A DNA stretch of 51,396 bases from assembly GCA_025061735.1 (NCBI GenBank), contig JANXAU010000031.1, forward strand, positions 1 through 51,396, read 5' to 3'. Positions 1 to 51,396 of the stretch are shown here, one piece after another. The notes beneath the pieces were generated by a model. It was not told where the DNA came from. It saw nothing but the letters and a program-made list of their open reading frames with translations, and made no database searches. The DNA comes from Candidatus Bipolaricaulota bacterium (GTDB lineage: Bacteria > Bipolaricaulota > Bipolaricaulia > RBG-16-55-9 > DRXL01). The translations under genes and the position numbers were made by a program. How positions within the stretch are numbered: the stretch's first letter is position 1; each line of letters begins with the position of its first letter.

Positions 1-2145
<2,145 letters not shown>

Positions 2146-2207
2146 ATGTGATGCACTCTATTCACTTTTCAAAGACCAAAGGATTTCCGGAGATTGAAGC
2201 AAAGGGT

Positions 2208-2236
2208 ATTATACCCGGCATGAGGGGGGTTGTCAA
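2208..2236 (-). promoter_or_regulatory. Consensus sigma70 promoter for the 23S rRNA gene
   Basis: Minus strand TTGACA (2236-2231), 17-nt spacer, TATAAT (2213-2208), about 60 nt upstream of the 23S 5' end. Confidence 0.85.
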
Positions 2237-2270
2237 GACGGGGGGAAGAGCTAGATAAGAAGCGGGTTTC

Positions 2271-2636
2271 TTATACCGTTGCCGATTCGACCCCCGTCTC
2301 CAGACGGACAGGAGCATCGCCCCACAGCCCTTCTAGGTCATAGAACTTGCGCAGTTCCCTCTGGAAGATATGGACGATCAGATCGCCATAGTCTAGGACG
2401 ATCCAGTTCTTGGACTCCCAGCCCTCCGAGCGCAAGGCGGTCGCCGAGAGCTTCTCTAGAAGATGGTCCGCGATCGCCTTCACGTGCTTGGGGTTGTCGC
2501 CCGAGGTGATCACAAAAAAATCCGTCGGGATTGAGAACTCCCGCATATCTAGGATGACGGTCTCCTCGCCCTTCTTTTCGGCAATCAGCGTTACGATCTC
2601 CCTCAGCCTTCTCTCCGGAAGGGGTTTCTCTCTCAT
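2271..2636 (-). CDS. rsfS: Ribosome silencing factor RsfS/YbeB
   Basis: 121 aa; VILDMREFSIPTDFFVITSGDNPKHVKAIADHL...NWIVLDYGDLIVHIFQRELRKFYDLEGLWGDA is diagnostic of the family. Confidence 0.95.
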   Translation of the reverse strand: MREKPLPERRLREIVTLIAEKKGEETVILDMREFSIPTDFFVITSGDNPKHVKAIADHLLEKLSATALRSEGWESKNWIVLDYGDLIVHIFQRELRKFYDLEGLWGDAPVRLETGVESATV

Positions 2637-2639
2637 AGA

Positions 2640-3881
2640 CTAAGACCCGTCATCATCCTCCTCCTGAAGTTGGAAATCTTGCCCCAAGATCAAGAGCGCG
2701 TCGGCATCCTGCCCCGTCACGCCCTTGGCCGCCAGGCCCTTTATTATATCACGAACCTCCTCGGGGCGAACAACTTGAACGGGGCTGCGCCAGGGGCGCT
2801 CTCGTAACAATTGGATCTTCTGAGCGTTGCCCGAGATGTCTATGATATAGCTGTGCGCGTAATCGAGCCGATCGGCGTTGCCGATGTGAACGACGGTGAA
2901 CCCCTCATGCTGCAGGCGCTCGCCCACTCGACGCGCCAGGCCCGCCACCCCCGCCCCGTTGAGCACCTTAATCCGCACCTCGTCAGCGGTGACGACCTCC
3001 AACCGCTTGATCATCTTGGCGACCAAGGGCGCGGTGCGCACCGGATCGGGTTCGATATAGCAGCCCACGGGCTTGGGCTTGCACAGCGGCTCTCCGGGGA
3101 CTTGCTTGATCTGCACCATCTCGGGCTTCAGCCCCTGCAGCCTCTGAGACCAGCGATAGATGATCACCGGGGGGATGTTGGTCTTGACATACTGCTGCGC
3201 GGTCGAGACGATCTCTTGCCACCGGGAGAGCGAGATCTGGGGCAGCCCCTCGCGCAGGAAGGCCTCCCAGAGCTGACGCTGGCGCTGCAAGCGCCCCAGG
3301 TCGCCCGTCTTCTCATCGCGGTAGCGCACATAGCCCAGCGCGGCCTTCCCGGTGAGTTTCTGTCTCCCTGCGGGGATATCTATCGTCAGTTTTTGCGCGT
3401 GATCGGTGTACTTGAGCGCTTGGGGGACTGTAACCGTGACGCCACCTACTAAATCAATGAGCTTCTCAAAGCCGTCGTAGTCTATGACGGCGTAATAGCG
3501 CAGCTCGACCCCCAAAAAATTGGCGATCACGTGGCGAGCCAGCTCCGCCCCGCCATGCGCATAGGCCGCGTTGATCTTCTCTACTCGTCCGTCGGGATAT
3601 TTGACGCGGAGATCGCGGGGCAGGGCCAGCACGCGCAGATCGTTCTCTCGCAGGCTGGCCACCAGGATCGTATCGCTGCGCTGCGCCTTTGCCCCCTCGA
3701 TGCGATCTATCCCCAGCACCACGACGTTGAGCGGGTCCTCCAGCGACGGAGACTCCACCCGGCTCTTGTACCACCAATAGCCCGTAGCGCTGAACGCGAC
3801 CGCCAAGACCAACAGCACGACCACGCTGGCCACCCGCGGGTGGCCACGACCCTGACGGCGACGACGTCGGAAGAAGCGCAT
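2640..3881 (-). CDS. LytR-CpsA-Psr (LCP) family protein with LytR C-terminal domain
   Basis: N-terminal TM, LNVVVLGIDRIEGAKAQRSDTILVASL...RVLALPRDLRVKYPDG...KINAAYAHGG...RYRDEKTGDLGRLQRQRQ; C-terminal VRIKVLNGAGVAGLARRVGERLQHEGFTVV. Confidence 0.92.
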   Translation of the reverse strand: MRFFRRRRRQGRGHPRVASVVVLLVLAVAFSATGYWWYKSRVESPSLEDPLNVVVLGIDRIEGAKAQRSDTILVASLRENDLRVLALPRDLRVKYPDGRVEKINAAYAHGGAELARHVIANFLGVELRYYAVIDYDGFEKLIDLVGGVTVTVPQALKYTDHAQKLTIDIPAGRQKLTGKAALGYVRYRDEKTGDLGRLQRQRQLWEAFLREGLPQISLSRWQEIVSTAQQYVKTNIPPVIIYRWSQRLQGLKPEMVQIKQVPGEPLCKPKPVGCYIEPDPVRTAPLVAKMIKRLEVVTADEVRIKVLNGAGVAGLARRVGERLQHEGFTVVHIGNADRLDYAHSYIIDISGNAQKIQLLRERPWRSPVQVVRPEEVRDIIKGLAAKGVTGQDADALLILGQDFQLQEEDDDGS

Positions 3882-3889
3882 CGCCGTTG

Positions 3890-3918
3890 AGCGTAGCGCA
3901 AATCACCCCAGAAGTCAA
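3890..3918 (-). promoter_or_regulatory. Promoter of the LCP gene (predicted leaderless)
   Basis: Minus strand TTGACT-N17-TACGCT, 8 nt before the ATG. Confidence 0.6.
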
Positions 3919-4035
3919 CCCTCTGGGGCTCTTTCACCGGGAACTTTGTCCCCGGTCTCGACGTAGATGATCTCACGGGTGCGGCATGTCGAACCCCGAT
4001 GGGACCCAAGGCCGCGTCCAAGGCCAACCAAGATG

Positions 4036-4044
4036 TGTTATAAT
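4036..4044 (+). promoter_or_regulatory. Extended -10 promoter upstream of prkA
   Basis: TGTTATAAT (TGnTATAAT). Confidence 0.5.
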
Positions 4045-4088
4045 AGCACGGGCGGGCCGCAGGCCCAGCAGAGCCGGGAGGTGACCCT

Positions 4089-6146
4089 ATGGAAAGCATC
4101 GTGCGCGAGCTGGCGCGAGAGATCCGCGAAAAGCAAGTCCGCGATAAATACCGTCCTATCCCGTTTTCGGAATACCTCGAGATGGTCTTTGACGACCCCC
4201 GTCTGGTCCGCAACGCCTATCAGCGCCTCTATGATATGATTCTCAGCCATGGCACGCATATCGCCAAGGTGCACGACAAAGAAGTGATTCGCTATAACTT
4301 CTTTGATGATCCTTTCAGCGGGGGCGAGGACGCGATCTTCGGGATCGACGAGGCCCTCAAGAACTTGGTAGACACGTTCCATGCGGCCGCCAAAGGGCTG
4401 GGGCCGGATCGCCGCATCATCTTGCTCCACGGCCCGGTAGCCACCAGCAAGTCCACCATCGGGCGGCTGTTGCGAAGGGGGCTAGAAGAGTACTCCAATA
4501 CCGACGATGGGCGGCTCTACACCTTCGAGTGGGACGTCTCCGACTTCGACGACGAACCCCACGACACCGTCCCCTGCCCGATCTTCGAGGAGCCACTGCG
4601 GCTCATCCCCCTAGAAGGGCGTCAGAAGATCCTCGCCGAACTCAATCGCATCTTCAAAGAGAAATACCACGGCGAGTACACCCTGCGCGTCGAGGGCGAC
4701 CTCTGCCCCAAGTGTCGGTTCTATTTCAATCGCTTCATGCGCCTGTATGAAGACGACTTAGAGAAAGTCCTCAAGCACGTCACCGTGCGGCGCTTGATCT
4801 TGAGCGAGAAGGACCGCCGGGGCATCGCCACCTTCGAGCCGAAAGATAAGAAAAATCAAGACGAAGAAGAGCTCACCGGCGGCATGAATTGGAGACTCGT
4901 TCAGATTTACGGGAGCGATTCCGATCCCCGAGCGTTCAACTACGACGGCGAGCTGTGCGTGGCCAACCGCGGGATCTTCGACGGCGAGGAGCTGCTCAAG
5001 CTCCAAGAAGAATTCTTATACGACTTCTTGCACGCCACTCAAGAGCACGTCATCAAGCCCAAGAAGAACCCCCGCATCGACATTGACACCGTGATCTTGG
5101 GCCGCACCAACAACCCTGAATACCGGAGAGTTAGGGCCAACGAGAAGATGGAAGCGTTCAATGACCGCACGCGCAAGATCGATATCCCCTACGTGCTGCG
5201 CGTGTCCGACGAAGAAAAGATCTACAGAAAATTCTTCGGCAAGACGCGCGTGGGCGGCAAGCACATCGCGCCCCACACGCTGCGGATGGCCGCCCTCTGG
5301 GCGATCTTGACGCGCTTGGACGAACCTACGGGGGATATCACGATTTTACAAAAAGCCAAGCTCTACAACGGCGAGGCGATCCCCAATCGCACCGTGGATC
5401 TCAAAAAGCTCAGGGACGAAGCCAAAGACGAGGGCTTCTTCGGGATCAGCCCACGCTACGTGATTGATATGATCAGCAAGGCCCTCGTCAACGACACCGA
5501 AGGCTGCATCAATCCCTATCGCGTCCTGGCAATGCTGGAGGACAATTTGGCCCACCACTCGGCAATTGATGAGAACCGTCTGGACGAGTACAAAGAGTAT
5601 ATAGAGCTTGTGAAAGAAGAGCTGTCGGCGATCTGCCAAGAGGAAGTCCGTCGGGTGATCAGCCACAACCCCGACGAGCTGCGCGAGGTCGGCCAGAAGT
5701 ACTTGGATCATGTGATGGCCTATCTCAACGACGAGAAGGTGGAGGATCGCTACACCGGCGAGGAGATGGAACCCGACGAAGAGTTCATGCGCTCGATTGA
5801 GAAGCAGATCGGCATCACGGAAGCGCAAAAAGACGACTTTCGCCAAGAGATCTCCAACTGGATCAGCGAGCGCGCCCGCAAGGGCGAGCCGTTCAACCCC
5901 GAACAGAACGACCGCTTGCGCAAGGCGCTTGAAAAGAAGCTCTGGGAGGACAAGAAGCACAACATTAACTTCACGGCGATGGTCAGCGACAAGACGACCG
6001 ACCCGGAGCACAAGCGGCGCAAGGCCGAGTGGATCGAGCGATTGAAGCAAGAGTTTGGGTATTGTGACGTCTGCGCCGAGAACGTGATCGTGCACGCCGG
6101 CGCCGAGGTCGCCCGCGAAGAACTAGAAGAGCGCGAGCGCCACTAG
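4089..6146 (+). CDS. prkA: PrkA-type serine protein kinase (AAA+ PrkA)
   Basis: 685 aa; IILLHGPVATSKSTIGRLLRRGLEEYS Walker A, ANRGIFDGEELLKLQEEFLYDFLHATQEHVIKP; followed by yeaH and spoVR homologues. Confidence 0.95.
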   Translation: MESIVRELAREIREKQVRDKYRPIPFSEYLEMVFDDPRLVRNAYQRLYDMILSHGTHIAKVHDKEVIRYNFFDDPFSGGEDAIFGIDEALKNLVDTFHAAAKGLGPDRRIILLHGPVATSKSTIGRLLRRGLEEYSNTDDGRLYTFEWDVSDFDDEPHDTVPCPIFEEPLRLIPLEGRQKILAELNRIFKEKYHGEYTLRVEGDLCPKCRFYFNRFMRLYEDDLEKVLKHVTVRRLILSEKDRRGIATFEPKDKKNQDEEELTGGMNWRLVQIYGSDSDPRAFNYDGELCVANRGIFDGEELLKLQEEFLYDFLHATQEHVIKPKKNPRIDIDTVILGRTNNPEYRRVRANEKMEAFNDRTRKIDIPYVLRVSDEEKIYRKFFGKTRVGGKHIAPHTLRMAALWAILTRLDEPTGDITILQKAKLYNGEAIPNRTVDLKKLRDEAKDEGFFGISPRYVIDMISKALVNDTEGCINPYRVLAMLEDNLAHHSAIDENRLDEYKEYIELVKEELSAICQEEVRRVISHNPDELREVGQKYLDHVMAYLNDEKVEDRYTGEEMEPDEEFMRSIEKQIGITEAQKDDFRQEISNWISERARKGEPFNPEQNDRLRKALEKKLWEDKKHNINFTAMVSDKTTDPEHKRRKAEWIERLKQEFGYCDVCAENVIVHAGAEVAREELEERERH

Positions 6147-6176
6147 GACCCTTCGCGGCGCTCAGCATACGGGGGA

Positions 6177-7298
6177 GTGTCGGCGATGGCCAAGCGCATC
6201 TTGAAAGACTTAGAGCGCTTCAAAAGAATAGTGCGCGGCGAGATCAGAAAGAACTTAAAAGAGCTGATCGAGAGCGGCGAGATCGTGGGGCAGAAGGGCG
6301 GGGATATCATCAAGATCCCGCTCAAGTCCGTGCGCATTCCCCAGTTTCGGTACGATCCGCGTCAGGCCGGGGGGCTGGGGGCGGGCGAGGGCGAGATCGG
6401 TGACCCCGTACATATCGAGCCCTCTCAGGACGGCCAACCGGGCCAAGGCCCCGGCCCGCACTTTAGAGAAGTCGAGATCGAGCTGCGCGAGCTGGCCGAG
6501 ATCTTGGGGGAAGAGTTAGAACTCCCCAAGATCCAGCCCAAGGGCCAAAGACACGTCTTGCAAGGCGACGAAGAGTATTTGGACATCTCGACCGTCGGTC
6601 CCCAGACGCTCTTGATGAAGCGGCGTGCCTATCAGAAGGGCTTGCTGCGCCAGCTCTTGATGTCTCCCCAGCCCCTGGCCCCCGGCGATAGCATCGTGGT
6701 CACCCCCATCAAAGAAGACTTTCGCTATCTCTATGGCCAGCCCAGCCTCTCCCCCGAAGCCAGTTGTGTGATCATCTTCATGCGCGACGCGTCCGGCTCG
6801 ATGTCCGGCGAGAAGACCGAGATCATCCGCCAAGAAAATTGGTGGATCGATCTGTGGCTGCGCACCAACTATCAACACGTGGAGCGCGTCTATATCTTGC
6901 ACGACTACGAAGCGCAGGAGGTCAAAGAAGACGACTTCTATCATTTGAGCACGGGGGGCGGGACGCGCATCAGCTCGGCGTATGAGCTGTGCGACCGCGT
7001 GATCGACCGGCGCTATCCCCCAGAGCATTGGAACATCTACGCGTTTCACTTCAGCGACGGGGAGAATTGGATCGGCGACACCGAAAATGCCTGCGTGCCG
7101 TTGCTCGAGGAGAAGTTGCTGCCCAAGATCAATCTCTTCTGCTACGGGCAGGTGACGCTGGGGCGACGGTCGCCGGGGTTGCATCTGGTGAAGCTCAAGG
7201 AGCGCCTCGACGGTCATGAGAACTTCGTTACGTCTATCATCTCTAGCCGTGAGGAGATCTTGCAGTCCATCAAAGAGTTCCTTGGCAAGGGGCGATAG
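6177..7298 (+). CDS. yeaH: DUF444/YeaH-YhbH family protein (VWA-like)
   Basis: SCVIIFMRDASGSMSGEKTEIIRQENWWIDLWLRTNYQHVERVYILHDYEAQEV; neighbours prkA and spoVR. Alternative ATG start at 6186. Confidence 0.92.
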   Translation: MSAMAKRILKDLERFKRIVRGEIRKNLKELIESGEIVGQKGGDIIKIPLKSVRIPQFRYDPRQAGGLGAGEGEIGDPVHIEPSQDGQPGQGPGPHFREVEIELRELAEILGEELELPKIQPKGQRHVLQGDEEYLDISTVGPQTLLMKRRAYQKGLLRQLLMSPQPLAPGDSIVVTPIKEDFRYLYGQPSLSPEASCVIIFMRDASGSMSGEKTEIIRQENWWIDLWLRTNYQHVERVYILHDYEAQEVKEDDFYHLSTGGGTRISSAYELCDRVIDRRYPPEHWNIYAFHFSDGENWIGDTENACVPLLEEKLLPKINLFCYGQVTLGRRSPGLHLVKLKERLDGHENFVTSIISSREEILQSIKEFLGKGR

Positions 7299-7299
7299 G

Positions 7300-8937
7300 A
7301 TGAATCGCAGAAGGGTGCGTGAGCTGGAGGCGATGCGCAAAGAAGCGCGTCGTTTGGCGGAGTCGGTGGGACTCGACCCGACGCCGGTCATCTTCGGCGT
7401 GGTGGACTACGACCAACTGAACGAGTACTCGGCCTATGACGGCTTTCCTGAGCGCTTTCCCCATTGGTCGTTTGGGATGAGCTACGATTACTTCCGCAAG
7501 CGCTCGGCTTATTCGGGGTGGTGGACTTACGAATTGGTGCTCAACACCGATCCGGCGATCGCGTTCCTGCGCGAGAGCAACACCCCTGTTGAGAACAAAG
7601 GCGTGATGATTCACGTCTACGGCCACGCCGATTTCTTCAAGAACAACCGGTGGTTCAGCAAGACCCCCAAAGACATGATCAAGGTCATGCACACCCACGC
7701 CCAGCGCATCGAAGAGTACATGAACAAGTACGGCGTGGAGCGGGTCGAGTCGTTTATAGACAAAGCGCTCTCGATCCAGTACGAGATTGATCAATACGCG
7801 CCGTTCATCAAGCGCCGCTGGCGGGAGATCCCCAAGAACTACGAAGAGGAGCCGCCTTTGGAACCGAAGCGCATCCCCGTCAAGCGCGACTATATGGATC
7901 GGTTCGTTAACCCGCCCGCGTGGCTGGAGGAGCGTCGCGCTCTGTTGAAGCAGCGTTATGAGGAGCAAGCCAGGCGTCTTCAGGAGGAGACCGAGCTGCT
8001 CCAACCTCAGAAGGATCTCTTGGCGTTTTTGATCAAGTATGGGCGCTTGGAGGGCTGGCAGAAAGATATTCTGGCGATGATCCGGGAGGAGTCGCTCTAT
8101 TTTGTGCCCCAGATGCAGACGAAGATCATGAACGAGGGATGGGCGATGCTCTGGCAATCGAAGCTCATGGCCGAGTTTGCTACCCCGGAGGAGTTCGTAG
8201 ACCACGCGGATATGGTAAGCAAGGTGCTTGTCGGCGGGGTGGTCAATCCCTATGCGTTGGGCAAGCTCATCTGGGAGGATATCAAAGAGCGCTGGGACAA
8301 GGGGCGGTTTGGACGCGAATGGGAGCTGTGCCAAGACCCCGAAAAGAAAAAGCGCTGGGACACGAAGGCCAACTTGGGCACCGAGAAGATCTTCGAGGTG
8401 CGGCGCACCTACAACGACATCACGTTCTTGGCGGATTTCTTCACCGAAGAGCTGTTTGAGAAGCTCAAGCTCTTCGCCTATGAGTACATTCCCGAGACAG
8501 GGGCCTATCACATCACCTCTCGGGACTTTCATGACGTCAAGAAGAAACTGCTCTTTCAGTACACCAACCTCGGCCGCCCGGTGATCAAGGTCGCCACGGG
8601 CAACTATGGCAACAAGGGCGAACTGCTCTTGCTGCACATGTACAACGGGGTTGGCCTGAACCTAGAAGAGGCCAAGGAAGTCCTCAAGAACATCTATGCG
8701 ATGTGGGGGCGGCCGGTGAATCTGAAGACGATCATCAAGAGAAAAGTGAAAGATCCCGATCCCATGCGCAATCGCATCCATCCAGAGCGTCCGCTCACCG
8801 CCGTCTACGAAGAACAAGGCGTGCTCTTAAGATACGACGGGGAGAGCGTGCGCGAGCTGGCCCTCAGCAGCGACGAGATCGAGGAGATCCGGCTGGACGA
8901 AGATTACAATACCATCCCGCGGGAGTGGATCGGCTAA
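7300..8937 (+). CDS. spoVR: SpoVR family protein
   Basis: GMSYDYFRKRSAYSGWWTYELVLNTDPAIAFLRESN...VYGHADFFKNNRWF; start chosen at ATG 7300 rather than the longer ORF start. Confidence 0.93.
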   Translation: MNRRRVRELEAMRKEARRLAESVGLDPTPVIFGVVDYDQLNEYSAYDGFPERFPHWSFGMSYDYFRKRSAYSGWWTYELVLNTDPAIAFLRESNTPVENKGVMIHVYGHADFFKNNRWFSKTPKDMIKVMHTHAQRIEEYMNKYGVERVESFIDKALSIQYEIDQYAPFIKRRWREIPKNYEEEPPLEPKRIPVKRDYMDRFVNPPAWLEERRALLKQRYEEQARRLQEETELLQPQKDLLAFLIKYGRLEGWQKDILAMIREESLYFVPQMQTKIMNEGWAMLWQSKLMAEFATPEEFVDHADMVSKVLVGGVVNPYALGKLIWEDIKERWDKGRFGREWELCQDPEKKKRWDTKANLGTEKIFEVRRTYNDITFLADFFTEELFEKLKLFAYEYIPETGAYHITSRDFHDVKKKLLFQYTNLGRPVIKVATGNYGNKGELLLLHMYNGVGLNLEEAKEVLKNIYAMWGRPVNLKTIIKRKVKDPDPMRNRIHPERPLTAVYEEQGVLLRYDGESVRELALSSDEIEEIRLDEDYNTIPREWIG

Positions 8938-8940
8938 CCC

Positions 8941-10050
8941 GTGCTGCGCCGTCGCGTCTCTCTCTGGAAGCTCTTTGTCTTTGGGATTTTAGGTCTCTCT
9001 CTGGTCGTGATTTATCTTCAGGGGCAGGTCTCGGTTGTTCAGCAAGAAGAGTATCTGTTGGGCACGTATTTTCGGATCAAGGCCCAGGGGCGCGTGCGCG
9101 AGCGCGTTGTCGCGGCCTTGGAGGCCGCGTGGCGCGAGGCGCGCCGGCTCTCCGAAGAACTGAGCCGCACCGGCCCCGGCCCGCTGGGCGAGCTGAACCG
9201 CCGCGGCTCCGAAGAACCCGTCAAGCTCACCCCCGATCTTCTCGCGCTTTTAGAAGCAGCTCGGCAGTTCCGCGCGCTCAGCCACGGCGCCTTCGACCCG
9301 ACGATCGGGAAGATCGTCAATCTCTGGGGCTTCACTCAAGATTGGGATCGCGCGGGCGTGGGGCGCGTGCCCGCCCGCGAAGAGCTGGAGCCGTTCCTGG
9401 TCGAGCGCGACTTCTTTATAGACACGCTCGCTCAGACCGGACGCCTCAGCGGCCCCCACGTCGAGATCGACCTAGGGGGCATCGCCAAGGGCTATATTGT
9501 AGATCGCGTGATCGGCGTGCTGCGATCTTACGAACTCGACAACGCGCTGGTGGACGCTGGGGGGAATATTCGGGTCTTCAACGACCGGCCTCGACGGGTC
9601 TTGTGGTGGGAGGAGCGGCGGCCGTTTCGCATCGCCGTCCAGCATCCTCGCGATGAGCAGAAGATTCTTGGGGTTTTGGAGATCTGGGCAGATCAAGCGG
9701 TGGCGACGTCGGGGGACTACCAGCGCTGCTTCTTTGCTGATGCTCTCCAACGGATCTTTCCGTGTCGCTACGCCGACGACCCAGACAAGACGCGCTATCA
9801 TCATCTGATGGATCCCAAGACGGGGCAGCCGGCGCGGGGCTTGATCAGCGCGACGATCCTGGCGCCAACGGCCATGGAGGCCGACGCGCTCAGCACGGCG
9901 GTCTTCGTGCTGGGCGAGCGCGAGGGGTTAGCGCTCGTCGAGAGCCTGCCCAAGGTGGAGGGCGTCCTCGTGACCGACGACGGGCGGATCGTGACCTCAT
10001 CGGGGATAGAAGCGGGCCGCTTCCCCTCGGAGCTGAAGGCGGTGCGCTAG
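8941..10050 (+). CDS. apbE: FAD:protein FMN transferase (ApbE family), membrane anchored
   Basis: GAFDPTIGKIVNLWGF, VEIDLGGIAKGYIVDRVI, ALVDAGGNIRVF, HHLMDPKTGQPARGL, ADALSTAVFVLG; GTG start 4 nt after the spoVR stop. Confidence 0.93.
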   Translation: MLRRRVSLWKLFVFGILGLSLVVIYLQGQVSVVQQEEYLLGTYFRIKAQGRVRERVVAALEAAWREARRLSEELSRTGPGPLGELNRRGSEEPVKLTPDLLALLEAARQFRALSHGAFDPTIGKIVNLWGFTQDWDRAGVGRVPAREELEPFLVERDFFIDTLAQTGRLSGPHVEIDLGGIAKGYIVDRVIGVLRSYELDNALVDAGGNIRVFNDRPRRVLWWEERRPFRIAVQHPRDEQKILGVLEIWADQAVATSGDYQRCFFADALQRIFPCRYADDPDKTRYHHLMDPKTGQPARGLISATILAPTAMEADALSTAVFVLGEREGLALVESLPKVEGVLVTDDGRIVTSSGIEAGRFPSELKAVR

Positions 10051-10061
10051 CACGGCCCGGA

Positions 10062-10090
10062 TTGACAGGCCCTTCTTTATATAGTAGAAT
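10062..10090 (+). promoter_or_regulatory. Promoter of the ffh operon
   Basis: TTGACA-N17-TAGAAT; start codon 19 nt downstream, so a very short 5' UTR. Confidence 0.7.
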
Positions 10091-10109
10091 CGCATATCCG
10101 ACCCATCGT

Positions 10110-11408
10110 ATGTTTAGCGCGTTAACCGAGAAGCTCAATTCTGTTTTGACGCAGTTGCGCCGGCGCGGTGCCCTCACCGAGAGAGACCTAGACGAGGGCC
10201 TACGCCAGGTCCGGCTCGTGCTTTTAGAAGCCGACGTACACTACAAAGTCGTCAAGAAGTTCATAGACGACGTCAAGCAAAAAGCCCTCGGCGCGCAGAT
10301 CCTAGAGAGCCTCACCCCGGGGCAGCAGATCGTCAAGATCGTTCGAGACGAGTTGGTGCAGATTCTTGGAGGCACTCGCGCGGATCTCCATCTGACCCAA
10401 TGGCCCGCGGTGATTCTGTTAGTAGGGCTTCAAGGCTCCGGCAAGACGACGATGGCGGGCAAGCTCGCCAAGTATCTGGCGGAGAGAGAGCAAAAGAGGG
10501 TCTTATTGGCGGCGGCCGACTTGCAGCGTCCCGCGGCGATAGAGCAGCTACGACAGTTGGGAGCCAAGTTGGGCTATCCCGTCTATGCCCAAGGGCGCAC
10601 GCCCCTGGAAGTCGCCGAGGGAGCGCTCCAGGAGGCGCGCAAGAGCTCGTTTGACGTGTTGGTCGTCGACACCGCTGGGCGGCTCCACATCGACGAGGAG
10701 CTGATGTCTGAACTCCAAGAGATGAAGCAGAGGCTGCAGCCCGCTGAGACCCTCTTGGTGGTCGATGCCATGACCGGCCAAGAGGCCGTGACCATCGCGC
10801 AGACGTTCGATCAGCGATTGAAGCTCACTGGGATCATTCTGACCAAGCTCGACGGAGATGCGCGCGGCGGTGCGGCCCTCTCGATGGTCACGATCACGGG
10901 GAGGCCGATTAAGTTTGTCGGCGTGGGGGAGAAGCTTGAAGATCTAGAAGTCTTCCATCCGGATCGCATGGCCGAGCGCATCTTGGGGATGGGAGATATT
11001 CTCTCGCTGATCGAGGAGGCCGAAGCGCGCGTAGACGCAAAGAAGGCCGAAGAGTTCATCAAGAAGATTCAGAGAGAGAGCTTCACGCTGGAAGACTTTC
11101 GCGAGCAGATTCAGCAGCTGCGTCGCATGGGGCCGATCACGAAGCTCTTAGAGAAGATCCCTGGGATGCAAAAAATCGAAGTAGACGAGCGCGCGCTGGT
11201 GCGCGTCGAAGCGATTATCAACTCGATGACGCCCGAGGAGCGTCGTCGGCCCGAGATCTTGGATGCGAAGCGCAAGAGGCGCATCGCGTTGGGCAGCGGC
11301 ACCCACGTCAGCGAAGTCAATAAGCTCTTGAAGCGCTTCGACGAGGCCAAGAAGATGATGAAGCAGCTCAAGGGCAAGCGATTCCCGCAGATCCCGTTTG
11401 GGCGTTGA
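10110..11408 (+). CDS. ffh: Signal recognition particle protein Ffh
   Basis: MFSALTEKLNSVLTQLRRRGALTERDLDEGLRQVR, LLVGLQGSGKTTMAGKLA, VDTAGRLHIDEELM, methionine-containing M domain. Confidence 0.97.
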   Translation: MFSALTEKLNSVLTQLRRRGALTERDLDEGLRQVRLVLLEADVHYKVVKKFIDDVKQKALGAQILESLTPGQQIVKIVRDELVQILGGTRADLHLTQWPAVILLVGLQGSGKTTMAGKLAKYLAEREQKRVLLAAADLQRPAAIEQLRQLGAKLGYPVYAQGRTPLEVAEGALQEARKSSFDVLVVDTAGRLHIDEELMSELQEMKQRLQPAETLLVVDAMTGQEAVTIAQTFDQRLKLTGIILTKLDGDARGGAALSMVTITGRPIKFVGVGEKLEDLEVFHPDRMAERILGMGDILSLIEEAEARVDAKKAEEFIKKIQRESFTLEDFREQIQQLRRMGPITKLLEKIPGMQKIEVDERALVRVEAIINSMTPEERRRPEILDAKRKRRIALGSGTHVSEVNKLLKRFDEAKKMMKQLKGKRFPQIPFGR

Positions 11409-11438
11409 TATCTATAAATTCAGAAGGAAGGAGAAGCT

Positions 11439-11714
11439 ATGGCTGTGAAGATCCGGCTGAAGCGCATGGGGAAGCGAGGGCAACCGTCGTACCGGGTGAT
11501 CGTGATGGACGAGCGCAGCCCGCGCGACGGGCGCGTCGTGGCCGAGCTGGGCTGGTACAATCCCCTGCGGGGAGAGTACGAGATCGACACCGCGAGCGCG
11601 CTGGGATGGCTGGAGAAGGGCGCTCAACCGAGCGAAGCGGCCCGACGGCTCCTTTCGCGCCGGGGCGTCCTCGCCGAGTTCCACAAGATCCAGAGCCAAA
11701 GATCTAAGACGTGA
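11439..11714 (+). CDS. rpsP: 30S ribosomal protein S16
   Basis: MAVKIRLKRMGKRGQPSYRVIVMDERSPRDGRVVAELGWYNPL. Confidence 0.97.
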   Translation: MAVKIRLKRMGKRGQPSYRVIVMDERSPRDGRVVAELGWYNPLRGEYEIDTASALGWLEKGAQPSEAARRLLSRRGVLAEFHKIQSQRSKT

Positions 11715-12031
11715 GTCAGGTCTTTCGCGCGCTGCAATTTCTGATCGCGCGTCTGGTAGATCGTCCCGATCAGATCCAGATCGAGCGGGTCGAGACGCCC
11801 AAGGTGGATCTGTTCACGCTCAGCGTGCCCAAAGAAGAGATGGGGAGGTTGGTGGGGCGCAACGGGCGCACCGCCGAAGCGATCCGCGATCTTCTGGGGG
11901 CGATAGGGGCCATCGCCGGAAAAGAGGTCATCTTGGACGTGATCGAGGCGCGCGCCCCGCGGCAACCGCGCGAGCGCCGGCGACGCGGTCGGGGGCGCTC
12001 CCGCGCCCGTCCGCGCTCCCCCAGTCCGTAA
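11711..12031 (+). CDS. khpA: KH-domain RNA-binding protein (KhpA-like)
   Basis: EEMGRLVGRNGRTAEAIRDLLGAIGAIAGKEVILDVIEA between rpsP and trmD; Arg-rich C-terminal tail. Confidence 0.85.
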   Translation: MSQVFRALQFLIARLVDRPDQIQIERVETPKVDLFTLSVPKEEMGRLVGRNGRTAEAIRDLLGAIGAIAGKEVILDVIEARAPRQPRERRRRGRGRSRARPRSPSP

Positions 12032-12037
12032 CGGCCT

Positions 12038-12721
12038 ATGCGCATTGATATCGTCACGATCTTTCCCCAGATGCTCGAAGGCTTTTTCAGTCTAGGGGTG
12101 ATCGGCCAGGCGCGTCAAGACGGGATCGTGCAGATCCATCTGCACGACCTGCGGGCGTTTACGACCGACAAGCACCGCCAAGTAGACGACCGTCCCTATG
12201 GGGGCGGGCCGGGGATGGTCCTCAAGCCCGAGCCGTTCTTTCGCGCCGTGAGACATATCAAGAGCCAACTGGCGGTCGAGCCGAGGGTGATCTTGCTCTC
12301 GGCTCAAGGGAGGCTCTTCACACAGAAGATGGCTCGCGAGCTGGCCCAAGCCCCCGCGCTGATATTGCTCTGTGGGCGCTACGAGGGCGTGGACGAAAGA
12401 GTGCTACACATCTGTACGGATGAGATCTCGATTGGCGACTACGTGCTCAGCGGGGGCGAAGTTGCTGCGGCTGTAGTGGCCGAGGCGGTGGCGCGGCTGG
12501 TGCCGGGGGTCGTAGGCCGACAAGAGTCGTTAGAGCAAGACTCGTTTTCGGAGGAGGGGCTGCTGGGACCGCCGCAGTACACGCGCCCGCCGGAATTTGA
12601 GGGCTTGAAAGTCCCCGAGGTGCTCCTGACGGGGGATCATCGGCGGATTGAGGAGTTTCGGCGGCGAGCGGCATTGGAGAAGACGCTCAAGAATAGACCG
12701 GACTTGCTCCAAAAAAGATGA
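12038..12721 (+). CDS. trmD: tRNA (guanine-N1)-methyltransferase TrmD
   Basis: MRIDIVTIFPQMLEGFFSLGVIGQARQDG...DRPYGGGPGMVLKPEP...LLCGRYEGVDERV...SIGDYVLSGGEVAA. Confidence 0.97.
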   Translation: MRIDIVTIFPQMLEGFFSLGVIGQARQDGIVQIHLHDLRAFTTDKHRQVDDRPYGGGPGMVLKPEPFFRAVRHIKSQLAVEPRVILLSAQGRLFTQKMARELAQAPALILLCGRYEGVDERVLHICTDEISIGDYVLSGGEVAAAVVAEAVARLVPGVVGRQESLEQDSFSEEGLLGPPQYTRPPEFEGLKVPEVLLTGDHRRIEEFRRRAALEKTLKNRPDLLQKR

Positions 12722-12733
12722 AGGCAGCGAGCT

Positions 12734-13300
12734 ATGGGCAATCTCTACATTGGGCTGCTGCACTATCCTTGTCGCGACCGGCACGACAAGATCATCACGA
12801 CGATGCTCACTCCTCTTGATATTACAGATATTGCGCGCAGCGCGTGCACGTTTGGAGTGACGCGCTTTGACGTGATCACGCCGCTGGAGAGCCAGCAGCA
12901 GATCGCCCGTAAGCTGTTAGACTATTGGATGACCGCGCGCGTGGATTTGGCCTTTCGTCGACCGGCCTTGCAACTCGTGCGCGTAGTTGATAGACTAGAA
13001 GCCAGTTTGTCTGGCGTGTTGCGCGAAGAGGGCCTCGCCCCGGTGGTGATCGGCACCGACGCGCGCGAGCTGGCGCTGCCGCGCATCAGCTACCGGCGCC
13101 TGCGTCAGAGGCTCGACGAGGAGCCTACCCCCGTCTACCTGCTCTTTGGGACCGGCTGGGGAGTGGCTCTCGAAGTTCTGGAGCGCGTGGACTATCTGTT
13201 ACCGCCGGTCTGGGGCCCGACGGAGTATAATCACTTATCGGTGCGCGCGGCCGTGGCGATTATCTTGGATCGGCTGCGCGGGCGAAGGGAGGACGTATGA
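12734..13300 (+). CDS. SPOUT-like RNA methyltransferase family protein found in trmD operons
   Basis: [55 protein letters not shown]...[10 protein letters not shown]; position between trmD and rplS, as in Aquifex/Thermotoga relatives. Confidence 0.75.
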
Positions 13301-13632
13301 AGGAGATTCGCGAGCTAGAGAAGCAATTCTTCAAGACAGATCTGCCGGATTTTCGCGCCGGCGATACGATCCGCGTCCACGAGCGCGTGTTGGAGGGCGG
13401 GGACGGCAAGGAGCGGATTCAGATCTTCGAGGGAATTGTGATATCCAGGCGCGGTAGCGGCACCTCGGAGACGTTTACCGTGCGCAAGATCTCCTCGGGA
13501 ATTGGTGTCGAGAAGATCTTTCCTGTGCACTCGCCGCGGATAGCGAAGATCGAGCTGGTGGAGCGGGGGCGCGCGCGCCGTGCCAAACTGCACTATCTGC
13601 GCCGGCAGGCAATTAAAGCGGCCAATCTCTAG
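13297..13632 (+). CDS. rplS: 50S ribosomal protein L19
   Basis: [64 protein letters not shown]. Confidence 0.97.
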
Positions 13633-13635
13633 CGA

Positions 13636-14373
13636 ATGCCTGAAGAGCTCAAGCCGATCGAGTCATTCGACCCTCCTCCCCCGGCGTCGGCACCGGGGGA
13701 GGGGGCTGAAGTTAGCGAGGGGCACTCCAAGCCCTGGTTGGCGCGTGCGCTGCAGCGCCTGGGAATCGAGACGTCCCCCTTTGCAGATTGGGTGCTCGAC
13801 TGGGTGCAAGTCATCGCGATCGCGGGGGTCTTAGCGCTCTTGACGATGAACTTCGTCGTGGTGCGGATGCGCGTCCCCACCGGCTCGATGGAGCCGACGA
13901 TCGTCGCGGGCAGCTCGTTCTTTGTGGACAAGATCAGCTTTTACTTTCGCAAGCCTCAAGCGGGCGATATCATCGTCTTTTGGCATAACGAGGGCACCGA
14001 TGAGGCCCCGCGCTGGGTGCGCTATGTCAAAAGGCTGATTGCCACTGGGGGGCAGACAGTCCAGATCAAAGATTGCTATGTCTATGTCAACGGCGTCCCC
14101 ATGACCGACGATGCGTTCAATCATCCGGGACATCCCCATCCCGAAAGACAGTGCTATTACAATTCTGGGAAGATGAACGACCCCAATGAGATTTTGGTCG
14201 TTCCGCCGGGGCACTATTTTGTCTTGGGGGATAACAGCCGCAACAGTTTGGATGGGCGTTTTTGGGAGTTCCCGTTTGTCTGTGAAGACAAATTTATTGG
14301 GGAGCCGTTCTTGAAGGTCTGGCCCCCCGATCAGATCGGCTTTATGAACGGGTACTTCGGGAACCCTCGCTAA
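13636..14373 (+). CDS. lepB: Signal peptidase I
   Basis: VRMRVPTGSMEPTIVAGSSFFVDK, RYVKRLIATGGQTVQI, HYFVLGDNSRNSLDGRFW. Confidence 0.93.
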   Translation: MPEELKPIESFDPPPPASAPGEGAEVSEGHSKPWLARALQRLGIETSPFADWVLDWVQVIAIAGVLALLTMNFVVVRMRVPTGSMEPTIVAGSSFFVDKISFYFRKPQAGDIIVFWHNEGTDEAPRWVRYVKRLIATGGQTVQIKDCYVYVNGVPMTDDAFNHPGHPHPERQCYYNSGKMNDPNEILVVPPGHYFVLGDNSRNSLDGRFWEFPFVCEDKFIGEPFLKVWPPDQIGFMNGYFGNPR

Positions 14374-14393
14374 GCCGTCAGCGACAAGAGAGT

Positions 14394-14422
14394 TTGCAAG
14401 ATCGTCCTCAATTGAGTATGAA
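14394..14422 (+). promoter_or_regulatory. Putative promoter of the TPR gene (near-leaderless)
   Basis: TTGCAA-N17-TATGAA, 9 nt before the GTG start. Confidence 0.45.
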
Positions 14423-14431
14423 TGAAAAGCT

Positions 14432-15328
14432 GTGACCAAGATTAAAAAGTTCTATGGGCCGATGGCGCTTGTGCTCCTGGTGCTGTTGACCAGCGGCAGC
14501 CTGTGGGCCATCCAAAATCATCGCAACGCTGCGGATAGGGAAAAACCAAATCAATCTGTCGTTTTGCAGCCCCCTCCCAAGCCACAACCATCCCCTAGAA
14601 GCGAGACGGGTTTGCCCGTAGTGCCTGTCGTCGCTACCGTCGAGCAGCTTCGTGCGCTCTACGCTCAAGCTCAAGAGCAGCTCTACAACTCGCCGTCGAG
14701 CAGCGCGTACACAAGAGCGCTGGAGCTGCTCTGGCGAGTCCGTGATCTGGTAGATCAGGCAGAGCTTTCGGAGGTCGAGCATTTGTATTGGCTCGGTCGG
14801 ATCGAATTCGATCTGGGCAGTTGGTATCAAGGGGCCGTTTACGGAGAAGGCCCGGAGGCGCAGCGTGCGTTGCCCTACTATGAGAGGGCTTATCAGCTCG
14901 CTCAGGAGTTGGTACAGCGTGCTCCAGAGTTTTCTGAGGGGCATCGGCTTTTGGGGGAGTCGCTGATGCGGGTGATCAGCTTGAAGGGTTGGTTTCACGC
15001 GCTCGTTCACGCTAGAACGGCCAAAGAAGCGCTGGAGCGCGCGTTGGTGCTTGACCCTCAGAACGCTGAAGCCCATCTTGCGTTGGGGGTCTATTATCTC
15101 TACGCGCCGGCGCTCTTTGGGGGAGATCTCCACAGAGCGTTGAGCGAGTTCGCGCAAAGCGAAGCGTTGACATCGAACGAGACAGTACGCTTTCTCTCCC
15201 ATCGCTGGAGCGGGGTGGCGTATGCCAAGATGGGAAAGACTGCTGAAGCGCGCGAAGCGTTTCAGAAAGCGTTGGCGATCTACCCCAACAGTGCATGGGA
15301 TCGAAATGAGCTGAATAAACTACGATAG
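14432..15328 (+). CDS. Membrane-anchored TPR-repeat protein
   Basis: N-terminal TM segment, then TPR-like helices (AKEALERALVLDPQNAEAHLALGVYY, AREAFQKALAIYPNSAWDRNEL). Confidence 0.75.
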   Translation: MTKIKKFYGPMALVLLVLLTSGSLWAIQNHRNAADREKPNQSVVLQPPPKPQPSPRSETGLPVVPVVATVEQLRALYAQAQEQLYNSPSSSAYTRALELLWRVRDLVDQAELSEVEHLYWLGRIEFDLGSWYQGAVYGEGPEAQRALPYYERAYQLAQELVQRAPEFSEGHRLLGESLMRVISLKGWFHALVHARTAKEALERALVLDPQNAEAHLALGVYYLYAPALFGGDLHRALSEFAQSEALTSNETVRFLSHRWSGVAYAKMGKTAEAREAFQKALAIYPNSAWDRNELNKLR

Positions 15329-15337
15329 GAGGCTTTT

Positions 15338-16693
15338 ATGGAGAGAGTCTTTCGCTACATTGACGACCATCGCGACGAGTTTGTTGAGCGTCTCCGGACG
15401 CTCTTGCGCCAGCCCAGCGTCGCGGCGCAGAATCTGGGCATGGAGCCGTGCGCCAAGCTCGTCCAGCAGATGCTCGACGGCGTCGGCTTCAAGACCCAAC
15501 TTTTCTCTACCGACGGCTTCCCCGTCGTCTACGGCGAACTGGAGGGCGAAAGCGAAAAGACTCTAATGTTCTACGATCACTACGACGTGCAGCCCCCAGA
15601 GCCGTTGGAGCTATGGGAGTCCGACCCGTGGGACCCGCAGATTCGCGATGGAAAACTCTACGCGCGCGGGGCTTCAGACAACAAAGGCGATCTGACAGCC
15701 CGACTCTGCGCTCTAGAAGCCTATCAGAAAGTCATGGGCAAGCTGCCCATCACGATAAAATTCGTGATCGAAGGGGAAGAGGAGATCGGCAGCCCGCATC
15801 TGGGGCAGTTCGTCCAAGAGCACAAGAATCTCTTGAAAGCCGACGGCTGCATCTGGGAGTTCGGACACAAAGACTTAAAAGATATCCCCCAAATCTATCT
15901 GGGATTGAAGGGGATCTGTTATGTCGAACTACGGGCTAAGGGCGCAGCGAGCGATCAGCACTCGTCGTGGGGGACGATCGTGCCCAACCCGGCGTGGCGC
16001 TTGGTCTGGGCGCTGAGCACGCTGAAAGACGAAGACGAGAAGATCCATATCAAGGGCTTCACGCGCCGCGTGCGCAAGCCCAGCAAGGCCGAACTCCAAG
16101 CCGTGCAGCGGCTCGACTTCGACGAGGCCGGCTGGCGCGAGAAGTTCGGCATCCGTCATTATCTGTTGAAGCTGCGGGGCAACAAGCTCAAATATAAACA
16201 CTACTTTGAGCCGACGTGCACGATCTGCGGGATCTGGAGCGGCTACACCGGGCCGGGACCCAAAACCGTCCTCCCTGCCGAAGCACGAGCGAAGATTGAC
16301 TTTCGCCTAGTCCCCGATCAGGACCCGGATGAGATCGTGAAACTGCTAAGAAGACATCTAAAGAAGCACGGCTTTGACGACATCGAAGTGATCGGGATGC
16401 ACGGGACCTATCCGGCGCGCACGCCGATGGACGACCCGTTGGTGGGGATTGTCCAGCGCACCGCCGAGAGCATCTACGGAGTTAGGCCCGGCGTGCATCC
16501 GACCTCGGCCGCCAGCGGCCCGATGTACGTGCTCTGCCAGCAGTTGGGTATCCCTGCGGTCTCGACGGGCATCGGCTACGCGCACTCCAATACCCATGCC
16601 CCCAACGAGAACATTCGTATTGGGGACTTCCTTCAAGGGATCAAGCACATCGCGAGTATCGTGCACGAGTTTGGGGTCACTGCCACGGGATGA
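15338..16693 (+). CDS. M20 family metallopeptidase (dipeptidase-like)
   Basis: LMFYDHYDVQPPEP, YARGASDNKGDLTARLCA, FVIEGEEEIGSPHL, YAHSNTHAPNENIRI. Confidence 0.92.
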   Translation: MERVFRYIDDHRDEFVERLRTLLRQPSVAAQNLGMEPCAKLVQQMLDGVGFKTQLFSTDGFPVVYGELEGESEKTLMFYDHYDVQPPEPLELWESDPWDPQIRDGKLYARGASDNKGDLTARLCALEAYQKVMGKLPITIKFVIEGEEEIGSPHLGQFVQEHKNLLKADGCIWEFGHKDLKDIPQIYLGLKGICYVELRAKGAASDQHSSWGTIVPNPAWRLVWALSTLKDEDEKIHIKGFTRRVRKPSKAELQAVQRLDFDEAGWREKFGIRHYLLKLRGNKLKYKHYFEPTCTICGIWSGYTGPGPKTVLPAEARAKIDFRLVPDQDPDEIVKLLRRHLKKHGFDDIEVIGMHGTYPARTPMDDPLVGIVQRTAESIYGVRPGVHPTSAASGPMYVLCQQLGIPAVSTGIGYAHSNTHAPNENIRIGDFLQGIKHIASIVHEFGVTATG

Positions 16694-17729
16694 CCCACTC
16701 CCACTGCGGCCCGCGGAAGTACTGACCAATGATAATCAAGATGATCGCCGCGAGCATCAGCGATGTGAAGAGCAGGGTAGTGACGGGGCGGTCGCGCAGG
16801 CGTCTCCCGACGGGCTTGCTCTTGTCTTTGCGCCAGAATTCTAGATAAGGCTCAATATACGGAATTGCGATGAGGAAGAGCACGAAGAGAGCTGGTATGA
16901 TCACGCCCCCAATCGCCACGCTGGTAAACGGCCCGACGTTGGGCGAGATCGCCAGCAGCTCTTGAATCCCTACAAAGTACCAAGGAGCTTTTTCGGGGTT
17001 GGGCGTGAACGAGGGCGTCGCTGGCTCTTCTAGAGGTGCATCCCGAAAGACCGAATAGACCCCCAACCCCGCCAAGAGCAGGAAGAAGAGCGTGAACGAG
17101 ACGTAGAGAAAGTACGGGTACATGATGATCTCTTCTTCTTCGGCGGGGAGGCGTTTGGCAAATGCATCTAAGATCTTCTGGACCTGCTCTTCGGTGAGGG
17201 TCTCTTTGGTTGGGACTTCCTGGAGCTTGCGCTCTTTGGCGATATAGTTGAAGATCGCGTAGAGCGCTTCGAAGTCTTTGGGGTCGCCGCCGCCATCGGC
17301 GAGCGCCTCGGCACGATGGCTCAGATCGCGCAGGCGCTTGACCGTGATCGTGTGAGAGGTCGCGAGGCGCTTCAGGGGCACGTGCTCGGCCGCATAGGCC
17401 ATTACGTCGCGAATGATAGCGGGATCAATCTGGATCGCCTCGGCGACTTCGTAGCCTGGAACCTCGACTTCGATATCTTGCGTGACGTTGATCTGGCAGC
17501 TTAAGCGCCAGCCCTGAGCGATCTGCTCTTCTCCCAGAACATCCAGCTCGTTCTGGTTAGGGTCTCCAGCGCCCTTGCGCACCCGCACCGCGCAGGTCGA
17601 GCACTGCCCTTGGCCGTTGCACGTCGCGGGCAGCTGATCGTCGTAGCGCGTATCTTGAAGCAGCTTGAGCAGGTTCGTCCCAGCTTTGACGTCGAATTCC
17701 CTCTGGCCTAGGATGACGACTTTTGGCAT
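16677..17729 (-). CDS. Fusion protein: N-terminal [2Fe-2S] ferredoxin + C-terminal cytochrome b/b6f subunit IV-like domain
   Basis: N-terminal CNGQGQCSTCAVRV...WRLSC [2Fe-2S] ligand pattern; C-terminal TM segments with NPEKAPWYFVGIQELL (PEWY-type Qo-loop region). Confidence 0.85.
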   Translation of the reverse strand: MPKVVILGQREFDVKAGTNLLKLLQDTRYDDQLPATCNGQGQCSTCAVRVRKGAGDPNQNELDVLGEEQIAQGWRLSCQINVTQDIEVEVPGYEVAEAIQIDPAIIRDVMAYAAEHVPLKRLATSHTITVKRLRDLSHRAEALADGGGDPKDFEALYAIFNYIAKERKLQEVPTKETLTEEQVQKILDAFAKRLPAEEEEIIMYPYFLYVSFTLFFLLLAGLGVYSVFRDAPLEEPATPSFTPNPEKAPWYFVGIQELLAISPNVGPFTSVAIGGVIIPALFVLFLIAIPYIEPYLEFWRKDKSKPVGRRLRDRPVTTLLFTSLMLAAIILIIIGQYFRGPQWEWVIPWQ

Positions 17730-17733
17730 AGAT

Positions 17734-18372
17734 TTAGGCTTTCACACCCGCTTCTTGAGCCGCTTGGCTCAGGCGCTGGCGCACGGGAGCGCCGCCGGGA
17801 TAGCACCCGTCGAGCTTTGCCCTTCCTGAAGCCAACGCTTCGGCGAACTCCTCGCATGTCGGATACCCACACGCATTACAATCGAAGCCGGGCAGGACCG
17901 CTCGCAGCTTCGCCGCTGTGGGTGAGAGCTTCGCTTTGGGTTCCTCTTCGGCTTTGGGAGCGGCCCCGGCGACCTGCGGCCAGCCCATCACCAACGGCTT
18001 GAAGAGTTCGATCTTGAGATCGTTCTTGAGCGTAAGCTGACACGAGAGAATCCAGCCCTCTTTGCGCAGCTTGTCACTGAGGGGGCCGAGCATCGCGGTC
18101 GTGATCTGTTCAGGGGGGAGGCCCTCCAGCACTTTGACTCGACAGGTCGCGCACGTGCCCTTGCCGCCGCATTGCGCAAAGAGATCATAGCCGGCTTTCT
18201 TGAGCGCGGCCATCAAGTTCTGCCCCAACGGCAGCACCAATTCGTTGCCGTCGTTGGTGATCGCGACGCGGGCCTCGCCCTCGACCCGCAAGAGATTATT
18301 AACAATCGCTAAGACGAGCGCGACCGAGAAGGCCATCAAGGCCATCGTGCCGATCGCCACCAGATAGGGCAT
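17734..18372 (-). CDS. Chimeric NqrF/RnfB-like iron-sulfur protein (TM + [2Fe-2S] + RnfB-type 4Fe-4S domain; no FAD/NADH domain visible)
   Basis: TM; CGGKGTCATCRVKV...WILSC ([2Fe-2S]); LPGFDCNACGYPTCEEFAEALASGRAKLDGCYPGG (RnfB-like Fe-S domain). Confidence 0.8.
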   Translation of the reverse strand: MPYLVAIGTMALMAFSVALVLAIVNNLLRVEGEARVAITNDGNELVLPLGQNLMAALKKAGYDLFAQCGGKGTCATCRVKVLEGLPPEQITTAMLGPLSDKLRKEGWILSCQLTLKNDLKIELFKPLVMGWPQVAGAAPKAEEEPKAKLSPTAAKLRAVLPGFDCNACGYPTCEEFAEALASGRAKLDGCYPGGAPVRQRLSQAAQEAGVKA

Positions 18373-18380
18373 AGGCGCTC

Positions 18381-18980
18381 TTACCCTCCAAAGTCGCGGA
18401 TATTAATCATCCCGGAGAAGCCCACGAAGCTCATGGCCATCAGACCGGCGATGATGAGCGCCAATCCCGGCCCCTTTAAGCCTTCGGGGATGGGCGCAAA
18501 GCGCAGGCGCTCGCGGATCGCGGCCATCAAGATAATCGCCAACGCCCAGCCCACTCCTCCTCCAAACCCATATGCCGCGCTCTGCACAAACCCCAGATTC
18601 CACGTGGGGATCGCAAAGAGCACGCCCCCTAAGATCGCGCAGTTCACCGTGATCAACGGCAAGAAGATCCCCAGCGACGTGTAGAGCGCCGGCAGAAACT
18701 GCTTCATGAACATCTCCACGATCTGCACCAAGAACGCGATCGTCACGATAAAGACGATCAGCGAGAGATACCCCACCCCCAACGGCTGCAACACGAAGTG
18801 ATTGATCAGCCAATTGATGGGGATGGTCATCGTCAAGACGAAGATCACCGCCATGCCCATGCCCGACGCCGACGCGTATTCCCCCGAGACCCCTGATACA
18901 AACGGGCAGATCCCCAAGAACGTCGTTAAGAGAATGTTATTAGTCAGAATCGCGCCCATGACGATCAGGAAGATGTCCAT
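18381..18980 (-). CDS. rnfA: Rnf complex subunit RnfA (NqrE homologue)
   Basis: NNILLTTFLGICPFVSGV, VNCAILGGVLFAI, operon context. Confidence 0.92.
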   Translation of the reverse strand: MDIFLIVMGAILTNNILLTTFLGICPFVSGVSGEYASASGMGMAVIFVLTMTIPINWLINHFVLQPLGVGYLSLIVFIVTIAFLVQIVEMFMKQFLPALYTSLGIFLPLITVNCAILGGVLFAIPTWNLGFVQSAAYGFGGGVGWALAIILMAAIRERLRFAPIPEGLKGPGLALIIAGLMAMSFVGFSGMINIRDFGG

Positions 18981-18983
18981 ACC

Positions 18984-19682
18984 CTACGACCCTCCTCCCA
19001 CTTGGCCGCCGGGCGAGAAGTGCTTCACAATCCCGACATAAAGCCCGACCACCAAGAACGCCCCCGCCGGGATGATCATAATCACCCAATTGGTCCAGCC
19101 GCTGAAGAGCTGAATCCCGAACAAGCTACCAAAGCCCAAGAATTCCCGCACGATCCCCAACAGCGTCAGCGACATCGTAAAGCCCAAGCCCACGCCCAGC
19201 GCATCGAGCGCCGAAAGCCCAGGGCTGTTCTGGCTCGCAAACGCCTCAGCACGCCCCAAGACGAAACAGTTCGTGATGATCAACGGGACGTAGGGGCCCA
19301 GCGCCGCGGAGAGCGGCGGCATGTACGCGCGCAAGACAATATCTACGATCGTCACCCAGAACGCGATAATGATCATATACGCCGGTAGCCGGACCTCCGC
19401 GGGGATGACGTTGCGCAGGGCTGCGACCGTTGTGCTGGAGGCCACCGTGGCGACCATCGTCGCCAAGCCCTGCGCCATGCCGTTAATGGCCATGTTGGTC
19501 GCGCCCATCGTCGGGCACATTGCTAGAATCATGCGGAACGTCGGGTTGTCGTCCCAGATGTCGCGAACGAGTTCCTTCCAGCCCTTCGTCTGGGGAAGCT
19601 GCTGGGTCAACGGGATTGCTGGTGCCGATGCCGCTTGCACACTGGCTCCCGTTGGTATCGCCATCGTCTTTGCTTCGGCCAT
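18984..19682 (-). CDS. rnfE: Rnf complex subunit RnfE (NqrD homologue)
   Basis: LVRDIWDDNPTFRMILAMCPTMG, YVPLIITNCFVLGRAEAFAS. Start placed at MAEAKTMA. Confidence 0.92.
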   Translation of the reverse strand: MAEAKTMAIPTGASVQAASAPAIPLTQQLPQTKGWKELVRDIWDDNPTFRMILAMCPTMGATNMAINGMAQGLATMVATVASSTTVAALRNVIPAEVRLPAYMIIIAFWVTIVDIVLRAYMPPLSAALGPYVPLIITNCFVLGRAEAFASQNSPGLSALDALGVGLGFTMSLTLLGIVREFLGFGSLFGIQLFSGWTNWVIMIIPAGAFLVVGLYVGIVKHFSPGGQVGGGS

Positions 19683-19725
19683 CGTCGCCTCACTCCTTCG
19701 GGCGCTTGGACTGCTCGGCGCCCAC

Positions 19726-19752
19726 AAAAGCATACTATATTAGTCTGCTTTT
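19726..19752. other. Hairpin in the rnfG-rnfE intergenic gap
   Basis: AAAAGCATACTA-TAT-TAGTCTGCTTTT, imperfect 12-bp inverted repeat with one mismatch and A/T-tract ends. Confidence 0.6.
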
Positions 19753-19764
19753 TTCAACCCCTGA

Positions 19765-20478
19765 CTACCGGCTCTTCTGCTCGCTATCCAGCGCTTTTTT
19801 GAGCTTGGCGATCGCTTGGTTGAGCAGATCGCGCACGGTCGTAGACGTGAACGTCGCCCCGGTGATCGCGTCGAACTGATAGGGTTTTTTCGGCTGATCG
19901 GGGGCACGGAACTTGACATACTCGATCTTCGGCTCGGTCTGCATATCTGAAAACTGCTTCCAGAACCAGTCTTCGGTCATGCGGAAGCCCAACCCCGGCG
20001 TCTCGCCGATCTCGAACTCGACGACGTGCGCGCCCAGAATCGTCTTGAGATCGGGGCTGAGGGCGACTTGCATCGCGACCAGCCCTTGAAAGCCGCTGCC
20101 CGCAATCCGAATGACATAGGCTTTCAGCTCGCCCCCGATCCTATCGCTATACGCTTTCCAATAGAGAAAGCTGTCGGTCTTAACCTCTTCGATGTGCTCT
20201 CTGAAATACTGATCTATCTCGTCGGCACTGAGCTTGGAGACGCCCTCTTTGGGGAAGAGTTCTTCAGCCGTGTACACGCCCAACGCTACGAGAATGCTGG
20301 AGCGCAGGCGTGCCTTGGCGTTGGCTTCGATCGTCGCTTTGGTGACTTCATTGACGGCGGCTAAGCAGCCTCCCGCTACGATGGCGATCGTCGTCAAGAC
20401 CACTATCATGCGCCACTCTTTCGGGCCGAGAAGCTGCTTCTTCTTTTTGTTTTTGGGAGTCGCGCTCATTGGCTTCAC
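19765..20478 (-). CDS. rnfG: Rnf complex subunit RnfG (FMN-binding)
   Basis: DAITGATFTSTTVRDLLNQ flavinylation motif; N-terminal TM. Confidence 0.9.
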   Translation of the reverse strand: MKPMSATPKNKKKKQLLGPKEWRMIVVLTTIAIVAGGCLAAVNEVTKATIEANAKARLRSSILVALGVYTAEELFPKEGVSKLSADEIDQYFREHIEEVKTDSFLYWKAYSDRIGGELKAYVIRIAGSGFQGLVAMQVALSPDLKTILGAHVVEFEIGETPGLGFRMTEDWFWKQFSDMQTEPKIEYVKFRAPDQPKKPYQFDAITGATFTSTTVRDLLNQAIAKLKKALDSEQKSR

Positions 20479-21611
20479 CTCCGAGAGATCGCCGGTCCGG
20501 CGTAGGCTTTGGGGATGGTAAACCGATCCAACAACGGCGTGAACAGATTACCGATCAGAATGGAAAACGTGACCCACTCGGCGTAGCCCGTCAGGCCACG
20601 TCCCAGCACGGTCAAGACGCCCAGCATGATGCCGAAGATCCACTTGCCGCGCCGCGTCATCGGGCTGGTCACGGGATCTGTTGCGTTCAAAAACGCGGCG
20701 AAGAGCAGGCCCCCAGAGAGCACCGCGAAGAGGCCATCGGGGAAGCGCGTCGGCGCGATGAAGTGCAAGAACTGCGAAAACAAGCCCGTCGTCACGATCA
20801 TCACAATCGAGACGCGCCAGTCAATCACGCGCGTGTAGAGCATATACGCGCCCCCCAAGAGCAACAAGAGGGGGAACCCTGCTCCGAGGCTGTCCGCTCT
20901 TCCAATGCCTGTTACGAGTGTAAAGAGATCCGGCACCGGAAGATTCGGATCGTTAAACGCCCCCAAGGGAGTTGCCTTGGCAATCGCATCGATGCCCTTG
21001 GCGGTCTCGGGAGACCAGTGCACAAAGCCACCCAGCCCGTCGGTGAGGGGATTGAAGGGCGTGTACCAATACACGGTCATCTCTCGAGGGAAGGTCAGCA
21101 ACAAGAAAGCCCGCCCGGTGATCGCCGGGTTGAAGATATTGTAGCCCGAACCGCCAAAGATCTCTTTGATGACAATCGCTACGGCAATCCCTACAGCGAT
21201 TATCCACCAATTCTCGACGCGCCCCAGCGTCGGCGGCAGCGCCAACGCGTAGAGCATACACGTTACTAAGAGTCCTTCGGTGATCTCGTGACGCCGGATC
21301 GCGCAGAAGGTCAACTCCACTATTCCTCCGACGACATAAGTGACGAGCAGAATCGCCAGCGTAGACCAGCCATAGCAATAGATCGCTGCGATCACCAACG
21401 GGATACACGCGATCAACGGTGTGCCCATATAGCGCTGCATCCCGATCGCATCGCGAATGTAGGGGGCCTGACGGGCGGCCTTGTCGCTGCCGCCGAAGAT
21501 CGCGTCCTTAAGGCCCTCCCACAAAATAGCCAAGCCCTCGCGCTTCTGCTCTTTCAGTCGGTGATGAACGCGCTCGAAAAACTCATAGACTCTCTCTGGA
21601 AATCCCATCAT
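20475..21611 (-). CDS. rnfD: Rnf complex subunit RnfD (NqrB homologue)
   Basis: Multi-TM; FGGSGYNIFNPAITGRAFLLLTFP, DAIAKATPLGAF, FLNATDPVTSPMTRRGKWIFGI. Confidence 0.92.
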   Translation of the reverse strand: MMGFPERVYEFFERVHHRLKEQKREGLAILWEGLKDAIFGGSDKAARQAPYIRDAIGMQRYMGTPLIACIPLVIAAIYCYGWSTLAILLVTYVVGGIVELTFCAIRRHEITEGLLVTCMLYALALPPTLGRVENWWIIAVGIAVAIVIKEIFGGSGYNIFNPAITGRAFLLLTFPREMTVYWYTPFNPLTDGLGGFVHWSPETAKGIDAIAKATPLGAFNDPNLPVPDLFTLVTGIGRADSLGAGFPLLLLLGGAYMLYTRVIDWRVSIVMIVTTGLFSQFLHFIAPTRFPDGLFAVLSGGLLFAAFLNATDPVTSPMTRRGKWIFGIMLGVLTVLGRGLTGYAEWVTFSILIGNLFTPLLDRFTIPKAYAGPAISRR

Positions 21612-23044
21612 GCGGACACCTCTTCTAGCGCTTGGCGCTTGCCCTTGCGAATCTGCTCTAACAACGGAATCTTGCTGGGACAGACATAGGCGCAAAGCCC
21701 ACACTCGATACACGCCATTAGGTCTATCTCTAGAGCGTTGCTGACTAAATCATGGGCGCAATACTCTCCCAGCATCGCCGGGAAGAGATTTTGCGGGCAG
21801 ACATCGAGACAGTAGCCGCAGCGCACGCAGGCCCTCTGGTTGCCGTTGAGGCTCGTAGTGGCGCGTTTGAACTTGAGCCACGGCAGACTGATATAAGCTC
21901 CGGTGAACGAATCGCGATCGAAGCCGGGGCCGGCCACCGGCATCAGCTCGGGTTGCGCTTCTTTGAGGGCGATCACTGCGGGGGTCTCTTTGAGCACGGG
22001 CACGTCTAGGCTCTGCTGGTCGCGCCCGCGCAGCACGCTGCCCAAGATAACACGCGCCCTCGCGGCGCTGAGGTTGTTATCAAGCAGCTCCGAGATGGGC
22101 GTGCCGATGCGCACGCGCAGATTCTTCGGCTCTTTCACGGCAGACCCCGCCACGGAGATCACGCGCTCGACAAACGGCTTGCCCTCGACGACGGCTTCAT
22201 ATGCCGCGACGCACTGCTGCACGTCTTGAACGACGCACTGAATATCCGTGACATAGCCCCCTTGGGGCACCAACAGATCGAGCAGCGTGCGCACCAAGAC
22301 GGCGTCGTCGCCTTGGGGGTATTTGGGGAGCAATTGGTGAACCGTGCACCAATCGTAGTATTCTAAGCGCGTGATCAGTTCTTCGTAGATTCGGGGCTTG
22401 TTGTACCCCAGCCCGATGTGCACTTGGACGTTCCCCAAAGCTTGACGCAAAATCTTCATGCCGTTGACGAATTTGTCGAATTCTTCATATAAGAGCTGAT
22501 CGGTCGCCTCAAAGTACGGTTCTGTTTCGATGGCGTTGATGACCAGATAGCGTATTCTCTCTGGGGTGCCGTAGGCGGTAGCAAACGCCGTGGGGAAGCC
22601 CGCTTGGCCCCCCGAGGTGACGCCCGCGTCGTAGAGGATCTTTCCCAGCTCTTCGGCGCTCAAGCGCTCGTAGTTGAGCGTGGGGCGCTCTAAGAGTTGC
22701 CATGCATCTTGGCCGTCGGACTCGATGGTCACCGCGAGCGTCGGGCGCCCGTCGAGGGGATGGGGAAGCTTTTCTATCTTAGCGACTCTCCCGGAGATCG
22801 TCGCGTGAACGGGCGTAGAGGGCTTTTGGGGGTTGGGGTCGTTCTTGCCGATGATCTGCCCCGTCTTGACCCGATCGCCGACCTGGACGAGGGGCGCGAC
22901 TTCCGCGCTGAAGCCCTGGCGCAAAAAGACGATCGCTCGTTTGGGAAGCGGGGCTTGGCTCAAGCGCTTGCCGCGCGGCGTCCCCTCAAACAGCCCAAAA
23001 TAGTGCCCCCCTTTAAATGTCTTGAGCGACCCCAGAACGGCCAT
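21608..23044 (-). CDS. rnfC: Rnf complex subunit RnfC
   Basis: Two 4Fe-4S motifs CVRCGYCLDVCPQNLFP and CIECGLCAYVCPSKIPLLEQIRKGK; AGFPT and KYPQGD motifs; N-terminal biotinyl/SLBB-like region. Confidence 0.92.
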   Translation of the reverse strand: MAVLGSLKTFKGGHYFGLFEGTPRGKRLSQAPLPKRAIVFLRQGFSAEVAPLVQVGDRVKTGQIIGKNDPNPQKPSTPVHATISGRVAKIEKLPHPLDGRPTLAVTIESDGQDAWQLLERPTLNYERLSAEELGKILYDAGVTSGGQAGFPTAFATAYGTPERIRYLVINAIETEPYFEATDQLLYEEFDKFVNGMKILRQALGNVQVHIGLGYNKPRIYEELITRLEYYDWCTVHQLLPKYPQGDDAVLVRTLLDLLVPQGGYVTDIQCVVQDVQQCVAAYEAVVEGKPFVERVISVAGSAVKEPKNLRVRIGTPISELLDNNLSAARARVILGSVLRGRDQQSLDVPVLKETPAVIALKEAQPELMPVAGPGFDRDSFTGAYISLPWLKFKRATTSLNGNQRACVRCGYCLDVCPQNLFPAMLGEYCAHDLVSNALEIDLMACIECGLCAYVCPSKIPLLEQIRKGKRQALEEVSA

Positions 23045-23803
23045 CTAGCGCCTCTTCCTTTCTTCGGTCCAGTACGGCTTGCTATAGTCGTCCTTGCGGA
23101 TCCTCCAGAAGTGAAACGCGATTAAGAAGACCATCAAGGCCGGCAGAATATAGACGTGAATCACGTACCATCGCAACAGCGACGGCTGCCAGAGATCGTC
23201 GCCGCCTAGGAGCATCTGCTTCACATAGACGCCGATAAACGGCGTGCCGTCGGCGATGTTGCTGGCGATCTTGGCGGCGTAATAGCCCAACTGATCCCAA
23301 GGCAGAATATACCCGCTGAACGCGAGCATAATAGTAATCAAGAAGAGCAGCACGCCGACGACCCAGTTCCACTCCCGCGGCTTCTGGTACGACCCGGTGT
23401 AGAAGACCCGCAGCATATGAAAGAAGACGGCGAAGACCATCAGCTCGGCCGACCATTTATGAAGATTTCTAAAAAAGCGCCCCAACGGAACAGCGTTCAT
23501 GATCTCGCGCACCGAGTCATAGGCGCGCTCGGTCGAGGGCACATAGTAGAGCATCAGAAAGATCCCCGTGATGACCAAGATCACAAAGAGCCACGTCGAG
23601 ATGACGCCCATCCAGAGCCAGTTATAGCTCATGTTGGCCGAGTCTTTATGGATCTTGGCGGGGAGGATGTGGACGAAGAAATTGCGGCGGTTCATGGCCA
23701 GCCAGTCGGCCTCGGTCTGGGGGAGGGATTCGCGCCGGAAGATCGAGAGCCACAGACGAGAGCGCCGCAGCCCCTGTATCGCCAAGAGCAGTTGATCGAT
23801 CAT
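23045..23803 (-). CDS. Cytochrome b (b6-type N-terminal half)
   Basis: FFRNLHKWSAELMVFAVFFHMLRVFYTGSYQKPREWNW, SGYILPWDQLGYYAAKI, RWYVIHVYILPALMVFLIAFHFWRIRKDD (heme-ligand histidines). Confidence 0.95.
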   Translation of the reverse strand: MIDQLLLAIQGLRRSRLWLSIFRRESLPQTEADWLAMNRRNFFVHILPAKIHKDSANMSYNWLWMGVISTWLFVILVITGIFLMLYYVPSTERAYDSVREIMNAVPLGRFFRNLHKWSAELMVFAVFFHMLRVFYTGSYQKPREWNWVVGVLLFLITIMLAFSGYILPWDQLGYYAAKIASNIADGTPFIGVYVKQMLLGGDDLWQPSLLRWYVIHVYILPALMVFLIAFHFWRIRKDDYSKPYWTEERKRR

Positions 23804-24360
23804 GTGAACTTGATCTCACTCCCGTCGGGCACCGGACCGGTGACGACCCGGCCTTCCGGTGTCAAGTAGACGTTATTAGCGACGGTCTTGGCTTTGTCGA
23901 CTTGGAGGCGACCGTCGGGGGTCAGGCTCAGCGCAAAGAACGGGATGGGGCGCGGAGCCGGTCCCCCCAGCACTCTGCCGTCGCGGGCGAAGACGCTCCC
24001 GTGACAGGGGCAGCGCGCGTGGACGACGTTATATTCTTTGCTTGGAGGCCCAAAGGGCTTGTAGCTACAGCCCAGATGCGTGCAGACCATCGAAAGAGCC
24101 TGAAAGCCGTGCGGCGTGCGGAAGATAAAGACTTGCTTGGCTTCGATAGGGCGCATCTCCCCTTCTTGATAATCTTCGGGGCGGCCGACGGCGAACGTCG
24201 TCGTCGGCTCATACGTCAGTTGGGGATAGAGATAGACGGGGATGCCTTGGGCCACGCCCCCCAAGGCCAGCGCCAGCGAGCCCCACCCCAGCCAGCTCAA
24301 AAAGCTCCGGCGGGTGGGGCGCTCCTCAAAGAATTCTGAATCCTTCCCAACCTCCATCAT
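23800..24360 (-). CDS. Rieske [2Fe-2S] protein
   Basis: CTHLGCSYKP...CPCHGSVFARDGRVLGGPAPRPIPFF; RRSFLSWLGWGSLAL Tat-like N-terminus. Confidence 0.95.
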   Translation of the reverse strand: MMEVGKDSEFFEERPTRRSFLSWLGWGSLALALGGVAQGIPVYLYPQLTYEPTTTFAVGRPEDYQEGEMRPIEAKQVFIFRTPHGFQALSMVCTHLGCSYKPFGPPSKEYNVVHARCPCHGSVFARDGRVLGGPAPRPIPFFALSLTPDGRLQVDKAKTVANNVYLTPEGRVVTGPVPDGSEIKFT

Positions 24361-24389
24361 AATAGAGAATCTTTCTCCCGATTGGGCTG

Positions 24390-24418
24390 ATTATAGCAAG
24401 GCCTCGGAACCCTGTCAA
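24390..24418 (-). promoter_or_regulatory. Perfect consensus promoter of the Rieske-cytb-rnf operon
   Basis: Minus strand TTGACA (24418-24413)-N17-TATAAT (24395-24390). Confidence 0.85.
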
Positions 24419-24510
24419 ACAGAGTTTTTAGAGAATTTGCCCTCTGCTCGCCATGACGAAGATCATCCCTCAAGATGACGTCTGTCGCTCCAAAGTCCGT
24501 GTTCTCCATG

Positions 24511-24539
24511 TTGCACCCGAGCCTCGAAGCGTTTAGTAT
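24511..24539 (+). promoter_or_regulatory. Promoter of ribE (predicted leaderless)
   Basis: TTGCAC-N17-TAGTAT, 7 nt before ATG 24547. Confidence 0.5.
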
Positions 24540-24546
24540 TATGCTG

Positions 24547-25137
24547 ATGTTCACGGGGATCGTCGCCGATGTTGGAGAGGTCTTGCACGTCACGCCGGAG
24601 CGGCTCACCGTCTCGACCCCCAAGCTCTTTGCGGAGTTGGACGTGGGCGGCAGCATCGCCGTCAACGGTGTCTGCCTCACGGTGATCGAGCTGGCTCCGG
24701 CGACGGAGAGCTTTTCGGCCGATCTCAGCCCGGAGACGCGCGCGCGCAGCAATCTGGGAACGCTCCGGCGCAAAGATTTGGTGAACTTGGAGCTCCCCTT
24801 AAGATTATGGGACCGCCTTGGGGGGCACCTAGTCTTGGGGCACGTAGATACGCAAGCCGAGCTTGTCTCGATCACGCGCAAAGAGAAATCGCTGCTCTGT
24901 CGGTTCGCTGTTGATAAGTCGTTCTCGCGCTATCTGGTCGAGAAGGGGACGATTGCTCTCGATGGGATCAGTTTGACGATCTTCAATATCAAAGATGGGC
25001 AGTTCGACGTGGCGATCATCCCCCACACGTGGGAGGAGACGAATCTGCGCACGCGGCGTCCGGGGGATCGTCTCAATGTCGAGTTCGATCTGATTGGGAA
25101 GTACGTTGAGAATCTGCTTCGATGGTCATCGCGTTGA
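24547..25137 (+). CDS. ribE: Riboflavin synthase alpha chain
   Basis: [12 protein letters not shown]...[10 protein letters not shown]...[11 protein letters not shown]...LDGISLTI...[10 protein letters not shown]. Confidence 0.96.
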
Positions 25138-25151
25138 GAGGAGAAGAGACC

Positions 25152-26387
25152 ATGAGATTTGCCAAGATCGAAGAGGCTCTCGAAGCGCTCAAGCGCGGCG
25201 AGATGCTGATCGTCGTAGACGACGAGGACCGCGAGAACGAGGGCGATCTGGTGTTAGCGGCGCAGTTTGTGACCCCGGAGAAGATCAATTTTATGGCGCG
25301 CGAGGCGCGCGGGCTGATCTGCGTCCCCATGACCGGAGAGCGCCTAGACGAGCTGGGCCTGCGCCAGATGGTCCCCAGCGATCCCGACGGGCGCGAGACG
25401 GCCTTCACGGTTTCGGTAGACGCCCGCGAGGGCACTTCTACGGGGATCTCGGCCTATGATCGCGCGCAAACCGTCAAGGTGCTGATAGACCCGCGCACGC
25501 GCCCGTCGGATCTGGTGCAACCGGGGCATATCTTCCCGCTGCGCGCGCGCCCCGGTGGCGTCTTGCAGCGCGCCGGCCACACCGAAGCGAGCGTCGACCT
25601 GTGCAAATTAGCGGGCCTCTATCCCGCCGCGGTCATCTGTGAGATCATGAACGAAGACGGCACGATGGCTCGCCTGCCCCAGCTGATGGAGTTCGCTCAA
25701 AAGCACGGGTTGCTCATCACCAGCATTGCCGAGCTGATTCGCTATCGTCACGCGCGCGAGAAGCTGATCGAGAAGATCGCCAGTGCCCAGTTGCCTACTC
25801 TCTATGGTACGTTCACGATCCATGCCTATCGCAGCCTGACCGATGGCAAGGAGCATGTCGCTCTAGTGATGGGGGAGGTCGCGGGCAAGGAGAACGTCTT
25901 GGTGCGGGTTCACTCCGAGTGCCTGACGGGGGATGTCTTCGGGTCGCTCAAGTGCGACTGTGGCGAACAGCTAGAGAAAGCGCTCCAACGGATCGCCCAG
26001 GAGGGCTGTGGGGTCTTGGTCTATCTGCGTCAAGAGGGGCGCGGCATCGGCTTGGGGAACAAGATCAAAGCCTATCATTTGCAAGAGCGCGGGTTAGACA
26101 CCGTCGAAGCCAACAGGCGACTGGGCTTCAAAGAGGACCTGCGCGAGTACGGCATCGGCGTCCAGATCTTGAAAGACTTGGGGCTGAGCACGATTCGCAT
26201 CTTGACCAACAACCCCAAAAAGCTCGTGGGGATCGAATCGTATGGGATTACGATTGTGGAGCAGATCCCTCTGTTGGTGCGCCCTAATCCCTATAACTAT
26301 CAATATTTAAAAGCCAAGCACGAAAAACTCGGCCACTACTTGGCGCACATCTTCGACACGTTGGGGACGGAAGATGGGGAGATCTGA
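25152..26387 (+). CDS. ribBA: Bifunctional DHBP synthase / GTP cyclohydrolase II
   Basis: [71 protein letters not shown]. Confidence 0.97.
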
Positions 26388-26871
26388 AGGGTACAAGATT
26401 GCCATCGTAGCGAGCCGTTTCAATCATGAGATCACTTCAGCCATGGTGGAGGCGGCGCGGGCACGCCTGTGCGAGTTGGGGATTCACGAGATAGATCTCT
26501 TCTGGGTGCCGGGGGCGTTTGAGATCCCCAAGATGGTGCAGCGCCTAGAGCGATCCGAGCGCTATGATGGGATCTTGCCGTTGGGGTGTGTGATTCAGGG
26601 CGAGACGGCGCACTTTGAGCACATCTGTCGGACGGTCTCGGACGCGCTCATGCGGTTGACGTTGGAGGGCGAGACGCCCATCGTCTTTGGGGTGTTGACG
26701 ACCTACACGGAGGAGCAAGCACGGGCGCGCATCGCCAAGGCGGCCGAAGCCGCGGAGAGCCTTGTAGAACTGATGCGCTCTGTCGAGAGCCTTCACACCA
26801 CGGTCTCGCCCACGCGCCGCACCTCCCGCTCGCGCACCGGACGGACCTCTACGACCTCCTCTGGCTCGTAG
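26374..26871 (+). CDS. ribH: 6,7-dimethyl-8-ribityllumazine synthase with extended C-terminal tail
   Basis: [59 protein letters not shown]; tail overlaps the opposite-strand ATPase gene. Confidence 0.95.
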
Positions 26872-28511
26872 TCCAACAGCTTCAGCCAGTCTTCTAGATA
26901 ATCCGTCTTGGGGAAGATCTCGCTCTCTTTGTACTCTTGACGGATCGCTTCTTTCAAGTCGTCCAAGCTCACGCCCTCCCGATCGCTGCCCCGCTCGATG
27001 CAGCGCTCGATGGCAAACCCCTTGGCACGCTCTACGACCGATTTGATCAGCGCGCCGCTCACCAGATCGCTGCGATAGAGCGTCTCGCGCCGTCCGCTGC
27101 GCAACGCCACCTCCAAGAACGCCGTATCGCTCTCTCTGCGGAAGAGATCGTCGGTGATCTCTTCAATGAGAGCACGACGCGCCCTCTCGGGGTCGCCCCC
27201 GTGGCGCTCCAGCCACCCCGGATCGAGCGGAACTTTCTCATCGAGGTAGATAGCAAAGATGTCCCGAGCCGCTTCGCGATTGGGCCGCCCCACCTTCACT
27301 TTGCGCTCGATGCGCTCCGGCCTCAAGATCGCTGGGTCAATATAATCAGGACGGTTGCTCGTCAGCATCACGACGACGTTCTCCAACGAGACCAAGCCGT
27401 CCATTTCTGCCGCGAACTGCGGGACGACGGTGTTGGCGATATTTAGGTGTCTGCCGGAGCTGCGCACTCGCAGGAGCGCGTCGGCCTCGTCAATGAAGAT
27501 AAAGACGAGGTGCCCTTCTTTGGCGCGCTCGCGCGCCGTGGCGAAGATCTCGCGCACGAAGCGCTCGGTCTCCCCCAGCCACATATTCAGAAGCTGCGGC
27601 CCGTTGATGAGCATGAAGTACTCTTTGACGTCGCGCCCGGTGCGCTCGCGGTAGGCCTTGGTCAAGTTGTACGCGGTGGCCTTCCCGATGAGGGTCTTGC
27701 CGCAGCCCGGCGGCCCATAGAGCAGCAGCCCTTTTAAGTGCCGCTTGCCGAACTTCTTATAAAGTTCGGGATAGAGCAGCGGGCGCTCGATGGCGTCTCG
27801 GATGACTTTGATCGCTTCGGCCTGCCCGCCGATCTTCTCCCAGGGGATCTCGGGGATCTGTTCCAAGAAGTAGCCGCGCGTCTCGGCCTTCTGGAAGTGC
27901 TCCAGCGCGACGCGCATCGTCGGCTCTAGCCGGACCTCATCCCCGACCTTGAGAGGCTTGTTCATCAGATCCGAGGAGCGCAAGACGATCCGGCTGGAGA
28001 GCATCTGGGCATCCATCGAGATGCGCAGCCGTCCGTCGGGCAGGACCTCCGAGACCTTGACCACCGGGCCTTCGGGATGATACCCCAGATCGCCGATCAC
28101 CGCGAAGGCTTCGTTGATCTTGACGCGTGTGCCGATATGGAGTTTTTTCAGATCCAATTTGGGGTCGGCGTTGGCGTAGTATTCGGCGTCACCCACGGCG
28201 ATATACGCGATCTGATCTTGGGGATTTCCCAAGAAAGTGCCGATGCGGTTGGCGGGTGACGTGAGCTTTTCATACGTTTCGTTGAACTGGCGAATCGTTT
28301 CACGGGCCTCTTGGAGCTGGCGCTCATCGGCGCGCAACTGCTCGTAGAGCAGTTCAAAAAGTCCCATCCTAGGGTCGTTCTGCGGCGTGTATTTGAGGAT
28401 CTCTTCTAAGATCGCGATGGCGCGCATGCGAGTATCGGCGCGACCGGGACCGGTCAGCTCTTCTCGAGGGCGTTCCTCTTCGGGACGACGGTTGCGCGAG
28501 CGATCGGCCAT
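26793..28511 (-). CDS. arc: Proteasome-associated AAA ATPase (ARC/Mpa family)
   Basis: N-terminal coiled coil, OB-like region, IPWEKIGGQAEAIKVIRDAIE, LLYGPPGCGKTLIGKATAY, FIFIDEADALLRVRSS, TSNRPDYIDPAILRPER. Confidence 0.9.
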   Translation of the reverse strand: MADRSRNRRPEEERPREELTGPGRADTRMRAIAILEEILKYTPQNDPRMGLFELLYEQLRADERQLQEARETIRQFNETYEKLTSPANRIGTFLGNPQDQIAYIAVGDAEYYANADPKLDLKKLHIGTRVKINEAFAVIGDLGYHPEGPVVKVSEVLPDGRLRISMDAQMLSSRIVLRSSDLMNKPLKVGDEVRLEPTMRVALEHFQKAETRGYFLEQIPEIPWEKIGGQAEAIKVIRDAIERPLLYPELYKKFGKRHLKGLLLYGPPGCGKTLIGKATAYNLTKAYRERTGRDVKEYFMLINGPQLLNMWLGETERFVREIFATARERAKEGHLVFIFIDEADALLRVRSSGRHLNIANTVVPQFAAEMDGLVSLENVVVMLTSNRPDYIDPAILRPERIERKVKVGRPNREAARDIFAIYLDEKVPLDPGWLERHGGDPERARRALIEEITDDLFRRESDTAFLEVALRSGRRETLYRSDLVSGALIKSVVERAKGFAIERCIERGSDREGVSLDDLKEAIRQEYKESEIFPKTDYLEDWLKLLDYEPEEVVEVRPVREREVRRVGETVV

Positions 28512-28565
28512 AATCTCACCCAAGCTCTACAATAAAGAAAATCGGGACGCTTTGCAAACGCTGCC

Positions 28566-28603
28566 AGAAAAAAATAGGGGCGAGAGGTGTCCCTCGCCCC
28601 TAT
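28566..28603 (-). terminator. Rho-independent terminator downstream of cspA
   Basis: Perfect 11-bp inverted repeat ATAGGGGCGAG/CTCGCCCCTAT with a 7-T tract on the minus strand. Confidence 0.85.
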
Positions 28604-28618
28604 GAGATAAGCCTGAGC

Positions 28619-28822
28619 CTATCGCGGGACGACGTTCGCGGCGCGGGGGCCTTTGGCATCTTGCTGGATGTCAAAGGAGACCGCCTGGCCTTCGCGTAGC
28701 GTCTTGAAGCCTTCGGCTTTGATGGCCGAGAAGTGTACGAAGACGTCCGGGCCGCCGTTGTCCTGCTCCAAAAAGCCGTAACCCTTGGCGTCGTTGAACC
28801 ACTTGACTTTGCCGGTCGGCAT
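28619..28822 (-). CDS. cspA: Cold shock protein (CspA family)
   Basis: [64 protein letters not shown]. Confidence 0.97.
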
Positions 28823-28936
28823 CGGTGCAAACCCCTTTCTGCTGTTGGATTCCCGTCTCCACCGTCAACGTGCATCAGGGGTTTGGCAGCCCCGGCACCG
28901 TCGTGGGGCGATGGGTCTAATGTACAGCGATGGATC

Positions 28937-28965
28937 ACTGTAACAGAAAAGATACTCGTTGTCAA
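28937..28965 (-). promoter_or_regulatory. cspA promoter
   Basis: Minus strand TTGACA-N17-TACAGT; implies a ~110-nt 5' UTR. Confidence 0.65.
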
Positions 28966-28985
28966 GGGGGCTTGCGAGAAGTGCT

Positions 28986-30095
28986 CTAGGGAAGGCCATT
29001 TGGGTTGAGTGGAGGGGTTTTGAGGCCGGAGCCTGTCAGGGGGATGATGACGAGATCGTCGGGTCGAACGAGAGGGCTTCTGAGGCCCGCGACGGCCACC
29101 GCCGACGTTGGCTCGAGGTAGAGGCCCTGATGCGCCAGCGCGCGCTGGGCGGCGAGGATCTCGTCTTCGCTCACGGTGACGACGCTCCCGCCCGTCTCGC
29201 GGATCGCTTGTATTAGCGCTTTCCACCGCACGGGGCGACGAATGCGGATCCCCTCAGCGATCGTCTCGCCTTGAGGGATGTCGGGTAGCTCTGAGAGATT
29301 CTCTGTATAGATGTAGTAGAGCGGGGCGCAGGCTTGGGCTTGCACGGCGTGCAGCGCGGGGATCTTCTCTATCAGTCCAGCTGCGCGCAGCTCGCGAAAA
29401 CCGTAATACGCTCCCAAGAGCAGCGTGCCGTGTCCGGTGGGGAAGAGCATGGCATCGGGAGCGCGCCCGCCCAGCTGCTCCCAGATCTCATAAGCGAGGG
29501 TCTTCGTCCCTTCTAAGATAAGAGGGCTATAGACATGGCTGGCGTAGTAGGAGCGTTGGGCGGCGTGTTGGACGGCGAGCGCGGCGTTTTCGCGTGGCCC
29601 CTCGACGGGGACGAGGTCGGCGCCGTAGGCGCGAATCTGTCTGAGCTTGGCCGGGGAGGCGCCAGCGGGCACGAAGATCTTGCAGCGAATCCCAGCGCGC
29701 GCGCAGTACGCGGCAAGACTTGCTGCCGCGTTACCTGAAGAATCCTCGACGACTTCTGTCACGCCCAACTCTTTTAAGAAGCTGACGAGCACCGTCGTGC
29801 CGCGATCTTTGAACGACCCCGTGGGCGCGAGAAATTCAAGCTTCGCGAGAAACGAGATGCCGTAGGCTTGGGCAGGGACTATCGGGGTCCCGCCCTCGCC
29901 CAGCGAGACGATATTCTCGGGCTGAATAGCCGGGAGCATGGCGCGGTAGCGCCAGAGCGTAGAGGCTTTCGGGTCAATCTTGTCTTTGTTAAAGGGCGGT
30001 CTCTCTGAAAGCTCGAAGACGCCGCCGCACTCGCAGCGCCAAAGGTGCGTCGTCAGCGAGAAGAGTTGGCTACATTCAGCGCAGCGAACGTTCAT
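28986..30095 (-). CDS. thrC: Threonine synthase (PLP-dependent, N-terminal zinc ribbon)
   Basis: CAECSQLF...WRCECGGVFEL; LGEGGTPIVPA; LEFLAPTGSFKDRGTTVLVS; EDSSGNAAASLAAY. Start shares TGATG with the upstream DinB gene. Confidence 0.9.
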   Translation of the reverse strand: MNVRCAECSQLFSLTTHLWRCECGGVFELSERPPFNKDKIDPKASTLWRYRAMLPAIQPENIVSLGEGGTPIVPAQAYGISFLAKLEFLAPTGSFKDRGTTVLVSFLKELGVTEVVEDSSGNAAASLAAYCARAGIRCKIFVPAGASPAKLRQIRAYGADLVPVEGPRENAALAVQHAAQRSYYASHVYSPLILEGTKTLAYEIWEQLGGRAPDAMLFPTGHGTLLLGAYYGFRELRAAGLIEKIPALHAVQAQACAPLYYIYTENLSELPDIPQGETIAEGIRIRRPVRWKALIQAIRETGGSVVTVSEDEILAAQRALAHQGLYLEPTSAVAVAGLRSPLVRPDDLVIIPLTGSGLKTPPLNPNGLP

Positions 30096-30541
30096 CAGAA
30101 GCGATCCTCTTGATCGCCCCACAACGTCTGCAGATAGTTGATCTGCCCCCAGTGATAGGCCATATGGGGCATGGGGCTGGTGATCAGGTCTTTGATCGAG
30201 CGTTCTTCGCCCCAGGGCATGGTGCGCTTCTCGTCGAATCGTGCGGGGTCAACGGAGCGAATCGTCTGAACCAGCTCGGCTTTCGATTGTTCAAAGAGGG
30301 TGATCGCTTCGTGGTACGTTTTGGGGTCGCTCCTCTGAGCGGGCGGCGTCCCTTTCAACAGCGCTGCAAAGAAATAGTTCGCCATTCCTAGATGGACGAG
30401 GATCTCGTGGGCGGATTTGCCGGTGGGCATGGGTTTCCAGTGCTCTTTCTCTTTGGGCACGGCTCGCGCTGCTTTCAACAGCAACTCCGAGATCTTCTCG
30501 ATGCGCTTGATCTCGGTCTCGCGCAGATCCATATGGATCAA
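30095..30541 (-). CDS. DinB-like family protein
   Basis: Four-helix DinB-like pattern: HEILVHLGMANYFFAALL, IKDLITSPMPHMAYHWGQINYLQTLWG. Confidence 0.75.
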   Translation of the reverse strand: MIHMDLRETEIKRIEKISELLLKAARAVPKEKEHWKPMPTGKSAHEILVHLGMANYFFAALLKGTPPAQRSDPKTYHEAITLFEQSKAELVQTIRSVDPARFDEKRTMPWGEERSIKDLITSPMPHMAYHWGQINYLQTLWGDQEDRF

Positions 30542-30555
30542 CTCCTTTGGAGAAT

Positions 30556-30584
30556 ACTATACGCGATGGCATGAAAGCTGTCAA
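30556..30584 (-). promoter_or_regulatory. Promoter of dinB-like/thrC unit
   Basis: Minus strand TTGACA-N17-TATAGT. Confidence 0.7.
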
Positions 30585-30629
30585 TTGTTAGTGATGAACA
30601 GCAGGCTTTTTAGCACAACGCTATGCTCT

Positions 30630-31445
30630 TCACTGCGACAGCTCTTTCGATTTCTCGGTGGCCCGATCTACGGTCTTGATGAGCGTAACGCGAATCCCGC
30701 CGTCTTCCAAAGCCATGATGCCGTCAATCGTGACGCCCGCGGGCGTTGTCACTTCGTCTTTGAGTTTGGCCGGATGCTCGTTGGTCTCCAGGACCATCTT
30801 CGCCGCCCCCAAGAGCGATTGCGCCGCCAAGACCGTCGAGAGCGACCGCGGCAACCCCACCTTCACCCCGCCCTCGGCCAGCGCCTCGATCATAATATAC
30901 GCATACGCCGGCCCACTCCCCGACAGCGCCGTCACCGCGTCCATGAGTTCTTCGTTGTCGATCACCGCGACCAAGCCCACAGACGCAAAGATCTCCTTCG
31001 CTATCTGGAGGTGCTCTCTCTTCGCGTAGCGCCCCGGACAGAGCACCGTCATCCCCGCGTTGACCAAGCACGGCGTGTTGGGCATCGCCCGCACGACGGC
31101 GACGCTCTTTTGCAGATGATCTTCGATGAAGCGCGTGGTGCGCGCCGCTGCCAGCGTGATGATCAGATGCTCCGGGCGCAGCACGTCCTTGATCTCGGTG
31201 AGGACTTTTTTCATCGTCTGGGGCTTGACTGCAAGAATCACGATCTCCGAAGCCGCAACGGCCTTGACGTTGTCCGTGAGCACCTTGAGTCCGTAGCGCT
31301 TAGACGCTTCGAGCGCGCTCTCGCGATGGCCCGTCGTCCCGATCAAATTCTCAGGGAGGACGATCCGGTTGCGCACGAGGCTGCTGGCCAGCGCGCTGCC
31401 GATCTTCCCCATCCCCAAAATCGCGATCTTCTTCTCCTGCAGCAT
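30630..31445 (-). CDS. proC: Pyrroline-5-carboxylate reductase
   Basis: KKIAILGMGKIGSALASSLVR, VILAVKPQTM, RAMPNTPCLVNAGMTVL, ALSGSGPAYAYIMIEALAEGGVKVGLP. Confidence 0.95.
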   Translation of the reverse strand: MLQEKKIAILGMGKIGSALASSLVRNRIVLPENLIGTTGHRESALEASKRYGLKVLTDNVKAVAASEIVILAVKPQTMKKVLTEIKDVLRPEHLIITLAAARTTRFIEDHLQKSVAVVRAMPNTPCLVNAGMTVLCPGRYAKREHLQIAKEIFASVGLVAVIDNEELMDAVTALSGSGPAYAYIMIEALAEGGVKVGLPRSLSTVLAAQSLLGAAKMVLETNEHPAKLKDEVTTPAGVTIDGIMALEDGGIRVTLIKTVDRATEKSKELSQ

Positions 31446-31452
31446 CCAAGAG

Positions 31453-31481
31453 AGCATAGCCGAAAACGTCCGCAAGGTCAA
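31453..31481 (-). promoter_or_regulatory. proC promoter (predicted leaderless)
   Basis: Minus strand TTGACC-N17-TATGCT, 7 nt before the ATG at 31445. Confidence 0.55.
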
Positions 31482-31485
31482 GGAT

Positions 31486-31515
31486 TTGACTTCACCGCCT
31501 CGCATGACGTAGAAT
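31486..31515 (+). promoter_or_regulatory. Promoter of the glycosyltransferase-rpiB-glyA unit
   Basis: TTGACT-N18-TAGAAT. Confidence 0.6.
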
Positions 31516-31530
31516 AAATTCGCATCAACG

Positions 31531-32190
31531 ATGAGTACTTCCCAGCGCGTTGCGGGAGTTTCTGCCGTTATCCCGGCTTACAACGAAGCCGAGCGGATCG
31601 CCGCGGTCTTGGAGCCGTTGAAGAGGGTTCCAGCGGTTCGCCAAGTGATCGTCGTGGACGACGGCTCCACCGACGGGACGGCTCACGTCGCCCGCCATCA
31701 CGGCGCTCAGGTCATCTCGCTGCCGGTCAACCGGGGGAAAGCCGCGGCGCTAGACGCCGGAGTCCGACGGGCACGCTACGACACCGTGCTCTTTCTCGAC
31801 GCCGATCTCGTTGGCCTGCGCCCCGATCATATCCAGCGGATGCTCGACGCTTTCTTTGAACACCGTTACGATATGGTCGTGGGGGTCTTTCGGCGGGGGC
31901 GCTTGAATACCGACTTTGCTCAGGTCGTGGCTCCGTACCTGTCGGGGCAGCGGGTCTTGCGCAAGTCTCTTTGGAAGCGCCTGCGCAGTAAAGTTCAGCG
32001 CTTGGATTTCGGCGTGGAGATCGCGCTGACCAAGCTGGCCCTCAAGGAGGGCTGGGCGCAAGGGACGGTCGAGCTGGACGGCGTGACTCACGTGATGAAA
32101 GAAGAGAAGCGCGGGCTCTCGCGGGGTCTGGTCGCGCGCTTCAAGATGTACGGCGATTACGTGCGCTCGGTCTTTACCCGGGTGAGTTAA
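31531..32190 (+). CDS. Family 2 glycosyltransferase
   Basis: VSAVIPAYNEAERIAAVLEPL...VIVVDDGSTDGTAHVARHHGAQVISLPVNRGKAAALDAGVRRA...VLFLDADLVG. Confidence 0.93.
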   Translation: MSTSQRVAGVSAVIPAYNEAERIAAVLEPLKRVPAVRQVIVVDDGSTDGTAHVARHHGAQVISLPVNRGKAAALDAGVRRARYDTVLFLDADLVGLRPDHIQRMLDAFFEHRYDMVVGVFRRGRLNTDFAQVVAPYLSGQRVLRKSLWKRLRSKVQRLDFGVEIALTKLALKEGWAQGTVELDGVTHVMKEEKRGLSRGLVARFKMYGDYVRSVFTRVS

Positions 32191-32193
32191 TAT

Positions 32194-32640
32194 ATGAAGA
32201 TCGCCATCGGGTGCGATCACAACGGCTTGGCGCTCAAAGAGGCGCTGTTGAAGAGCGCGCTGCAGGGCCATAGCGTGCGCGACTTTGGCGTCTTTGGTCC
32301 CGAGTCGGTAGACTACCCCGACATCGCGTTTATGGTCGCCCAGGCGGTGGCGAGCGGCGACTGCGAGCGCGGGATTCTCATCTGCGGCACCGGGATCGGC
32401 ATGGCGATCGCTGCCAACAAAGTAAAAGGCGTGCGCGCCGCGGCGTGCAGCGACGTCTACTCGGCCAAGATGAGCCGCCGCGACAACGACGCCAACGTCT
32501 TGTGCTTGGGCGGGCGGGTCGTTGGTCCCGGCCTGGCTGCCGAGCTGGTGACGACCTGGTTGAACGAGTCCTTCGAGGGCGGACGCCACCAACGCCGCGT
32601 GGAGAAGATCCGCCAACGCGAAGAAGAGAGGCCCAGATGA
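32194..32640 (+). CDS. rpiB: Ribose-5-phosphate isomerase B
   Basis: [64 protein letters not shown]. Confidence 0.96.
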
Positions 32641-33878
32641 CCCCCTTAGCTTACACCGACCCGGAGATCTATCAGGCGATCCAGAAAGAACTGGAGCGCC
32701 AGCGCTTCTCTTTGGAGCTGATCGCTTCGGAGAACTTCCCATCGTTGGCGGTCTTGGAGGCCCAAGGCTCGGTGCTCACCAACAAGTACGCCGAGGGCTA
32801 TCCGGGGCGGCGCTACTATGGGGGCTGCGAGTGGGTAGACGTTGTGGAGAGCCTAGCGATCGCGCGGGCGAAGAAGCTCTTTGGCGCCGAGCACGCCAAC
32901 GTCCAACCCCACTCGGGCACTCAAGCGAACTTGGCCGTCTATTTTGCCGTGCTCACCCCCGGCGATACGATCTTGAGCATGAAGCTGGCGCATGGGGGGC
33001 ATCTGTCGCACGGGCACTCCGTGAGCGTCTCGGGCAAGCTCTTCCGGGTGGTTCAATACGGGGTCTCGCGCGAGACCGAGCTTATCGATTACGAAGAAGT
33101 CGAGCGCCTGGCGCTGGAACACAAACCCAAATTGATCGTCTGTGGAGCGAGCGCCTACCCCCGGATTATAGATTTTAAGCGGTTTCGCGAGATCGCCGAT
33201 CGGGTCGGCGCGTACTTGATGGCGGATATCGCGCACATCGCGGGGCTGGTCGCCGCGGGGGTACATCCGTCACCTATTCCCTGGGCAGACTTCGTCACCA
33301 CCACGACGCACAAGACCTTGCGCGGGCCACGCGGCGGCGCGATACTCTGTCGCGCTCAATTCGCTGAGATCATTGACAAGTCGGTCTTCCCCGGAGGCCA
33401 GGGCGGACCGCTGATGCACGTGATCGCTGCCAAGGCCGTGGCGTTCCACGAGGCCCTGCAACCGGAGTTTCGGCGCTACCAGGAGCGGGTGGTGGAGAAC
33501 GCGCGCGCCCTGTCCAGAGCGCTCTCCGAGCGAGGCTTCCGCATCGTCTCGGGGGGTACGGACACTCATCTGCTGCTGGTAGATCTGACGGCGCAGGATC
33601 TCACGGGGGCCGAGGCCGAGCGCCAGCTGGAGCGCGCCGGGATCACCGTCAACAAGAACGCGATCCCCTACGATCCGCGCAAGCCCAACGTGACCAGCGG
33701 GATCCGGCTGGGCACTCCCGCGGTCACCACGCGAGGCATGGGGCCTGCGGAGATGGAACGGATCGCGGAGATCATCGCGGGGGTGTTGACCGGCCAGCTC
33801 GCCCCCGAGGAGGCCCGGGAGCAGACGCACCAGCTCTGTGAGCAGTTCCCGCTCTATGCCGAGGGACTTGTCAAGTGA
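32637..33878 (+). CDS. glyA: Serine hydroxymethyltransferase
   Basis: [60 protein letters not shown]. Confidence 0.98.
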
Positions 33879-33896
33879 TCCCACGGGTGTTATAAT
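33868..33896 (+). promoter_or_regulatory. rho promoter (inside the 3' end of glyA)
   Basis: TTGTCA-N17-TATAAT with extended TGn. Confidence 0.75.
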
Positions 33897-33980
33897 ACCC
33901 TCAGCAACTCACAGAGCGCTTTCTTTCTCGTTCATCTGACAACTCGTCTCCGTCCTCTACGGGAAGACCGAAGGAGTGCA

Positions 33981-34025
33981 ATGAGAGGGAATCTTCCCCA
34001 AGCCGCCAGGAGGTGCCCACCATGA
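33981..34025 (+). CDS. Putative 14-aa leader peptide (MRGNLPQAARRCPP) overlapping the rho start
   Basis: GAAGGAG 4 nt before the ATG; TGA stop overlaps the rho ATG (ATGA); rho SD AGGAGG lies within Arg-Arg codons. Confidence 0.45.
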   Translation: MRGNLPQAARRCPP

Positions 34026-35302
34026 GCGAGCAACCTCAAGAGGAGATGCTCGATATCTCTGATCTGAAGCAGAAGGACATTGCGGAGCTGCGCAGTCTAG
34101 CCGAGCGGTTTAACATCAACGGGCGTGGTCGTATCAAGAAAGAAGATTTGATCTTTGCGATCTTGAAGGCGCAGGCCGAGAAGAAGGGCCTGCACTTCAA
34201 AGACGGGGTTTTGGAGATCTTGCCCGAGGGGGGGTTTGGCTTCTTGCGCGACAAGTCCTGCCTGCCCGGGGCTCATGACATCTACGTCTCCCCGTCGCAG
34301 ATCAAGCGCTTTGGCCTGAAAGACGGCGATATCGTCAGCGGCGTCGTGCGCCCGCCCAAGGACGACGAGAAGTACTGTGCCTTGCTGAAGGTCGAAGCGA
34401 TCAACTTTGAAGACCCCGAAGTCGTTCGCAACCGCGTCGCTTTTGAAGATCTCATCCCCTATCACCCCAACAAGCAGCTCAAGCTGGAGCACGACCCCGA
34501 TGAGCTGTCTACGAGAATTATTGATCTGTTTGCGCCTATTGGCAAGGGCCAGCGCGGGCTGATCGTCTCGCCGCCCAAGGCCGGCAAGACCACTCTTCTT
34601 AAGCACATCGCGCACGGGATCATCGCCAATCACCCCGAGGTCTATCTGATCGTGCTCTTGGTGGACGAGCGCCCCGAAGAGGTGACCGACTTTCGCGAGT
34701 CGATCTCATCCGGGGAGGTGGTCGCGGCGACGTTCGATCAAAAACCCGAGATCCATTGCAAGATCTCAGAGCTGGTCATCGCCAAGGCCAAGCGGTTAGT
34801 CGAGATGGGGCGGGACGTCGTGATCTTGATGGACTCGATCACGCGGCTGGCGCGCGCGTATAATCTCGCGATCTCCCCCAGCGGCAAACTGCTCTCCGGG
34901 GGCATGGACCCCACAGCGCTCTACAAGCCCAAGGAGTTCTTCGGGGCGGCGCGCAACATCAAGGACGGCGGCAGCTTGACGATCATCGGGACGGCGCTGG
35001 TCGACACCGGCTCGCGCTTGGATCAGGTGGTCTTTGAGGAGTTCAAGGGCACGGGCAACATGGAGCTGGTGCTGGAGCGCGAGCTGGCCAACAAGCGCAT
35101 CTTCCCGGCGATCGATCTGGAGGCCTCGGGCACGCGCAAAGAGGAGCTGCTCTTGCCGGAAAAGACCCTCAAGCGCGTCTGGGTCCTCAGAAAGCTCATC
35201 GGCGACATGAACGACAAACAGAAAGCGTTGGAATGGATCATCTCGCGCATGATGCAGACCAAGACCAACGAGCAGTTCTTGGAGCTTATGCGGAATGAGT
35301 AG
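34022..35302 (+). CDS. rho: Transcription termination factor Rho
   Basis: GEGFGFLRD-like GFGFLRDKSCLPG, GQRGLIVSPPKAGKTTLLKHIA, LLVDERPEEVTDF, ILMDSITRLARAYN. Confidence 0.97.
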   Translation: MSEQPQEEMLDISDLKQKDIAELRSLAERFNINGRGRIKKEDLIFAILKAQAEKKGLHFKDGVLEILPEGGFGFLRDKSCLPGAHDIYVSPSQIKRFGLKDGDIVSGVVRPPKDDEKYCALLKVEAINFEDPEVVRNRVAFEDLIPYHPNKQLKLEHDPDELSTRIIDLFAPIGKGQRGLIVSPPKAGKTTLLKHIAHGIIANHPEVYLIVLLVDERPEEVTDFRESISSGEVVAATFDQKPEIHCKISELVIAKAKRLVEMGRDVVILMDSITRLARAYNLAISPSGKLLSGGMDPTALYKPKEFFGAARNIKDGGSLTIIGTALVDTGSRLDQVVFEEFKGTGNMELVLERELANKRIFPAIDLEASGTRKEELLLPEKTLKRVWVLRKLIGDMNDKQKALEWIISRMMQTKTNEQFLELMRNE

Positions 35303-36167
35303 ACCGAAGCGGTTCCTTCCTCTGAGCTTGCTCTTCGCTGTGTTAGCGTTCAGCGGCGGCATCCTCTGGCACTATGCGAGCGCTCCCGTTGGGGCCCAGG
35401 GCGGGCCTTCTTCGTCAGATGAATTTGAGATCATCGAGCATCAGATCCAAGCGGGAGAGACCCTCGCTCACATCGCGCAGCGCTTCGCAGTGCCGGTGGA
35501 GAGGCTCGTCTCCAGCAACGAGCCTCTCTTAGACGATTTAGAAGAGCTGGAGCCGGGGAAGACTTTGCGTCTGGTGAAGAACGGTGTGCTGCATCGGGTG
35601 AAGTCCGGGCAGACCCTCACCGATATTGCCAAGACCTACGGCGTCTCCGTCGCAGAGATCGTAGATGCCAACGGCCTACACGATCGCAAGTATATCTATC
35701 CCGAAGAAGAGCTGCTGATCCCCAATCCTTCCCAAACCCCCGCCTGGCGGCGCTTTGAGCTTGCCGGGGGAAAGAAGGCGCTCTTCTCGTGGCCGCTGCG
35801 GGGAGTGCTCACGTCGGGCTTTGGGCCGCGTCGGCATCCCGTTACGGGACGACGCGACTTTCACGAAGGGATTGATTTAGAAGTTCCCGAGGGCACCGAG
35901 GTCTACGCCGCGCGCGCCGGGCGGGTGCTCTTCGCCGGGTATCGCGGCGGCTATGGGCTAAGCGTCGTCTTGCAGCACGATCAGGGCTATCGCACGGTCT
36001 ACGCGCATCTTTCGGAGGTCTTCGTCTATCGCGGACAATTCATCGAAGGAGGCCAACGGTTGGCGCTTTCGGGGAGGACGGGCAACTCCACAGGCCCGCA
36101 CTTGCATTTTGAGATCTGGCGCTACGGCAAGGCCCTCAATCCCCTGGCGCTCTTACCCCCGCTATGA
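35295..36167 (+). CDS. LysM-containing M23 family peptidase
   Basis: Two LysM-like segments (HQIQAGETLAHIAQRFAVPVERLVSSN; HRVKSGQTLTDIAKTYGVSVAEIVDAN); RRDFHEGIDLEVPEGTEVYAARAGRV...GPHLHFEIW. Confidence 0.95.
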   Translation: MSRPKRFLPLSLLFAVLAFSGGILWHYASAPVGAQGGPSSSDEFEIIEHQIQAGETLAHIAQRFAVPVERLVSSNEPLLDDLEELEPGKTLRLVKNGVLHRVKSGQTLTDIAKTYGVSVAEIVDANGLHDRKYIYPEEELLIPNPSQTPAWRRFELAGGKKALFSWPLRGVLTSGFGPRRHPVTGRRDFHEGIDLEVPEGTEVYAARAGRVLFAGYRGGYGLSVVLQHDQGYRTVYAHLSEVFVYRGQFIEGGQRLALSGRTGNSTGPHLHFEIWRYGKALNPLALLPPL

Positions 36168-37459
36168 AACTGACGATCTACGGTGGAAGGCGGCTCTTTG
36201 GCGATCTGAAGGTAGAGGGAGCCAAGAACGCGGCTCTGCCCCTGCTGGCGGCTACGCTGCTCACCGACGACGACGTCTTCTTGCAGAATATCCCCGACGT
36301 CGGCGACGTGCGCACGATGATCCAGATTCTGGAGCACCTGGGCAAGCGCGTCGAGCCGGCTCACCCTCGCGATAGCTATCTCATACGCACCGTGGAGCCG
36401 CCGCCCTCGAGCGCCCCAGAGTACTTGGTCAGAAAGCTCAGGGCTTCGTTCTGTCTCTTTGGCCCACTAGTAGCGCGCACAGGGAAGGCCCAGATCTCGC
36501 TTCCCGGCGGCTGCCCGATTGGGGTTCGCCCGGTCGATCTCCATCTGAAGGGGCTGCGCGCCCTGGGCGCTCAGATCGAATCGCTGGGAAATCTCTTTCA
36601 CGCCCAAGCCGAGCGATTGCACCCCGCCGAGATCTATCTGGACTTTCCCTCGGTCGGCGCGACCGAACAGATCATGATGACCGCGGCTCTCATCCCCGGA
36701 CGGACCGTGATCAGCAACGCCGCGCAAGACCCCGAAGTTCACGATTTGGCACGGCTCTTGATCAAGATGGGCGCGGGGATCATGATCGAGCCAGGCCGGT
36801 TGATTATCGAAGGAGCGCCGCATCTGCAGGGGACGAGCCATCGGGTCATTCCCGATCGTATTGCCGCAGGGACGTTTCTCATCGCCGGGGCGATCGCCGG
36901 AGGCGACGTGACGGTGCACTGCCAGCCGTTGCATCTAGAGGCTCTTATGAGCAAGCTCGACGAGCTGGGCTTTGAGATCCAAGAGCATGTAGAGAGCATA
37001 AGGATCATCAGCGAGGGGCCGGGGTCTTATGGCGGAGGGCGTGTAGAAGCTCGCCCCTACCCTGGGTTTGCGACGGATTTGCAGCCCCAGATGATGGCGC
37101 TCTTGGCGCTGGCGCGGGGCACGAGCACGATCAAGGAGACGGTCTGGGAGAGCCGTTTCTCGCAAGCTGCCGAGCTGGCTCAGATGGGGGCGCGGATTCG
37201 TGTTGACGGGGCGACCGCAACGATCGAGGGGGTGGAGCGGCTGAGGGGCACGGTGGTGCGCGGGAGCGACACGCGGGCCGGCGCGGCGCTGGTGCTGGCG
37301 GGGTTGGCCGCCGAGGGCGTCACAACGGTGATAGACAGCGAGGGGCACATCGCGCGGGGATACGCCGATCTCGCCGGCGCGCTCAACGGCTTGGGAGCTG
37401 ATATAATACTAGAAGAAGCTTCGGAGGAGAAGGAGGTCGTAGCGAGCGGTCGAGAATGA
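36164..37459 (+). CDS. murA: UDP-N-acetylglucosamine 1-carboxyvinyltransferase
   Basis: VEGAKNAALPLLAATLLTDD; ISLPGGCPIGVRPVDLHLKGL with catalytic Cys. Confidence 0.97.
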   Translation: MKLTIYGGRRLFGDLKVEGAKNAALPLLAATLLTDDDVFLQNIPDVGDVRTMIQILEHLGKRVEPAHPRDSYLIRTVEPPPSSAPEYLVRKLRASFCLFGPLVARTGKAQISLPGGCPIGVRPVDLHLKGLRALGAQIESLGNLFHAQAERLHPAEIYLDFPSVGATEQIMMTAALIPGRTVISNAAQDPEVHDLARLLIKMGAGIMIEPGRLIIEGAPHLQGTSHRVIPDRIAAGTFLIAGAIAGGDVTVHCQPLHLEALMSKLDELGFEIQEHVESIRIISEGPGSYGGGRVEARPYPGFATDLQPQMMALLALARGTSTIKETVWESRFSQAAELAQMGARIRVDGATATIEGVERLRGTVVRGSDTRAGAALVLAGLAAEGVTTVIDSEGHIARGYADLAGALNGLGADIILEEASEEKEVVASGRE

Positions 37460-38622
37460 ATCGGCTGATCGAAGACCGACTAGGCGAGCGGGTGCGGGTG
37501 CGTGCGGGGGAGCGCGCCATCTTGGTGGGGTTGGATCTGGGGCAGAGGGCGAGTTGGCAGGAGCGCGAGTCGATGGAGGAGCTGATCGAGCTCGCGCAGA
37601 CGGCCAAGCTCACGGTCCTGCGGACGATCATCCAGAAGAGAGATCATCCCGATCCGGCTTATTTTATTGGCAAGGGCAAGGCCGAGGAACTCCAGCACGT
37701 GGCCAGTGCGGCTCAAGCCGATCTGATCATTATGAACGATGCGCTCACGCCCGCGCAGACCCGCAATCTCGAAGATCTCACTCAAAAGAAGATCATAGAT
37801 CGGGCGCAGTTGATTTTGAACATCTTTGCGCAGCGGGCGCGCTCTAAAGAAGCGAAGCTCCAGGTGGAGCTGGCGCAATTGGAGTATCTGTTGCCGAGGT
37901 TGCGCGGGTGGGCCGAGGCGCTGGGGCAGCCCGGCGCGGGGATCGCCACGCGCGGGCCGGGGGAGACCCGCCTGGTGCAGGAGCGCGAGGCGATCAAGCG
38001 GCGCATTCACGTCCTGAAAGAGCGCCTGCTCAAGGCCGAGCAAGAGCGCGCGGTGCGCCGCAAGCTCCGCCAGAAGAACCAGATCCCCCAGATCGCTCTC
38101 TTGGGCTATACGAACACGGGCAAATCTACGCTCTTGCAGGCGCTCACCGGGGCGGAGACGTTCATCGAAGACAAGCTCTTTGCAACGCTCGATCCCGTGA
38201 CGCGTCGGTTGTGCCTCCCCAATGGGCAGCTTGCCGTGATCACCGACACCGTAGGGCTGATTAAGAAGCTGCCCCATCAATTGGTTCCGGCGTTTGCGTC
38301 GACCCTCGAGGCGATTCGCGAGGCCGATCTGTTGCTCCACGTCTTGGATGCTTCCAGTCCCTCTCTCTTGGATCACTGGCGCACGGTGCAGGAGGTGCTC
38401 CGCGAGCTCTTCGGCGACGGCCCGCGCCCGCCCGTGCTCCATCTGCTCAACAAGATGGACAAGATCGCGCTCGACTGCGAGGAGGAGCGGCAGCGCTTGG
38501 CCGAGGCGCGCCTGCGCATCCCCGACGCCGTGGAGATCTCTGCGCGCACGGGGATGGGCTTGGCGTTGCTGCAGGAGCGCATTGCGCACGCGCTCGTCAG
38601 AGCAGCGCCGCTCGCAGCGTGA
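37456..38622 (+). CDS. hflX: GTPase HflX
   Basis: YFIGKGKAEEL, GPGETRLVQEREAIKRRI, LGYTNTGKSTLLQALTG, ITDTVGLIKKLPHQLV. Confidence 0.96.
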   Translation: MNRLIEDRLGERVRVRAGERAILVGLDLGQRASWQERESMEELIELAQTAKLTVLRTIIQKRDHPDPAYFIGKGKAEELQHVASAAQADLIIMNDALTPAQTRNLEDLTQKKIIDRAQLILNIFAQRARSKEAKLQVELAQLEYLLPRLRGWAEALGQPGAGIATRGPGETRLVQEREAIKRRIHVLKERLLKAEQERAVRRKLRQKNQIPQIALLGYTNTGKSTLLQALTGAETFIEDKLFATLDPVTRRLCLPNGQLAVITDTVGLIKKLPHQLVPAFASTLEAIREADLLLHVLDASSPSLLDHWRTVQEVLRELFGDGPRPPVLHLLNKMDKIALDCEEERQRLAEARLRIPDAVEISARTGMGLALLQERIAHALVRAAPLAA

Positions 38623-39598
38623 AGAGGAGCGACTCCAGCAGAAGCTGTAGATTGGCGTTCTGGCGCTGCCATTTCCACGGGGCCGTCTCCAGCGCGCGCA
38701 ACGCTTCGGTGAGCTTGACGGGATCGGCCTTGATCGCTGATAGTTCAGCGTTGCAATCGCGATTGAAACGCGCTGTCTCAGTACCCTGCGCCAGCAGATC
38801 GCGACACCAATAGGTCGCCTCTTGGACAAACGAGTGGACGACGTCTGGGGGGGAGTCGCTCAGCATGGCGGCCGCGCGCAAGATCTCGGCGGCGTTCCAG
38901 CGCCTTAGGCGCCGCAGGATCTCTAGGCTTGTCTCGTAGCGCGCCAAGATGTCTTCGCTCTTGAGGAGTTCCCACAGCTCCGGGTCTTGGGCTTGGAGCA
39001 ATCTCTGGCGTAGCTGGTCGCGTTCTTTGAGTATATCTCTGGACGGGTGGAGATCGGGGGGAGGGGGTTCGCCCTTGGTGACGCTGAGCAGGTACTCTAT
39101 GGCGTCTGGGGGGAAGCCTTGGCGGCGCAGCTCGCTGACTATGGTCTCTTCGGGGGGCTTGGGGAGCTTGATCACCTGGCAGCGCGAGACGATCGTCGGC
39201 AGGAGATTTTGGGTGCGGGCCAGCAAGAGAAAGATCAAAAAAGCCGGTGGGGACTCGAGTATCTTGAGCAGGCTGTTGGCGGCTTCTAGGCTCAGGTCTT
39301 CGACCCCTTCGAGGACGTAGATCTTTTTGGGGGCTTCCAAGGGCGCGTAGAGCGCCTGCTGTTGCAGCTCGCGGATCTGATCTATGCTGATGCGTTTGCC
39401 CGATCTGGTCACCCAGAGGAGATCGGGATGGGTGCCCGCTTGCAGTTTGTGGCAGTGCGAGCAGCTTCCGCACCGATGCGGGCAGTAGATTTTGGCGATC
39501 AGCGCTCTGGCGAACGCCGCGGGGTTATGGCCGACCAGCAGATACGCCTGCGCCGGCTTTGATGCCAGAGTATCCAAGAGAGAATCTAAAGCGTTCAC
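38597..39598 (-). CDS. holB: DNA polymerase III delta' subunit-like protein
   Basis: CPHRCGSCSHCHKLQAGTHPDLLWV; SIDQIRELQQQALYAPLEAPKKIYVLEGVEDLSLEAANSLLKILESPPAFLIFLLLA. Confidence 0.9.
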   Translation of the reverse strand: MNALDSLLDTLASKPAQAYLLVGHNPAAFARALIAKIYCPHRCGSCSHCHKLQAGTHPDLLWVTRSGKRISIDQIRELQQQALYAPLEAPKKIYVLEGVEDLSLEAANSLLKILESPPAFLIFLLLARTQNLLPTIVSRCQVIKLPKPPEETIVSELRRQGFPPDAIEYLLSVTKGEPPPPDLHPSRDILKERDQLRQRLLQAQDPELWELLKSEDILARYETSLEILRRLRRWNAAEILRAAAMLSDSPPDVVHSFVQEATYWCRDLLAQGTETARFNRDCNAELSAIKADPVKLTEALRALETAPWKWQRQNANLQLLLESLLFTLRAALL

Positions 39599-39606
39599 GG
39601 CGATTG

Positions 39607-39635
39607 AGCTTAGCAGATCGAAGTCCGGCTGCCAA
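39607..39635 (-). promoter_or_regulatory. holB promoter (predicted leaderless)
   Basis: Minus strand TTGGCA-N17-TAAGCT, 8 nt before the GTG at 39598. Confidence 0.4.
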
Positions 39636-39735
39636 GGGGGGCAAAGCTTTATCTTGATCTTGCGCTAGCTTATCATGCTGCTTTATGATACTATGCTCCT
39701 GACTCAGAACGATCGGCAAGGGGGACTTCAAGAGA

Positions 39736-42588
39736 ATGCCTCGAGCGAGAGTTACAGAACGTAGCTTTTATCCCGTTCTCATCAAAATCATCGAAGAGGC
39801 TGGCGGTTCAGGAGTTCAAGAGATACTCTTTGACTCCGTTCCCGATATTCTCTTCGACTTGGGAGGACATAGGTGGCTGTTGTCCGTCAAGATTGGCGAA
39901 GACGCGAAAACTGTCAAAGAAGCTTTCTTGCAGTATCTGCGCCACAAAGAAGAGAGCGGCATTCGTGTGGGTCTGGTGCTTCTGTTGCCGGAAGCTGTCA
40001 AAAGAGTTCAACCGACAGAAGAAGCCCTGCGCACAGCCTTGGACAGCCTCCCCGTGACTGCCCTGATTGACGCTGGTCTTGTGAAAGAAGAACTGAAGGA
40101 TCGTCCGTTCGTCAGAGTGCTTGATCTTCTTAAATCTGATGTCCTACAGAAGCTAGAGCGTCACCAAGCTACGTATTATCCCCTGGCGCGGGTGATCTCC
40201 CTGCTCCAACAGCAAGTAACAGAGATCATGTCCGAGATTGATCTTGGAGAAAGAGACCTGCTGCGCATCATCACGGATCGTAAACTCCTGATGGATTTGG
40301 GGCATCTTGAGCAGCAACACGCCGAAGCCGTCGCCCGCTTTTTGGCGGCGTATATCTTCTTGAGCCAAATTCTCTTTCTGCGCTTGCTCGCCACGGCTCG
40401 CCCCGATGATGTTTCTATCCGCCCAGATTCAGTATCCCACTACAGATTGCGCCAAGCCTTCCAGCAGATTGTCGAACAGATTAATTACCGTCCGATTTAT
40501 GAGCTGGACGTTCTTGACAACATCAACGAGAAGTTTCTGAAAGATACTTTCGATCTGATCTGGGGGCTGGAGATCGAGCGGGTGCGCTACGAGCTGCCGG
40601 GGCGCATCTTCCATGAGCTGATGCCCACCGAGATTCGCAAGCTCCTGGCGGCGTTTTATACTCGTCCCCAAGCGGCGGATCTCTTGGCCCACCTCACGAT
40701 TCAGACCAGCGATGACACCATCTTAGATCCGGCCTGTGGGTCCGGCACGATCTTAACCGCTGGCTATCGGCGCAAGGCGGAACTGTTCGCTGTAGAAGGC
40801 AAAGCGGGCAATCCCCATAGACGCTTTTGCGAACAAGAGATCTTCGGCGCGGACATCATGCCCTTTGCCGTGCACTTAGCTTCAGCGAATCTCGCTGCTA
40901 TGGAACCGGGGACAACGATCGCGCGCACCCAGATCATTCAGCGAGACAGTTTACAGCTAGAGCCGGATGGCTATCCCGCTGGGGTTCAGCTCAGTCTCTT
41001 TCGCGAAGCGGTGACAGCGCGCACGACCAAGGGAGACCCCTATCTGGTGCGTCTGGCTCCGATGGATTGCGTGCTGATGAATCCCCCGTTTACCAAGATC
41101 GAGCGCGGCATCCGGCGCTTTATTGATCTGCGCCGTTTCTATCAATACTGCGGGGGCGAGGTGGGCTTGTGGGGACACTTCGTTATGCTAGCCGATATAT
41201 TCTTGAAAGCAGAGAAGGGGATTTTTGGAGCGGTGCTCCCGATCAATGTGCTGCGCGGGCGCGAGAGCGAGAAGGTACGTCGCAAGCTCTTTGAAGAATG
41301 GACTCCCTTGTATATCTTGAAGCCGACGCGCAACTACGGCTTCTCAGAATGGGCCGAATATCGCGATGTGCTCTTCATCGCTCGGAAGAAAAAGCCTGCT
41401 CCTAACCACCGTGTCCGTTTTGTCTTGGTGAAGAAGGACCTGACTCGGCTCACCTCTGATGATGTTGCAGACATGGCGGAGCGTATAAAGAATAAGAGCA
41501 TGCTCCGCTCTCCCGATCTCGATATTGATTCTCATTCTCTCCAAGAGATCAAGCAGCGCTTTATGAATTTGATGTGGTTCTGCGGAGGCACGGATTTTCG
41601 CCATCGGGATAGCATCATAGAGTTTCTCGATAAATTCTCTGGCCGGTTGCGCTCCTTCCCCGATGATTACTTTCGGGAAGGCTATCGCCCTGTGCCTAAA
41701 GGGGTCTCTCGTTTTCTTTTCTTAACCCGTCATACCGATGATGCGCGGATCGAGCAAGCTTTTTTACGATTTGTTGAAGAAAGTACTCGCAGCATCACAG
41801 CTTATTCGCCGTTGGGGGCTTCTTACAAGATTGAGCGTGAAAGCGTAATCCCTAGCTTGCGTACTACCGTGGGCTTAAAGAGCATGGACATTACAGGGGC
41901 TTGGGATTACATCGCTTATCGTCCTTACCAAGAGCTGGAACGGGTCTGCCGTGCCTCAGGACGAAGACCGCCTAGGGGCTTTTGGAAGAATATTCACCAA
42001 GAACTTCAAGCGGTGAGCACCCATTTCGTAGTGAGTCGACGTATTAACCCATTTTCGCCTTCAACCTATCTTAGTGCCTTTTTATCTCAGTCCGCTCTTG
42101 CTCCTTCTAATCAAGTCAACGTCATAGCCGAAGATAACCTCGAGCGCGCCCGCGCTGTATGCGCTCTCTTAAACTCTGCTCTCTTCTTTGCTAATTTCTT
42201 TCTCCTTAAGGAAGAAAGCACGGGCCGATACATAGATATCCGTTTCTATGATCTTTATGAGATGAATCTCTTCCCTCCCGATTCGCTGATCAAGCCTTTA
42301 GCGCAAGTGTTCGAGAAATACGCGACCAAGCCATTCCCGCCGCTGCGCAACCAATTCGACCAGAGCTTCGATCAGCGATACGAAGCATTCTGGGATCGGG
42401 AACGGCGCGGACGCATACACACTCGCAGCGTTTGGGAGCAGCCAGTTAAACCGGCTGCTGTTCGTCTTAAGCTCGATCTCGATGTGTGCCAAGCCCTGGG
42501 AGTGCCCATAACGCGCGATGACCTGATCCAGCTTTACGAGATCTTCGTCAAGGAGATGATCCTCGTTCGAGGACTCACGCGAGATTGA
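39736..42588 (+). CDS. Large N6-adenine DNA methylase with N-terminal nuclease-like region (putative single-chain restriction-modification enzyme)
   Basis: 950 aa; TILDPACGSGTILTAGY (motif I), MDCVLMNPPFTK (motif IV); N-terminal VPDILFDLGGHRWLLSVKIG resembles a degenerate PD-(D/E)xK. Confidence 0.8.
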   Translation: MPRARVTERSFYPVLIKIIEEAGGSGVQEILFDSVPDILFDLGGHRWLLSVKIGEDAKTVKEAFLQYLRHKEESGIRVGLVLLLPEAVKRVQPTEEALRTALDSLPVTALIDAGLVKEELKDRPFVRVLDLLKSDVLQKLERHQATYYPLARVISLLQQQVTEIMSEIDLGERDLLRIITDRKLLMDLGHLEQQHAEAVARFLAAYIFLSQILFLRLLATARPDDVSIRPDSVSHYRLRQAFQQIVEQINYRPIYELDVLDNINEKFLKDTFDLIWGLEIERVRYELPGRIFHELMPTEIRKLLAAFYTRPQAADLLAHLTIQTSDDTILDPACGSGTILTAGYRRKAELFAVEGKAGNPHRRFCEQEIFGADIMPFAVHLASANLAAMEPGTTIARTQIIQRDSLQLEPDGYPAGVQLSLFREAVTARTTKGDPYLVRLAPMDCVLMNPPFTKIERGIRRFIDLRRFYQYCGGEVGLWGHFVMLADIFLKAEKGIFGAVLPINVLRGRESEKVRRKLFEEWTPLYILKPTRNYGFSEWAEYRDVLFIARKKKPAPNHRVRFVLVKKDLTRLTSDDVADMAERIKNKSMLRSPDLDIDSHSLQEIKQRFMNLMWFCGGTDFRHRDSIIEFLDKFSGRLRSFPDDYFREGYRPVPKGVSRFLFLTRHTDDARIEQAFLRFVEESTRSITAYSPLGASYKIERESVIPSLRTTVGLKSMDITGAWDYIAYRPYQELERVCRASGRRPPRGFWKNIHQELQAVSTHFVVSRRINPFSPSTYLSAFLSQSALAPSNQVNVIAEDNLERARAVCALLNSALFFANFFLLKEESTGRYIDIRFYDLYEMNLFPPDSLIKPLAQVFEKYATKPFPPLRNQFDQSFDQRYEAFWDRERRGRIHTRSVWEQPVKPAAVRLKLDLDVCQALGVPITRDDLIQLYEIFVKEMILVRGLTRD

Positions 42589-42634
42589 GCAATCAGCCCC
42601 TTCAGAGCTTTGAGCACGATTTTATAGCTTGACT

Positions 42635-42643
42635 TGCTATAAT
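42635..42643 (+). promoter_or_regulatory. Extended -10 promoter of wecA-like gene (predicted leaderless)
   Basis: TGCTATAAT followed by 7 nt then GTG 42651. Confidence 0.5.
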
Positions 42644-42650
42644 AAAGACC

Positions 42651-43559
42651 GTGGTGGGAGGATTTTTCAGTGCGCTGATTTTGAGTCTGCTCTTCACGTG
42701 GCTCGGTCAGCGTCTTGCGCCGCGCTTGGGGCTGTGCGACTACCCCGACGACGGCCACAAGCAACACGGGCGCGTCGTGGCGCTGGGGGGCTGGACGCTC
42801 GCTCTGGCGACGCTGCCCGTTTTTTTTACGGCGCGCGAGCTATGGGGCCTGTGGATCGCTGGCTTGATTGCCCTCACGACGGGTCTGCTAGATGATCGGT
42901 TTGGGTTAAGCCCCCGACAGAAGCTCTTGGGGCAATCTCTCGCCGCGCTCGTCGCGCTCTTCGTCGCCCACTGGGAGATCCGCTCGCTCAGCGTTCTGGG
43001 CCTAGAGATCGCGCTCGGCTGGCTCTCTCTGCCGTTTACGCTCTTCTGGATCGTCGGCGCGATCAACGCGCTCAATCTCATTGACGGGCTGGATGGCTTA
43101 GCGACAGGCGTGGCGCTGATCGTCTGTCTGGCGCTTGCGATGGCCACGGGCCAAGAGCACACCCAAGCGTTGCTGTGGGGCTTTGCGGGAGCGTTGCTGG
43201 GCTTTCTCGTCTTCAATTTCTGCCCCGCGCGCGTCTTCTTAGGCGACGGTGGCGCGCACTTCTTGGGCTATTGGCTGGCGATCCTCTCGGTGGGAGCGAC
43301 GCAACCTCAGCTCGCGGCGCCTCCGGAGCGCCTGCCCCTCGTCGTCGCGGTGCTGATGTTGGGGCTGCCCATCGCAGACACGGCGTGGGCGATCCTGAGG
43401 CGGCTTGTGGCGCGCCGGCCCGTCTTTCAGGCCGACCGCGGGCATATGCATCATCGCCTCTTGGCGCGTGGGTGGGGCGAGCGCAGGACCGTGATCGTTC
43501 TCTATCTCCTCACGGCGGGCTTTTGCGCGTTGGCGCTTGTGCTCTTAAAAATCGGGTAG
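42651..43559 (+). CDS. Glycosyltransferase family 4 / polyprenyl-phosphate GlcNAc-1-phosphate transferase-like (WecA/TagO)
   Basis: LGLCDYPDDGHKQHGRVVALGG, GLLDDRFGLSPRQKLLGQ, NALNLIDGLDGLATG, VFLGDGGAHFLGY, ADRGHMHHRLL. Confidence 0.92.
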   Translation: MVGGFFSALILSLLFTWLGQRLAPRLGLCDYPDDGHKQHGRVVALGGWTLALATLPVFFTARELWGLWIAGLIALTTGLLDDRFGLSPRQKLLGQSLAALVALFVAHWEIRSLSVLGLEIALGWLSLPFTLFWIVGAINALNLIDGLDGLATGVALIVCLALAMATGQEHTQALLWGFAGALLGFLVFNFCPARVFLGDGGAHFLGYWLAILSVGATQPQLAAPPERLPLVVAVLMLGLPIADTAWAILRRLVARRPVFQADRGHMHHRLLARGWGERRTVIVLYLLTAGFCALALVLLKIG

Positions 43560-44273
43560 CGCCAGAGGGGGGCGTTCGTGGTCGTTGGGGAGGCAGTACT
43601 TGAAGCCGCCGTAGACCACGAACTGATAGTACTTCCAGATGACGTCAATCGAGTGAAACCCGGCGATCTCCAGGAGCGCGAGTTGGGTCTTGAGGGTAGA
43701 GAGATTATCGCCGGAGCCGGAGTGCGTCTCGGCGTCGAGGGTGTGGAGCGCGACGCCGTGGGTGAGGGCGTGTTCGGCGCGCACCTGGTCGTGCAGGAAC
43801 GCGTGTCGGTCGGACTCAAAGAGCACGACATCGCCGTTGACGAACCAGCCCTCTGTCTTGAGGGCTTTGTGGATCTTGCGGAAGAGTTCGAGCTTTTGCG
43901 GATCGGTCAGGTGATGGATGGCCAGGGTAGAGATGACGACGTCGCAGCCGCTGGGGAAGTCGGTGTGGGCGAAGTCGCCTTCGATCCAGCGGATGCGCCC
44001 ACAATAGGGGGAGAGCTTCTCGCGGGCCACTTCGAGCATTCGGATGGAGTAGTCAATCGCGGTGATCTGGGCTTTGGGGAAGCGCTGGCAGAGTTTTTTG
44101 GTCAGCTCGCCGGTGCCGCAGCCCAGTTCTAAGATTTTGAGGTCTTCGGGGAGATCGGGGGGGATGCTGCGGATGACCGCGTCGTGCATCTCTTCATAAC
44201 GGGGGACGATGAGCTTGATGTGCTCATCGAAGCGGGTGACGTCCGCGACCACTTCGCCGGGTTTGATCTCCAT
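43545..44273 (-). CDS. SAM-dependent class I methyltransferase
   Basis: LKILELGCGTGELTKKLCQRFPKAQITAIDYSIRMLEVAREKL...CDVVISTLAIHHLTD. Confidence 0.92.
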   Translation of the reverse strand: MEIKPGEVVADVTRFDEHIKLIVPRYEEMHDAVIRSIPPDLPEDLKILELGCGTGELTKKLCQRFPKAQITAIDYSIRMLEVAREKLSPYCGRIRWIEGDFAHTDFPSGCDVVISTLAIHHLTDPQKLELFRKIHKALKTEGWFVNGDVVLFESDRHAFLHDQVRAEHALTHGVALHTLDAETHSGSGDNLSTLKTQLALLEIAGFHSIDVIWKYYQFVVYGGFKYCLPNDHERPPLALPDF

Positions 44274-44308
44274 AGGTTGAGCCCTCCCCGCCCGGAGAGG
44301 GCCGGGAG

Positions 44309-44635
44309 CTAGCGCAGGTGCGGCTCGATCTTGCTTAAGAGCTTGCTCTTGCTCATGTAGCCGATCCAGCGTTCGACTTCGCGGCCGTTTTTAAAGAGGA
44401 TGAGGGTGGGGATGCTCTGGACGCCGTATTGGAGGGCGATCTCTTGGTTTTGGTCTACGTCGAGCTTAGCGACTTTGAGGCGTCCGGCCAGCTCGTGGGC
44501 GATCTCTTCGATGATGGGGGCGATGGCGCGGCAGGGTCCGCACCAATCGGCGTAGAAGTCGACGAGGGTGGGTTGGGCGGACTGCAGGACTTCGCTGGAG
44601 AAGTTTCGATCTGACAGATAGAGCAAGTTGGCCAT
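44309..44635 (-). CDS. trxA: Thioredoxin
   Basis: PTLVDFYADWCGPCRAIAPIIEEIAHEL...YGVQSIPTLILFKNGREVERWIG. Confidence 0.97.
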   Translation of the reverse strand: MANLLYLSDRNFSSEVLQSAQPTLVDFYADWCGPCRAIAPIIEEIAHELAGRLKVAKLDVDQNQEIALQYGVQSIPTLILFKNGREVERWIGYMSKSKLLSKIEPHLR

Positions 44636-44671
44636 AGGAGGACTCCTTTATCGTACTCTTAGCTGAGAACC

Positions 44672-44700
44672 TTTATACTGAGTGAGCGGCAGCCTGTCAA
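44672..44700 (-). promoter_or_regulatory. trxA promoter
   Basis: Minus strand TTGACA-N17-TATAAA, ending 6 nt from the last CRISPR repeat. Confidence 0.7.
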
Positions 44701-44706
44701 GCCAAC

Positions 44707-46958
44707 CCGACAATACCACACTGGTTCAATTAAAAGGTTTTCCGCGCGGCACGCTAGACAAAGACTGTTTCTAGTTTCAATACCACACTGGTTCAATTAA
44801 AAGCGGAAGCCTGGCCGCTGGCCCGTGTCCACATAGATCGACGTTTCAATACCACACTGGTTCAATTAAAAGACTACCTCCCGCCCCTCGTAGCCGCCTT
44901 GCAGGGGCTAGGTTTCAATACCACACTGGTTCAATTAAAAGGCGGTTCTTTCAGGCGCTTTTGAGCGCCCTTCTCACGTTTCAATACCACACTGGTTCAA
45001 TTAAAAGGATTGCGTCAGCCCCGCCTGACGGAGAACTTCTACAATGTTTCAATACCACACTGGTTCAATTAAAAGGCGACCGGCCGTTTACGTAAATGAC
45101 GACATATGCTGTCGCGTTTCAATACCACACTGGTTCAATTAAAAGGAGATACTCCTTCCGCTCTTCATGACGATAAACGATCCGCGTTTCAATACCACAC
45201 TGGTTCAATTAAAAGCGTAGAGTTTAGATTTCCAAGAGGCACCCTAGATGTTTCAATACCACACTGGTTCAATTAAAAGACATTCTCTGCATAGCCAAGC
45301 GTTTGCGTACTCGTCAGTTTCAATACCACACTGGTTCAATTAAAAGGTTAATGACCCACTTAATTACTTCGCCGGTATATTTGAGTTTCAATACCACACT
45401 GGTTCAATTAAAAGTTGAGGGCGGCCCATTGTACGTCTCGACGGAGAGGAGTTTCAATACCACACTGGTTCAATTAAAAGAGCGAACTGATGTTGCGCAC
45501 CATATCAACACCAACAGGTTTCAATACCACACTGGTTCAATTAAAAGGTTATTGGTGGGGAGTCTCATTGTGGCGCACAGAAGTTTCAATACCACACTGG
45601 TTCAATTAAAAGTTCAGGTTCATCATCGTCTCGATCTGCTCTCTCTCGTGCTGTTTCAATACCACACTGGTTCAATTAAAAGTTCCCATGACTGATCAAC
45701 TCCGTTTGTATTTTTAGTTTGTTTCAATACCACACTGGTTCAATTAAAAGCTCTGGCAAGAGCACGCTGGCTCGTGTTCTGTTTTTGGTTTCAATACCAC
45801 ACTGGTTCAATTAAAAGTGGTTCGTCTGGTGGCACTGGTGGGTCTGGTTCGTCGTTTCAATACCACACTGGTTCAATTAAAAGAAGGGCGGCCGAGGCTA
45901 GGGGCTAAGATTGAAGTCCGTTTCAATACCACACTGGTTCAATTAAAAGTTAAAATACGACTGGTAGATCAACCAGACCAATTGTATGTTTCAATACCAC
46001 ACTGGTTCAATTAAAAGGAACCGCTCCCCAAAACTTCAATCTTATCCCCCAACTTGTTTCAATACCACACTGGTTCAATTAAAAGACGCCTTCGCTTGCT
46101 CCCAGTAAAACTTCACCTTTTCAGTTTCAATACCACACTGGTTCAATTAAAAGACTTTTACGTTGACAACAATCTGGGACAACCATCTCAGTTTCAATAC
46201 CACACTGGTTCAATTAAAAGTCATCATGCGGTAATACGCCGATGACACAGACTTGTTTCAATACCACACTGGTTCAATTAAAAGTTGGAGAGATGATCGC
46301 TGCCTTGTATGCCAAGACCAAGTTTCAATACCACACTGGTTCAATTAAAAGAAGATTGTCGGCGAAGAGCAAGCCAGGATGTTGGAATGTTTCAATACCA
46401 CACTGGTTCAATTAAAAGTCGCGGCATCTGCTCGGTGGGGGAAGTGGGGATGTGTCCGTTTCAATACCACACTGGTTCAATTAAAAGGTTTGTGTTTTTA
46501 ATATCTCTGGTTACAACGTTGAGGTCGTTTCAATACCACACTGGTTCAATTAAAAGGAAGCAGAAGCCTTTATGAAGACGTTCATCTCCAAAGTTTCAAT
46601 ACCACACTGGTTCAATTAAAAGATTCTCCCCCGCAAGGGTAAGCGTTCGCTCAGAAGTTTCAATACCACACTGGTTCAATTAAAAGAGCTCTAACAGTGT
46701 CTTTAGGTCTATCTCCTTACGTGGAGTTTCAATACCACACTGGTTCAATTAAAAGGTGGGGCACACGGCGGGCGGGGTAGCGAGGTCGGTGTTTCAATAC
46801 CACACTGGTTCAATTAAAAGGTACTCGGTGCAGGGAGGCCCCGTGCGACCCCACGCTGTTTCAATACCACACTGGTTCAATTAAAAGAAGTTGTTGCGGG
46901 TGGGCGGCTCTGCGGCGATCTTGTGATTGTTTCAATACCACACTGGTTCAATTAAAAG
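44707..46958 (-). CRISPR. CRISPR array: 34 copies of a 30-nt repeat, 33 spacers of ~34-41 nt; transcribed from minus strand
   Basis: Repeat GTTTCAATACCACACTGGTTCAATTAAAAG (minus: CTTTTAATTGAACCAGTGTGGTATTGAAAC, canonical ATTGAAAC 5' tag). The 44707 copy is degenerate at its outer 4 nt (CCGA for GTTT), marking the leader-distal end. Confidence 0.99.
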
Positions 46959-47202
46959 GCGAGGGGTTTCGACGGCTTATGGGCCTTGGGTTGAAGGCGG
47001 GGAAAACCTCATCAGGCTTGCGCTGCCGCTGCCTTCCCCCTCCCCTCCCCCAAGGCCCTCTACCCCTCCCCCTCGTCGTCGCGCCCCGCTGGTGCATCCG
47101 AGCCGGGACCTCGACGACGTTGGAGATCTGCCCCTTACCATCAGGACTCTTCACTTGTCAAAGACCCCCGCCGCTCCCGTCGGCGCAACGCCTCACGCCC
47201 GC

Positions 47203-47232
47203 ATTATACCCCCCTCGACGACCACAAGTCAA
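47203..47232 (-). promoter_or_regulatory. Candidate leader promoter for pre-crRNA
   Basis: Minus strand TTGACT (47232-47227)-N18-TATAAT (47208-47203) reading toward the array. Confidence 0.65.
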
Positions 47233-47250
47233 GAGCTTCTCCCACACCCG

Positions 47251-47279
47251 TTGACAAAACACTCCAAACATGATATAAC
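47251..47279 (+). promoter_or_regulatory. cas operon promoter
   Basis: TTGACA-N17-TATAAC about 55 nt upstream of cas6. Confidence 0.75.
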
Positions 47280-47334
47280 ATAAAGAGTTTAAGACAGCCC
47301 CCCCTAACATAACACCAAGAGGAGGAGGGGGCCT

Positions 47335-48093
47335 ATGAGAATCATTCTTACACTCACGCCAGGTCAAGTCCCCTGCACCATCCCCTTCTCCTATGCCCAC
47401 GCCCTCACGGCTGTCGTCTATAGCTTTTTAGATCGCTCTTCTCACGACTACGCGCGCTTCTTGCACGACGAGGGGTATCGCCTGGGAGCGAAGCGCTTCA
47501 AGCTCTTCACCTTCTCGCAACTGCTGATCCCGCAGCGTCAAATCACCCCGGAGGGCCTCGTCTGCCTCTCGGAGCAGATCGCTTGGCAGATCTCGTCTCC
47601 GGTCGCTGAGTTTGTGGAGCATCTGGCCGCGGGGCTGTTGCAGCTGGGGCAGATGCGCCTAGGCGAGCACCGATTCTTCATCCAGCGCGTGCAGGTCGCC
47701 CCACGGCCAATCTTTTCCGAAGAGATGCGCTTGCGCTGCCTCTCGCCGATGGTGGCGTCGCTGCCGCAAGCGGGCAAGCGGACGGCGTACTATGCGCGTG
47801 CGGACGATCCGCGGCTGTCGGAGGCGCTGCGTCAGAACCTGCTCAAGAAGTTCTGGCTGGTGCATGGGCGCGCGCCGGGGTCGAGTGAGCTGACCGTCGA
47901 GTTTGACCGGGAGTATCTGAAGCGCAAGGGGGAGGAGGTCTATCGGCTTGTCAACTACAAGGGGACGCAGATTAAAGCGATTTTAGCTCCGCTGCTCGTG
48001 CGGGGCAGTCCGGAGCTGATCGAGATGGGATATGAAGCGGGCTTTGGCGAGAAGAACAGTATGGGCTTTGGCATGGTGGAGGGTATATCATGA
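47335..48093 (+). CDS. cas6: CRISPR endoribonuclease Cas6
   Basis: HALTAVVYSFLDRSSHDYARFLHDEGYRLGAKRFKLFTFSQL; C-terminal GYEAGFGEKNSMGFGMVE glycine-rich loop. Confidence 0.93.
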   Translation: MRIILTLTPGQVPCTIPFSYAHALTAVVYSFLDRSSHDYARFLHDEGYRLGAKRFKLFTFSQLLIPQRQITPEGLVCLSEQIAWQISSPVAEFVEHLAAGLLQLGQMRLGEHRFFIQRVQVAPRPIFSEEMRLRCLSPMVASLPQAGKRTAYYARADDPRLSEALRQNLLKKFWLVHGRAPGSSELTVEFDREYLKRKGEEVYRLVNYKGTQIKAILAPLLVRGSPELIEMGYEAGFGEKNSMGFGMVEGIS

Positions 48094-48818
48094 GAGTAAC
48101 GGCTTCATACTCTTTAAATGATCAATACTTGCCGTTGGACTACCGCAGCGGCTTTGCGGCACTACTCAAGGAATCATTAAAGGACGTTAATGAGTATCTC
48201 TTCATGCGATACTATGCAAAACCGCACGTTCTAAAACCCTTTACTTTTTCTGTCTATTTTCCCGAGCTTGCTGGTGGAGAAGGAGATCGCTTGAACGTCG
48301 GCACTAAAGCCGTGCTCCATTTTTCAACTTCATCCCATGAGCTTGGGGCCTCTATCTACAATGGATTAAGACAACGTGACTCGTTCCCACTGTTTGAAAA
48401 TAGATTGCAGCTTTCGCATATTCACTTGCAACCGTTGATCGCTATACGTCAAGAGTCAGCAATATTTAAGTCTATGGCTCCCATTTTAGTCAATAACAAG
48501 GGGAATGCTGATTGGTATCTCTTACCGGGTGATGATGGCTTTGAAGAGGGCTTGAGTTTTGCGGTTAACGAAATTATCCGTTCCTTCCTAGGCGGCGTAG
48601 ATGCACGTGTTAAGTTCAATCCCATCCGTATCCATCGCAAGGTGGTACGTCACTATAACATGAACATGCAAGGATTCACTGGGATTTTTGAGTTGCGTGG
48701 GCGATCAGATGTGCTCAATCTGATCTATCAAGTAGGCTTGGGCGTCCGTCGCAGTCAGGGATTTGGTATGCTGGAGCTCGTAAAGCAAGGATCCATATCT
48801 GAGCCAATAGCAGGATAA
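48090..48818 (+). CDS. Second, divergent Cas6-family protein
   Basis: LPLDYRSGFAALLKESLKDVNEYLF...KPFTFSVYFPEL; C-terminal YQVGLGVRRSQGFGMLELV glycine-rich loop; ATGA overlap with cas6. Confidence 0.8.
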   Translation: MRVTASYSLNDQYLPLDYRSGFAALLKESLKDVNEYLFMRYYAKPHVLKPFTFSVYFPELAGGEGDRLNVGTKAVLHFSTSSHELGASIYNGLRQRDSFPLFENRLQLSHIHLQPLIAIRQESAIFKSMAPILVNNKGNADWYLLPGDDGFEEGLSFAVNEIIRSFLGGVDARVKFNPIRIHRKVVRHYNMNMQGFTGIFELRGRSDVLNLIYQVGLGVRRSQGFGMLELVKQGSISEPIAG

Positions 48819-48828
48819 GGAGATTCCC

Positions 48829-49944
48829 GTGAGCGAGATTGTTCTATATCCCTCAAACTGGCTGTACAACGCAGGCGTGATTGGATTCCTTTATTCCTTA
48901 GAATTGGTTGAGAACAAGAGCTCCAAAATATACCTTTCTAACGAAGGTGTGTCAAGAATACCTTGTGATCTATTTATGGATCTAAATTGTGACTACAGAT
49001 ACTTTAGTCCTAATAAGATCGCATCAATCGTCGGTAATAACGTTTTATACAAAAACTTTCTGCAACCTAATCAGAAGGAGTTATTTAAATCCTTTGTGAG
49101 GTCGCTAAATCTTGTAACTTCAAGAAAAATTTGCAATTTATGCGGCAGTGGCAAATGGTTACCAGAAGACAAAATCGCCGACCTTAATCAACAAGATCCA
49201 GCTAGGAGAAACGACACTAAGTTTCTTTATCGAATCGAGAACTTTTCCATGATCCACAATTCGTTTTTAGGACCGTCGCTCAATGAGTTTACCAATGCAT
49301 TTTGGGGATTAAAGCAAAGTGCAACAGTCTGCCATCTCTGCTCTTTCTTGATAATCCATCACCATCTGGCTTTGACTTCTCTGTCCGATGACTCTGAAAT
49401 CTTTATTAACGCTCCGTCCTTCAAGGTGATGTGGTATCTGAACAAGTTCGCTCGTGAAGTCTTTGGCACATTCTCATCGGCAGAGGCGCGAACCAAGAGG
49501 GAGATCCTAGCGATGTCTGTGATCGAATATGCCACGAAGATCCAGACAACACTTGGTGTCTGGACAGGGATGAATATCGAGATCGTCAGCCGGCGTAGAA
49601 GTGAGATCGAATTCTTTAGCTTGCCCTATGAGGTCATTCAGCTTCTCGCAGATCGAAGAATCGCTTCGCTCCTCAGCCAGATCGGAGAGTTTGCTGTCTT
49701 GAACTTGGTTCTTGCTCAAGATTTTTCTCGCCTGATGGAGTTGGGTTATCGCCTCTTGCGCATTGGACTGAAGCCCTATGGAGAGCGGGGAGATTCCGAA
49801 AATAGATTCGTGAACGACATCTTAAAGCTGGACAAAAATCGCCGAGATCCTCAGCAAGCGGCGGAGCAGATTTTCCAACTCTGCGCTCTCATTGAAGAGA
49901 AGCGTAAAAGGAGGTATACATATGAGCACGCCAGTTTCATCTAA
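48829..49944 (+). CDS. Type I Cas8-like large subunit (Cst1-like, CXXC...CXXC)
   Basis: CNLCGSGKW...CHLCSF zinc-finger pair; N-terminal LYPSNWLYNAGVIGFLYSLE; position between cas6 and cas7. Confidence 0.8.
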   Translation: MSEIVLYPSNWLYNAGVIGFLYSLELVENKSSKIYLSNEGVSRIPCDLFMDLNCDYRYFSPNKIASIVGNNVLYKNFLQPNQKELFKSFVRSLNLVTSRKICNLCGSGKWLPEDKIADLNQQDPARRNDTKFLYRIENFSMIHNSFLGPSLNEFTNAFWGLKQSATVCHLCSFLIIHHHLALTSLSDDSEIFINAPSFKVMWYLNKFAREVFGTFSSAEARTKREILAMSVIEYATKIQTTLGVWTGMNIEIVSRRRSEIEFFSLPYEVIQLLADRRIASLLSQIGEFAVLNLVLAQDFSRLMELGYRLLRIGLKPYGERGDSENRFVNDILKLDKNRRDPQQAAEQIFQLCALIEEKRKRRYTYEHASFI

Positions 49945-50434
49945 AATAAGCCTGGAAGAAAAGCTCAATCAGCTTGAGGAGCAATTGAAAAATGGTGATC
50001 CTGATTTCGAACAATTTCGCCAGGCTCACCAAGAGCTGAAAGGATTGGGTCGCAGACTTCAGGAACTTCTCCAGTGGGCTACGGAACAGCATCGAGATGA
50101 CAAGAAGTTTGAGAGCCTATATCGTCAAGTGGCTGGCTGGAACGCTTCGACACTTATGGAGAGTTTGAAGAGGACGGGGTTTGCTCTTAAGCAGGATAGC
50201 GACCTTAAAGATGCTTTTGATCGTCAGGGGTATCGGATATTGGAACTGGTGCGGGCGGGAAAACGAGATGAAGCTTTTCATGCTATCTTACGCATCTTCG
50301 TCTCGGCCAAGAAAGAATTTCCGGCTCATCTCGTGGAAGCCTTTAAGCCGATCTACTCTGATGAACTCTTCAAGGTCTTTCTGTTTTCGTTCCTGAGCGG
50401 CATCCTAGGACAAGAGCGGGAGACAGAGCAATAA
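49922..50434 (+). CDS. Putative separate small subunit (Cas11-like) or detached Cas8 C-terminal region
   Basis: 171 aa, mostly helical appearance; SD GGAGG upstream of ATG 49922; overlaps the cas8 3' end by 23 nt and precedes cas7. Confidence 0.55.
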   Translation: MSTPVSSKISLEEKLNQLEEQLKNGDPDFEQFRQAHQELKGLGRRLQELLQWATEQHRDDKKFESLYRQVAGWNASTLMESLKRTGFALKQDSDLKDAFDRQGYRILELVRAGKRDEAFHAILRIFVSAKKEFPAHLVEAFKPIYSDELFKVFLFSFLSGILGQERETEQ

Positions 50435-50481
50435 CCAAGGAGGTCAGCATGATTGCTCAACAAATCAATAAGGAGGTAGCT

Positions 50482-51396
50482 ATGAGCAACATCAAGAACG
50501 TCACTGTCACCATCATCTTTGATGGTGCGGCGCTCAATCGTGATGAGAAGATCGGAGGTAACATTCTTTCGATCAAGAAGCTCAACATCAACGGTGAGGT
50601 GCGATCGTTCATCGGCAAACCGGCCATACGACACTACTTATACCAAACCCTTTACAGACAAGATCCACATACATGGAGCCCCGCACCTGTAGCCGAACGA
50701 GGGTCTGGAGATAGAAAAACGCTACAATTTGATCTTACTCGGGCAGATATCATCACTTGTCCAGAGCTAGATGTGTTTGGGTACATGTTTACGATTGAAG
50801 GTGAAAGATCGCTCACCCGCAAAGCCCCGTTGGGGATCACCAAGGCAATTTCCTTGTATTCTTATGAAGCCGATCTTGCCTTTTATGCAAACCATGACCT
50901 TGTCACGCGCAGAAGGAAGGAGGGATACATTGAGATTATGCCTGGTTTATACAACAAAGAAGAACACACTTCATTTTACAAACTAAGTTTCACTTTAGAC
51001 ACGTTCATTATCGGGCAAGATACATGGGTCATTGAACAAGAGCCCTCAATCGAAGAGGGCAGATTAAGTATTCAGATTTCAGATAGTGATAAAAAGTTGC
51101 TGGACGGAAGCCAAAATAATGGAACCGCCTGGAAGCTCCCGGATGGAGCTGGAACATTAAAGTGGGGGAAGATAAACGCTGAAAAATTTTTTCTCACCTT
51201 TACGGTTTCTGAGGATAAGAGGAAGGAAAGAATAAAAACCCTTCTTGAGGCCATCAAGAATGGCCTTTATGCCCAATCCAGCGGCGAGGCCAACACGATT
51301 GTTCCCCTCTTCTTGATCGCTGGAGCAGTGAAGGTGCCGTCTCCCGTGTTTCATTCTTACATAGACGTGAAAAAGGAAGATGGGCAATGGCAAGTC
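50482..51396 (+). CDS. cas7: Cas7 (Cst2/DevR-like) backbone subunit, partial (runs off window)
   Basis: Open frame to the window end (absent from ORF track for lack of a stop): NVTVTIIFDGAALNRDEKIGGNILSIKKLNINGEVRSFIGKPAIRHYL...RKAPLGITKAISLYSYEADLAFYANHDLVTRR; SD AAGGAGG. Confidence 0.85.
   Translation, partial: MSNIKNVTVTIIFDGAALNRDEKIGGNILSIKKLNINGEVRSFIGKPAIRHYLYQTLYRQDPHTWSPAPVAERGSGDRKTLQFDLTRADIITCPELDVFGYMFTIEGERSLTRKAPLGITKAISLYSYEADLAFYANHDLVTRRRKEGYIEIMPGLYNKEEHTSFYKLSFTLDTFIIGQDTWVIEQEPSIEEGRLSIQISDSDKKLLDGSQNNGTAWKLPDGAGTLKWGKINAEKFFLTFTVSEDKRKERIKTLLEAIKNGLYAQSSGEANTIVPLFLIAGAVKVPSPVFHSYIDVKKEDGQWQV

Follow-up and report, generated by a model that had tools for sequence, protein, structure and literature searches.

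The window, as we call the whole stretch of DNA that was analysed (51,396 nucleotides), is part of a 1.64-Mb MAG of a Candidatus Bipolaricaulota bacterium (80 contigs, 93% complete; here G000). Its minus strand carries an operon of nine genes that runs from position 24360 to 16677 in the order Rieske protein, cytochrome b6, RnfC, RnfD, RnfG, RnfE, RnfA, an RnfB-like protein and a fusion of a [2Fe-2S] domain with cytochrome b subunit IV. This is the arrangement described in an earlier note made from the DNA alone, and it holds: all nine open reading frames were found at the coordinates and on the strand given there, and in a profile search of the window proteins each of them (9/9) matched its family in Pfam or NCBIfam. 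The two halves of cytochrome b are genes 2 and 9, so that, as also claimed, they lie at opposite ends of the operon with the rnf genes embedded between them. Neighbouring genes overlap or are separated by a few bases, and the tight spacing noted earlier is borne out except between RnfG and RnfE, where the gap amounts to 82 nt if RnfE starts at 19682, the start preceded by the better ribosome-binding site. For RnfD, the most likely start is 21608 or 21611, not 21713. Approximately 30 nt ahead of the first ATG of the operon lies the one perfect promoter reported in the earlier note, TTGACA-17-TATAAT (24390..24418, minus strand), which agrees with the sigma-70 consensus at 12/12 positions and carries a TG before the -10 box. 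A 12/12 promoter at a similar distance is present in four relatives of the same family (G002, G003, G005 and G006), while none is recognisable in more distant relatives. A chance arrangement of the nine genes can be excluded, since it is found again in relatives in which identity falls to about 45-60% for most of the proteins.

The Rieske [2Fe-2S] protein (23800..24360, minus strand; PF00355, 1.7e-11) starts with an N-terminal RRSFL signal anchor and, according to the alignment, has intact cluster boxes CTHLGC and CPCHGS. The cytochrome b6-type subunit (23045..23803, minus strand; PF00033, 2.4e-44; NCBIfam ExtP, 3.9e-77) keeps all four histidines of the haem ligand pairs H-x13-H and H-x14-H. 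With four haem-ligand histidines, a subunit IV and a Rieske protein bearing both boxes, the genes have what characterises the bc1/b6f group; the mark of cytochrome b6f itself is missing, as a tryptophan stands at the aligned position of the cysteine that binds haem c_i in b6 (Cys35, alignment to 2zt9_A). No gene for cytochrome c1 or f is present in the cluster of the window. Among the nine relatives listed, no CXXCH protein directly adjoins the cluster, and in three of the nine, proteins with 4-5 haems are encoded about 4 kb or less away from it. The earlier statement that there is no cytochrome c1 or other obvious acceptor is thus correct for the operon, which lacks any cytochrome c, but not for the genome, which encodes c-type cytochromes, cytochrome c maturation and two haem-copper oxidases, one in an aa3-type and one in a cbb3-like cluster.

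The last gene of the operon (16677..17729, minus strand) joins a [2Fe-2S] ferredoxin domain (Fer2; PF00111, 4e-11) via a helical linker to a three-helix subunit IV with a KAPWY Qo motif (ExtQ, 1.4e-12). The four cluster cysteines of the Fer2 domain are invariant in an alignment of 15 fusion sequences. As the KAPWY loop belongs outside and the loop that connects helices 2 and 3 in subunit IV contains eight Lys/Arg residues, the positive-inside rule predicts that the Fer2 domain faces the cytoplasm, i.e. the side of haem bH, RnfC and RnfB, where it could link haem bH to the iron-sulfur chain of Rnf. The structures modelled for the fusion and for the RnfB-like protein of reduced clusters (see below) are of low confidence (pLDDT 67-70) and are read here for domain layout only.

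All six rnf genes (C, D, G, E, A and B) are present in the window, as they are in the other full clusters. RnfC (21608..23044, minus strand; TIGR01945, 338 bits against a cut-off of 246) keeps both [4Fe-4S] motifs; alignments to three solved RnfC proteins reveal changes in the glycine-rich FMN loop, the conserved lysine (GGAxFPxxVK) and the KQL motif. With its NADH/FMN loops altered, use of NADH by this RnfC is doubtful, and the electron donor may not be NADH. RnfD (20475..21611, minus strand; TIGR01946, 240 bits against a cut-off of 207) and RnfG (19765..20478, minus strand; PF04205, 7.8e-13) contain the flavin-threonine motifs ATPL and ITGAT, respectively, and both intramembrane [2Fe-2S] cluster cysteines are present in RnfE (18984..19682, minus strand; PF02508, 4.6e-56) as well as, in a family alignment, in RnfA (18381..18980, minus strand; PF02508, 7.7e-54). 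FMN is attached to RnfD and RnfG by the flavin transferase ApbE, which is encoded at a separate locus of the same window (8941..10050, plus strand; PF02424, 1.3e-71 at 9058-9963). The RnfB-like protein (17734..18372, minus strand; PF00111, 4.3e-11; PF04060, 5.9e-13), referred to as RnfB' in the following, comprises 212 residues with one membrane helix, an NqrF-type [2Fe-2S] domain and a single [4Fe-4S] domain of PF04060. It had been called an NqrF/RnfB chimera, which is apt for these two domains; Pfam and NCBIfam searches found neither the FAD/NADH (FNR-like) domain of NqrF nor the multi-[4Fe-4S] ferredoxin-docking domain of RnfB, and TIGR01944 stays below its cut-off.

The earlier note had suggested searching genomes for Rieske, cytochrome b and rnf genes within one operon, and this search shows the combination to be conserved within one order of the uncultured phylum Bipolaricaulota. 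The fusion is present at full length in 15/19 genomes of the order to which the source genome belongs and in 0/81 genomes from the rest of Bipolaricaulota, and wherever the contig extends far enough its gene adjoins Rnf genes in the same order. We also scanned GTDB genomes more widely with two short exact peptides, a pattern of limited sensitivity by which distant hybrids could be missed, and found no fusion beyond the order among the best 80 of 114 relatives. Outside the group, 66 of the best 80 were ordinary Rieske/cytochrome b clusters, mostly of Acidimicrobiia, with no Rnf genes and no matched Fer2 fusion. The named relatives in the scan are MAGs of Candidatus Bipolaricaulota labelled Acetothermia or Fraserbacteria.

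Within the order the cluster occurs in two forms. The full form is found in G000, G002, G003, G005, G006, G009 (where the contig begins inside cytochrome b and the Rieske gene is not seen) and G013, as well as on a contig fragment of G007. In G004, G011, G012, G015, G016, G017 and G018 the cluster is reduced to the Rieske protein, cytochrome b, RnfC, RnfD, RnfB' and the Fer2-subunit IV fusion, without RnfG, RnfE and RnfA; six of these clusters are contiguous throughout, and in G015, where the contig begins inside RnfD, the order RnfD, RnfB', subunit IV is visible. Genome-wide searches of the seven reduced genomes gave no match to RnfA/E (PF02508) or RnfG (PF04205), and ApbE was likewise found in 0/7 of them, compared to 7/8 full-cluster genomes, the one exception being G007 (72% complete). 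The reduced RnfD keeps the TPL of its flavin motif and loses the preceding alanine of ATPL; the cluster cysteines of the RnfC [4Fe-4S] motifs, RnfB' and Fer2 are kept in all available reduced sequences. At its N-terminus, RnfB' of the reduced form carries additional helices; these match the two final helices of RnfA in three genomes (7.6e-10, 6.2e-6 and 1.6e-5), weakly in a fourth and undetectably in the remaining ones. This RnfA relic suggests that the pump was lost and not gained later. A tree of five proteins favours two changes to the reduced form, with a single origin not rejected (p-AU 0.119). Without RnfA, RnfE, RnfG and flavinylation an Rnf pump is impossible, yet RnfC, RnfD and RnfB' stay between cytochrome b and subunit IV, which is most simply explained if they act together with the cytochrome b unit.

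Complex I (NuoH, NuoD) is encoded in 7/7 reduced genomes, and no complex I markers were detected in the full-cluster genomes G000, G003, G005 and G013, each of which is at least 91% complete. That the Rnf pump and complex I strictly replace each other was nevertheless rejected, since G002, G006 and G007 carry a Nuo-type cluster together with the full hybrid cluster, and because the reduced genomes are related, the correlation amounts to one or two independent events. Nearly every genome of the order encodes haem-copper oxidases and cytochrome c maturation, and neither occurs in the two genomes of family f2 that lack the hybrid cluster; a marker of the futalosine menaquinone pathway was found in 0/19 genomes. 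G000 and several relatives possess another Rieske/cytochrome b cluster, accompanied by multihaem cytochromes, and the hybrid was therefore rejected as sole complex III of G000. Alternative complex III was dismissed as a competitor, as NrfD-type proteins are absent in G000 and most relatives. In G012 (90% complete) the reduced hybrid is the only one found and supplies the one cytochrome b detected, and a haem-copper oxidase subunit II with CXXCH is encoded; there, the reduced hybrid is probably the quinol:cytochrome c reductase.

Taken together, the conserved gene order, the fusion of Fer2 to subunit IV and the retention of RnfC, RnfD and RnfB' after loss of RnfA, RnfE and RnfG make a functional union of the Rnf and Rieske/cytochrome b genes likely. 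As the best explanation we propose that the operon encodes one hybrid membrane complex, for which we see about even chances. Gene content and order, the fusion, the conserved cofactor ligands and the co-distribution were observed; that the proteins assemble, which way the electrons run and along which path, and the donor and ion involved are inferred from these. Its core would be a b6-type, quinol-oxidising Rieske/cytochrome b unit passing electrons outward to c-type cytochromes and an oxidase, while a cytoplasmic, Rnf-derived arm of RnfC, RnfB' and RnfD would be wired to this core via the [2Fe-2S] domain of subunit IV, which is expected to lie at the point where the cytoplasm has access to haem bH and the inner quinone site. 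In the full form, as in G000, RnfA, RnfE, RnfG and RnfD would add the usual ion-translocating loop. In the solved Rnf complex electrons follow a U-shaped path through RnfB, RnfA/E, RnfG, RnfD and RnfC (PMC11889175), and NqrF and NqrB exemplify that [2Fe-2S] input and quinone output are possible in the Rnf/NQR family. The likeliest direction would accordingly lead from a low-potential cytosolic donor through RnfB', RnfA/E, RnfG and RnfD to the RnfC clusters, and from there via Fer2 or quinone to haem b, the Rieske protein and cytochrome c, so that a single assembly would take on the work of both complex I and complex III; relatives that have complex I would have lost the pump and kept only the arm. 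It is possible, though we hold this only tentatively, that the Rnf iron-sulfur chain delivers electrons to the [2Fe-2S] cluster of subunit IV and on to haem b directly, bypassing the free quinone pool in a single enzyme that combines what complexes I and III do, in which case the reduced form would represent a novel type of complex III, equipped with an electron port on the cytosolic side. A precedent for electron transfer from this family to haem b is SNFR, the NQR-fumarate reductase supercomplex of Prevotella bryantii (PMC8516057). The earlier note had envisaged a functional union that forms an ion-translocating ferredoxin/quinone machine. The union is well supported; a machine of that kind is plausible for the full form alone, given the intact cysteines of RnfA/E and flavin threonines of RnfD and RnfG and the presence of ApbE, and it cannot hold for the reduced form, which lacks RnfA, RnfE and RnfG.

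Other readings of the operon were weighed against this hybrid complex. A Rieske/cytochrome b complex and an Rnf complex might remain separate and share an operon since both serve respiration. Each half does have most subunits of a known complex, operons are commonly shared by different complexes, and co-transcription is no proof of a single one. Such a division would, however, leave unexplained why the rnf genes lie between the two parts of the cytochrome gene and why Fer2 is fused to subunit IV, and in the seven genomes without RnfA, RnfE, RnfG and ApbE, RnfC, RnfD and RnfB' persist although no Rnf complex can form; we therefore regard two separate complexes as unlikely. No more probable is a flow in the opposite direction, from quinol via haem bH and Fer2 to RnfB'/RnfC, which together with the ion gradient would reduce ferredoxin or NAD(P)+ for carbon fixation by the Wood-Ljungdahl pathway. 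Bifurcation of quinol supplies an electron of low potential, Rnf can run in both directions (PMC11889175), and acetogenesis has been proposed for Ca. Acetothermum by Takami et al. (PMC3267732); but haem bH is far too positive for the reduction of NAD+ without a pump, yet the arm persists without RnfA/E/G, and the NADH site of RnfC looks altered.

For the reduced form it is also conceivable, if quite improbable, that the Rnf subunits are a redox-silent or regulatory scaffold and that the complex is a plain quinol:cytochrome c reductase. Loss of flavin attachment by ApbE, of RnfG and of RnfA/E would fit this, as would NqrA, an RnfC homologue that lost its cofactors (PMC11889175). The retained cluster cysteines of RnfC, RnfB' and Fer2 described above speak against silent subunits.

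In the prevailing view, Rnf pumps work with ferredoxin and NAD, and bc complexes with quinol and cytochrome c. If evolution has joined the two, the natural series that leads from full clusters to those without the pump would reveal how respiratory modules are combined and pared down. Their union would also offer a model of a low-potential iron-sulfur arm directly wired to a haem b Q-cycle enzyme, and it bears on energy conservation in a deep-branching phylum with acetogenic and aerobic traits. A full-text search of the open-licence literature found no paper describing a joint Rnf and Rieske/cytochrome b complex, and the words Rieske and cytochrome b are absent from a 2025 Rnf/Nqr review. The view that this composition had not been described before therefore stands for the complex but not for the gene cluster, as Takami et al. 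(2012) mention in one sentence that Rieske and cytochrome b genes form an operon-like cluster with rnfCDGEAB of Ca. Acetothermum autotrophicum, treating the latter as an Rnf pump (PMC3267732). That organism belongs to the same phylum and its cluster, OP4C155-0162, is essentially the same; a joint complex was not proposed, and the sentence is silent on the Fer2-subunit IV fusion and the reduced form (PMC3267732). The proposed bridging role of the fusion, the reduced form, the RnfA relic and the correlations with ApbE and complex I appear to be new.

Among known systems, SNFR (PMC8516057) resembles the proposed Bipolaricaulota complex in the physical coupling of a pump of the NQR/Rnf family to a haem b enzyme; its partner is fumarate reductase, and the assembly was found biochemically and not through a shared operon or a fusion. 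With Na+-NQR the hybrid shares the helix and [2Fe-2S] domain of NqrF and an NqrB-like RnfD, which makes a quinone acceptor plausible; in contrast to Na+-NQR it has no FAD/NADH domain, and its RnfC keeps the [4Fe-4S] clusters that NqrA does not have. RnfC, RnfD, RnfG, RnfE and RnfA are homologous to those of the Rnf complexes of Acetobacterium woodii (9eri), Azotobacter vinelandii (8ahx) and Clostridium tetanomorphum (7zc6), and the full form keeps their intramembrane cluster cysteines and flavin threonines; it differs from them in an RnfB with an NqrF-type [2Fe-2S] domain in place of the polyferredoxin, in the altered NADH/FMN loops of RnfC and in the location of the genes inside a cytochrome b operon. 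Cytochrome b6f, b6-type Rieske/cytochrome b complexes and ExtP/ExtQ have in common with the hybrid a b6 split from subunit IV, four haem ligands and a Rieske protein. Compared with these, the Bipolaricaulota proteins lack the haem c_i cysteine and have KAPWY for PEWY, and in an operon without cytochrome f or c1 their subunit IV bears a Fer2 domain predicted to be cytoplasmic.

The riboflavin genes ribE, ribBA and ribH lie on the plus strand of the window (24475-26871), divergent from the Rieske/cytochrome b-Rnf operon. In several relatives, carrying either the full form of the hybrid cluster or the reduced form without RnfG, E and A, these genes adjoin the cluster or are found at most about 4 kb away, a neighbourhood that is perhaps tied to flavin supply. 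Among the reduced genomes, G004 encodes two RnfB-like genes (locus L015, 8405-9770), the first of which fuses an RnfA relic to a Fer2 domain alone, and the second of which specifies a Fer2 and PF04060 protein without a membrane helix.

The genome of the window (G000) harbors a second Rieske/cytochrome b cluster (L122, 3694-8779), whose cytochromes contain 3, 9 and 18 CXXCH motifs. No complex I markers were found in G000, G003 and G005. Reading of translations revealed a Nuo-type cluster in G002, G006 and G007 (L112 1447-12759; L113 6140-10908; L114 9654-15660), which begins with a gene for a glutamate-synthase-small-subunit-like protein and in which no NuoE/F/G-like genes were noticed.

Elsewhere in the window, three consecutive plus-strand ORFs (4089-8937) would, judging from their translations only, represent a PrkA kinase/YeaH/SpoVR-like set. 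The minus strand encodes a proteasome-type AAA ATPase with OB domains (26793-28523; PF17758, PF16450), a protein that among bacteria is unusual except in a few phyla.
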